Below, in pieces: positions 1 through 64,000 of a stretch of DNA of 64,000 nt (positions are counted from its first letter, which is position 1; each line of letters starts with the position of its first letter). Source of the DNA: Owenia fusiformis (lineage: Eukaryota; Annelida; Polychaeta; Sabellida; Oweniidae); NCBI GenBank assembly GCA_903813345.2, contig CAIIXF020000002.1, forward strand, positions 2,394,001-2,458,000, read 5' to 3'. A program made the position numbers and the translations under genes. Below the pieces are notes generated by a model. That model was not told the origin of the DNA. It saw only the letters and a list, made by a program, of their open reading frames with translations, and ran no database searches.

Positions 1-1675
1 TTCTTCTCTACTCTTGACTTTCTATCAGGATACCATCAGATCGATTTTTCTTGAAATTTCAAAACGCCATAACTTCCGAACCGGTAGTCGGATCGAAATT
101 TGATTTGCAGATTCGGATTCCTGACAAAATTCTACCCCTAATTTATAACTCATACGTTAAATTTGGCGAATTTTTATTTTGACCTACTTTTCGGACACGC
201 CATAACTTCGGAACCGGAAGTCGAATCAAAATTTAGTTTGCAGATTCAGATTTCTGAGAAAATTCTATTGTTAATTCATAACTCAAACGTTAAATTTGGA
301 GAACTTTTTATTTTGACCTACTTTTCGGACACCGTATCTCAAAAGTGGGTCAAAATACTTTCTGACGGCAAAAGGCTAACACTATTAGCACACTCTTGGC
401 TTTTTATGTACACAATTTCGAAGAATATAATTAAAGTGTAGTGTCAGAATCGCAAAAATAAGGATAAACTATGAATTTGACCTAGATTTTGACCTAGGGA
501 TTTTGGTGTCCAAATTTTGAAGTTAGATAGCCTTCGAGGTCCCCTTCTTTCATAAGCTTTCATTATTTTAAGCTGTACTTAGTCTATATCTCGTATTTTA
601 CACTTCAAAAAAATCTTTTTTCCCATTGACATAACATGGGGCACCAAATTTAGTGATTTTTGAGCTTTCAAAATGTAATCACTTCCGAACCGGAAGTCGG
701 ATCGAAATTTGGTTTGCAGATTCGGATTCCTGAGAAAATTCTATACTTAATTCATAACTCAAATATTAAATTTGGAAAAAAAAAATATTTTGACCTACTT
801 TTCGGACACCATATCTCAAAAGTGGGGCAAAATACTTTCTGACGGCAAAAGGCTAACACTATGAGCACACTCTTGGCTACATGCATACAAAATTTCGAAG
901 AATATAATTAATCTGTAGTGTCAGAATAGCAAAAATAAGGAAAACTTTGAATTTGACCTAGATTTTGACCTAGGCATTTTGGTGTCCAAATTTTGAAGCT
1001 AGATAGCTTTTGAAGTCCCATTCTTTTATGGGCTTCCATTATATTTAGCTGAACTCAATCTATATTTCGTATTTTTCACTTCAAAAAAATCTTTTTTCCC
1101 ATTGACTTAACATAGGCACCAAATTTAGCGATTTTTGAGCTTTCAAAACGCCATAACTTCCGAACCGGAAGTCTGATCCGAATTTGGTTTTCAGATTCGC
1201 AATCCTGAGAAAATTTCCTATAAGACTAATATCCTGGACATTTTATTCGGAGAACTTTTTTTTGGACCTCGTTTTTGGACACTGATATCTCGAAATCGGT
1301 TTGAGATATCAAAAAACTAAATCGAACCTAGGTTTTCTACTTTTTTAAAAGGAACACAATGAAAAAAACCCGGATCGAAAATATTAAAGGACGACCGAGA
1401 AAATCGAAAAAAGTGACAAAGTACTGGATTTGACCTAGTTCTTGACCTTTGACCTAGATAAAAATTTGACCCAATTTCCGAGGAACTAGATTCTGGACCT
1501 AAATTGACCAAATGACTGACTTTACTGAACATTTTATGGTTATTGAGAAAACTGGTTTAGAATAATAACTAGATTTTGGAAATTGAACGAAGTTCAATTT
1601 CAGACTCCAGATCTAGACTTTTTTTAGCCGAGTCATCCAGAATAAGCCGAGTCATCCAGAATAAGCTGAGTCATC

Positions 1676-1875
1676 TAGAAAGAGATGGATAAATAAAATA
1701 GGAAGGTAGGATAGAATAGGAAAGAACGATAGGATAGAATAAGAAAGAAGGATAGGATAGAATAGAATAGGAAGAAAGGATAGGATAGGATAGGATAGGA
1801 AGGATAGGAAGGAAAAGATATGAAGGAAGGATAGATAGGAAGGATAGGGTAGGATGAGATAGGAGGATGGATGAA
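1676..1875 (+). repeat. Purine-rich GGATAGGAAGG microsatellite
   Basis: About 200 bp of imperfect GGATA/GGAAGG/AGAAT repeats close each large satellite unit. Equivalent blocks lie at about 3112-3303 and 4700-4905, and inverted at 10860-11050. The block follows two or three copies of AGCCGAGTCATCCAGAATA. The - strand open frames across it (Ser/Pro/Leu/Tyr-rich) reflect low complexity. Confidence 0.85.
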
Positions 1876-4443
1876 TTTTTCAATATTTTCTTCTCTACTC
1901 TTGACTTTCTATCAGGATACCATCAGATCGATTTTTCTCGAAATTTCAAAACGCTATCACTTCCGAACCGGAAGTCGGATCGAAATTTGGTTTGCAGATT
2001 CGGATTCCTGACAAAATTCTACCCCTAATTCATAACTCATACGTTAAATTTGGAGATTTTTTATTTTGACCTACTTTTCGGACACGCCATAACTTCCGAA
2101 CCGGAAATCGGATCGAAATTTAGTTTGCAGATTCGGATTCCTGACAAAATTCTACCCTTAATTCATAACTCATATATTCAATTTGGAGAACTTTTTATTT
2201 TGACCTACTTTTCGGACACCATATCTCAAAAGTGGGTCAAAATACTTTCTGACGGCAAAAGGCTAACACTATTAGCATATTCTTAGCTACATGTATACAC
2301 AATTTCGAAGAATATAATTAAAGTGTAGTGTCAGAATCGAAAAAATAAGGAAAACCTATGAATTTGACCTAGATTTTGACCTAGGCATTTCGGTGTCCAA
2401 ATTGTGAAGCTAGATGGCTTTTGAGGTCCCCTTCTTTTAAAGGCTTTGATTATATGAAGCTGAACTCAGTCTATATTCCGTATTTTTCACTTCAAAAAAA
2501 TATTTTTTCCCATTGACTTAACATGGGCACCAAATTTAGCGATTTTTGAGTTTTCAAAACGCCATAACTTCCGAACTGGAAGTCAGATCCAAATTTCGTT
2601 TTCAGATCCGGAATCCTGAGAAAATTTCCTATAAGACTAATATCCTGGACATTTGATTCGGAGAACTTTTTTTTGGACCTCGTTTTCGGACACTGATATC
2701 TCGAAATCGGTTTGAGATATCAAAAAACTAAATCGACCCTAGGTTTCCTACTTTTTTATAAGGAACACAATGAAAAAAAACCGGATCGAAAATATTGAAG
2801 GACGACCGAGAAAATCGAAAAAAGTGACAAAGTACTGGATTTGACCTAGTTCTTGACCTTTGACCTAGATAAAAATTTGACCCAATTTCCGAGGAACTAG
2901 ATTCTGGACCTAAATTGACCAAATGACTGACTTTACTGAAAACCTTATGGTTATTGAGAAAACTGGTTTAGAATAATAAGAATAAGAATAATAATAATAA
3001 TAACTAGATTTTGGAAATTGAACGAGTTCAATTTCAGACTCCAGATCTAGACTTTTTTTAGCCGAGTCATCCAGAATAAGCCAAGTCATCCAAAATAAGC
3101 TAAGTCATCCAGAAAAAGATGGATGGATGGATGAAAAAGGAAGGAAGGATACGATAGAATAGGAAGGAACGATAGGATAGAATAGGAAAGAAGGATAGAA
3201 TAGAATAGGAAGAAGGGATAGAATAGGAAGGATAGGAAGGAGAGGATACAAAGCAAGGGTAGATAGTAAGGATAGGATAGGATCGGAAAGAAAGGATGGA
3301 TGCATTTTTCAATATTTTCTTCTCTACTCTTGACTTTCTATCAGGATACCATCAGATCAATTTTTCTTGAAATTTCAAAACGCCATGACTTCCGAACCGG
3401 AAGTCGGATCGAAATTTGGTTTGCAGATTCGGATTCCTGACAAAATTCTTCCCCCAATTCATAACTCATACGTTAAATTTGGAGATTTTTTATTTTGACC
3501 TACTTTTTGGACACGCCATAACTTCCGAACCGGAAGTGGGATCGAAATTTGGTTTGCAGATTCGGATTCCTGACAGAATTCTACTCTTATATCATAACTC
3601 AGATATTAAATTTGAAGAACTTTTTATTTTGACCTACTTTTCGGACACCATATCTCAAAAGTGGGTCAAAATACTTTCTGACGGCAAAAGGCTAACACTA
3701 TTAGCATATTCTTGGCTACATGTATACACAATTTCGAAGAATATAATTAAATTGTAGTGTCAGAATCGAAAAAATAAGGAAAACCTATGAATTTGACCTA
3801 GATTTTGACCTAGGCATTTCGGTGTCCAAATTTTGAAGCTAGATGGCTTTTGAGGTCCCCTTCTTTTAAAGGCTTTGATTATATGAAGCTGAACTCAGTC
3901 TATATTCCGTATTTTTCACTTCAAAAAAATATTTTTTCCCATTGACTTAACATGGGCACCAAATTTAGCGATTTTTGAGTTTTCAAAACGCCATAACTTC
4001 CGAACTGGAAGTCGGATCGAAATTTCGTTTTCAGTTTCGGAATCCTGAGAAAATTTCCTATAAGACTAATATCCTGGACATTTGATTTAGAGAACTTTTT
4101 TTTGGACCTCGTTTTCGGACACTGATATCTCGAAATCGGTTTGAGATATCAAAAAACTAAATCGACCCTAGATTTCCTACTTTTTTATAAGCAACACAAT
4201 GAAAAAAAAACGGATCGAAAATATTGAAGGACGACCGAGAAAATCGAAAAAAGTGACAAAGTACTGAATTTGACCTAGTTCTTGACCTTTGACCTAGATA
4301 AAAATTTGACCCAATTTCCGAGGAACTAGATACTGAACCTAAATTGACCAAATGATTGACTTTACTGAAGACCTTATGGTTATTGAGAAAACTTGCTTAG
4401 AATAATAAGAATAAGAATAATAATAAGAAAACTGACGAAAACA

Positions 4444-4592
4444 ATAGACTCCAGATTTTCAATCTGGAGTCTAATAAGAAAACTGACGAAAACAATAGAC
4501 TCCAGATTTCATCTGGAGTCTAATAAGAAGAATAAGAATAAGAAAACTGACGAAAACAATAGACTCCAGATTTTCAATCTGGAGTCTAATAA
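4444..4592. repeat. Tandem hairpins TAGACTCCAGAT...ATCTGGAGTCTA
   Basis: Three short perfect hairpins sit in tandem, separated by AATAAGAAAACTGACGAAAAC-type spacers. Each has arms of about 12-14 nt and a loop of 2-5 nt. Two more lie at 5924-6010 and one at 9550-9579 in the inverted unit. An adjacent palindrome, TTGAACGAAGTTCAA, lies near 4608. The hairpins mark the end of satellite units three and four. Confidence 0.85.
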
Positions 4593-6014
4593 CTAGACTT
4601 TGGAAATTGAACGAAGTTCAATTTCAGACTCCAGATCTAGACTTTTTTAAGCCCAGTCATCTAAAATAAGCCGAGTCATCCAGAATAAGCTGAGTCATCC
4701 AGAATAAGATGGATGGATAAAATAGGAAGGTAGGATAGGATAGAATGGGAAGGAACGATAGGATAGAATAAGAAAGAAGGATAGGATAGAACAGAATAGG
4801 AAGAAAGAATATGATAGGAGAGGATAGGAAGGATAGGAAGGAAAGGATACGAAGGAAGGATAGATAGGAAGGATAGGATCAGATAGGAAGGATGGATGGA
4901 TGAACATTTTCTTCTCTACTCTTGACTTTCTATCAGGATACCATCAGATCAATTTTCCGAAATTTCAAAACGCCATAACTTCCGAAGCGGAAGTCGGATC
5001 GAAATTTGATTTAAAGATTCGGATTCCTGACAAAATTCTACCCCTAATTCATAACTCATACGTTAAATTTGGAAACTTTTTATTTTGACCTGCTTTTCAG
5101 ACATGCCATAACTTCCGAACCGGAAGTCGGATCGAAATTTTGTTTGCAGATTCGGATTCCTGACAAAATTCTACCCCCAATTCATAACTCATACGTTAAA
5201 TTTGAAGAAATTTTATTTTGACCTACTTTTCGGACATCATATCTCAAAAGTGGGTCAAAATACTTTCTGACGGCAAAAGGCTAACACTATTAGCACACTC
5301 TTGGGTACATGTATACACGATTTCGAAGAATATAATTGAAGTGCAGTGTCAGAATCGCAAAAATAAGGAAAACCTTTGAATTTGACCTAGATTTTGACCT
5401 AGGAATTTTGGTGTCCAAATTCTTAAGCTAGATGGCTTTTGAGGTCCCCTTCTTTTGAAGGATTTCATTAAATTAAGCTGAACTCAGTCTATATTTCGTA
5501 TTTTTCACTTAAAAAAAATCTTTTTTCTCATTGAATTAACATGGGCACAAAATTTAGCGATTTTTGAGTTTTCACATTTTGGTGTGACCTACTTTCTGGA
5601 CGCCATATCTCAAAATCGGTTTGAGATATCAAAAAACTAAATCGACCCTAGCTTTCCTACATTTTTATGAGGAACACAATGAAAAAAACCTGGATCGAAA
5701 ATATTGAAGGACGACTGAGGAAATTAAAAAGGGGACAAAGTACTGGATTTGACCTAGTTCTTGACCTTTGACCTAGATAAAAAATTGAACCAATTTCCGT
5801 GAAACTAGTTACTGGACCTTAATTGACCATATACAGGTCTTGACTCAATGTCTTCTGGTTACTGAGAAAATGTGGGTAGAAGAATAAAAAGAATAATAAA
5901 GAAGAAGAATACTGGCAAAAACAATAGACTCCAGATTGATATCTGGAGTCTAATAATAAAGAAGAATACTGGCAAAAACAATAGACTCCAGATTGACATC
6001 TGGAGTCTAATAAG

Positions 6015-6162
6015 ACCAAATTGAGAAAAGTACAAATGAGAACCTGTCCCGCTAAAAGTGGTTGAGTTTTACTGGGTAGAGTGACTCAGGGTGGAGATGA
6101 CATGTCACCAGTCTCATTAATTCTTTATATACTGTACATATGCAAATTCATCAGAAAATTAA
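6015..6162. other. Unassigned spacer
   Basis: Non-repetitive sequence between the satellite and the next dispersed element. No gene or signal is recognised. Confidence 0.5.
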
Positions 6163-6166
6163 TAAT

Positions 6167-7488
6167 CGACTAGAAAAACAGCAACTCCACGGAGTAGCAA
6201 ATCCAACCGAACAAAACATATTATGCTTATTATAGCTAGTGTAAATGTTGAAATGTTTGTGCACTTTGAGATAGAAGCATGAAATTTGGCACAAAGTTAG
6301 TTTATACCATTGTGAACTAGGCATCATCATATAAAATTTGAACCAAATCTGTTCACTGGTATATGAGTTATCAAAGATTATGTTTTTTACGAAAATGGGC
6401 CGCCATCTTGAAATTCAGCCGCCATCTTGAAAATTATTTCTTGAACAGAGCTACTGTGTCCCTAGGCATAATCATATAAAATTTCAATCAAATCTGTTCA
6501 CTGGTATTTGAGTTATCAAAGATTACGTTTTTTACGAAAAATTGCCGCCATTTTGAAATTAAGCGGCCATCTTGAAAATGTTTTGTCGAACATAGCTACT
6601 GTGTCCCTAATAAACATCATATAAAATTTGAACCAAATCCGTTCACTGGTATTTGAGTTATCAAAGATTACATATTTTTACGAAAAATGGCCGCCACTTT
6701 AAAATTAAGTGGCCATCTTGAAAATCTCTTTTTGTGCGAAACTCCTTTGTCCCTAGGCAGCAGCATATAAAATTTGAACCAAATCTGTTCACTGGTATAT
6801 GAGTTATCAAAGATTACGTTTTTTAAGGAATTTGGGCCGCCATCTTGGAATTTGGGCCGCCATCTTGAAATTCAGCCGCCATCTTGAAAATTATTTCTTG
6901 AACAGAGGAACTGTGTCCCTAGGCATAATCATATAAAATTTCAACCAAATCAGTTCACTGGTATTTGAGTTATCAAAGATTACGTTTTTTTTACGAAAAA
7001 TTGCCGCCATTTTGAAATTAAGCGGCCATCTTGAAAATGTTTTGTCGAACATAGCTACTGTGTCCCTAAGCTTCATCATATAAAATTTGAACCGTATCCG
7101 TTCACTGGTGTTTGAGTTATCAAAGATTACATATTTTTACGAAAAATGGCCGCCATTTTGAAATTAAGCGGCTATCTTGAAAATCTCTTTTTGTGCAAAA
7201 CTCCTTTGTCCCTAGGCATCAGCATATAAAATTTGAACCAAATCCGCAAACTAGTATTTGAGTTATTAAAGATTACATTTTTTACAAAAAATGGCGGCCA
7301 TTTTGAATTCAGTGGCAATATTGAAAATTCCTTCTCGAGCAAAGGTCCTACACCAATAAGACATAAGCCTATAAAATTTGAATCAAATCGGTGAAACGGC
7401 ATTTGAGTTATCGCCCGGACAAACAGACGGACGGACAGACGGACGGACGGCTTTCCTATATCCCTCTCGAACTTCGTTCAGTGGGATA
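6167..7488 (+). repeat. Dispersed element with 150-bp internal repeats, copy 1
   Basis: It begins ACTAGAAAAACAGCAACTCC and ends near CCCTCTCGAACTTCGTTCAG after a CGGACGGACAGACGGACGG run. Inside are about seven units of 145-165 bp containing AAATTTGAACCAAATC, TTTGAGTTATCAAAGATTACG and GGCCGCCATTTTGAAATTAAG. A second copy with the same ends lies at 16663-17830. The - strand open frames (7172-7402, 7383-7577) are translations of the repeat and contain no domain I know. No terminal inverted repeat is evident, so the transposon class is unknown. Confidence 0.85.
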
Positions 7489-7723
7489 AAAATAAGAAAA
7501 ATATAGCTTACAGACAAAGTGAATTTATTTGAAAGCATATTGAAGACATATAATAAACAAATCAAAATCAATTCCATCTTAACTTACAAAAATGTTTAGT
7601 TCAGATGATTGATGAGTTCATTTTAAAAAGGATTTATTTTCTTTACCATCAAGTCAACATAAAAACAAGCAAGAAATTACAAATACAATCATGATAGGTG
7701 ATCAAGACCGATTGACAAAATAA
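7489..7723. other. Unassigned spacer
   Basis: AT-rich sequence with no recognised gene, RNA or repeat, ending at the target duplication of the next element. Confidence 0.5.
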
Positions 7724-8360
7724 GGTAGAGATTAAAAGGTGGATTGGATCGAGTGGATTGGATTCATGTAAAAGGTGGATTGGATTGGGAATCTTCAAAA
7801 TATGGATTTTCCTTAAAAAGTTTTATTAATCTCCCTCTAAGAAGATTGTAATGCTCTTCTAACTTCCACAATGTCAAATAATAGATGTAACATTATTTTG
7901 CCTGGGTGGGCTAGAAGGCCTAAGGGTGACCTGGTACCTGCTTTCTGATACACAATCTTATTTTCATTCCAAGGGTAATTTTAGACTTTTCATAAATCAT
8001 AAGCCAGACAGGTTTGAAAATCCATATCATCTGTTTTCAATCCAAACTAAACATAGCCGAATGTCTAGCGAACATTCACACATCAATTTGACTGACAGCT
8101 TTTATCAACAGATCTATGTATATGTTATCTTACAAAAGTTGTTTTACAAGGGAAAGCAGTTAATCCATGAACTAATTGGAGTATGTATTTGTCATTGCAT
8201 TGTTCTGATTTCTCAAAGGAACCTGTAGAGGGAAATTGCTTAGAGGGAGATCAACAGAAAAAAATCTTATAATAGATTCCATATTTTGAAGATTCCCGAT
8301 CCAATCCACCTTTTACATGAATCCAAAACACTCGATCCAATCCACTTTTTAATCTCTACC
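7724..8360. mobile_element. 637-bp non-autonomous DNA transposon with 8-bp target duplication
   Basis: About 97 bp of inverted repeat: 7724 onward (GGTAGAGATTAAAAGGTGGA) matches the reverse complement of 8264-8360 with few differences. The 8-mer CAAAATAA occurs directly outside both ends, at 7716-7723 and 8361-8368. Eight-base duplications are known for hAT, P and Merlin elements. The GG terminus would suit Merlin better than hAT, but the class is inference. The interior 100-codon open frame (7926-8228) is not recognised and shows no transposase motif, so this is probably a MITE. Confidence 0.85.
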
Positions 8361-8690
8361 CAAAATAAATCTATAAGGGTTACTAAAGTGTAACACTTTG
8401 TTACATAACCAATCATAATAGGTGATCACAATTACTTTGAGGTATATCTGACAATGACTTCTCAAGTTATCATTATGTAACAAACTATATGAAAAAATTA
8501 ATGTAAACATGTACTATAGTACAAAGCTATATTATATTCCATTGGGGCATAGGAATGTTCAAATAACCAGCCAAATCATGTTGGAGGAGTTCACATTGTA
8601 AAAAATAACAGAAACTTAAGGAGTGATTCTTTGTTTATAAAGTGATTTTGCGCCAGGCTGCAATTGTTTTTTTTTGTATCACTTATTTTA
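8361..8690. other. Unassigned AT-rich spacer
   Basis: About 330 bp between two transposable elements. No gene, RNA or repeat is recognised. Confidence 0.5.
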
Positions 8691-8694
8691 ATCC

Positions 8695-9178
8695 AACAAA
8701 ATGTCGGAACGTCGAAGGTACGATTTTTCTTTTTTCCTTATTTCACGCGTTGTAGGCAGAATCCCAACGTTTTTTCTCACAAACGTATATCAGCATCATA
8801 TTTTTTAGAAAATGTACATGTTTGCGAAAAAATAGCTCAGAAGACAACAGAATCGTCAATTTAATTCCTCACTTAAGTTACATAAACGGTTTGGGTTAAA
8901 AGTGCAGATCTTAACCGTTTTTCGAAAAACCGTTTATGTAACTTAAGTGAGGAATTAAACTGACGATTCTGTTGTCTTCTGAACTATTTGTTCGCAAATA
9001 TGTACATTTTCTTAAACATATGATACTGATACAAGTTTGTGTGAAAAAATGTCGTGGGAATTCTGCCTACAACGTGTGAAATAAGAAAAAAAGAAAAATC
9101 GTACCTTCGATGTTCCGACATTTTGTTACCAAAACGAACCGTTTCGGTAACGAGCGTAATCGAGTGGATCACCAGTGA
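8695..9178. mobile_element. Fold-back (palindromic) element, family 1, copy A
   Basis: Two arms of about 200 bp (8695-8900 and 8925-9128) are near-perfect reverse complements around a short centre (GTGCAGATCTTAACC). The outer part of the right arm carries its own small hairpin, with GTTACC and GGTAAC flanking AACGAACCGTTTCG. A second full copy is at 46680-47160. No open frame of interest. The palindromic structure resembles Foldback-type MITEs, but the class is not assigned. Confidence 0.88.
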
Positions 9179-9542
9179 CCTGACAACTATTTAGAAAAAT
9201 AAAATAAAACAAAAATATAAAATGAAAGGGAATGTAGTACATACAGGGTGTCCGGAAAGTAAAGATACAAATACTCTAATTTCAATAATTTAAGGTTTTT
9301 TGTAATGAAATTGCTACAGATTGTAGAGGAACTATATTACAATACATCTACCGACTTTTATAACATGTGGTCTAAATGCATTAAAGTTACGGTTGTCATA
9401 GTTACGGTGGTAAGGGGTTTGCGGAGCAGTTCCAGGATATCGCCAAATTGTGATGAATTGCAAATATATAACCATTTGAAACAGTGTTTATTAGGAGGCC
9501 CCAACGGGGAGCCTCCTATAGATTTTATAGATATTATTTATT

Positions 9543-11175
9543 ATTCTTTATTAGACTCCAGATTGAAAATCTGGAGTCTATTGTTTTCGTCAGTATTCTT
9601 CTTTATTATTATTATTATTATTATTATTTTTCTCTACGCGTTTTCTCAATAACTAGAAGACATTGAGTCAAGTCCTGTATATGGTCAATTTAGGTCCAAT
9701 ATCTAGTTTCTCGGAAATTGGGTCAAATTTTTATCTAGGTCAAAGGTCAAGAACTAGGTCAAATCCAGTACTTTGTCACTTTTTTCAATTTTCTCAGTCG
9801 TCCTTCAATATTTTCGATCCAGGTTTTTTTCATTGTGTTCCTCATAAAAAAGTAGGAAAGCTAGGGTCGATTTATTTTTTAGATATCTCAAACCGATTTT
9901 GAGATATGGCGTCCAGAAAGTAGGTCACACCAAAACGTGCTCCAAATTCAATGTATGAGTTATGAATAAGGGGTAGAATTTTGTCAGGAATCCAAATCTT
10001 CAAACCAAATTTCGATCCGACTTCTGGTTCGGAAGTTAGGGCGTTTTGAAAACTCAAAAATCGCTAAATTTTGTGCCCATGTTAAGTCAATGGGAAATAA
10101 GATTTTTTTGAAGTGAAAAATACGAAATATAGACTGAGTTCAGCTTAATTTAATGAAAGCCTTCAAAAGAAGGGGACCTCAAAAGCCATCTAGCTTCAGA
10201 ATTTGGACACCAAAATTCCTAGGTCAAAATCTAGGTCAAATTCAAAGGTTTTCCTTATTTTTGCGATTCTGACACTACACTTCAATTATATTCTTCGAAA
10301 TTGTGTATACATGTAGCCAAGAGTGTGCTACTAGTGTTAGCCTTTTGCCGTCAGAAAGTATTTTGACCCACTTTTGAGATATGGTGTCCGAAAAGTAGGT
10401 CAAAATAAAAAGTTCTCCAAATTTAACGTATGAGTTATGAATTAGGGGTAGAATTTTGTCAGGAATCCGAATCTGCAAACTAAATATCGATCCGACTCCC
10501 GGTTCGGAAGTTATGGCGTGTCCGAAAAGTAGGTCAAAATAAAAAGTTTCCAAATTTAACGTATGAGTTATGAATTAAGAGTAGAATTTTGTCAGGAATC
10601 CAAATCTGCAAACCAAATTTCGATCCGACTTCTGGTTCCAAAGTTATGGCGTGTCCAAAAGTAGGTCAAAATAAAAATTCGCCAAATTTAACGTATGAGT
10701 TATGAATTAGTGGTAGAATTTTGTCAGGAATCCGAATCTTTAAATCAAATTTAGATCCGACTTCCGGTTCGGAAGTTATGGCGTTTTGAAATTTCGGAAA
10801 ATCGATCTGATGGTACCCTGATAGAAAGTCAAGAGTAGAGAAGAAAATATTGAAAAATTCACCCATCCTTCCTATCTGATCCTATCCTATCCTTCCTATC
10901 TATCCTTCCTTCGTATCCTTTCTTTCCTATCCTTCCTATCCTCTCCTATCATATCCTTTCTTCCTATTCTGTTCTATCCTATCCTTCTTTCTTATTCTAT
11001 CCTATCGTTCCTTCCCATTCTATCCTATCCTACCTTCCAATTTTATCCATCCATCTTATTCTGGATGACTCAGCTTATTCTCGATGACTCGGCTTATTTT
11101 AGATGACTGGGCTTAAAAAAAGTCTAGATCTGGAGTCTGAAATTGAACTTCGTTCAATTTCCAAAGTCTAGTTAT
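9543..11175 (-). repeat. Inverted unit of the large satellite
   Basis: This is the reverse complement of the 3.3-6.0 kb satellite units. It has the same order of blocks (hairpin, AGGTCAAAGGTCA block, 130-bp modules, microsatellite, TTGAACTTCGTTCAA hairpin). It carries about four 130-bp modules (9930-10860), more than any forward unit. An (ATT)n run lies at 9606-9632. The open frames on the - strand (10275-10553, 10666-10866) are module translations. Confidence 0.9.
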
Positions 11176-11279
11176 TATTATTTATTCTTCTCTGCACTTT
11201 TTCTCCTACTTCTAACTAGATTTCAACTATCTACTATATGTACCTACTAGGGACCTAGGTTGAACTTACCGGGAAAGGA

Positions 11280-12955
11280 ATTTTTATCTAGGTCAAGGTC
11301 AAAGGTCAAAATCTAGGTCAAATCAAAGTTTTTTCTAAGTTTCTCAGATTTCGTCCTCATACTTCATTATTTCTTGCGATGAATTAAAATGTAACTAGAT
11401 ATAAGCATTCCCTACAAATTACTCACTATATGTTTGCGTTAATTTTTTACCGTTTTTGAGATAATTGACGTCAAAAAATGGTAAAAATTGGTCGTTTTTT
11501 TAACTTGCTTCAAATTGACCAATTTTTTTTTTAAAAATCATCTAGAAGTTCTCAGGAACTCAAATCTGACCTTAGTTTTGACCTTTGACCTTTGGTTGAC
11601 CTTCAGTGACCTTCGAAAGGTAAAAAAAGTTGATTTTTCAAATTGATTTTCTGGATTCAAATTTAGGTACATTTGATTACAAAAGACCCACTGAGGTCTA
11701 AAAAAGTAAAATTTGCAAGGTCAAAGGTCAAGGTCATCAAACTAAATCACAAACTGTGTTTTCTAAGTTTCTAAGTTTTGGTGACTACAAATCAATATTT
11801 TTTCATGAAAGTCAGGATATATATTCCTCTATAGGTTCTACATGTATTAGTAATTGACTATTTATTAAAATTGTGTACCAGTTTTGAGATATTAGAACTC
11901 AAAAACTGAAAAAAGGTCACATTTCGAAACTTTTCAAGACTAAATTTCAACTTGCTTCAAATTGACCAAATGTTTTTTTAAAACTCATCTACAAGTTCTC
12001 AGCATTCGAAATCTGACCTTACTTTTGACCTTTGACCTTTGGTTGACCTTCAGTGACCTCCGAAAGGTCAAAAAAGTTGATTTTTCAACTCGATTTTCTG
12101 GATTCAAATTTAGGTATATTTATTCACAAAAGACCCACTGAGGTCTAAAAAAAGTAAAATTTGCAAGGTCAAAGGTCAAGGTCATCAAACGAAATCACAA
12201 ACTGTGTTTTCTAAGTTTCTCAAAATTGGAGACTACAAATCATTTTTTTTACTGAAAGTCAGAATATATATTCCTCTAAAGGTTCTACACATATTAGCAC
12301 TTGACTATTTATTAAAATTTTGCTCCAGTTTTGAGATATTAGAACTGAAAAACTGAAAAAAGGTCAAATTTCGAAATTTTTCAAGGTCAAATTTCAACTT
12401 GCTCTAAATTGACCAATTTTTTTTTAAAAGCATCTACAAGATCTCAGGAACTCAAATCTGACCTTAGTTTTGAACTATGACCTTTAGTTGACCTTCAGTG
12501 ACCTTCGAAAGGTCAAAAAAGTTAATTTTTCAAATTGATTTTATTGATTCAAATTTAGGTTTCTTCAATCAGAAAAGATATACTGAGGTCGAAAAAAGTA
12601 AAACCTGTAAGGTCAAAGGTCAAGGTCATCAAACAAGATCACAAACTGTGTTTTCTAAGTTTCTCAAAGTTTGTGACTACAAATCAATATTTTTGAATTA
12701 AAGTCAGGATATATATTCCTCTAAAGGTTTTACACATAATAACAATTGATTATCTATTAAAATTCTGCACCAGTTTTGAGATATTGGACCTCAAAAACTG
12801 AAAAAGGTCTAATGTTGAAATTTTTCAAGGTCAAATTTCACATTGCTTCAAATTGACCAAACTTTTTTTTAAAAATCATCTACAAGATGCCTGGAGTTCA
12901 TATATGTCCTTGTTTTTAAGATTTGACCTTTGGCTGACCTTTAAATGTTCAAAAA
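11280..12955 (+). repeat. 446-bp satellite, about 3.7 units
   Basis: The word TTGACCTTCAGTGACC recurs near 11595, 12042 and 12487, with a degenerate copy near 12933, giving a period of 445-447 bp. Each unit also has AAGGTCAAAGGTCAAGGTCATC and TCAGGATATATATTCCTC. Copies diverge by roughly 5-15 percent by eye. The AGGTCA content links it in style, but not in alignable sequence, to the large satellite. Confidence 0.9.
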
Positions 12956-13022
12956 AGCCTACGGGGCCTCCGTAAGATTGCTTGCAATCTTTATACGATT
13001 GCTTGCAATCTTATACATCTAG

Positions 13023-14021
13023 TTATTCTATTTTTTATCAATGTTTTGTTTTGTTCAATATTGTATTCTTGCTGCCATAGTATTCTCTTTAGTATAATGA
13101 TATCATTGATACATATCATAACTATGTAATGTCACCAGTATAATCATAGAAAAGGTATATGAGTGCTTAGAAAAGGGGTCCCTGGATTAATAGGAAAGTC
13201 AACAGTCCACCTCCTCAGTCAATGCACCAATTCACAAAGCAAAAGAAAATAAATCTTACAATTGTATGTCTTGACATTAAACCTTTTTGCACAATGGCCC
13301 ATATTACCTTGATAATATCTCGTTGGACTATACATTAATGAATAGTTTAAAGCAATATTTGTTAGAAGTTCAACATAAAAATGAGACTCGGATGGAAGCC
13401 AATGTTATCAGCAATCTTAGAGATGGACAGCAGTGGTTTTGTCAAGTCTTTAAATATCCGGTCAAAATGCACAAAGAATATTAAGATAATGGTGGGGAAT
13501 GCATAATACTGGATAACAGTAGTAGTGTCAAATGAATAAATAATGTTACAGTACTAATCCTTTGCTGTTGTGGTACATAATCTGATGTATAATAGCAACA
13601 GACGATGGAGTGTCAAGATGATATGAGCAGGAGAAAAGAATTATAGAACATAATTGTGACACTGCTCCACGTACCCGCGATTCTTGTTACCATAACAACC
13701 ATAACTTTTTTATTTTAAAACAATTTGTCATGACAGTTGCAGGATATATTATCATAATGTCATTCTACAATCTAGCAATTTCATTTCACAACAGGTAAAT
13801 CTATTGAAATTAGAGCATTTGTATCTTTACTTTCCGGACACCCTGTATGTACAAAAATATGCAAATGAGATGTCATTTCTTGTTTATACCTTCATTTACA
13901 TTTTATATTTCCATTCTTCTTTATTTTTTCAATGAAGTGGTTAGACGTAACAAAAGAGTTAAACAAATCAGAAAATATAATATACATATGGATTTCTAAA
14001 GTAAGGAACACATTCAAATAA
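13023..14021. other. Mariner remnant plus flank upstream of the methyltransferase cluster
   Basis: 13030-13845 is the right arm of the mariner-type element. A 65-codon open frame (13287-13484) matches nothing I recognise. 13848-14021 is the AT-rich 5' flank of the first methyltransferase gene; no TATA box or initiator can be assigned with confidence. Confidence 0.5.
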
Positions 14022-15464
14022 ATGGATCTGCCTAAAGTTCAAGTGGACTACGCTACCAGGGAGGGGGACTGGCAATTTAATCCTAATCCAGAACTATATG
14101 CAGAAGTGGCAACCCAGTTTCAGCGAAGAAATGCCAATACACTACTCAAAGGTAATAACTATGTTTTTATCATCATTCCATGCCATATTATTTGTTATAA
14201 ACATAAGCCAGTGTTTGTCAGGTGGGAGGGGTTCAGTTATTTTTCAAATTGGGGGGGGGGGGGGATTTGTGCACAATCCCGATTCTCGGCATTGCTATTG
14301 TTTGTTTTATTAGTCTTTATAAGCAATGAATGAATTGCCTTGGCAAGTTCCTCCTTAGTGTGCATAGGTTCAACAAATTTCAGAATTGTGTTGGAGTTAT
14401 CTGGATGACATTATACTCGATATTGGTTGTAACAATGGTGATGTTACAAAGATGTTGCTTTCTAAAAGTGATCAAATACACCACATCATGGCATGTGACA
14501 TCCTAGCTCCTTGTATTGAGTATGCCAAGCAGAAGAATGCTGATGCCAATATAACATACATAGAGATGGATGTGTGTAAAGAGTGGCCAACAAGCTGGGA
14601 AAACAGATTTGACAAGGTAGTCAATTTTGGTATAAGGAAAAAATGATCATCCATTTGATCAGATCAAATATGAAATCAACATTCTTCACGAAATTCCCCA
14701 ACAATATTTAGCTAGGTAATGGCTCAAACATAGTATATTTTGCAATGATCCTTATTTGTAGCTTTTTGATCAATCATTAAAAGTGTTGAAGAACATATTG
14801 ACAACACAGTGCACACATAATGAACTTGTAAATACATTTATAATTTTTTTATTTTCCCTTAATGATAGATATTTCATTTCAGGTTTTCTCCAATGAATGT
14901 TTGAACATGATAGTTGACAACCAGGAGAATGTATTAAAGAAGGTTTTCAACAGTCTTAAGCCAGGGGGTGAACTTGGTGCATCATACTTTCTACGCATTG
15001 ATGGTATACAAGCTGCAACTCTAACATTGATGGAATCAGAAAAATGGAAAAAATACTTTACAGAAAACAAATTGTCAAAAACACTTGCAATTACCCAGAA
15101 AAATATTGAAAAAATGGTCTGGTGTGATGAACAGGTATTTCCAAAAATGCTAGAAAAAATAGGATTTCAAGTAAAATTATGTAAATCTGTACAATCTTGG
15201 AGTTTTCTGAAAATTGATTGCACATTCATAAAAGGAACTTTTGACCTATTTTTCAAGTTTTATCATCAGATTCCAACTGCTCTACAAGGTGACTACTTAA
15301 CTGATATGGTTTCTATCATCAAGGAAATTGAAATGATGAAATTTCAGTTCCTCTCTGATAAAGGCAATGAATGGGCACATCTTATGCAAGATGAATCAAA
15401 TGATAAACACCCTCTTTGTCAGGAATTAATCATAATACACTGTGTAAAACCAAATGTATCATAG
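14022..15464 (+). CDS. Class I SAM-dependent methyltransferase, JHAMT-like, copy 1
   Basis: Three exons give 314 codons: 14022-14151, 14384-14616 and 14883-15464. Both introns have GT/AG ends and the codon split across intron 1 reads through. The SAM-binding motif I (LDIGCNNGDVT) is at about residues 55-65, the acidic strand-2 residue in ACDILAPC at about 82, the FDKVFS strand-4 motif at 119-124, and LKPGGELG follows in exon 3. The motif pattern and length fit the juvenile hormone acid/farnesoic acid methyltransferase-like family. In insects that family transfers a methyl group from SAM to a carboxylate; outside arthropods the substrate is unknown. No signal peptide or membrane segment, so probably cytosolic. 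Possible polyadenylation signals (AATAAA) lie near 15584 and 15705. A G run (14249-14263) sits in intron 1. Confidence 0.85.
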
Positions 15465-16660
15465 GAAGTCTGTATATTTTGAATTCAAGTCTTATATTTT
15501 GCATACACAGGTACATTAGGTAACACAGTGGTGAAGCTCACAAGAAAATGATTCTTAAACTGAAAATCACAGAAGCGAAAAATAAAATGCATTTTACAAC
15601 TATTTTGTATTTTTGTAATCAAGAATTAGTTTAGTCTAGTCTTAGTTCAATCTTGTATATTGTAGTTGGTAGTCAATGTCATTGTAATAACATCAAATGG
15701 TGTCAATAAATATATGACCCAACCCAAAAAAATATAAAGAGCCATTCGTGACTAAATGAATGGTATTACCACTCAATAATAATAACAAATGGAGAAAAGT
15801 GGAAATGGGAACCAGCTCTGTGAAAAAGGTTTAGTCTTACTAAGGGAATGATTTTAAAAAGTATATAATTGCCAAATATACAGATGAGTAATATTTTGTT
15901 TGTATGCATTACTAGAACACCTTTGATTGTTTTTTGTATTCAATATTTAATTTTGATATTTTTAATGAATCATTGTATTGACTAAACTGTGAACATGTTG
16001 CCATGTTGGAAGTCGGTTTTAGCTAGATGTTTTTGATTGTATCAAGCAACACTTTTTATTGTTATGCCCTCTTTTGAATGTGTACTAGTTATAGTTAGTC
16101 TTAGTTAGTGTTCATCATTGGAACAGCTGATTATCATATACCTACAATACAAACAACATATTCTTTATACTGTATACACCCACAAGGGTGTCATGTAAAA
16201 CCTTGTAAATAATACTATATATAAGAAAAAAATAAAGCTGAATTGAATTGAAGTTGAATTAACTTGGGGTTGAGATGACCTGTCACCATTCAAGTAATAA
16301 GCCAAATCTGAACAGACATGCTCAACATTGTAAATAACAAGAACTTTAGGGGTATTTTTTCATAGGGGTGTCAAGTAGGCAAATCTTATTCAACATTAAG
16401 ATCAATCCAATTCAGAAAATAAACAACCGTGATTTAATACCTACATGTATATTACACAGCAGACAGATGTTCGATTCTGCTCTAAGCTGCAGTTTTATTT
16501 TGTGAATAGAAAAAATCGATGCTGCTGGTCTCACTTATATGGAATTTTATTCAACCTTATATCCAACCAATATACATGTAGCACTTTTCATATCAATTTC
16601 AACACATCACAAAAGGAAAAATAAATGTGAACTTTGAAAGTACATGTATAAAACACATTC
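15465..16660 (+). other. 3' flank of copy 1 and 5' flank of copy 2
   Basis: Nearly identical to 19322-20525. It contains AATAAA words near 15584, 15705 and 16230. The stretch around 16200-16262 (AAAAAAATAAAGCTGAATTG followed by ATTGAAGTTGAATT) resembles the tail of a retroposon, but no body can be identified. No open frame of note. Confidence 0.6.
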
Positions 16661-16662
16661 AA

Positions 16663-17830
16663 ACTAGAAAAACAGCAACTCCACTGAGTAGCAAATCCCA
16701 CCGAACAAAACATGTTTTGATAAAAAAAATTGAGCCAAATTCATCCACTGGTATTTGAATTATCAAAGATTATGTCTTTATGAAACATGGTTGCCATTTT
16801 GAAATTCAGCTGTCATCTTTAGATTTCTTCTTTAGCAGAGAATGTCTGTGCAATGGTATCTGGGTTATCAAAGATTACTTTTTTAATGAAAAATGGCAGC
16901 TATTTTGAAATTCAGCTATCGCCTTTGAAATTTCTTCTGAAGCAGATCTCCTTTTTCCCTAAACATCAGCATATAAAATTGGAACCAAATCCATCCACTA
17001 GTATTTGAGTTATCATTAATTACGTTTTTTTACGAAAAATGGCGGCCATTTTGAAATTTAGTGGCAATCTTGAAAATTTATTTTTGAGCAGAACTTCTAT
17101 GTCTCTAGGCATCAGCATATAGAATTTGAACCAAATCCGTCAACTGGTATTTGAGTTATCAAAGGTTACGTTCTTTTATGAAAAATGGCAGCCATTTTGA
17201 AATTTAGCTACCACCTTGAAAATCCCTTCTCGAGCAGAGCTCCTATGTCCCAAGGCATCATAATGTAAAATTTGAACCAAATCCATTCAATGGTAATTGA
17301 GTTATCAAAGATAATGTTTTTTTATGAAAAATGGCGGCCATTTTGAAATTTAGCTGCCATCTTGAAAATCCTTTCTTGAGCAGAGCTCCTATGTCCCTAG
17401 GCATCAGCATCTAAAACTTAAACCAAATCCATTAAATGGTCTTTGTGTTATCAAAGATAACGTTTTTTTTACGAAAAATGGCCACCATTTTGAAATTTGG
17501 TGGCCATCTTGAAAATGTCTTCTTGAGCAAGGCTCCTTTGTACCAAGGCAACAGCATATAAAATTTGAACCAAATCCATCCACTAGTATTTGAGTTATTA
17601 AAGATTATATTTTTTCCCAAAAATGGCTGCCATTTTGAATTAAGCGGCCATATTGAAAATTCCTTCTCAAGCAGAGGTCCTACACCCATAAGGCATAAGC
17701 CTATAAAATTTGAATGAAATCCATCAACCGGAATTTGAGTTATTGCCCGGACACACGAACGGACGGACAGGCGGACGAACGGACGGACGGCTTCTCTATA
17801 TCCCCCTCGAACTTCGTTCGGTGAGATAAT
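16663..17830 (+). repeat. Dispersed element with 150-bp internal repeats, copy 2
   Basis: Same ends and internal units as 6167-7488 (ACTAGAAAAACAGCAACTCC to CTCGAACTTCGTTCGGTGAG). The duplicated flank at 20505-20530 shows the empty site: CACATTCAAATCAATGG is interrupted here, so the element inserted only four or five bases before the methyltransferase start codon. Any target duplication is at most about 2 bp (AA). Confidence 0.88.
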
Positions 17831-17832
17831 CA

Positions 17833-19321
17833 ATAGATCTGCCTAAAGTTCAGGTGAATTACGCTACCAGAGAAGATGGTTGGAGAATTACCCCTAATCC
17901 AGAACTGTATGCAGCAGTTGTAACACAAATTCAGAAAACAAACGCTAATACACTTCTCAAAGGTAAAGGATTACTCAACTCATTTTCACATGATTTATTA
18001 GATAGAACAGGTGAAATGAAAACATTTGAAACCTAAAACAAATACCTTTATATTCAGATGTGTTGCATACAAGCAATTAGATACTTGGTGGTATTCAGGT
18101 ATTAAGCTGTGTAGAATTAAGAGAAAATTCATATAGTTTATAATGTGTTTTTTACTAGTTTTCATAGAGAAAAAAGAATTGAAAATTTGATTAATTAAAA
18201 AAACAATCATATTGTTGTTGCTATTAAACCTATGTAATGACATAAGTACACAAGTTTGTAAACTTATGTTTAAAATGGTAATAAGAATTTGAAGTGTAAA
18301 CGCAAACATTTAATCAATGACATAAAGGTCACAATGTTGCCTCTATCAACAGCCAAAAAGTACAGAAAATGGCAATATATCTTACCACAAGCTGAAAAAT
18401 GATTCCATGTAGAACAAATTTTCAGAATTGCATTGGAGTTATCAGGATAATGTCATACTCGATATTGGTTGTAACAATGGTGATGTTACAAAGATGTTGC
18501 TTTCTAAAAGTGATCAAATACAACACATAACTGCATGTGACATCCTAGCTCCTTGTATTGAATATGCCAAGCAGAAGAATGCTGATGCCAAGATAACATA
18601 CATAGAGATGGATGTATGTAAAGTAAAGAGAGTATCAATATGTTGAAGAACATATTGATAACACAGTGCACACATAATGAACTTGTAAATACATGTATAA
18701 TTTTGTTATTTTCCCTTAACGATAGATATTTCATTTCAGGTTTTCTCCAATGAATGTTTGAACATGATAGTTGACAATCAGGAGAATGTATTAAAGAAGG
18801 TTTTCAACAGTCTTAAGCCAGGGGGTGAATTTGGTGCATCATACTTTCTACGCATTGATGGTATACAAGCTGCAACTCTAACATTGATGGAATCAGAAAA
18901 ATGGAAAAAATACTTTACAGAAAACAAATTGTCAAAAACACTTGCAATTACCCAGAAAAATATTGAAAAAATGGTCTGGTGTGATGAACAGGTATTTCCA
19001 AAAATGCTAGAAAAAATAGGATTTCAAGTAAAATTATGTAAATCTGTACAATCTTGGAGTTTTCTGAAAATTGATTGCACATTCATAAAAGGAACTTTTG
19101 ACCTATTTTTCAAGTTTCATCATCAGATTCCAACTGCTCTACAAGGTGACTACTTAACTGATATGGTTTCTATCATCAAGGAAATTGAAATGAAGAAATT
19201 TCAGTTCCTCTCTGATAAAGGCAATGAATGGGCACATCTTATGCAAGATGAATCAAATGATAAACACCCTCTTTGTCAGGAATTAATCATAATACACTGT
19301 GTAAAACCAAATGTATCATAG
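17833..19321 (+). pseudogene. Methyltransferase copy 2: start codon lost, 12 codons missing
   Basis: Exon equivalents are 17833-17962, 18426-18622 and 18740-19321. The position aligned to the ATG of copies 1 and 3 reads ATA (17833-17835), and there is no other in-frame ATG in exon 1. Exon 2 stops after DVCK: 36 nt encoding the residues from EWPTSW to FDK are absent, together with the start of intron 2. A GTAAAG at 18623 could act as a new donor and would keep the frame. Exons 1-2 resemble copy 3, while intron 2 and exon 3 resemble copy 1, so this is a recombinant copy. The loss covers the strand-4 region near the active site. Exon 3 remains open, which fits either a young pseudogene or a protein with an altered start. 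Confidence 0.8.
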
Positions 19322-20525
19322 GAAGTCTGTATATTTTGAATTCAAGTCTTATTTTTGCATACACAGGTACATTAGGTAACACAGTGGTGAAGCTCACAAA
19401 AAAATGATTCTTAAAACTGAAAATCACAGAAGCGAAAAATAAAATGCATTTTACAACTATTTTGTATTTTTGTAATCAAGAATTAGTTTAGTCTAGTCTT
19501 AGTTCAATCTTGTATATTGTAGTTGGTAGTCAATGTCATTGTAATAACATCAAATGGTGTCAATAAATATATGACCCAACCCAAAAAAATATAAAGAGCC
19601 ATTCCTGACTAAATGAATGGTATTACCACTCAATAATAATAACAAATGGAGAAAAGTGGAAATGGGAACCAGCTCTGTGAAAAAGGTTTAGTCTTACTAA
19701 GGGAATGATTTTAAAAAGTATATAATTGCCAAATATACAGATGAGTAATATTTTGTTTGTATGCATTACTAGAACACCTTTGATTGTTTTTTTGTATTCA
19801 ATATTTAATTTTGATATTTTTAATGAATCATTGTATTGACTCAACTGTGAACATGTTGCCATGTTGGAAGTCAGTTTTAGCTAGATGTTTTTGATTGTAT
19901 CAAGCAACACTTTTTATTGTTATGCCCTCTTTTGAATGTGTACTAGTTATAGTAAGTCTTAGTTAGTGTTCATCATTGGAACAGCTGATTATCATATACC
20001 TACAATACAAACAACATATTCTTTATACTGTATACACCCACAAGGGTGTCATGTAAAACCTTGTAAATAATACTATATATAAGAAAAAAATAAAGCTGAA
20101 TTGAATTGAAGTTGAATTAACTTGGGGTTGAGATGACCTGTCACCATTCAAGTAATAAGCCAAATCTGAACAGACGGGTTCAATATTGTAAATAACAAGA
20201 ACTTTAGGGGTATTTTTTCATAGGGGTGTCAAGTAGGCAATATCTTATTCAACATTAAGATCAATCCAATTCAGAAAATAAACAACCGTGATTTAATACC
20301 TACATGTATATTACACAGCAGACAGATGTTCGATTCTGCTCTAAGCTGCAGTTTTATTTTGTGAATAGAAAAAATTGCTGCTGCTGGTCTCACTTATATG
20401 GAACTTTATTCAACCTTATATCCAACCAATATACATGTAGCACTTTTCATATCAATTTCAACACATCACAAAAGGAAAAATATTTGTGAACTTTGAAAGT
20501 ACATGTATAAAACACATTCAAATCA
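19322..20525 (+). other. 3' flank of copy 2 and 5' flank of copy 3
   Basis: Near-identical to 15465-16662, without the inserted element. Its end (CACATTCAAATCAATGG) is the intact form of the copy 2 promoter-start junction. No other gene seen. Confidence 0.7.
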
Positions 20526-22162
20526 ATGGATCTGCCTAAAGTTCAGGTGAATTACGCTACCAGAGAAGATGGTTGGAGAATTACCCCTAATCCAGAACTG
20601 TATGCAGCAGTTGTAACACAAATTCAGAAGACAAACGCTAATACACTTCTCAAAGGTAAAGGATTACTCAACTCATTTTTACATGATTTATTAGATAGAA
20701 CAGGTGAAATGAAAACATTTGAAACCTAAAACAAATACCTTTATATTCAGATGTGTTGCATACAAGCAATTAGATACTTGGTGGTATTCAGGTATTAAGC
20801 TGTGTAGAATTAAGAGAAAATTCAGATCGTTTATAATGTGTTTTTTACTAGTTTTCATAGAGAAAAAAGAATTGAAAATTTGATTAATTAAAAAAACAAT
20901 CATATTGTTGTTGCTATTAAACCTATGTAATGACATAAGTACACAAGTTTGTAAACTTATGTTTAAAATGGTAATAAGAATTTGAAGTGTAAATGCAAAC
21001 ATTTAATCAATGACATAAAGGTCACAATGTTGCCTCTATTAACAGCCAAAAAGTACAGAAAATGGCAATATATCTTACCACAAGCTGTAAAATGATTCCA
21101 TGTAGAACAAATTTTCAGAATTGCATTGGAGTTATCAGGATAATGTCATACTCGATATTGGTTGTAACAATGGTGATGTTACAAAGATGTTGCTTTCTAA
21201 AAGTGAACAAATACAACACATCATGGCATGTGACATCCTAGCTCCTTGTATTGAGTATGCCAAGCAGAAGAATGATGATGCCAAGATAACATACATAGAG
21301 ATGGATGTGTGTAAAGAGTGGCCAACAAGCTGGGAAAACAGATTTGACAAGGTAATCAATTTTGGTTGTAAGGAAAAATGATCATCCATGATAGCCATTT
21401 GATCAGATCAAATATGAAATCAAGATTCCTCAAAAAATTCTCTGACAATTATTTAGCCAACTCGATCAAATATTTTTGAATAAATTCCTCATTTGTAACG
21501 TTTTAACCATCGCAAGTTTTGAGGAACATATTAATTACACATAAAGTAGATCCAGTGCATATATAATGATGGATTTTTCATTTTAGGTATTCTCCAATGA
21601 ATGTTTGAACATGATAGGAGAACAGAAAAATGTATTGAAGAAGGTTTTCAACAGTCTTAAGCCAGGGGGTGAACTTGGTGCATCATACTTTCTACGCAAT
21701 GATGGCTTCCAAGCTGCAACTCTCACATTGATGGAATCAGAAAAATGGAAGAAATACTTTGAAGATGAAACGAGGTCCATAAACATTGCCAAATCCAATG
21801 AAAACATTAAGAAAATGGTCTGGTGTGATGAGCAGGCATTTCCAAAAATGCTAGAAAAAATAGGATTTCAAGTAAAATTATGTAAACCTGTTCAATCTTG
21901 GAGTTTTCTGAAAATTGATAGTTCATTCATAAAAGGAATATTTGACCTATTCTACAAGTTTCATCGTATGATTCCAACTGCCCTGCAAGATGACTTCTTT
22001 GCTGATATGGTCACTATTGTTAATGAAGTTGAAATGAACAAATATCAGTCTCTCTTTGATAAAGGAAATGAATTGAGATTTCCCTCAAAATATGAGTTGG
22101 ATGATAGAAATCCACATTGTGTTGAACTTCTCATACTGCACTGTATTAAACCTAATGTTTAA
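20526..22162 (+). CDS. Class I SAM-dependent methyltransferase, JHAMT-like, copy 3
   Basis: Exons 20526-20655, 21119-21351 and 21587-22162 join to 312 codons with the same phases as copy 1 (1, then 0). Motif I (LDIGCNNGDVT), ACDILAPC, FDKVFS and LKPGGELG are all present. Exon 3 is the most divergent of the three: it has MIGEQKNVL in place of MIVDNQENVL, a different EDETRS region and an RFPSKYELDD tail. This copy therefore predates the copy 1/2 duplication. No obvious defect. Expected role as for copy 1: methyl transfer to a small carboxylate, substrate unknown. Confidence 0.85.
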
Positions 22163-23244
22163 GAGTTTAATAATCTGTTGGGGGAACATTTCAGTAGTGT
22201 AGCGTAGCGTGAGTATTTTGTTTTGAGCTTTGAGCGGGTTTGGAAAAATTGAAAATGAGATTGCATTTGAAGCATTCTATGGCGTTTTAAAATACAAAAT
22301 TCCATGGACTAAGAAAATGTAAATCATTGGTCATTTTTATTCATTTTTAAAGTGTGTGTCAAAAAATCTACTTTTCTCTAAATTTGAGACTACTGTATGC
22401 CATGGCGTTTTATGCATATAAATAAGCTATGCCATTGCTTTTCAGACTCTACCAACCGACCGAAACATGTTAAATGATCCTCTATAAGTGGAACACGTAC
22501 CAAACTGACCCCTTTTTAAGAGGTTCCAAAGATATTCCACTTATACAGGTTTTACTGAATTAATTTCCGAAAAAAAAATATCACTATCAAAAAAATATTG
22601 TTACTCCAGTGATTACAAATATGTCATCATTTTCTTAATATTTTGCCAATAACTGTCACCACATCTTGGTGATTACATAAAATATCATCATCTTCAAATA
22701 AACTCATGGAACGTAGAGCTACCTATGCTCACTATGTTCAATGCACTTCCAGGAATCCAATCCCTTTCCCCTCATATTTGAAATAACTGTCTGACTTGTT
22801 GTCATTTCTATACAATATCAATATCTAAGCACAAGTGCAAAAGACAGATGACCAAAAAGTGTAAAGAAACTAAAAAAAAACTCTACATGTAAGTGTAAAC
22901 CTGTCATAAGGAAAATAGACCCTGTATATATCACAAGGCCATACTTTTATGTAAAAAGAAATAGTGTCTAACACCCCCTTCCCCTCCATTGGTCCTTTTT
23001 CCATATAGCTTTGAAATCTCATTAAAGTCTCATTTTTTAATGATATTTTAGGAGATCTGCATTATATATCAAATTGACAACATGTCTTTATACCTCTATT
23101 TCATCTGCTAATCCAATTCTTTAGATGCATTTTTTTGAAAAAGGAATAAGTAGAGACATGATTAAATGAGAAATGTACATGGATATTATGATGTTGGGTG
23201 GTTATTCCCACTAATTTACACAAAGATTATCTAAACTTACTTAC
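22163..23244. other. Spacer between methyltransferase copy 3 and AGK exon 8
   Basis: No open frame or RNA gene is recognised. A piece at about 22500-22560 (TTCCACTTATACAGG followed by TTTTACTGAATT) resembles the end of a pogo-type element like that at 38884. I searched the - strand here for the next AGK exon (expected to start with a YWYLGPL-like motif) and did not find it. Confidence 0.55.
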
Positions 23245-26200
23245 TTTTTGGCTCTTACTTCAGCATGTCTATAAGGACTCCATTCCATACCAGCAACAGC
23301 ATACACCATTCGGTCACCCTCCCCCTGTAAAAAAATAACACAAATTTGACTACGACAACAGTTGCATTATTTGCTTACCCTCCCACTGTAAAATAGAAAG
23401 AATAAGTACACAGTTGCATCAGTGGGTTTCCCTCCCCCTGTAAAAAATAACATAAATTTATCTAGAACCTGACAGATGTACTTTTAAGTTACCCTCCCCC
23501 TGTAAAATATAAAATTGTATTTACATGTAACTACACAGTTGAATCATTGGGTTTCCCTCCTCCTGTAAAAATGACATAAATTTATCTAGGACCTGACAGT
23601 TGTATTATTAAGTTACCCTCCTCCTATAAAAATATAAAGTATAAGTACACAATTGCATTTTTTGGTTTCCCTCCCCCTGTAAAAAACACAAATTTATCTC
23701 GAACTATAGTTGCATTATTTACTTATCTTCCCCAGTTGCATCTATCGGCCACCCTCCCCCTGTATTATATAAGGGGTTACATACCTCAATACGCAGAACA
23801 TCTACAGGTTTGGTGACACCTTTTATTATTGCAAGAGCTGTCTCACATAACCACCTGAAAGCATACACCAAATGTTGTAAATGTAGATAACAACTTAAAA
23901 ATCATTAAAAGTATACATAAATAAATAACCATGTTCAGACCTGGTCATTTTACTATTTTAAGGGCAAATCAAATGTTGTGTACTTCTGTGACATTTATAA
24001 AATTAGGACACATGGGCCAAGCTCGGAGTTTTTCAAAATGAACAAAAAATAAAACTTAATGCCCAAACTTAGCAGTCTTTTGTTTTAGTGTATACATGTA
24101 GTTGCATCCTAAACAATCAAATAAATTAATAAAAATTAAATTAATAAATTAATTAAAAATTAATTTCTGTTTTCTTACTTGACTTTGTCCTGATTGTCTG
24201 TAAAAATCAACTTAGCCAGACTGTTGCTTTTTCCTATTGGTATGATCCCTATTGGCACTTTCTTTACAATGTCCTACAAATATAATTTTTGATCCCTATT
24301 GGCATTTTCTTTACAATGTCCCACAAATATAATTTTTGATCCCTATTGGCATTTTCTTTACAATGTCCTACATACTTTCTAATAAAAACTCCTACAAATA
24401 TAATGTATAATCACCGGTATCCATTCCATTATAGATATGTTCTTTACAATGTGCCACAAAAATAACCAATATAATATATAATCTCTATACTAGGCACTTT
24501 AGTTACTATGTCCTATTATTACCACCTTGCAGGGCCTGTTCTAGGGGTTTTAGTACTAGTTGAGAAGGCATCTAAATTGCTATATTGACGTGAGCAATAT
24601 TGTGTCGGGCGTTAATGACTTTAGTCGGGCAATAATGACATTATCTGCCCGGCTATGTTTCCCGGGAAAAGTGATATCGTTCAGTGTGTAAGATTTTCTA
24701 TTTCAAATTTGCTATTTCAGCCCTGGGCATTAACGGTGATAATAATAGTAATAATGTCATTTCTGCGGGCAAAATAGTGAAATATTGGACCTTGGTCCAA
24801 TATTTCACTATATTGCACTTTGAAATGACGTTATTGTACTATTAATGTAAAACATGATCCTTACTGGCACTTTCTTTACAATATCCTACTACAAATATAA
24901 TATATGGTCCCTGGCCCTATCTTGACATGATTCATGATCTTACCTGATTTTCTCGACGTAACAGCCCAGTAACTATTTCAGAGACAGTTCCATCACCTCC
25001 AGCTACAATGATAGCATCTGTGTCCTCCGTCTCTATGACTCCCATGTACTTCTTGGCCTGACCTACAGACTCTGTCTGCAATGTGTAATATCCATATATA
25101 CATCGAAATTGTATCACATTGCATGGCAATACAATCAATTTTAGATTGTATCTTGGGTAAATCGATTTTTCACTGCAGTTTTAATAAATTATACTTTTTA
25201 AACTCTGGTTAGGATTGGTAGGTTTGGGAGCATTGCACTCATAATTGTTCTTAACAATGTACCTTTACACACTTGGATTAAAAAGTTTATTTAAGAAAAA
25301 TGTTTTATAATCCCCAGTGCTTTGCAAATCTCATTATAAATGAGACTTTGACTCCATATATATGTTTGCCAGTCCTATATTAAATTTCCCCCTATCTTAC
25401 CCTGATAATATTGACCTCAAGGCCAGCCAAATGCAGCAGAGGCACAGCATCTTTCTCAAATGCACTCTTGCCATCCCTAGAGAGATAATAAAAAGAAAAG
25501 AAGTAACTCCATCATTGTGAACCTATATGTCATGATAATTGTGTGATTTAGTGTTATAGGCCTCATGTCTTTCTACAATCTGTAGCAATTTTATCAAATA
25601 AATCTTAAAATAATAAGAACATTTGTAACTTTAATACTGGACAGCCTGTAGTCCACACAATTGTGTATTGCCTGTCAGTATTAGAATGTGAACCTTGCAA
25701 GACACATATAAAATAGGAAGTTTAGCGATATTTGTTAAACTCAGATGTGACACATATAAAAAAATGATTGTTCTCAGGGACTAGTTTCCCCTTTTGTGGC
25801 CTTTATTCAACCAATTGATTATTAAAATAGATGTAATAAACACCCTCTATAAACCATTGCATGAAGGTTCTCCAGGTTCTATAATATTTCTAGTGAGAAC
25901 CATGATTTTACCTGTCATTGACCTTGATAACACATGTACATGTCATTGGCCATGATAATTAACCCATTATATTACCTGTTATTGGCCATGATAACACATA
26001 CACATGACATTGGTCATGATAATAAAGACACATTACCTATTATTGGCCATGATAACACATGTACATGTCATTGGCCATGATATTAAACCCATTATATTAC
26101 CTATTAGTGGCCATGATAAAACATGAACATGTCATTGGCCATGATAATAGTCAGCCATAATAATACCTTTCATTGGCCATGATAAGAGTCAGCCATAATA

Positions 26201-29200
26201 ATACATGTCATTGGCCATGATAATAGTCAGCAATAATAATACCTATCATTTGCCATGATAATAGTCAGCCATAATAATACCTTTCATTGGCCATCATAAT
26301 AGTCAGCCATAATAATACCTGTCATTGGCCATGATAAGAGTCAGCCATAATAATACCTGTCATTGGCCATGATAATAGTCAGCCATAATAATACCTGTCA
26401 TTGGCCATGATAATAGTCAGCCATAATAATACCTGTCATTGACCATGATAAGAGTCAGCCATAATAATACCTGTCATTTGCCATGATAATAGTCAGCCAT
26501 AATAATACCTGTCATTGGCCATGATAATAGTCAGCCATAATAATACCTGTCATTGGCCATGATAATAGTCTGCCATAATAATACCTGTCATTTGCCATGA
26601 TAATAGTCAGCCATAATAATACCTTTCATTGGACATCATAATAGTCAGCCATAATAATACCTGTCATTGGCCATGATAAGAGTCAGCCATAATAATACCT
26701 GTCATTGGCCATGATAATAGTCAGCCATAATAATACCTGTCATTGGCCATGATAATAGTCAGCCATAATAATACCTGTCATTGGCCATGATAATAGTCAG
26801 CCATAATAATACCTGTCATTGGCCATGATAAGAGTCAGCCATAATTATACCTGTCATTTGACCTGTCATTGGCCATGATAATAGTCAGCCATAATAATAC
26901 CTGTCATTGGCCATGATAAGAGTCAGCCATAATAATACCTGTCATTTGACCTGTCATTGGCCATGATAATAGTCAGCCATAATAATACCTGTCATTGGCC
27001 ATGATAATAGTCAGCCATAATAATACCTGTCATTGGCCATGATAATAGTCTGCCATAATAATACCTGTCATTTGCCATGATAATAGTCAGCCATAATAAT
27101 ACCTGTCATTGGCCATGATAAGAGTCAGCCATAATAATACCTGTCATTTGACCTGTCATTGGCCATGATAATAGTCAGCCATAATAATACCTGTCATTGG
27201 CCATGATAAGAGTCAGCCATAATAATACCTGTCATTTGACCTGTCATTGGCCATGATAATAGTCAGCCATAATAATACCTGTCATTGGCCATGATAATAG
27301 TCAGCCATAATAATACCTGTCATTGGCCATGATAATAGTCTGCCATAATAATACCTGTCATTTGCCATGATAATAGTCAGCCATAATAATACCTGTCATT
27401 GGCCATGATAAGAGTCAGCCATAATAATACCTGTCATTTGCCATGATAATAGTCAGCCATAATAATACCTGTCATTGGCCATGATAAGAGTTAGCCATAA
27501 TAATACCTGTCATTGGCCATGATAATAGTCAGCCATAATAATACCAGTCATTGGCCATGATAAGAGTCAGCCATAATAATACCTGTCATTTGCCATGATA
27601 ATAGTCAGCCATAATAATACCTGTCATTTGCCATGATAATAGTCAGCCATAATAATACCTGTCATTTGCCACTGGGTTGAGAAAGACTGTCACCTTCCTG
27701 GGTCTCCCTGCAGGACCATTCAACTGCTCACCATATTGCTGAAATAAGGTAAACATGGATGTAACTCAATGTACATGTAACTTGGGTGAAATCATACTCG
27801 CTAACCTGTTTAATAATAGATCAAAAACAAACCTTGGAAATTGGGCAATGTGTATACATGTACCCTTAAGAAAAAAGCCATGGTAGCCATGATATTCCAT
27901 GGTTATCAATGGTTTTCCATGGAAATTCATGGTTTTTCATGGTATTTTCCATGTAATTTCATGGACGTCCATGGTAATCTTCCATGAATATTTACCATGA
28001 TCTTCCATGAATGCCATGTTTTTACCATGATACTAAGTGACTTGGAGTTGTAAAATCAACAATTTTGGCAGTTTTTGTATTTACCAAAATCTTCCAAATT
28101 GAATCAATGTTTAAATGAATGAATCCAAGCTGGATTGAGACTAATCATAGAGAGAAGAATATAATGTCCCCGTCAATTTTTTGAGAAAGTCAACCCCCTT
28201 GCGGAAGCTTGCTACAGGCCTGAAATACAACCATGCACCTTATTTTCATAATCTAGATATATGTTTAGTTCTATGATAAAGATATTTTCATAATCTAGAC
28301 ATGTTTACTTGGAGTTTTTAATCCTATTTTGTTTTATTTGATCAACAATGAGTTTTTGACTTGCACTGTCTACACTCACAGACAATTAAAATTACTAAAG
28401 AGGAAGCACTCGTCATAAATAATAACAATTAAGATCATAATACATGTATTTTAGAATTATGCAAATGAACTATATAATCTGTTGCAAAGAGAAATTTTAA
28501 CACTAATTTGAGAGTTAAGAAATCTAATTAACATAAAACAATGACAACCAAATATTTAAAGATTATGCATGATTATGACTTCTTTTTAAATAGATTACAT
28601 AATTATAGTAACTTTAGTACATAGACAAATAGATTTTTGATCACTTATGCGTTGGTCACGTATGCTCCGATTTTCAGCGCCGGCGCCCAGCCGATTGAGT
28701 ATTGTGTTCAAAATTGAATACAACTTTGAACACAATACTCAATCGGCCGGGCGCCGTAGTAAAAATCGGAGCAAATGTGACCACGGCATTAGGCATTACA
28801 TTTCAGTTGGCAGTCATAGGCTTGTGTTTAATCCCCTACCTTAATTTCAAGTCGAAATTCTAAAAAGTACATGGATTTTTCAGACAATGTGCTCATAAAG
28901 GTTAAATGAGACTTTATTTGGAAAAGTTCAATGTTCATTATGCATTATTCTTTTTTCTGCATCCAAAAAGACCAAACAAATAGTCATGGAAAACCATGGA
29001 TTTTTCAAAAGATCAAAAGAATAACCATGGAAAACCATGGCTTTTGATTGCACTTTCCAAAACATCAAAGAAATATCCATGGAAAAGCATGGCTTTTGAT
29101 TGCACTTTCCAAAACATCAAAGAAATATCCATGGAAAAGCATGGCTTTTGATTGCAATCAACCGGCTTCCATGGCTTTTGATTGCAGTTTCCTCAACTTC

Positions 29201-31588
29201 AAAGAAAGAAACCATGTTTTTTTTATTGCATTCTAAAATGTAAGAATGTAATTTAAGGAAAAGAGTTATTTATTTTTGAAATTATTTAATTTTAATTTTC
29301 ATAACTGAATATTAAAGAAACAATAAGAAGACAAAACAGAGGTAGGGCTAGTTTGACTTAATCTTTTCTTTGGCCTAAAAAATAAGGAATCTCTGTCTCT
29401 GTATCTAGTCTTGATCTACACAAAAGCCCTATACATATTTCTCTTTGAAATCTTGTGGCCTACTCCGTGCTGCAATAACTACATTATCATATTTCTTTTT
29501 AGAAAAGTTACATAATTTTTACATATTTGTAAGGAACCTGAGTTTAAGCTGAGTTTAATATGTTCCTGCTAAACCTAAAATAACATGAAATGTCCACCCT
29601 TTCTTCTCACAGATAAGTCTCAGTCCAACTTGGATCTCTGTGTGTCCTGGTAAAAACCATGACACGTCCATGAAAAAACAATTACCAAACCACTAATTAC
29701 CATGGATAATCATGATAAATATCCATGGAAGATTACCATGGGTGTCCATGAATTTCCATGGAAAATGCCATGAAAAACCATGAATTTCCATGGAAAACCA
29801 TGGATTACCATGGACGTACCATGGAATACCATGGTTACCATGGCTTTTTTCTTAAGGGTAGTTATATTGATTTTCTGATATCTCAATATCAGCTAAAATG
29901 CAATTGTAACAATGTGGAAATAAGGGGATGATTTTTAGTTGCACAAAGAGTACATCTAGTTTTATGTAAATGAAAATAATGTGGGACTCAAATTAGGAAG
30001 CAATAAACATTTCTGAATCTGCAGAAAAAATTTTAATCAGTAAAAGACAATTAATGGTTTTTCAAATTTTTGATAATGCACTGATATAAACCCCCCCCCA
30101 TGGGTATCTAGTGTGTTAATGTAACACTAGATAATTATACTACATGATTAAATAAAAAACAATAAAAAAGTCCTACCTTTGCTTCCAAGCAGTAAGCTGT
30201 TCGCGTCTGGTTATCACTGAAAATATTCAAAATTATGAAGGAATAATTTTAACCTATAAACATTCTGTTCACATCAGTTCATCAATGAAAATATTCAAAA
30301 TTATGAAGGAATAAATTAAACCAATAAACATTCTGTTCTTGTCAGGTTATCACTGAAAATATTCAAAATAATGAAAAAATAATATAAACCAATAAACATT
30401 CTGTTCTCGTCAGGTTATCACTGAAAATATTCAAAATTATGAAGAAATAATTTAAACCAATAAACATTCTGTTCTCGTCAGGTTATCACTGAAAATATTC
30501 AAAATAATGAAAAAATAATATAAACCAATAAACATTCTGTTCTCGTCAGGTTATCACTGAAAATATTCAAAATTATGAAGAAATAATTTAAACCAATAAA
30601 CATTCTGTTCTCGTCAGGTTATCACTGAAAATATTCAAAATTATGAAGAAATAATTTAAACCAATAAACATTCTGTTCACATCAGTTTATCAATGAAAAT
30701 ATTCAAAATTATGAAGGAATAAATTAACCAATAAACATTCTGTTCTTGTCAGGTTATCACTGAAAATATTCAAAATTATGAAGAAATAAATTAAACCAAT
30801 AAACATTCTGTTCCTCGGAAAATATTCAAAATTATAAAGAAATAATTTATACCAATAAACATTCTACACTATCAAGATATATATATTTATGGCCGTGTTC
30901 ATGTAAAGACTTTTTTAATCTAGCTTAGTACAATGTTCTTGAATTGTCAGCAGCAGAAATGGCCAACCAAAAAATGCTTATGATCACAATATGAAAGCAA
31001 ATCAAGATAAAATACTCTTGACAATTTGCTTAGATTCAAGGAAATGTAGAATGTCACTCGGATGGACTTCTTGGATGGACGAATGGAGTTCTGTAGTAGC
31101 CTCACTGACCTTTTATTGTTACTCAAAAGCATATTCTCTCAAAATCAGGAAATTAGGGTGATGAGCAGGGATATTTTGAAGGGAATTCAGTCACTCTGAA
31201 ATGAGTGACAACTTACAATTCCTTCAAGTGTAAAATATGTGTGATTATTTGTATCAAAATATTTCAAATCCAGAGATAACAGGGATTGACACTGCTTTTC
31301 ATTTCGATTATACATTTCCTATTCTGAGATTACTGATAATATACCGATATGTTTATTTAAAATTGTTGATTACTGAGTAAAATGCATGGGCGATAATAGG
31401 TGAAAATGTAAAATCGTAGTTTTTATCTTCTTACATCTGACAATCTATACGTCCGAACCGATGATACTTAATTCAGATACTTACTCGTACTTTCCTTTTA
31501 GATATTTAACACCATATGCTGCAACTGCTGCAAAGAATATTGACTTTTTGGGGTTATTTCGTAAAGTTGTCAAAATCTTTAAAACCAT
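23245..31588 (-). CDS. agk: Acylglycerol kinase, mitochondrial, N-terminal eight exons
   Basis: Exons in order: 31588-31485, 30216-30177, 27738-27659, 25476-25401, 25075-24944, 24273-24179, 23854-23785 and 23324-23245. All have GT/AG junctions and the phases agree, giving 225 residues. The start is the ATG at 31588-31586, opening MVLKILTTLRNNPKK with a hydrophobic stretch, like the AGK amino end. The diacylglycerol-kinase catalytic domain shows VFLNPVAND, GQAKKYM, the nucleotide-binding GGDGT at residues 126-130, VPIGIIPIG and GMEWSPYRHAE. The family phosphorylates mono- and diacylglycerol at mitochondrial membranes; the vertebrate protein also joins the TIM22 complex. Full-length AGK is about 420 residues; the C-terminal exons were not found here. 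Four introns hold junction-spanning arrays. Confidence 0.9.
23312..23768 (-). repeat. Acceptor-spanning repeat, AGK intron 7
   Basis: About eight copies of a unit containing (on the - strand) TTTTACAGGGGGAGGGT, spaced about 55-70 bp. The first copy is the true acceptor and start of exon 8 (acceptor AG at 23326-23325). The last, near 23750-23765, also keeps the exon-like bases GGGTGGCCGAT. Units alternate between two flanking types (GCTTACCCTCCC and GGGTTTCCCTCC on +), suggesting a two-unit higher-order repeat. The array ends about 16 bp before the exon 7 donor. Confidence 0.85.
24244..24384 (-). repeat. Acceptor-spanning 47-bp repeat, AGK intron 5
   Basis: Three 47-bp units, with GATCCCTATTGGCA (+ strand) at 24244, 24291 and 24338. 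Each unit carries the first 30 nt of exon 6 plus about 17 nt of intron. The true acceptor belongs to the first unit. The second has lost its AG (TGG) and the third keeps TAG. Degenerate relatives occur near 24425-24450 and 24850-24905. Confidence 0.88.
24590..24845. repeat. Small palindromic element in AGK intron 5
   Basis: A 38-nt palindrome (24774-24811; 18-bp perfect arms ATAGTGAAATATTGGACC) lies in a CGGGCA/ATAATGACATT-rich stretch that looks like a MITE. Terminal repeats cannot be defined with confidence. Confidence 0.55.
25555..25655. mobile_element. Degraded mariner-type end in AGK intron 3
   Basis: TCTACAATCTGTAGCAATTT and AACATTTGTAACTTTAATAC then GGACAGCCTGTA resemble the right end of the 9244-13845 element (13770-13845) with many substitutions. 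Only one end is visible. Confidence 0.6.
25905..27671 (-). repeat. Donor-spanning 38-bp minisatellite, AGK intron 3
   Basis: About 40 units of 38 bp run from about 26140 to 27671, with degenerate, longer-period relatives from 25905. On the - strand each unit reads GGCCAATGACAGGTATTATT followed by ATGGCTGACTATTATCAT. The unit nearest the gene is the exon itself: exon 3 ends TGGCAAATGACAG and intron 3 begins GTATTATTATGG, so 12-13 exon bases and the splice donor are part of the repeat. Variants GGCAAATGACAG (as in the exon) and GGCCAATGACAG alternate. A 13-bp insertion (CCTGTCATTTGAC on +) recurs at about 26850, 26940, 27140 and 27230, showing higher-order copying. Confidence 0.93.
27863..29858. 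mobile_element. 2.0-kb CCATGG-rich element with long inverted ends, AGK intron 2
   Basis: The ends CCCTTAAGAAAAAAGCCATG (27863) and the reverse complement (to 29858) lie next to TA on both sides (27861-27862, 29859-29860). Inverted similarity extends about 170 bp and is saturated with CCATGG/CATGG palindromes. Inside are a 55-bp tandem repeat (29035-29215, containing CCATGGAAAAGCATGGC) and a family 2 fold-back at 28650-28790. A TA duplication fits Tc1/mariner-like MITEs. No transposase frame was found. Confidence 0.8.
28650..28790. repeat. Fold-back element, family 2, copy A
   Basis: Arms of about 60 bp (GGTCAC...GCTCCGATTTT...CCGATTGAGTATTGTGTTCAAA and its reverse complement) around a short ATTGAATACAAC centre, GC-rich in the GGCGCCCGGCC part. 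A degraded copy lies at 50753-50865. Confidence 0.8.
30217..30880 (-). repeat. Acceptor-spanning 68-bp repeat, AGK intron 1
   Basis: About nine or ten 68-bp units lie directly upstream (in gene sense) of exon 2. The - strand unit has GAATATTTTCAG then TGATAACCTGACGAGAACAG. Exon 2 begins TGATAACCAGACGCGAACAG after the same TTTTCAG, so the unit includes about 20 nt of exon. Six units keep an intact CAG (near 30350, 30420, 30488, 30556, 30625 and 30765). Three have lost it (CAT or deleted). Confidence 0.9.
30881..31484 (-). other. Remainder of AGK intron 1
   Basis: AT-rich intron sequence. No repeat or gene is recognised. Confidence 0.6.
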
Positions 31589-31683
31589 GTTGGTTGATGG
31601 CTTAGGGCTACCTTCCATATATCACAAAATTGTGCACGTAGAGGATGAAAAATTCACATCCAGGGAAGTAAACTCAATACAGT

Positions 31684-32640
31684 GACATTGACAAAATCAA
31701 AAGAGATGGGCATGATCCAGAGACTTGGGGCAGATTTCAGGGTCATATTGATATGGGCACAATCCAGAGACAAAGATATATTCTGGGGACATTGACAAAA
31801 TCAATACTGGACATGGGCAATGATCCAGAGACTTGGAGCAGAGTTCAGGGGCAAATTGATGTGGGCACAATCCAGAGACAACGACATATTCTGGTGACAT
31901 TGACAAAATTAATAGACATGGGCAATGATCCAGAGACTTGGAGCAGAGTTCAGGGGCAAATTGATATGGGCACAATCCAGAGACAAGGACGTATTCTGGG
32001 GACATTGACAAAATCAATAGACATGGGCAATGATCATATTGATATGGGCGCAATCCAGAGACAAGGACATATTCTTGTGACATTCACAAAATCAATAGAC
32101 GTGGGCCAATGATCCAGAGACTTAGGCACAGTTCAGGGGCATATTGATATGGGCACAATCCAGAGACAAGGACACATTCTGGGGACATTGACAAAATCAA
32201 TTGACATGGGCAATGATCTAGGGACTGAAGCTTGTAGCAGAGTTCAGGGGCATATTGATATGGGCACAGTCCAGAGACAAGGGCAGATTCTGGGGACATT
32301 GACAAAATCAATAGACAAGGGCAATGATCAAGAGACTTGGAGCAGAGTTCAGGGGCATATGGATATGGGCACAATCCAGAGACAAGGGCAGATTCTGGGG
32401 ACATTGACAAAATCAATAGACAAGTGCAATGATCAAGAGACTTGGAGCAGAGAATTGATATGGGCACAATCCAGAGACAAGGACAGATTCTGGGGACATT
32501 GACAAAATCAATAGACATGAGCAATGATCCAGAGACTTGGAGCAGAGTTCAGGGGCATATTGATATGGGCGCAATCCAGAGACAAGGACATATTCTGGGG
32601 ACATTGACAAAATCAATAGACATGGGCAATGATCCAAGAC
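31684..32640 (+). repeat. 105-bp minisatellite block upstream of AGK
   Basis: About nine units with GGGACATTGACAAAATCAAT, GGCAATGATCCAGAGACTTG and GATATGGGCACAATCCAGAG. The spacing of GACATTGACAAAATC is 105-108 bp. It begins about 95 bp 5' of the AGK start codon. Because 105 is 35 codons, frames stay open on both strands; no independent sign of coding. Further blocks of the same unit lie at 32905-33023, 35971-36190 and 36405-36520. Confidence 0.92.
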
Positions 32641-32904
32641 ACAGTCAACACCATCTATCTATTAGTATCTAATATCATCTAATATAATAGAATGAAGTCC
32701 GGTAACTTAGAAAAAATAAAATTCTAAATATCAAAATAATGCTCAAAATAATGCTCAGAGTATTGAGACTCAACTGAAGATAAAAAATAAGGTAAAATAT
32801 ACACCAACTCAGTGATTATGACCAAACAAAAACGGGAGTCAAAACCGGAAGTCAAAGAGTAACCGCACTTTCAGTCTAATATCTGAATATCTAAAGATTG
32901 ATAG
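32641..32904 (+). repeat. Spacer block duplicated within the minisatellite region
   Basis: The stretch with ATAGAATGAAGTCCGGTAAC and AAAACGGGAGTCAAAACCGG recurs at 36190-36405 with a short deletion. The two blocks therefore form a higher-order duplication with the 105-bp units. Confidence 0.85.
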
Positions 32905-33678
32905 TGGTCACTGGGTCCAGAGACTTAGGCACAGCAGGGGCATATTGATATGGACACAATCCAGAGACAAGGACACATTCTGGGGACTATGACAAAATCA
33001 ATAGGCAATGATCCAGAGACTTACAGTACTGTCAACCCCTAAAGATTTTCTCGCGGGACAGATTTTTTAGACCAAGTGCCCAAAATTTGCAGGATTTTGC
33101 GGGACATCTACTAAATTCGCGGGATTTCGCGGGACATTTAAGGGATTTGCGTGATTGTGCTAATAGGCCAATTTTTTTTATCAAATTCGCGGGACCATTC
33201 GAGGGACAAATACCCTAATTGCGGGACAGTTAACAGGGGTACCACCAAAAACTTCATAGAGGAACAGATTTTTTAGACAAAGTGCCCTAAATTTGCGGGA
33301 TTTCGCGGGACATCCACCTAAATTTGCAGGATGTCCCGGGACATTCAAGGGATTTGCGTGATTGGGACTAATGTAAAAGCGTGTAAAAGTACTTAAATCA
33401 AACTTTCAGATACTGATTAATCAAATATAATGCACCGTTACATTGTAACTTAAATAAACGTCAACACAATTTCACAAAATACGCATAGGAATATTATTAT
33501 ACTTCATTGTAATTTATCAAAAACAAAAACCATGCTTCAGGTGTGAGTACCGTAATCTAACACGAAATTCAAAAATTCGGAACAATACTTTGCACTTCTG
33601 GCATCGTGACCAACTATGAAACGCTTACCCCCATAATGTTATATATATATTAAAATGTACCTATTCATATACTGTAGG

Positions 33679-33704
33679 CATGGGCTTTCAATTGAAAGCC
33701 CATG
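33679..33704. repeat. 26-nt perfect palindrome
   Basis: CATGGGCTTTCAA and its exact reverse complement abut with no spacer. It lies inside the 2.95-kb inserted element; role unknown. Confidence 0.85.
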
Positions 33705-33757
33705 ATATAGAGGTTCGATTAATCTACATCAAATTATAGGAAATGAGGTTACTTTTC

Positions 33758-35575
33758 TAGATAGGGTTTGTAGAAAAAACCGGGTACTGGGTAGTAAATC
33801 CTCCATGATGGGTTCAAACTTGGTACCCGGTCGAAAAAAACGGGTACCCAAAAAACGAAATATAATATACAACATAATTAGATCATTAGAAAACGTGTAA
33901 GATTTGTTTTGAATTATAGAAATGTGTGTTACTTCCTTCAAAATTGAGCTAGAAGCTTCAAATAAAAAGCATTTTAAGGCTCTTTTCTTCCTCTATCATC
34001 ATGGTCATATTTCCATTGGTAATGAAGGGGGGGGGGGGGGGGGGTGCGATCGCACCCCCTCCTGGCTACGCCAATGACATTGTAAGACGATTTGAAAAAC
34101 AAGACAAATCAATCTTACTCTATTTTCAATACTTCGTATGTTGGTACATGAATTGTTTTGATTATGATTTAAACCTGTAAATAGCTATCGTTGCTTTAGC
34201 AGAGAGGTGACGTGTGTGAATTTAAATGATGCAACGTGTAAGATTTTGATTATTAATCATAATTTAAGTTATCCCAATTTTCGACAAAATGTCCACTGAA
34301 TTGTAAATTGTTATGTCTTACAATGTCATAGGCGTAGCCAGGAGAGGGTGCGATGGTGCGATCGCATCCCCCCCCATAACCAATGAAAATATGGCCACGA
34401 CGATAGAGGAAGAAAAGAGCCTTAAAATATGCTTTTTATTTGAAGCTTCTAGCTCAATTTTGAAGGATGTTACATACATTTTTGTAAATTCAAAACAAAT
34501 CTTACACGTTTTCTCATAATACACGTCGCACGAAACTGGGGACAATTAGAGTAACATTATGGCGTCAAAATACAAAACAATACAATGGGCAGTATAGGGC
34601 GCAATCAGCATTATAACGTCAAAAACGACAAGCGTTACATTTTGTCAATTTTAGTCAACCTAGAAATAAGATGCTTTCTTCTTATTCAATCCTGGTAAAA
34701 TTCACAGAGCAACAAGATCTCGAGGACAATATTTCTAAAATGTTTTTGATTTTTGAAAAACGGTCAGGAAATCCAATCAGGGCGTTAGCAAAAATTGATA
34801 TGTATGAGATTTGTGGTAAAAAATCGATGCGTTACATTTTTTCAAGTCTCTAAAAACAACTCTTATTTTCTTATTATTTGAAGAATAAAGAAATCGGTTA
34901 TTGTTTTGTAAATTTCCCCATGACAATATTGTGCAGTTAAATTTTTTTTGAAATCAGACCTAAATTAGAAGGTTAAATAAAGGTAAACTTATTGCTTGTC
35001 TCCTTCGCCTTCAAAACCTTACACAATTTTGAAAACTTTAAAAGCGTTCATATAAGACGATTTGAACTGTAGCCGCTAGGCAATTGTGACGTCATAAAAG
35101 CACATGTTTCAATGAATAAAATGTGAAATTTTAGTAAAATTCTGATCAGTATTTCAAAAGTTATCCCGAATTCAACGAACCGTGTAAGCATGGAATGTTA
35201 CGTCTTACAGCGTATTTGACGATGTCGGAGTACATTTAACTTTAAAAATATGGTAGATCTCATCAAACTTTTCAAGGAAAAATGATTTCAGTGAAATGCG
35301 AATAAAAAATACTTCAAATTGATATATAATGCACATAGTTAGCTTTTTAAATAAGGCAGATATTAACGCTTGGAGCTGAGATTAGCCCGTATTTCCCGAA
35401 TTGTCCCCAGGTCCGTGCACGTCATATAATCTATTATGTTATATATTCGTATTTTTCGTTTTTTGGGTTCCCGTTTTTTTGACCGGGTACCGGGTACCAA
35501 GTTTGAACCCAGCATGGAGGATTTACTACCCGGTACCCGTGTTTTTCTACAAACCCTTTCTAGATATCAGCGTCC
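33758..35575. mobile_element. Nested inverted-repeat element inside the 2.95-kb insertion
   Basis: The outer arms 33758-33870 and about 35440-35575 are inverted copies (TAGGGTTTGTAGAAAAA, TAGTAAATCCTCCATG, GGTACCCGG). Inner arms 33893-34085 and 34318-34522 are a second inverted pair (GAAAACGTGTAAGATTTG, AAGCTTCTAGCTCAATTTTG on opposite strands, GGCGTAGCCAGGAG) around a 230-bp centre. A run of about 19 G lies at 34027-34045 next to TGCGATCGCACCCC. Confidence 0.75.
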
Positions 35576-36734
35576 ATTTATTGTAACTCGCGTTTGCTAA
35601 TATTTGCTCAGTTCTGAGATGAAGGCCACACGGGTAGTAAAAAGGCCAACGTTGGAACTATTTGTGACCTACATCCCTATTTTCGTAATTAAAATGAAAG
35701 TTGAACCTTTCCTTTTTATTTTGATACCAAACAACAGCATGCTAGGTACTTAAAATTAGGTAAACTTTACTCCTCAAAAGTGCAAAAACTTAGCTTCTTA
35801 TAAAAGATAAGATAATCACAATATAGGGGATTGCAACAATTTCGAAAATTCGCGGAGGTCAAAGCCACATTTGCGGGACTTCGCGGGACATTGCGGGACA
35901 CGCGAATTAGCCTAATTTTGATCAAATTCGCGGGATAATCCCGCCATTCGCGGGACACTTGACAGCTCTGGACTTAGGCAGTGTTCAAGGGCATATTGAT
36001 ATGGGCACAATCCAGAGACAAGGACACATTCTGGGGACATTGACAAAATCAATAGACATGGGCAATAATCCAGAGACTGAAGCTTGGAGCAGAGTTCAGT
36101 GGCAAATTGATATGGGCACAGTCCAGAGACAAGGACATATTCTGGGGACATTGACAAAATCAATAGACATGAGCAATGATCCAGAGACACAGTCAGCACC
36201 ATCTATCTATTAGTATCTAATATCATCTAATATAATAGAATGAAGTCCGGTAACTTAGAAAAAAACTGAAGATAAAAAATAAGGTAAAATATACACCAAC
36301 TCAGTGATTATGACCAAACAAAAACGGGAGTCAAAACCGGAAGGCAAAGAGTAACCGCACTTTCAGTCTAATATCTGAATATCTGAAGATTGATAGTGGT
36401 CACTGGGTCCAGAGACTTAGGCAGAGTTCAGGGGCATATTGATATGGGCACAATCCAGAGACAAGGACATATTCTGGTGATAATTGACAAAATCAATAGA
36501 CATAGGCAAAAATCAAGGACATATTCTGGGGAGAATTGACAAGGACAAATTCTGGATCACATAATCAGATTCCGAAGAACTATATTGTAGACATATGAAC
36601 ACAATCCAGGAGGATACAGTAGGTAGTATGTCTTGTCCACGTAATGGGTACAATCCAGAGACAAAGTCTATTCCGGGGAAATGTAGTCAGATTCCGAAGA
36701 AGTAGACATATGAACACAATCCAGGAGCATAGGC

Positions 36735-38235
36735 TCAATCCATGGATATGGACACAATCAAGGGACATGGACAAATGCCGGCGATGATACATGTAGAGAC
36801 ATAATTTAGCGGGATTGACACAGCTCTGAGATATGAACACAGGCCTTGAGCATAGACACAGCCCATGGATATGGACACAATCAAAGGACATGGACAAATG
36901 CCGGCGATGATACATGTAGAGACATAATTTAGCAGGGTTTGGCACAGCTCTGAGATATGAACACAGGCCTTGAGCATAGACACAGCCCATGGATATGGAC
37001 ACAATCAAGGGACATGGACAAATGCCGGCGATGATACATGTAGAGACATAATTTAGCGGGATTGACACAGCACAGAGATATGAACACAGGCCTTGAGCAT
37101 AGACACAGCCCATGGATATGGACACAATCAAGGGACATGGACAAATGCCGGCGATGATACATGTAGAGACATAATTTAGCGGGATTGACACAGCTCTGAG
37201 ATATGAACACAAGCCTCGAGCATAGACACAGCCCATGGATATGGACACAATCAAGGGACATGGACAAATGCCGGCGATGATACATGTAGAGACATAATTT
37301 AGCGGGATTGACACAGCACAGAGATATGAACACAGGCCTTGAGCATAGACACAGCCCATGGATATGGACACAATCAAGGGACATGGACAAATGCCGGCGA
37401 TGATACATGTAGAGACATAATTTAGCGGGATTGGCACAGCTCTGAGATATGAACACAGGCCTTGAGCATAGACACAGCCCATGGATATGGACACAATCAA
37501 GGGACATGGACAAATGCCGGCGATGATACATGTAGAGACATAATTTAGCGGGATTGACACAGCTCTGAGATATGAACACAAGCCTCGAGCATAGACACAG
37601 CCCATGGATATGGACACAATCAAGGGACATGGACAAATGCCGGCGATGATACATGTAGAGACATAATTTAGCGGGATTGACACAGCTCTGAGATATGAAC
37701 ACAAGCCTCAAGCATAGACACAGCCCATGGATATGGACACAATCAAGGGACATGGACAAATGCCGGCGATGATACATGTAGAGACATAATTTAGCGGGAT
37801 TGACACAGCTCTGAGATATGAACACAAGCCTCGAGCATAGACACAGCCCATGGATATGGACACAATCAAGGGACATGGACAAATGCCGGCGATGATACAT
37901 GTAGAGACATAATTTAGCGGGATTGACACAGCTCTGAGATATGAACACAAGCCTCGAGCATAGACACAGCCCATGGATATGGACACAATCAAGGGACATG
38001 GACAAATGCCGGCGATGATACATGTAGAGACATAATTTAGCGGGATTGACACAGCTCTGAGATATGAACACAGGCCTTGAGCATAGACACCGCCCGTGGA
38101 TATGGACACAATCAAGGGACATGGACAAATGCCGGCGTTGATACATGTAGAGACATACTTTTGCGGGATTGGCACAGCTCTGAGATATGAACACAAGCCT
38201 CGAGCATAGACACAACCCATGGATATGGACACAAT
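36735..38235 (-). repeat. 123-bp minisatellite, about 12 units
   Basis: The unit contains (+ strand) CCATGGATATGGACACAATC, GGACATGGACAAATGCCGG and GAGACATAATTTAGCGGG, repeated every 123 bp (41 codons). The words GATATGGACACAATC and GGACA resemble GATATGGGCACAATCCAGAG of the 105-bp unit, so the two arrays are probably related. Two - strand frames are open across most of it (36929-38290, 453 codons; 36580-37704, 374 codons, continued at 37708-38232). Cys-rich 41-residue repeats result. Simultaneous openness of two frames argues against translation. Confidence 0.92.
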
Positions 38236-38880
38236 AACAGTGGCGTAGCCAGCAATTGGTGGCCAGGGGTTCGATTTTTATGTTATCCACAAATCTCCCC
38301 CTTCATTTGTGTACCTCTCATGAAAGCATTTTTTTGTATTCGTCTATATACAATATACAATTCATTCTTTAGAGTTCATTTGAGATATGTCAAATTCTGA
38401 AACATGCAATTCCCACACTTTTAGCTGATTTTTAAAAAGATTCCAAATCAAAGGTTTTTTGCCTTTACATTTTGTTATAGAGGAATTAATAATGACCTCA
38501 TGAACTTGTACTGAATGCTAGTATATTCAATAGCAAATGTTTTGTAAGAATGTAATACTTATTTAATCATGTCGCACAGTGACAGATGACAAATAGTTTT
38601 GTATTAATGGAATGGAATATAGTCTGAAATTCCAGAGACCAAATTGAAATAATAATATATCCACTGTGCTCTGTAGGCTCTTACATTCATTTCTTTTAAA
38701 TTTCAATGCCTTGCAACAAAGAACAACTAATGCTGAAAAACCTATTTGTTCTTTCTTTGAATTTAAAATAAAAAATAAAACATTCCATTCTCTATTACCG
38801 TTCCGCTGTTTTTTATCATAAATGACGAGAATCGTGAACGTTTTGAGAAATGAAAAGATGAACTTGTGAATCATTATAAA
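38231..38880. other. Spacer with a GGCGTAGCC element fragment
   Basis: AACAGTGGCGTAGCCAGCAA at 38231 matches a word shared with 34062, 34328 and (inverted) 57052, suggesting the end of a dispersed SINE- or MITE-like family. The rest of this AT-rich stretch is unassigned. Confidence 0.5.
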
Positions 38881-38883
38881 CTA

Positions 38884-40067
38884 CAGTAGAACCTGTATTT
38901 CTGAACACCTGGCCAATCCAAACACCTTCCAATTTGAACACTTTTTTTCGGTCCCAATTTTTCCTCCCATTGACTCCCATGTTAAATAAACCTTGAAATC
39001 TGAACTCCTCCTAATCTGAACAGTGAACAAACAGATATGAAAAAGTGACCTATCTAATCCGAACATTTTTTATCAGAAATCAAATGTCTGGACATTTCAA
39101 TAATAGCCACATATTGAGTCAGTGTTATAGTTGTTATTTATCTTTCAATATACAATGAACCAATATTGTCCTTATTAATTTATTTAGTCTCAGTAACATC
39201 CCTTATTTGTGGAAGACAACAGGATGATTTGGAAAGGTGTGAATACGGGAGTTAATTGCTTTATCCTATTAGAAAAGAACTGAATGTTTTAAGTTTGGAT
39301 TAAGAAAAAGTTGTGAATCGAGAAGATAATTGATTTATCATTATTGGAAATTACCTGGATGTTTTTGATTTGGTTTAAGAGAAAGGTGAGAATCTGGGAG
39401 ATAATTGGTTTATCCTTATTGTAAATTAACTGGATGTTTTTGATTTAGATTATGAACAGGTCTTAGATGTTTTATATCCCACGGGTCTGTTATGATAGCT
39501 AAGCTTCAATCAGTAAATGTTTTATATTATCACAAAGACAACACAGACAAATTTGCAGACACGATTATATCAGGAGAAAGAGAAAAAATTCAACTTTGTA
39601 ATATCCTATCACTAAAATGCCTCCTAAAAAGGTATACATTTGACATCCTGAATGCCCTTGATATTTTGGAGGATTATACATCATCTCGAATGAACACTCA
39701 TGAACAAATCTTTTTACTAGAAGAGTATACTCAAATATTGCTAATGCTAAAAGTGCCAAAAAACAAACATCAATAAAGGACTTTCAAGCAAATGTAAAGC
39801 AGTGCTTAGAACCATAATATGGTATAGGTCATTTGAGAAGCATATTAAGATTTCATACGAGACTATCATATACGTATACAGTGTATTACAAAGTTTTTGC
39901 CAAAATATAAGTATTTTTACTAAAATAATGAAATTGTTTAAAAAGTAAATAAAGCATAGCATATAGGCTATAGGCCTATTGTAGAATAAACTCATCAACA
40001 ACATTGTATTGTAACTATAACGCTTTTGGCTGGTCCCATGGGTGTTCGGATTAGACAGGTTTTACTG
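38884..40067 (+). mobile_element. Decayed pogo/Tigger-type element
   Basis: The inverted ends CAGTAGAACCTGTATTTCTG (38884) and CAGTAAAACCTGTCTAATCC (reverse complement of 40048-40067) are flanked by TA on both sides (38882-38883, 40068-40069). A 94-codon open frame at 39492-39776 ends in a region (TFDILNALDILEDY... EQIFLLEEYTQIL) that resembles the C-terminal tail of pogo/Tigger DDE transposases. No catalytic DDE block remains in frame. An 80-bp tandem repeat lies at about 39290-39460 (CTGGATGTTTTTGATTT). Confidence 0.72.
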
Positions 40068-40069
40068 TA

Positions 40070-41680
40070 TAATTCGTTTTTGAGAAATGAACATTTATTA
40101 TATTATTAAAGAATGCTGTCAAATCCATTTTAGACACACGATTTGAAACTCGTGCAAGAATAATACTCTCGTCTTTCTGGCAACTACACTCCCCTTTTTA
40201 TGTTTGAATTTTTATTTACATAACCTGCGAGTAAAATACTTATAATATTGATGGAAATGTAACTTGACCTCATTTCCAACGCCACAAATTTTCCCAATTA
40301 TTTTTCTTCTATTTGATGAATTTTTGAAAATCGTCATTCCCATGTAAACTAAGGGGAACGAATGGGCTTTATATTTAGTTAGTAGATTAGATTCAACCGC
40401 AGACCATCTTTAATTAGGTCTTTGAAGTTTAAAAATCCCGATAATCCGGTGGCGATTATCAGTGGATCAGTTTATTTAGAAAATAAAAAGTGATTATTAG
40501 GAAACAATGCATATTGGTACACTACGTGACTTTTTAATATTTTTTATTGTGAACTTTTCCCCTTAACTGTGACAATAAAATACTCATTCGAAATAATAAA
40601 CCTAGACTTATTTGATATAATCCTTCTTATGCCTTTGCTTTCCTTCCAGAAAGATGACTGCATCTGGCTTTTTTAATGGACAGAACTTTCCACTGCACGT
40701 AATATGGGTACTTTTTAGCTTACACTTGTATTTAGTACCAGAGACATACTCACCTAATTGCCGCCTTTAATCCATTGCTAAACATATATAATTAATGACA
40801 TTAAAACGATCAACTAAAGTTTGATATTCGCGAAAATAAAGCGTATACTAAATGCACTGAAACAGCAACAATTTAAACTTAAAATAATTTCCAAGATAAA
40901 CGTGCATCTGAAAAGAAAACTGATTTTTTCTCTTGGGTTTATTTTTCCTTAAAAGGCGATGGATAATAAATACCCATTCGATCAAATGCTTATGTTTATA
41001 AATGATACATGCATGTATGCTTTGAATAGTGACTAATTTCAAAATGTTTCTATTATTTAATATTTGCTTTTGAGGACTTATCAGCTCCGTGGACTTAGCA
41101 AGATTTTTTGTTTGAAATAAAACAAAACGGAGGTGCACAGATTTGAAAGAAAATGTGTTTTCATCAGTATTAAGACAGTTGGTTTATTTCACCGTTGATG
41201 GAGCAGCTTTTAGACAATCCCACCCCGTGCCTAAGGTTGCCAAACTTTTGGAGAGAAGTGTAACTTTTAATATTTTGATCCACTGGTCATATAAATTGAA
41301 TATATGTTTCTGGTTATTGCAATGATTTTTTCCACACATATTTTTGGGGGGAAATCCCGACCGGGGTTCGTCCGAACCCATCGAACCCCCGGTCCCTACG
41401 GCTATGCAATAAAGGGACATAGACATGAGAATGAATTTAAAGAATTACATTTCTTACCATTGAAAGGAGTTTTTAAATATTGAGACAGTTTAAAGTATAT
41501 TTCATATAATCTAACAGTGTATGAAAATCAATAAAATTAGGTTGAACCGAGTACATCGGCCTTCTGTTACCATAGCAACCGTTATTCAGTAACCAATCAT
41601 AGTTGAGATACAATGTTTAACCAATATTTGCACAAATGTATGTTCTATAGATGTACTAAATATCAAGAAATAATTCCTCA
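40070..41680. other. Unassigned AT-rich intergenic stretch
   Basis: No convincing gene. Short open frames (40848-41138, 41143-41325) match nothing I recognise. A GC-rich inverted piece near 41355-41400 (CCGACCGGGG / CCCCCGGTCC) may be the end of an unknown element. Confidence 0.5.
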
Positions 41681-41682
41681 AA

Positions 41683-42330
41683 ATGATAAAGTTAGAGATA
41701 GATAAAAAGAACTTTTTGACTGACCCAAGTATAACACGTGAAAATATAAAAGTAGTTTCAAGTTTTACAGTCGAGGTATATGATTTTGACGATTGGCCGA
41801 ATGGAGAGGTCTGCAGTTGTTTTGTTAGTCCGAAGAAACTAATAATACCTCATATAGAAGACAATCATCAATCATGGCTTCATTTCACAATCTTTTCTCC
41901 GAACCACGCAAGCAATGCTTTTTTAAAAAATCTGAAGACAGTGCTGGTGGGGGAGGTACTCCCATACATGTATATTGGCTACATGTACAGGGTGTCCAGG
42001 GAGTATTTACACTGAGGTACTAACAAATTAATAGGTACTGTTGACCGCTACTTTTTTGAATTTTGATAAAAAAATTATTTTGACTTTACTCGACGAAAAC
42101 ACATTAGCTACCTGCACTGTCTCCGGGGGGGGGGGGTACTGGTCAAACTGTTGTACAAGACCTTCGGTCTCTGTCAACAGTAGTTTCTCGGTTTACAGAC
42201 TCGGTATACAATTTTGCCGGTTGACCTCTGGAGAGGTCAACAATTGTATACAGTAGTAGCGGTCAACAGTACATAATGTTGACCGCAAATCAACCAATCA
42301 GAATTGAGTATTTCAATTGAGGTACTATAC
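41683..42330 (+). repeat. Dispersed repeat family 3, copy A
   Basis: It shares long blocks with 58955-59530: 41750-42050 matches the reverse complement of about 58960-59405, and 42150-42255 matches 59425-59518 directly (GGTTTACAGACTCGGTATAC, GGTTGACCTCTGGAGAGGTC). The 110-codon open frame at 41683-42015 is largely repeat sequence and is therefore not called a gene. A G run of about 12 lies at 42125. Confidence 0.75.
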
Positions 42331-42649
42331 CGATATATGCAGTAATCAGGGTTTCTCTTAACCGCAAACAAAACATAACTTTGTTTTTTTGGATATCAGC
42401 AGCCCTCCTATCTTTTGTTTCATTGCAAGGCATTCTACCATTTACAGGTGACATCCAGGTTAAGATGAATATTGTACTTTATTGTTTATTTATATAAGGG
42501 GACATCTAATGCTTACAGCGCTTTGCCCCTTGTAATTGTATCTAAATGACTTGTGCTTACAATAAATATGAAAGATGATAAAAAAACGTTGTTTTTGACA
42601 AAAAATCATCATTCAAGTTGTTTTTAAGAAATAATAAGGAATTTCCAAT

Positions 42650-42868
42650 TGAGCCTCAGCACGGCAAACCCGGTTTTATCACAAAATGTGCGACACAGAG
42701 GCAAGAATGTGCCCAAGATTAAGAGGAAATGCACTAAATTCAAATCTGTCTTTTTGGTAGCTGCAATGGCAAATTGTTAAGACGAAAACCATGGCTCATT
42801 TGAAAGGTCTCTTTGTGCTCTTTAAAATCAAAATATTGAAAAACCTGTGATACGACCTCCTCTCCTTT
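42650..42868 (+). repeat. Inverted repeat pair A, left arm
   Basis: Matches the reverse complement of 46155-46412 imperfectly: shared words include GTGCCCAAGATTAAGAGGAAA, CTCATTTGAAAGGTCTC and CCGGTTTTATCAC. The arms could bound one 3.7-kb element or be two separate insertions of one family in opposite orientation. Confidence 0.75.
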
Positions 42869-43205
42869 CATATATCGCATAGTCATGATAACCAGTTGAA
42901 TGGAGGTGGTGTGAAAAATATCTGAACTGTTCTAATTATTGTACTTGTAATGTTTGAATAGAGAAATAACAAAAATAAAAATAAAAAATGATAACCAGTT
43001 GTATTGACATCAAAATAACACACATTAGGTATAGTTGATATCAACACACAAGGCGCAGGTTTAGTAAGTATAAAATAATTTGTATACTGGACCATAATCT
43101 AGTACCCTCTGTAATGAAAAAAGGTGCACATGGTCCCTTCTCAATTATGTATTTTCTTATTTTTCGTTATTATCATATCAAACATTCAGAGGTATAACAT
43201 ATATA

Positions 43206-44660
43206 GGGTGTCTGGAAAGTAAAGATGTACATAGGCTCTAATTTCAAAAGATTTACCTGTTTCTTCAAAATGAAAAAGTTATGGTTGTCATGGTAACAGG
43301 AGTCATGGGTATGTGGAGCAGTGTCACGAGTGTGTTTTATAATTTTTTTCTGCTCATATCATAAGGGTTAATTTTTGGCTTTATATAACAAGCAAACATC
43401 CTCAATCAGGTCAGATCCTTAAAACAGACACCCAGCTTTCAAATGGTGCATACGAACCTAAGGACAAATAGCGAAATTCGTTGACCCTACTTTGCTCTAT
43501 TAAATAGCGCCCTGTTTATTTTCTAAAGGGGAAAATAGTTGTATTTTTGTTTATTCACGGCGAATAAGTCGTTATCAATGGCTCGTTGTTTTCTACATTT
43601 CGATCGTAAACTTGTTTCCTTTATAAAAGCCTTGGTACTAAGAGTTGGGGTGAATTCAAAGTGATCTATCTCAACATGTATCGTCTTGCTTTGGACATAG
43701 ATGGTCCAAAAAAGAAGACATGATGGTCTCAACGTTGGAACTGTAAATTGCGTATGGTCGCCTGTGACGAAGTTTTTGTCTTTTATTTTCAAGGTTTTGT
43801 ATACACGATGGACAGAGGTAACGCGGCCCAGCCATACATGTCTGTCCAAAACGAGGCTGCGAAATAAAATGGCAGCTTTACGGAAGTCTGGAATGGTGAC
43901 AAGGAGGATTGGCTCCCAGGATCAAAACTCGATATTTTCCAACAATATAACGTCGAAATGTCGTTATTTTCTGAAAATATAACCGACTATAAATTCAAAA
44001 AACATTTAAAAAGATTCAAACGAGATCATTTCTCGTGAGTTTTGTTAATTTTGTTCGTTTGGAAATAAGACCAAAATTCACGATTCAAATGTTGAAGTGA
44101 ACAAGATGGCGGCTGTTTGAATTAGAATTTTGAATCACGGCGAAGCTCGCTATTATCTACAAGATTTACGAAAAAGAAAACCATGAAACTTTAAATAGAT
44201 TGTAGTTCTAGCTTTTTCAATCTGAATGACCGGTGATTTCAAATCAACTTAACTGAATGACAGGTGCCCCCAGTGTCATTACGATGTCATCATTCGTAAG
44301 AACTAAGGTCTGAAGTTCCTCAAGATATTACGTTTACACCATGATAACGCACCACCCCACATAGCATACCTCACACAAAATGTGATTGATTCCATCGGTT
44401 GTGGCAGTTTGCGATAATGTCATGTCACATGCACTGTATTTCCCAGACTTAACTGGCTGTGATTTCTATCGTTTTCCCATTGAAGAACAAATTATGAGGT
44501 ATCCACTTTGCGGACAGTAATGAGATTATTCGGGAATTCACATACCAATGTTACAAAGTAGGCAACGACACATCTTTCAGGACTGGGTGAAAAGGCATAA
44601 CAACTGCTTACAAAACGCTGGTTATTACTTTGAAGGATTAGAATTGATGGAAGAATAATA
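43206..44660 (+). mobile_element. Decayed mariner-type element with transposase remnant
   Basis: The left end AGGGTGTCTGGAAAGTAAAG at 43206 is related to the 9244 element, and AGTTATGGTTGTCATGGTAA follows as there. At 44334-44370 a frame reads LHHDNAPPHIAYLTQ, the mariner catalytic-Asp block. Downstream, in another frame, YFPDLTGCDFYRFP (44445-44490) matches the second catalytic-Asp block, and 44560-44640 reads RHIFQDWVKRHNNC then NAGYYFEG. The spacing of 118 nt between the two Asp codons shows a frameshift. No right end found. Non-functional. Confidence 0.78.
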
Positions 44661-45655
44661 ATGACAGTTGACTATAAACATTAATGAATATACTTAATGA
44701 AATAATACAACCTATTACAGTATGTCACATATAGAAGGTAGCTCAAGAAAAATAGGGTCGGGAAATCATAATTTGTGTTGACTATTATTTTACACTGGTC
44801 AATGCCTGAAAAGAATTCTTGGGGCTTTACATACCTTGAGGGGTTGTTCACTAATTGTGAAGCATGTTTTCAAAAACGTACCTATATTTCGAGGAAATAG
44901 AGGAGGAAGTGACTGAATTATCGGAATTTTGGTCTGTAATGCGTTTTAGCCTCGTTTTGAATAGTTACGTGTGGCTGGAACGCGTTATCACTATCCACCT
45001 TGTGTAAAGAGGCAAATATTCGACTGGTATCAATAGACGTACGGTATACAAATGAAAAATGGATTTGTGTTTTGAAAAGGACATGCGCATGTTGCATGAA
45101 TTAATGTGTCCCTGACCTGCTCCAAAATAATTTAAGTGTCATTGTCCGGTCTCCGTCACAAAAAATGAACATACCGTTTCAAAGTACTGATTTCCCTTAT
45201 TAAGAAAATATATTTCATTTTGATTGTAACGGGGGCTTTTTTCTCTAAACTGGGGTCAAACAAGGGTACATTCTAAAAACACTTTCTTTTATATATTTTC
45301 TAAACTTACCATATAACTACATCTCAAGTATGATATCAATTGATTTGGATAAAAGTTCAGTACTTTTGATGTTTTGGTGTCAACACATTTTAAGTAATAA
45401 AAAACACTGTTTATTGCTTGGAAAAAGGTAATATGACACGAATAAAAAGTACAGGGTGACTAAAATGTTAGCCAAATAAATATCTATGATGGCTTAAGAA
45501 TATGATGATATCCCCGTGTTAAGCCAATAGTGTATATCCCCATGTTAAGTCAATATACCCTTGCTCAAATCCTCATTTTTTAAGTCAGTAGTTGTTTTTT
45601 TGTGGCGGACACCCGGACAACCAACTCCTTATCTAGAGCTCTTAGAGAAATCAGA
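44661..45655. other. Unassigned intergenic stretch
   Basis: No gene recognised. A word TACAGGGTGACTAAAATG near 45450 may be a fragment of another mariner-type end. Confidence 0.45.
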
Positions 45656-45659
45656 TCAG

Positions 45660-45787
45660 GGACTATAGTACCCCCACAAGTTTTTGATAATAATTTTGAA
45701 TGATGCGTGATTTGAACACGCTAACATATACTTTTTGTTATTAAATTCAGCACACATAAACTAGAGACAATTTCCAACTTTGGATTT
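45660..45787 (+). repeat. Inverted repeat pair B, left arm
   Basis: Matches the reverse complement of about 46452-46582 (CCCCCACAAGTTTTTG; TAGAGACAATTTCCAAC). It interleaves with pair A rather than nesting, so the region has undergone more than one insertion or rearrangement. Confidence 0.65.
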
Positions 45788-46154
45788 TTTTGTTTTTTAT
45801 TTTACTTTAATAACAATAAAATACAAGCGACTGATCAAGGGTGTCATTAATGCGTTTAAACCAATTTGACGTCATAAATCAAAATTAAGAATCGCTGATT
45901 TTATTTACTAATCACTTATTTGTACAATAACCCATTGTCAAAATCGGCCTTTATGGTATTTTTGAATAGTCTATCTGTAGTCTGTCTATAAATAGGACAG
46001 GTCCATCAACAAGGTCTTATGTTAGAAATGTTATACTTGCCCTAGATATCTAGTTGTCCAGTTGTTGTCATGGTTGTCATCATAAATATATGCATTGAAG
46101 CAATGTAGCAATTTGGTAAAACATTGGCCACTCTGTAGTATTTTGAAATTGAGC

Positions 46155-46582
46155 CAGGCCACGGGTAAAGGGGTCTTATCACAGATTTTTTCAATATTCT
46201 GATTTTTTGTTTATTTTAGAAAGCACAAAGAGACCTTTCAAATGAGCCCTGGCTTATGTCTTAACTATTTTTCCTTGCATATATAGACCAGAAAGTCGGA
46301 TTTGAATTTAGCACATTTTCCTCTTAATCTTGGGCACATTTTTGGCTCTGTATTACAATTCTAATTTTTGTGATAAGACCGGTTTTCCTATGGCCAGGCT
46401 CAATAACTGCCATTTAATAAGCATTATCAAACATATGGGTCAATAAAAATTTCCAATGTTGGAAATCATCTCTAGTTAATGTGTCCTAATTCTAATAACA
46501 AAAAATAGCACAGGGTGAGCTATCTATTCAAATAACGAGTCAAAGATACTACCAGAAACTTGTGTGGGGTACTATATAAGTG
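46155..46582 (-). repeat. Right arms of inverted repeat pairs A and B
   Basis: 46155-46412 is the partner of 42650-42868 and 46452-46582 the partner of 45660-45787. No coding sequence seen. Confidence 0.7.
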
Positions 46583-46679
46583 TGGCACTGAATACACCAG
46601 GATACCTTAAATTAATCAGCAAACTATCTATACTATCTATTTGATGTTCGTTATGCTTCTTAGTCAAACAGAAAAGTGA

Positions 46680-47160
46680 GCGTTACCACTGGTGATACGC
46701 TGGTTACCGAAACGGTTCGTTTCGGTAACAAAATGTCGGAACGTCGAAGGTACGAGTCGTAGGCAGAATCCCCACCGCATTTTTTCTCACAAACGTGTAT
46801 CAGTGTCATATGTTTTAGAAAATGTACATGATTGCGAAAAATAGCTCAGAAGACAACAGAATCGTCGATTTAATTCCTCACTTAAGTTACATAAACGGTA
46901 GGTATTAAAAGTGCAGATCTTAACTGTTTTTCGAAATACCGTTTATGTAACTTAAGTGAGGAATTAAATCGACGATTTTCGATTCCGTTATCTTCTGAAC
47001 TATTTGTTCGAATTCGCAAATGTGTACATTTTCTTAAACATATGATACTGATACACGTGTGTGATGAAAATGTCGTGGGAATTCTGCCTACAACGTGTGA
47101 AATAAGAAAAAAAAGAAAAATCGTACCTTCGACGTTCCGACATTTTGTTACCGAAACGGT
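46680..47160. mobile_element. Fold-back element, family 1, copy B
   Basis: Arms 46725-46915 and 46935-47160 are inverted copies around AAAAGTGCAGATCTTAAC, as at 8695-9178. The left outer end carries the GTTACCGAAACGGTT / CGTTTCGGTAAC hairpin. It lies about 80 bp before the repeat-encoding exon of the transporter gene. Confidence 0.88.
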
Positions 47161-47242
47161 TTTATTTTGTGAATCTATACAAACTTAAAACGTTGATTTT
47201 CAAAAGAGTAATATGACGAATCGTCGATGATTAATAGCCTAA

Positions 47243-47505
47243 AGGGTCGGTGGAGTGAACAGCAAGAGTCAGAGACGTGATGATATTATAGTAGATACTC
47301 AAGAAGAAGTCGGTGAAATGAACAGCGAGAGTCAAATCCGTGATGGTTTTATGGTGGATAACAAAGAAGAGGTCGGCGGAGTGAACAGCAAGAGTCAACG
47401 CCGTGATGATATTATGGTGGATACTGAAGTAAAAGTCGATGAAATGAACAGCGAGAGTCAAAGCCGAGTTGATATTTCACCTGTTAAAGTGGATACTCAT
47501 GTTGA
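47243..47505 (+). repeat. 63-bp coding repeat in transporter exon 1
   Basis: About 3.5 units of 63 bp (21 codons) with GTGAACAGCAAGAGTCA / ATGAACAGCGAGAGTCA alternating. It is open on + and continuous with the transporter frame after excision of the insert. The upstream limit is unclear, because the repeat begins right after a TAA and a possible acceptor (AAAG at 47241-47244). Confidence 0.8.
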
Positions 47506-50500
47506 ACAGGATCTTAAGAGGTTCTGGACAAATCATTTGATTCTGGACTTGTCATATTTTTTTTTCAACGAAATCACATCCAAGGGTTGAATTTTTATTA
47601 GCTATTTAGAGAGTGAGTCCTGCCTAGTATTAATTTCAATAAAAAAAAGTTAAAATAGGACCCAATTTGAGAGTCAATCTAATACTTACATAACATTGAT
47701 AAATTAAGGCAAATCCTGAAATATTTTTAAAGAGCATTTTTTATGAAATATTATCCAGCAAGTATTTAGATGAAACGGTCTTATTTAAATACAAATCATA
47801 ACATTATGATATTTTTCATGAAACATTTTTCATTTAAATTTTTAATTTAGGTGAAAACCCTTACATGATGATGTGTTTTCATAACTTCTTTCATAAAATT
47901 CCATCAAGGGGTGAAGATAAAATGATCGAATTTAAGTGATTTAAGGATCACGAGAATATGTTTTCTTGGATATTTTCTATGAAATCCCATCCAATGGTCA
48001 AGGTAAAATTTTGATTTTGATTTGGTATTAGGTCACGTGTTCCAAAGATCCATATAAGGCCCATAGAACCATATAGGAACGTCATTTTGAATGTCACGTG
48101 ATAGATCCATATAAGGCTTTTAGAACCATGTCGGGAAAGATGAGGGGAAGCCCCTGACACCTGTTTCACGATTTTATCCGAACGTTGTTCGGATCATTTC
48201 GGTTTTTATGCACTTCATTATTGTACCGAAGTTTGCCGATTCGATTCCTCGTATTTCGGAATCCTGGTGACAATTTTATACTCCATTTGGAGTAATTTTG
48301 ATCTACTTCTTATGACGAAAATTCCCGAACCTTGTTCGGATTAATACGGATTTTCTGACCTACTTTATCTTCCGAGATTTCACGAGTTAACATTCGTCTC
48401 ATTTCGGAATCCTGGTGACAATTTTATACTCCATTGGAGTATTTTTGATCTACTTCTTATGACGAAAATTCCCGAACCTAATTCGGATTAAACCGGATTT
48501 TCTGACCTACCTTATCTACCGAGATTTAACGAGTTACATTCGTCTCATTTCGGAATCCTGGTGACAATTTTATACTCCATTGGAGTATTTTTGATCTACT
48601 TCTTCTGGATTTTGCCCTACTTATTATATCTTGACAACAAGCAAATCAAAAAGTTCGACATGAACGGGTCTCGATCAACTAACCTATAGCGTGGAAGCCA
48701 GGCACGCTAACCATGATGCCAACGTGCCGCCGATATGAAAGAACAAAAGTAATATATATTTATACCGAGCGTCAATTCAAAATGATCCCCACTTTTGACT
48801 GCACTTAAATACGACTCGTCAGCTGTATCCAGAATAGGTAAACGCCTATGGCGCTAGTGAATAACCAAGTCCCAGGTGAGTGGTTCGTATCCCTCTGTGA
48901 TATACTATTTTTGTTTTATTAAATACGACAGAAAGGAGCAAGGTGTAGCTTGAAAACAAGACGTTAGTTTGTTTCAAAACAGTTTGGAAACATTAAACAT
49001 TAAACATTAATTTAAGATTTTCCACTCCTGAAGGGGCTCTAGATCTATGAAATTCATTAATCCACTCAGTAAAAATACGATTCCTCTGCAACCTGATGTC
49101 CAATCAAGATTATTGAAATATATATGTGTTCCTGACACGTTTGAGCGACCAGGAATAGCAAGGTCTACACAAAGTTTGCACGCGAAATTGACGTAATTCA
49201 TGACTGAAATTGGGAAGACAAAATTTGAGATTCACAAACAAAATTGCTTGTGAAAACAATTTACAAAAGTGTTCCAGAGACTCTAATCTACTTGGCTAAG
49301 GTTTTATCTGAAGATTGCCTTATTAAGCAGGTAGAGGGGCATACAGAATACGGAAGCAAATGCTATGTTGAAAATGTTCTATATTTCAATTTGATACTCT
49401 TATTACATGTCACGTAGGCCAGTGTTTTATATGGGGATTATATGTACTTTACTTGTTTATATGAACGTAAATGATTACATGAAATCTGCATTCTTCCGGG
49501 TTTAATCTGGGTTTGTATTGTCTTATTGGGGCTTTTCGACTTTAAAACAAACCCTACCTAAATGGATTGTGTCTCGGGAACGTTTTTGTAAATAGTTATT
49601 GGAGAGGTTAAGCTAACGATGTTTTTCACAACGTAACCGTGAACGCAAAGTACGAAAATTAACAAAGGAATGTATCGAGCGCTCATAGTTTTATGCGCGC
49701 TTAGTCTACTTCAGATACTCTTTCAGCTTCAGATTTTCGGGTTTAGAACGGGAGATTTGAAATTTGACGTTGGGTCAACGGGAACCATTTTACACGTGTC
49801 TATTGAACACTATGCTGTCAATTTCGATGCACAGTTGAATTCTTGCTGAACACGATGATGTATGTCATGCATGATTTAGCGCCAAAAATCTTACGAAACG
49901 AGCTCGTTTAAAATATGTATTAGAAAACCAGCTATAAAACCGCATCAATGACATACTATAGAATCATTACACGCTATGGTGTAGTCTAAACAAACACTGG
50001 ATTTGAACGGCTATTTATATGAGAAGGCTACATGAATTTGTATATGGTCGAGTGATACGTACAGGTTCAGTTTCGATTATATATGCAAAGCTTAACCTCT
50101 CCACCATAAACAATTCTGAAAGAATATCACATATTTTTGTCTTCTCGATTTCAGTCATGAATTACGTCAATTTCTCGTGCAAACATTGGGTAGACGTTGT
50201 CATACCCTGATGCCAGAACGTGTCAGGAACATATAGATACTCGAATGATGTTGATTGAACATCAGGGTGCAGAGAAATCGTAATTTTACTGAGTGGCTTC
50301 ACGAAAAAATAAGCAGCACTTTAGGCCACCTTAAATACAACTCGTCAGTTGTATCCAGTTGGAATCCCAGCGTATTTTTTAAATTTTTTTTATTATATGG
50401 TTGTGCTTTGATTTTACGCTGAAAACATTTATAACTACGTCAACTTTATATTTAAACATTTATTATCTTTTCAGTTGTATTAAAATGTAAAATATGATAT

Positions 50501-53500
50501 ATGTCAGCTTATTGCTTTCTGGAGAACAGTCAAGGTTAAAATTTGGTACAATGAATCGGACACTCATGTAAATCGACATGGTTATAACATTGAGCTCAAT
50601 GCAGTAAATTAGTTATTTCTATGAATCACAGCGGGATTGGATTGGTTTGATTTTATATGATTGCCAACTCTGGCGGTATTTTTGTAAATGCTTTTGACCG
50701 CGGTAGATGTGAAACTGATACAGTTGTGTATTATTCAATTGTTTTATGTCTTGGTCACATTTGCTCCGATTTTCACTATACGACGCCCGGCCGATTGAGT
50801 ATTGTGCTCAGAAATGTATTCAATTTTTAACAAAATACTCGCAGCAAATGTGATCCAGGCATTGCGCAGCGGTATTTCGAAGATACTATTGTTGATTAAC
50901 CACGACCCAGCCAATTTTAAAATCATACTAGTACCTAGATGTGACCTTGAAATAATGTTGGCCAATACACATTGACTTTGACCTTAGGTCACCTAATCAT
51001 GTGTCGTCAATGGTCATTGTAGCCCTCAAGGTCCTTACAACGCCAAATACTTAGATATTTATTTTTGATCTTGAAACAAACTTGACCCAGTAACATTGGC
51101 CTTGAACTCAGTTCACCTAATCGTTGGTTGCCAAGGGTCACAGCAGCCCAAAGGACTTTAAATCACCAAAAACCTAGATATTGATATTTTACATAGGAAT
51201 GACCTTGACTTCAGGTCACCTAATCATGCCTCATCAAGGGTCGAATCTCAGACCAAGGGTAAAAAACGCGTAAACCTAGATATTGACATTTTAAAGAGAG
51301 AATCGGATCTAGCAAGCAGTCTAACAAAAAAATTGTTTCAATTTTAGAATATTTCTGGCTTATGTCATTCCTTTTCATGTCTATTTTCTAAAAATCCCAA
51401 AAGTGCACACTTTATTTCAGGAAAACTAAAGAGTTTACAGCAATGACTTTTGTATATTTCTTCTATAAGAATGGTTACTTATTATTTATAATTTTTCACT
51501 TTTAATCTATTATAACTTAATCAATTTCTAACATATCGTAAATATTTTGTGAGATATTGTATTTGAGACTGTAAGGAATAGTGTACGTCAGTTGTACATG
51601 TTGCTTGTAATTTTGTCACCTCCATATATCTGATTCTGCCTTTAACCTAGAATGACTTTGACCTCTGACCTTAGTAGAACGCTCACTGGCCCATCAAGTA
51701 TGAGGGCAAAAGGAGATGTCGAGACCTACTATAAAGCATGTTCGGTCTGTCTGTCATTTTGTCTGTCTGGCGGGACATCTCCTTCTACACCATTTAACCT
51801 TAGTAAGTTGGTCTCCGAAGGTCAGAGTTAAGTTCATGCAAAGGTAAACGATCAATGTCTAGGTATTTGGCGTTTGATTATACTATGGCCCTTGGCGAAT
51901 TATGATTAGATGAACCGAGGTCAACATTAATGTTTCTTGTACAAGGTCATCCCAAGCTCAAAGATAAATATTTAGGTATTTTACGTTTCAAGACCTTTGG
52001 ACAAATTCGATTCAATTCAAGAATCGGTCAAGGTCAAAAAATCAATATACGGGTATTTTGTATTTTTTTGTAAAGATGTATCAAAGTTAAAATGTATACA
52101 GAGATAAAATAGGTTAGCTCCTATCGTTTCCTTGTGTATACGTTTATGTCTCTGCGTAATAACGCAGATGCGAGCAGGTAGTTACCAGTCTCAACACAAG
52201 GTGGCTCGTTCGGGTCAGATAGCATGGCGGGTATGGTAGAAAGTTCCCTTTAACTTAAAGTACATCTTTTTTCGTGGTTCAATTTTCATATCACCCTTAA
52301 AATGTATCTAATAGCAATGCAAATTAAAATATGTCCAGTGAAAGAAAATGCAATACAAGAATAGATATTTCACTTTTTGTGATTTTGTAACAATGGGGTT
52401 ATTTTTTGTATAACGCATTGAAACATCTTTAAAAAGTGAGCAATGTCAGTGTTGTGATAATAACGCCCCTCATACCTATTTATTACAGGTCGTGTAGACC
52501 ATTGTTGCCTGATTTATTGCAAAAACATTGACTTTTGCACGTTGATGATGATGATGATGCGCCTTTTATAATAGATCTCAGTGTATATCAATGAAATCCA
52601 AAATGTAATATTTAGTTGATTCCACAGGCTAAAGTATGAAAATGTATAACATATATCTAAAAATTTTACACTGTCTTGATTAATGAATTTCATAGATCTA
52701 GAGGCCCTTCAGGAGTGGAAAATCTTAAATTATCAGAGATTAATGTTTCCAAACTGTTTTGAAACAAACTAACGTCTTGTTTTCAAACTACACTTTGCTC
52801 CTTTCTGTCGTATTTAATAAAACAAAAATAGTATACCACGGAGGGATACGAACCACTCACCTGGGACTTGGTTATTCACTAGCGCCTTAGGGGTTCACCT
52901 ATTCTGGATACAACTGACGAGTCGTATTTAAGTGGAGTAAAAAGTGAGGATCATTTTGAATTGACGCTCGGTACAAATATATAATACTTTTGTTCTTTCA
53001 TATCGGTAGCACGTTGGCCTCATGGTTAGCGTGCCTGGCTTCCACGCTATAGGTTAGTTGATCGAGACCCGTTCATGTCGAACTTTTTGATATGCTTGTT
53101 GTCAAGATATAATAAGTAGGGCAAAATCCAGAAAAGGTAGATCAAAAATACTCCAATGGAGTATAAAATTGTCACCAGGATTCCGAAATGAGACGAATGT
53201 AACTCGTTAAATCTCGGTAAATAAGGTAGGTCAGAAAAACTAGGTTCGGGAATTTTCGTCATAAGAAGTAGATCAAAAAAACTCCAATGGAGTATAAAAT
53301 TGTCACCAGGATTCCGAAATGAGACGAATGTTAACTCGTGAAATCTCGGAAGATAAAGTAGGTCAGAAAATCCGGATTAATCCGAACAAGGTTCGGGAAT
53401 TTTCGTCATAAGAAGTAGATCAAAAATACTCCAAATGGAGTATAAAATTGTCACCAGGATTCCGAAATACGACGAATCGAGTCGGCTAACTTCGGTACAA

Positions 53501-56500
53501 TAATGAAGTGCATAAAAACCGAAATGATCCAAACAACGTTCGGATAAAATCGTGAAACAGGTGTCAGGGGCTTCCCCTCATCTTTCCCGACATGGTTCTA
53601 AAAGCCTTATATGGATCTATCACGTGACATTCAAAATAACGTTCCTATATGGTTCTATGGGCCTTATATGGATCTTTGGAACACGTGACCTAATACCAAA
53701 TCAAAATCAAAATTTTACCTTGACCATTGGATGGGATTTTATAGAAAATATCCAAGGAAACAAATTCTCGTGATCCTTAAATCACTTAAATTCGATCATT
53801 TTATCTTCACCCCTTGATGGAATTTTATGAACGAAGTTATGAAAACACATCATCATGTAAGGGTTTTCACCTAAATTAAAAATGAAAAATGTTTCATGAA
53901 AAATATCATCATGTATTGATTTGTATTTAAATAAGACCGTTTCGTCTAAATACTTGCTGGATAATATTTCATAAAAAATGCACTTTAAAAATATTTCAGG
54001 ATTTGCCTTAATTTATCAATGTAATGTGAGTATTAGATTGACTCTCAAATAGGGTTCTATTTTAACTTTTTTTATTGAAATTAATACTAGGCAGGACCCA
54101 CTCTCTAAATAGCTAATAAAAATTCAACCCTTGGATGTGATTTCGTTGAAAAAAAATATGACAAGTCCAGAATCAAATGATTTGTCCAGAACCTCTTAAG
54201 ATCCTGTTGTTGATAGATCTGGCACAACACTAGCAGAAAATCTAAAGTGGCCCACTACGTTACTGATATTTCTTGCTGCTATTGGTTCGGTAAATATAGT
54301 TTATTGAAGTATTTTTTTCAAATTGACTTCGTTAAATTTTTTTTGATGCGTTCATTGGTGTACCTCGAGGTTCGGAGGTTGATTTCATGGATGTTCAGAT
54401 TTAGATCATTAAACATTGTCATATCAGACTTTTAAAAAATTGGTTTATTCGTTTATTATGTTAATAGGGAGTTTAAGTTGCATATAAAATCGAAACGCCA
54501 ACCTATACGTATGACCAATCGCTCACACAAATGCATTCCGTTCACGTTTAGGCTATGAAAAACATTGCAAGCTCATCTCCCTATTATTTAGAATTTTTGA
54601 CTTCCCTGAACCACTTTCTGAGCTTACACATGATGTTATTTCTTTCCGATATTTTTGAACCAATCGTACAATTCTTTTCAACATAAAATAAATTAGCATG
54701 CATGCTATCTATTAGTGTGAATTATTACTTATTGATAACAATGTATTACAACTAACCCCCCTATCACACCAAACTAGTTCTTACCCGTTCTTGCCAGTCC
54801 TACGAAAACGTCGTAAAACGGGCTCAATCTGGCTGTGGTCGGGAAATATGTCTAAAATAATTAGCTACTTCGTTCATAAACAGTCTTCAATACGTCCATC
54901 TCATTCGCAGTTCGTTCAATCGCATCGCGTCGGTGTGCAACGTCGTATAACGCGTCCCTAAGTCTACAGATTACAGAACGGTATAGTCGCCATCGAATTT
55001 TGAATCAATTCAAAATTCTAAATCACGTTCCCCGTCCGGGAAAGTCAATGAATCTCGTAAACAGACCGTAGAACGTTGTAGGTACGTTCATATGGAATTT
55101 ATTTTGTATCAAAATTGGACATTACATGATGTATGGGAAAAATCGAACTATATGATGCGATACTCGAACTATATGATTCGAAACTCGCATCATACTATGC
55201 GAAATACGCATCATTATATGCGAAACTCGCATCATCGTATGCCATTTTCAATCCATGTTATACCAACAGTTAATTTTCTTACATAACTTATTTTCATTCA
55301 CACACGCACTGGTTGTATCATGTGTCACACAAAGAGTTGGCACTAACTCCAATCACTTTCCAAAAATCCAAAAGCAATGTTGAAATGTCACACGGATTGT
55401 GTTATAAGTTGCATAGAATACTAAAAGAATTACACATGGATCAAAGTAAATTTCGAACGAACGTGTCAATTTAACACACGCATTGAGTTCAAACTCGCAT
55501 AGGATGGTTCCCACTCGCATAGGCTGTCACAAACAAGTTGCACTTCACATAGGGTGCGATATTTAAAGTCACGTGATATTTACATCCTTGTTTCTACAAT
55601 ATGGCGCCCTCCGTTGAAATGTTATAAAATGTAAATTTTAAATTAAAAATATATAATAGGATACCCTAGGCCCTAGGCTAGGGAGACGTACAGTGGCCAT
55701 TTATTGAGAAACTACAAACATCTTCCCAAGTAAAAAAATTCTAATTTAGACTTACTTTAGACCTAGTACCGCTCTAATGCCGCTCATATCCTTCTAAATT
55801 ACTGGGCGGAATTGGAACGGTATTAAAATCTGTTAGTACCGACTAGCTGGTACTAGAGTTATATATTGCATCGGTGTTAAATCTGTTAATACCGACTAGT
55901 CGGTACTAGAGTTATATTACAGCGGTGTTAACTTATATTTAATCTTGTTGATACAGACTGAGCGGTATAAGAGCGGTATTACGTTATAAAAAATTAGGAC
56001 ATCTATACTAGATCGGTGTTAAATTGATCAGTATTGGAGCTGTAATAGAGCGGTATTAAATATCCCTGTCCAATACCGATGAATCGGTATTTGATCGGTA
56101 CTTGATCGGTATTGGAGTTTCACTAAAGCCATATTAAATAGCATAGTCCTATACCGGTGCATCGTTATTAGAGCTATTTAATATCGGTACTAGGTCGGTA
56201 TTTGGTCGGTATTTGGTTAAAGCTGATTGGCTGACAGGACTTCTAAATTAGCTCATTTGCATGATAAATTTTAGAAGGATTTCATCGGTATTAGTTCGGT
56301 ATTAGACAACTACATTAGGTCGGTATAAGGTCGGTATAAGGTCGGCATTTAATATGCAACGTCCATTGGATTTTTTCACTTGGGTTTTTATCTTTTTGCC
56401 GCGCTGATGTGTTATTTCGTTTAGTGCAAAATTAACGCGAGATTTAGAACAAAATCTCGAACATCTCTAGAAAGCAATGTTACATCAAGGTGTGTGATCG

Positions 56501-59500
56501 GCACATCATGGTTTGTGAAGGGAAAAACGTTTGTGCGAGCCGCATAAGCATTTGTTCGACTTGTGTGCCCTGTTTGATGTCATGTTTAAACAATGCATAC
56601 ACAAATACGCATGTACAAGTGTGATTTTACAAACATAAAGTGTGCAAACTCGAACAAACCGCGTATGAAATCACACGGATTGTGTATGCATTCTGCTTAA
56701 ACGCTATTCAATGTGTTAGAGATATCACATAAATATTAAGTTTAAAACCAGTTTTGACGACCAAGAGAACATTTTGAGCATGTTAGTTCTAGAGGACCTA
56801 CCCGTTCGAGTACGTTCGATGAAGTTTGTAAACAGACCCCAAACTGTTCTAGGTACGTCCAGTCCGTTCGTACACAGCTGAAGCCCGTTTCCGAGAACGT
56901 AGTGAGAACTATTTTGGTGTGATAGTAGGGTTAAAATGATCAATTCTTGTAAAATTCAAAATAAATCTTATTTTTGGCTTGTTTATGCCACAATCGCACC
57001 CCTCCGGCTGAAAACCGAAATATTTTTGGTGATCGCACCCCCCCTGACTGAAAGATGGCTACGCCCCTGTCCTATGTGGTTTAAACTTTACCTAGGGCTT
57101 TTAAATGATTTCTATTTTAAAACTTACTAATGTGAACAAAGGGTGCGTCCAGTATGTCAGAACTAAAATGCAACAAATAGAAGGAATTACATTTGTTTTA
57201 CATCATTTGATATTCCTACGTACCCTCTGCTATGGGATCATTTGAGCTTCTCACCCACCTCTCTGGTCAACATAAGTCTCTTGACGCTAGAGCCAAAAAA
57301 GAAAAAGGCAAAAAAACATCGAATCACAAACTTATTTAGGACATCGGCAACATATTGCACTTTTTTATTGCAAAGCAAAACTGCATATTTCGAATTCTTT
57401 GAGATAGACTTTAGTATTGAAGTATGTGAGTTGGATACTTTATTAATTATTATTGAAAAATGTTAACATTTTTATGAAACTTTTCCCCGGATATTGTTGT
57501 GACATGTTACTATAGCAACCGTTACTCTACATGTGCTTCGTTTTTTAAACTTTACTGTTTTAACTGCAATTTAGTTATTTATTTCTTTAGAAAAAATGTA
57601 TATACAATAATAATACATGACTAATACTGACACCAAATGGCATATAAAAGTGTAATGTCAAGTATCAAAAAAAGTATCACTAGAAAATATATAAAAAAAA
57701 TATAGTCTAACTAGTTTACAAGGGTATATAGGTATATGAGTTTCATATATACAAGTATTTACATGATATAACATAGTACAATGCATACACTAAGCATGTA
57801 TGTACGTTGTGTTTAAATGATGTGTCATGACTATTGTAATATACAATGCGTGGATAGTAAATAAAAATGTTTAATATGGAAGTTGTCACATTGACGGGTA
57901 TTATAACTATGTGTATCGCAGTTTATTTGGAATTTGTATCGAGTAGAGAATTGAGTATTTGGTCACCATCTCTTACTTGGTACATGAAAATTGCTGTATT
58001 CAGCTTATTTATATCATATATATTCAGAAGATTCAGAAGACCCCAATGTACTGAGAAATATTTTTTTCTAAGTTTTTGATATGCTCTTTGAAAGTTAAAT
58101 TGGCATCAATAGCTATTCCTAAGAAAGATATAGTGATGTCTTGCTTGAGTTTGGTGTCATTTATTTTGAGAAAGTGATTGTTAGACGTTTTACTAGGTCC
58201 AAAGAGAATCCATTTAGTTTTGTCAATGTTTAAAGAAAGTTTATTGGCATTGATCCAGTCACTGAGCTTTGAAAGTTCTTCATTTGCGGTGTCAAATAGA
58301 GTGGGTAAATCTTTGCGAGAGGCCAAGAGATTGGTATCATCAGCAAATAGGATGAATTCAAAGAAATCAGAGGATTTGTAGATGTCATTTATGTAAAGAA
58401 GAAATAAAATAGGACCAAGCACTGAACCTTGAGGGACACCATGAGATAAAGAGGTTTGTTTAAAAATAACAGTCTGATGACGTTGAGTTAAGTAACTTTG
58501 AAACCATGAAAGGGTAACACCGCGCATTCCGTAGTGTGAAAGTTTATCTAATAATATATTATGATCAATAGTGTCAAATGCTTTTGAGAAGTCTAATGAT
58601 ATCCCTAGTGAAGGAATTTTGCTTTCATTTGCACATCTTATCTTTTCAATAAAAGTTAGAAGTGGCATGTATGTAGACTTTTTCTTCTTACAATGATGAT
58701 CTTCAGATCAACCATGTATCATGTGAATCCCTGACCATCCAGCTTACCAACTCAAAAAATAAAAACACCCTAATCTCAATTACATATAAACCTCCTAACA
58801 CTAATCAAGAGGAATTATATATTGATCTTCAAGCACTTCTTGATACTCCAAGGAAAAAAACAGTGTATATTCTTGGTGATTTTAATTGTGACATTTTAAA
58901 AGCAGAAAGCAACCATGCTACAATTTGCAATACTTAAATACAGTACAATATATGTTGTTAGTACCTCAGTGTAAATACTCGCATCTGATTGGTCAATTAG
59001 CGGTCAACATTTTTGCCTGTACCCCACCTGGGCATCATGGGATATCATATTATTGACCGCGTATGTTACTGTACTACACTTGTGAATAATGGGGAATATG
59101 ACGTCATAATGTCTACAGAAAAAACATGGTAGACGGACATTTTGTAAACGTTGATGAAAGTCATATTTTGACTTTACTAGACGACAAGTATAGCAAAATA
59201 CAAATAGAAACGTAAAATTAACATAAATTTACTAATGAGTACGCATTGCTGGCGTGGTTCGGAGAAAAGATTGTGAAATGAAGCCATACCGATTGATGAT
59301 TGTCATCTATATGTGTATTATAATTAGTTTCTTCGGACTAACAAAACAATTGTAGACCTCTCCATTCGGTCAACCGTCAAAATCATATACCTCGACTGTA
59401 AACCTTGAAACTACTGTTGACCTCGACCTTCGGTCTCTGTCAACAGTACTTTCTCGGTTTACAGTCTCGGTATACAATTTTGACGGTTGACCTCTGGAGA

Positions 59501-61134
59501 GGTCAACAATTGTATACTCGTAAAAGTAAGAGTCCAACATTTGCAGGCTTAAGACAAGGGAAATGGTTCCAAATGTTTTGGCCTCTTTCTCAAAGCATAT
59601 GCAAATTTATGAAAATTGTGACCCATATTGTATCTTGTTTAATATTCCAGGGTATGGTGTACTTTATATATGGCCCCACGTTGTTGGACCTAAGACACCA
59701 CCTCCAAATCGACATTACAGAAATGTCTACCGCTTTCACCATGATAGCGTTCGGATCCCTGATAGGCGCAATAGTGAGTGGATATCTTAACGACCGCTTC
59801 AATCAAGCGCTGTCACTTGGGATAGCGATGTTGACCAACATGGGCCTTGTTATCGCAGTACCTTACTTCAAACATATCGCTCCTTTTCTCGTGTGCTGGG
59901 GACTGATAGGTGTTGGGGCGTCGGTCGTATATACAGGTAATCTTATATTTATGTGAATAAAATTAATCAATTTCAAAAATTATTTAATGATAGACAAAAG
60001 TATAGAGGTAAATATGTCAGAAATGCAAAAAATCTATCGATACTTATTGAACATAACAGTGAAGAATAGTCACAAACAATGTGATTTGATTTATTTACAG
60101 TACTGGTCGTGTTTGTGATAGCCATATGGGGGAAAAGAAGCAGCCCATTCGTGCAGTTTCTACATTTTTCACAGGGTGTTGGAGGTTGCATCGTCCCTCT
60201 TTTGGCAAATCCTTTCCTGGCGCCAACAAAATATGTAGACATTGAAAATAATGGAACATATTCTAACATGTCTAATGCAAGTTCTGGACCAGACAATGCA
60301 TCAATGGTTGCGGAGACTACTGAACCTAACTTTCTCATAAATGAAAACAATGATATAACGGAGTCCAGTGTCAAGTATGCTTACCTTATTGTAGCTGTGT
60401 ACTATGGGGTAGTGGGTCTGCTTTTCTTTCTTATTGCTATCAAAATGAAAACAATTCGTGCTTTGAGACAAGATGCCAAAACACTGAACAATGAGCAACC
60501 GACAGAGTCAACTAAGGCACCACTTAATAAACGCTATAGGGTCAAAATGCTGTTCTTAGTGACTTTGATCTTTTACGCACATGCCGGAGTTCAAATAACC
60601 CTTAATGTACTTATAACGACTTTCTGCGTTGAAGAACTCCAATGGACAAAATATCTTGGAACAGCTATAGCGTCGGTTTCTGGAGGTGCAATTACCCTTT
60701 CATGTCTTCTCGGAACTTTTGCAACTAAGATATTGTCGCAATCCCAAATGATATCAATACAGCTATTGATCATGCTCTTGTCAATGGTCACTATGGTAGT
60801 GTTTGTTCAGACGCACACTTATGTTTTATGGGTGACAGTCATTTTTACTGGATTATCAAGTGGCAGTATGATGGCTTCAATATATTCCTGGCTCCAAGAG
60901 AATGTGATGCCAGTAACGGGTATAGTAGTAAGCTGCAGTATGGTTGGTAAATCAGTGGGTGTGATGACAGTGCCCCTGTTGGCAGCTGCTCTAATGGAGA
61001 ACGTACATTTCATGTGGTTTACGTATCTGCTACTTGGTATTGTTGTTTTGTTGGGGGTGATAGCCATATGCATATATGCATCTTTTAAAGTTCATATGAA
61101 TAACCAAAACGCACAATGTGCTGTCGTGACATAA
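47318..61134 (+). CDS. mfsd4b: NaGLT1/MFSD4B-like MFS sugar transporter, exon 1 split by a transposon
   Basis: Exon 1 is in two pieces, 47318-47505 and 54214-54289. Exon 2 is 59651-59936 and exon 3 60101-61134. With the insert removed the join is in frame, the junctions are GT/AG with phases 0 and 1, and the product is 527 residues. Residues before about 62 are hydrophilic 21-residue repeats (NSKSQRRDD, NSESQIRDG). TM1 spans the exon 1/2 join (LLIFLAAIGS then GMVYFIYGPTLLDL). FGSLIGAIVSGYLNDRF is the MFS loop 2-3 motif; VQFLHFSQGVGG and a loop with four N-glycosylation sites fit NaGLT1. About 11-12 membrane segments are visible. The family includes sodium-dependent glucose transporters of the plasma membrane. 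As it stands, reading through the insert stops at 47590. The first ATG is assumed; an in-frame stop lies at 47240-47242. Confidence 0.82.
48270..48625 (+). repeat. Arm module repeat related to the large satellite
   Basis: About 2.5 units of 150 bp with TTTCGGAATCCTGGTGACAA, TACTCCATTTGGAGTA and TGATCTACTTCTTATGACGA. The same order of words (TTCGGATTCCTGACAAAATTC, TTTTGACCTACTTTTCGGAC, CCGAACCGGAAGTCGGAT) occurs in the 130-bp module at 1-6014, so the two probably share ancestry. The mirror copy is at 53120-53480. Confidence 0.7.
50753..50865. repeat. Fold-back element, family 2, copy B (degraded)
   Basis: GGTCACATTTGCTCCGATTT and GCCCGGCCGATTGAGTATTG match 28650-28790. The right arm is shortened to ACTCGCAGCAAATGTGATCC. 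Confidence 0.72.
50930..52095. repeat. AGGTCA-rich inverted pair at the centre of the 6.7-kb element
   Basis: 50930-51310 (GACTTTGACCTTAGGTCACC, CCTAATCATG, AAATACTTAGATATT) is partly the reverse complement of 51830-52090. Between them 51335-51640 matches 63185-63490 inverted, so that part is another dispersed family. Confidence 0.6.
53007..53085 (+). repeat. tRNA-Gly-like (SINE head-like) sequence
   Basis: GGCCTCATGGTTAGCGTGCC, GGCTTCCACGC and TTGATCGAGACCCG resemble the D-arm, anticodon arm (TCC) and B box of tRNA-Gly, but the acceptor stem does not pair, so it is not a functional tRNA. The mirror copy is on the other arm (about 48655-48735, - strand). It probably derives from a tRNA-related SINE. 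Confidence 0.4.
54290..54755 (+). other. Start of transporter intron 1
   Basis: The donor is GTAAATATAG at 54290. The following 450 bp is AT-rich with no recognised feature. Confidence 0.6.
54756..56930. mobile_element. 2.2-kb element with TTAA-type flanks
   Basis: The inverted ends CCCCCCTATCACACCAAACT (54756) and CCCTACTATCACACCAAAAT (reverse complement, to 56930) continue into AGTTCTTACC / AGTTCTCACTACG. The right flank is TTAA (56931-56934) and the left CTAA (54752-54755). A third end of the family with TTAA is at 63491. TTAA targets are used by piggyBac and Kolobok elements. Inside are a short tandem repeat of GCGAAACTCGCATCAT-like words (55150-55250) and a nested MITE. No transposase found. 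Confidence 0.78.
55725..56384. mobile_element. GGTATT-rich MITE nested in the TTAA element
   Basis: The ends CCCAAGTAAAAAAATTC and GGATTTTTTCACTTGGG are inverted repeats of 17 bp with one or two mismatches. The interior repeats GATCGGTATT, GACTAGTCGGTACTAGAG and similar words more than 20 times in both orientations, giving many local hairpins. No target duplication is clear. Confidence 0.7.
56931..57945. other. Transporter intron 1, middle part
   Basis: AT-rich. 56985-57072 contains CACCCC runs and GATGGCTACGCCCCTGT, a fragment of the GGCGTAGCC family seen at 34062 and 38231. No gene recognised. Confidence 0.5.
57950..58668 (-). pseudogene. Non-LTR retrotransposon reverse transcriptase fragment
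   Basis: A 211-codon open frame (58668-58033) shows the reverse transcriptase blocks in order: ISLDFSKAFDTIDHNILLDK, GVPQGSVLGPILFLLYIND, FADDTNLLA and LNIDKTKWILFG, then FLGIAIDANLTFKEHI. The pattern is that of LINE-type enzymes; the clade is not assigned. After 58033 the frame shifts and NIYDINKLNTAIFMYQV continues to about 57950. No 3' end or tail found. Together with the endonuclease piece on the opposite strand it is a 5'-inverted, truncated copy. Non-functional; it lies antisense in the transporter intron. Confidence 0.9.
58692..58937 (+). pseudogene. LINE endonuclease fragment, inverted relative to the RT
   Basis: The frame reads NDDLQINHVSCESLTIQL, LISITYKPPN and YILGDFNCDIL and stops at 58935-58937. 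These are the C-terminal motifs of the APE-type endonuclease that precedes the reverse transcriptase in LINE ORF2. It is on + while the RT is on -, joined within about 25 bp, with the endonuclease-RT linker missing. Confidence 0.82.
58955..59530. repeat. Dispersed repeat family 3, copy B
   Basis: Partner of 41683-42330 (GTTAGTACCTCAGTGTAAAT, GGTCTCTGTCAACAGTA, CTCTGGAGAGGTCAACAATT). It ends about 120 bp before transporter exon 2. Open frames here are repeat-derived. Confidence 0.75.
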
Positions 61135-63180
61135 ATCTTTTATTTCCTTTTAAAAGATAACGCAGATCGTTTAAGCAAATTGAACGCTCGTTTTTGATGT
61201 TGCCTCTGCCTGTTCATATATCAATAGTTTAAGCTTGTATTCGCGAATGTGTGACGAAGTCATAGCTGACCTCGTTGGTCAGTCTACTTGTTTCACTTCA
61301 CATCAGTTGATGTCACAATGATCTTATTCTGTTACTCATATTTATAATTATTGCGTTATTTTGATTAGTTTATATTTGTATTATAACCATTGTTTTAGTG
61401 ATCTTTGAACCCAGTGTGATATTTCACAATATCAACAGTTTAATTTCCAATGTTTTATCATCATATTAGAGCAGTTTTTAGGCATGAACTATATCTAGAG
61501 CCAATCAAACGAAAGGATTATTCTTGAGATATGAGTGGCAGAAATGATATATGAAGTCGACTGATGGGAAATTTTGCAATGTTTAGTTAAGATGTTCATA
61601 CGTTTCGATAGTTTTTGGCATCATCTTGAAGACTGCAAATTTCTGATAAACAAAGTAAAAAGCGATTAAACCTAACGACCTGGAGTACAACTGACCAAAA
61701 CATCAATACTGCTGTATATACTTTGCAAATGTTTATACCTTTATAATCTACATCACATTTTACGAATAATTGTATACTTTTTAGGGTGAAAATTGACTTA
61801 TAAATATGTGTATCGGACATAAATTAGATAATGAGTTAAATTGGATAATTGGATTAAGCATCCAGAGTTCATGAGACGAGGCTCAGAGGTTTTGTCTAGA
61901 CATTCCTTTCCCACCAAATTCTGCCAAATTCTCAAACTTTCGGTAAACATCCAAGATTCGTGGGCAGAAAATCATCACTATTCCTTATTGACTTTCTATA
62001 AAATTAAACATTTATTTTTAGGCCAATTTTAGTTAATGCGATTTCCTAATATTTTATTGGATAAGACCTCTTATTTCGGCTCTGCCCATTTCAAAATTAA
62101 GATATAAAAGAGGCATTTTTGGCATTGAAACCTCAGAACCTCGTTGCGTGAACTCGGGACTAACCAAAAAACTGTATGTAACTGATTGAAATGATATTTT
62201 TGGACTTTAACTTTTCTTTAATAAATTTATATTTTAAACTATATTTGTTTTCATGTTTTGTAAAAGATAGAGAGACTCAACTTCGCCACAAATGCAACTA
62301 ACGGCTGGCGGCTATCGGATTAACCTACTATTTTATGACCAACTCATTTAAATATGAATGGAATAATGGCAGGTATTATTCATATTTAAATGAGTTGCCC
62401 ATAAAATTGTAGGTCATTCTCGATACAAGCTGAGTACAGACCATGTAGTATGCATAATTGTAGTTTGGCCATGCCCTGATAATTCAGTGGCGTGCCTTAA
62501 TAAATTCTAAACTCTACAGCTCTATTACGTTTCATCACGTTAACGGGCACGGGAAACAATTCTAGAGTCTTGTTGAGCTTGCCATCACAAGATACCGTGA
62601 TGCAGAGGGGGAGAAACCCCAGGGTTCAAAGATGACATACGCTTATAATGTAAATCTGTATTGAGATGACACCGTCGCTGATTGGTTTAGCGAGTCGATC
62701 GTTGATTGGTTTAAAACTAGGTCAATTTGAAAACTTTGAAAACCAAGATGGAGGGTAAGTACTCCCGGGAAAGGAGGTGCGCGGAAATCGTATGTCATCA
62801 ATTGAATCATGGGGTTTTCCCTCCTCTTCCGTGATGTATGGTTTTAGAGATAAATGAACCTGCTGGAGAGAGCTACCACCAAAAAGCTGCCTGCCCTACA
62901 TAGTGTCGAAAATTACTCTGAAACCTTTAGAATTCATGTTTCAGTAGTAATTTAATACTTACCAGACATGTCTTTAAGAATAATTCCTTCCTGCTTTGCA
63001 CTTTAATGATTTTATTCACATTATCCTTTTTGCTATTTTAAACCATGTGTTTCAAATTATATTTTCAGCATTAGATTATATATCGTATTCATATTCAACT
63101 TCTGTAATAGTGGTGAGGGGATAAGCTCTTAATTGGGCCCAATTTTCGTGTCAGTGACAGTTATAGAAAACTCTTAATTA
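61135..63180. other. 3' flank of the transporter gene and intergenic sequence
   Basis: No recognised gene. A near-perfect inverted repeat at 62324-62413 is annotated separately. Short open frames (61596-61820, 61841-62032) match nothing known. A GC-richer stretch (62560-62770) has no assigned feature. Confidence 0.5.
62324..62413. repeat. Inverted repeat with 36-bp arms
   Basis: CCTACTATTTTATGACCAAC then TCATTTAAATATGAAT (62324-62359) pairs with 62378-62413 with few mismatches around an 18-nt loop. The inner 20 bp are perfect. It could be a small MITE. Confidence 0.8.
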
Positions 63181-63184
63181 AAGG

Positions 63185-63490
63185 CAAAATCAGATATATG
63201 GGGTGACAAAATTACAAGCAACATGTACAAATGACCTACAAATCTATTCCTTACCATCTCAAATACAATATCTCCCAAGAAATTCACGATATGTTGTCAA
63301 TTGATGAAGTTATAATGGATTCAAAGTGCAAAAATGGGTGAAAAATGTTATTCTCCCAAATCATAAGAATGGTAACCCTTCTTATTGAAAAATAATACAT
63401 TATTGTAAAAATACTTGGGGATTTTTAGAAAATAGATATGAAAAGAAATGACATAAGCCAGAAATATTCTAAAATTGAAACAATTTTTTG
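63185..63490 (-). repeat. Dispersed repeat shared with 51335-51640
   Basis: Shares, in opposite orientation, GACATAAGCCAGAAATATTC, GGGTGACAAAATTACAAGCA-type and ATACAATATCTC words with the centre of the 6.7-kb element. No coding sequence. Confidence 0.75.
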
Positions 63491-63560
63491 TTAACCCTAC
63501 TAATTATCACACCAAACTAGTTCTCACTACTTTTCAGATCGGAAAATAATTTTGCAGTTA
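63491..63560. mobile_element. Solitary end of the TTAA element family
   Basis: TTAACCCTACTAATTATCAC then ACCAAACTAGTTCTCACTAC matches the ends of 54756-56930 with a short insertion. No partner end lies within the window. Confidence 0.7.
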
Positions 63561-63667
63561 TCTAGAGGACTTGACATGAGGATCAGTTTATCTTTTGAAT
63601 TCTCGATTATGTCCCCTCTCAACCAGCGTGGTTCAAAAGTAAGCACTAACGTATTCTGAAGGTTGTT

Positions 63668-64000
63668 CTACTCATACCACATTCCATATTTTTTGAATCT
63701 TTCTATCTTTGGATCTAGTCCAATTTTAAAGTTGTTATGAATCATGACAACTGAGCGACGGTTCCAATACTTTTTAAAGTTCTGTCCTGTGACGAATTTT
63801 GTCCTGTCCAAAACTTTTATTTTAGGAGCACGATTGGTTTTTCGTTTCAACATAGGCCTTAAAATCCGATTTACATACACTTGGTCGTGTGTTGAGAATT
63901 TAGCGTCTGTTGCAAGTTTAGCTACTTTTTTAAAGACCCGGATGGACGCATTCATGTTTCTTACGAACATGAAGCCAGAATTAAGTTCTCCCTTGGCGAT
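63668..64000 (-). CDS. Nucleotide-diphospho-sugar transferase-like protein, C-terminal part
   Basis: The - strand frame enters from the window edge and ends in a stop at 63668. It reads LNSGFMFVRNMNASIRVFKK, then THDQVYVNRIL, then VVMIHNNFKIGLDPKIERFK. The order (Asn-Ser-Gly-Phe, Asp-Gln, His-Asn-Asn near the end) fits the Nucleotid_trans glycosyltransferase family (PF03407-like), which transfers a sugar from a nucleotide donor, usually in the Golgi lumen. The catalytic DxD block should lie upstream, outside the window. The ATG at 63970 is internal. Substrate unknown. Confidence 0.7.
   Translation of the reverse strand: MAKGELNSGFMFVRNMNASIRVFKKVAKLATDAKFSTHDQVYVNRILRPMLKRKTNRAPKIKVLDRTKFVTGQNFKKYWNRRSVVMIHNNFKIGLDPKIERFKKYGMWYE

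Follow-up and report, generated by a model that had tools for sequence, protein, structure and literature searches.

Four tandem arrays of exon-intron junction copies in an animal AGK gene, compared with known boundary minisatellites

Boundary minisatellites and the present locus

The minisatellite of human IFI6 (6-16) reportedly gives multiple splice donor sites, an observation said to go back to Turri et al. in 1995. Human CBS likewise carries copies of an exon-intron junction together with its splice site, from two events in one gene; one of these added just one copy, and both are variable in the human population. In CBS ins68 the preferred site is the more distal one, and the mRNA produced is normal. 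The IFI6 minisatellite lies at a donor, its units act as donors and it thereby yields several of them, the use of other units giving mRNA variants (PMC4526556; also cited in PMC2572611). Further cases are 27 intron modifications in human duplicated genes, with tandem repeats at exon-intron boundaries (PMC2812944); an intron of the potato RdRp gene gained when a segment crossing an intron-exon boundary was duplicated in tandem (PMC4974935); tandem repeats of UBC and VCX3A that contain dual-specific splice sites (PMC10809524); and tandem duplication in general, reviewed as a route to intron gain (PMC3443670).

The AGK gene described here, from the annelid Owenia fusiformis, belongs with the exon-intron boundary minisatellites of which human CBS and IFI6 are examples; what is notable is the presence of four in one gene. 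Such minisatellites have units of about 15-100 bp that hold the end of an exon and its splice site; the AGK units measure 68, 38, 47 and about 60 nt (introns 1, 3, 5 and 7, the lengths also given in a preliminary description of this DNA), and all four hold an exon end and a splice site. Such minisatellites also differ in copy number between individuals and use more than one copy as a splice site; of varying copy number in AGK, the exact 304-nt repeat inside intron 3 may be an indirect sign. Compared with the two events of CBS, AGK has four, with up to about 42 copies, and is known from one sequence. The IFI6 minisatellite resembles the AGK intron 3 array, but its other units serve as donors for mRNA variants, whereas all tested AGK decoys lead to a stop. 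The modified human genes share with AGK boundary tandem repeats that alter intron structure; these are recent paralogues with novel introns, whereas in AGK existing introns are lengthened and the window holds no second copy. The potato RdRp segment, too, crosses a boundary and inherits acceptor signals, but there one duplication made a new intron, whereas AGK has many copies and no new intron. Finally, UBC and VCX3A show an AG/GT tandem motif (the slash marks the splice position), as do the AGK intron 3 units with CAG/GTATT; there, both donor and acceptor sit within the repeat and intron length amounts to a whole number of units, whereas the acceptor of AGK intron 3 lies outside the array.

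In the searches made of open-licence papers, several junction arrays in one gene outside humans were not found. The four AGK repeats offer a natural series on splice-site choice among near-identical neighbours and on intron lengthening, and a single gene carries the known human cases (CBS, IFI6) over to another animal.

The AGK gene and its junction copies

On the minus strand of the 64-kb window, by which is meant the whole stretch of DNA analysed (64,000 nt), an animal gene for the lipid enzyme AGK is represented by its first eight exons (Table 1). Joined, they encode a conceptual protein of 225 residues with an open frame throughout, which matches PF00781 (diacylglycerol kinase catalytic domain) with E 3.8e-25 and human AGK (7cgp_B) with 197 bits, query residues 6-223 to chain residues 5-220. 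The alignment with human AGK has a single gap of 2 residues, within exon 5, and none at the four array junctions. All seven introns are GT...AG, and GT also stands directly 3' of exon 8.

Table 1 Features of the window. Positions count from the first letter of the window; strand is given where assigned.
Feature	Position	Strand	Remark
AGK exon 1	31485-31588	-	coding part, from ATG
AGK exon 2	30177-30216	-	40 nt; initial 20 nt belong to the intron 1 array
AGK exon 3	27659-27738	-	final 13 nt belong to the intron 3 array
AGK exon 4	25401-25476	-	
AGK exon 5	24944-25075	-	encodes GGDGT of the kinase domain
AGK exon 6	24179-24273	-	initial 31 nt belong to the intron 5 array
AGK exon 7	23785-23854	-	
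AGK exon 8	23245-23324	-	last one detected within the window
Intron 1/exon 2 acceptor array	30197-30858	-	68-nt unit, 10 copies including the real acceptor
Exon 3/intron 3 donor array	25900-27671	-	38-nt unit and distal part
Intron 3 array, core	26130-27671		TRF, 41.3 copies of the 38-nt unit
Intron 3 array, distal part	25900-26185		more diverged, period about 64 nt
Intron 5/exon 6 acceptor array, core	24243-24373	-	47-nt unit, 2.8 copies including the real acceptor
Intron 5, diverged unit copies	24374-24515	-	24374-24412, 24438-24465, 24477-24515
Intron 5, distal copy of exon 6 acceptor junction	24854-24912	-	31 nt from exon 5 donor
Intron 7/exon 8 acceptor array	23304-23772	-	about 60-nt unit
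Intron 2 element	27854-29867		about 2 kb, inverted ends
Hairpin-like short inverted repeat	24750-24835		intron 5
Hairpin-like short inverted repeat	28644-28792		inside the intron 2 element
Small gene with DIGCNNGDVT motif, copy 1	14022-15464	+	
Small gene with DIGCNNGDVT motif, copy 2	17830-19321	+	
Small gene with DIGCNNGDVT motif, copy 3	20511-22162	+	
123-nt tandem array	36708-38235		12.4 copies at 96%
ORF with in-frame 63-nt tandem repeat	47243-47590		3.7 copies
Reverse transcriptase fragment	58033-58707	-	PF00078

The preliminary description spoke of seven introns; seven were indeed found, but they are part of a larger number, because the N-terminal half of AGK alone is represented. For the C-terminal half, motif searches of the window gave nothing convincing, tblastn with an approximate human query sequence gave an unconvincing best E of 1.9, and the minus strand of positions 1-23244 is without a convincing C-terminal exon. 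The remaining exons lie outside the window, were missed by the search or have been lost. If they lie farther on, intron 8 would exceed 23 kb and enclose three methyltransferase-like genes; otherwise AGK is broken or the search missed them. A tblastn search of the window with the conceptual protein, directed at a second AGK copy, returned the eight known exons only.

Fifteen AGK splice sites (7 acceptors and 8 donors) were probed with 35 nt of exon plus 40 nt of intron, each searched against the whole window with E up to 0.05. Four of them have copies in tandem arrays nearby, namely the acceptors of exons 2, 6 and 8 and the donor of exon 3, with nine further matches for acceptor 2 (best 93% over 58 nt), forty-one for donor 3, eight for acceptor 6 (best 97% over 71 nt; one of the eight is weak and lies outside the gene at 46 kb) and seven for acceptor 8 (75-95% identity). 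The best further match of these four junctions has E values from 7e-24 to 2e-7. Among the remaining eleven sites, eight match themselves only, donor 1 has one weak match elsewhere and donor 6 two, and the intronic flank of donor 7 matches two members of the intron 7 array, one being the real exon 8 acceptor. Under a stricter test, which counts local matches (within 3 kb) that cross the centre of the probe, acceptor 2 has 8 copies, donor 3 has 40, acceptor 6 has 5 and acceptor 8 has 3; the other eleven sites have 0.

The claim that four of the seven introns carry arrays copying a junction was thus borne out, as was the statement that the repeat unit takes in the exon end or start with the splice site: the units hold 20, 13, 31 and 15-31 nt of exon plus the AG or GT, above the threshold of about 8 nt set in the preliminary description. 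Introns 3, 5 and 7 hold additional, more diverged copies beyond those it had described.

In intron 1 the exon part of the unit is TGATAACCAGACGCGAACAG (20 nt), 18 of which are identical to the common array unit, and TTTTCAG/TGAT is retained in 6 of the 9 other copies. The distal copy scores 30 bits with the unit model versus 59-73 for the others. Because the array units have bases in common which exon 2 lacks, either the array was amplified mainly from a copy that had changed beforehand or exon 2 itself changed afterwards. Translated, the units give DNLTRT, against DNQTRT in exon 2 and DNLLRR in human AGK; an older state of this codon may survive in the array, a matter of a single residue and no proof.

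The exon part of the intron 3 unit is TGGCAAATGACAG (13 nt), identical at 13/13 positions in the nearest unit; the nearest decoy and the real donor are identical over 36 nt, and the functional donor reads GTATTA, the array's version. Copies in the distal part score 9-17 bits with the unit model, and those that come next score 42-53. The most distal copy, AATGACAG/GTAAAATC at about 25918, passes into unique intron and the first copy passes into unique exon, as a tandem duplication at the donor predicts. A block of 304 nt is repeated exactly at a spacing of 290 nt, which suggests that copy number changed recently, unless the block is an assembly error. Each unit also has CTGAC about 22 nt before the end of its CAG, which resembles a branch site by consensus.

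In intron 5 the exon part is GACATTGTAAAGAAAGTGCCAATAGGGATCA (31 nt, 30 identical) and encodes KVPIG, aligned without gaps with KIPIG of human AGK. The copy adjoining exon 6 is 97% identical and more distant copies 77-88%; the copy nearest the exon 5 donor has 85%. The near copies are accordingly young, yet others have diverged further than the farthest one. Between the near copies and the distal copy there is a hairpin element whose arms are 42 nt long.

Intron 7 is the weakest of the four cases. Eight profile matches, including the real acceptor, and one more diverged copy recognised by eye extend from exon 8 to 12-20 nt short of the exon 7 donor; the acceptor 8 alignments reach 15-31 nt into the exon, and its 9-nt core GGGGAGGGT is exact in 2 of 7 copies. 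The seven decoys of this intron, picked by AG-containing patterns, were also recovered by the profile. There is no simple age gradient, the most distal copy being closest to exon 8 in its exon part.

Origin of the arrays and growth of the introns

Profile models of the four units gave strong matches confined to each unit's own intron within the window, with two weak matches near 62 kb (E 0.3 and 0.04). This upholds the proposal of four separate junction-seeded amplifications rather than one transposon. A transposon origin of the four arrays was rejected, copies outside their own introns being absent from the window, and introner elements were rejected as well, no unit sequence being common to several introns (window, the weak matches near 62 kb aside). 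The exon, not the array, is to be regarded as the source, since what was copied codes for residues aligning gap-free with human AGK.

The likeliest reading is one of ordinary mutation tolerated at a special place: four independent duplications straddling a junction would have been tolerated and would have grown into minisatellites that lengthened existing introns from their ends, a reading to which we give a probability of roughly 0.78. The sequence itself establishes the arrays, their exon content, their separate origins, the stops described below and the presence of more diverged copies away from the exon (introns 1, 3 and 5); the mutational mechanism, the site used and near-neutrality we infer. 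Four independent small tandem duplications, each beginning on one side of an AGK exon-intron junction and ending on the other (the units now measure 38-68 nt), would have left the body of the exon attached to the outermost copy, so that splicing at that copy would give correct mRNA and the extra copies would turn intronic. Through slippage or unequal exchange each unit would then have expanded into a minisatellite and made the intron longer at that end, and the functional splice site would have become one member of the array, with sequence in common with it. The exon-proximal copy would normally be chosen via exon definition, given its short distance to the exon's other splice site; splicing at any other tested copy would give a premature stop and probably mRNA decay. 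Some observations speak against this reading: microhomology at the first breakpoints, judged by eye, is weak or ambiguous (2-3 nt for two arrays; 8/9 nt in intron 5, which may be the remnant of a further unit), and the divergence pattern of introns 5 and 7 and the bases shared by the intron 1 units, described above, likewise do not fit it simply.

The preliminary description had linked the arrays to intron growth or gain. Growth is supported by the share of each intron concerned (by hand from coordinates): about 51% of intron 1 and about 81% of intron 3 are taken up by the array, while unit matches account for about 30% of intron 5 and, in intron 7, for about 80%. Gain is unsupported, because introns 1, 3, 5 and 7 are each copied at one end only; junction probes for the opposite splice site of these introns found no junction copy in the window. 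It is accordingly very improbable that introns 5 and 7 were themselves created by tandem duplication (Rogers-type intron gain) and grew later: array copies do approach the donor in both introns, but the donor 5 and donor 7 probes found no junction copy and each intron is repeated at one end only. Two related classes were rejected. Dual-specific arrays of the UBC type have the donor and the acceptor of the intron inside the repeat, and acceptor 4 and donors 1, 5 and 7 lack local junction copies; intron gain from an AGGT segment derives both splice sites from copies of one exonic segment, and in introns 1, 3, 5 and 7 junction copies are confined to one end.

Misassembled repeats that invented or inflated the arrays are a still fainter prospect. 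The exact repeat in intron 3 could be an assembly duplication; however, point changes distinguish many units, and four unrelated arrays would need four separate errors. The copy numbers of the AGK arrays are uncertain.

Another explanation would make splice junctions favoured birthplaces of minisatellites in this lineage, as hotspots (e.g. through R-loops or pausing) with a bias across the genome; introns would then routinely grow at their ends and splice sites evolve with the array, the present donor CAG/GTATTA being the array version and CAG/GTAAAA at the far end, which is nearer the consensus, a candidate ancestral one. We consider this unlikely. The intron 2 element aside, the gene has five arrays whose unit is at least 20 nt long; four straddle a junction, the fifth (20-nt unit, two copies, 24604-24643) lying off junctions. 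In the seed null, seeds as long as the observed units (for intron 3, alternatively 24 nt) were placed randomly in a collapsed gene of about 3 kb with estimated intron lengths, and wholly exonic and exon- or intron-spanning seeds were discarded; straddling in 4/4 then has p = 0.0001-0.001 and in at least 4/5 p = 0.001-0.005, and at present gene length the values are 2e-6 to 1.5e-5 and 2e-5 to 8e-5, all of them affected by the choice of AGK for its striking look. With eight eligible arrays, however, p for at least 4/8 rises to 0.016-0.046. By position count, no enrichment at junctions was found among the sampled AGK and window positions: of the 15 splice sites, 4 (27%) fall within local repeats, versus 145 of 334 AGK positions (43%) with at least two local copies, the figure for the window being 689 of 2472 (28%). 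The seed null is the more fitting, because growth adds sequence rather than covering exons. Such arrays are also absent from all 13 splice sites of other genes in the window (0/13 vs 4/15, p = 0.10). These sites were placed by eye, eleven in three methyltransferase-like genes and two in a transporter gene; the eleven are not independent, because the three genes are paralogous, and six of the 13 have one local copy each, their paralogue. The two nulls thus disagree, and enrichment at junctions is suggestive by seed placement only. If a bias across the genome were true, intron growth by junction duplication would be a general, measurable process.

Decoy splice sites and other features of the window

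All 64 decoys tested (47 donors; 6, 4 and 7 acceptors) lead to a premature stop: over the first 1830 nt of intron 3, splicing at any of the 47 GGTA/GGTC sites gives a stop at the 80th codon, and the acceptors do so in 6/6 cases in intron 1, 4/4 in intron 5 and 7/7 in intron 7. The intron 7 decoy nearest the donor is hardly usable, because only 25 nt are left. Judged by their letters, look-alike and real sites are nearly indistinguishable.

It is improbable, though less so than an origin of introns 5 and 7 by duplication, that the arrays are functional, the repeated sites titrating splicing factors or diverting transcripts to stops and copy number being selected. Such a role would accord with the near-identity of look-alikes to real sites (four intron 1 copies match the real acceptor throughout the 22 nt preceding AG), with the stop that follows each tested decoy, with the strength of donor 3, which has the fewest consensus matches (6/9 vs 7-8 for the other seven donors; the distal intron 3 copy has 7/9), and with the loss of AG, in introns 1 and 5, from the copy closest to the real acceptor. 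Premature stops would, however, be expected in AT-rich intron sequence, and loss of AG in the nearest copy concerns two of three introns, too few, since it is kept in intron 7. Nor are decoys visibly purged, because the majority of copies retain GT or AG. When the search model was masked at the splice-site columns, GT stood in 41/41 other intron 3 copies covering the site and full AGGT in 38/42, real donor included; AG is kept in 6/9 other copies in intron 1 and in 7/8 in intron 7, where the diverged copy near 23735 has lost it. Unusual RNA folding as a cause of decoy neglect was looked for in five stretches, which proved unremarkable (z -1.17 to 1.32), and this ordinary folding, too, speaks against a function. 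The competition between splice sites that the preliminary description took to follow, and the selection on splicing it had thought possible, therefore stay putative, GT being kept in every intron 3 copy covering the site although the decoys truncate the protein; tolerated duplication of junctions stays the preferred reading.

The element in AGK intron 2 has inverted ends (50-nt and 114-nt arms, 90% complementary), is rich in CCATGG repeats and resembles a non-autonomous DNA transposon; repeats of introns 2 and 5 apart from the junction arrays look like inverted-repeat elements. The motif DIGCNNGDVT of the three small plus-strand genes is presumably methyltransferase-like; a Pfam search with the last exon of copy 1 gave no match, and the middle copy seems to be without the end of its second exon. 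Elsewhere in the window, long open frames run through the 123-nt tandem array by virtue of its repetition; the ORF with the 63-nt repeat consists of units of about 21 residues and has no Pfam match; and the reverse transcriptase fragment on the minus strand is that of a retroelement.
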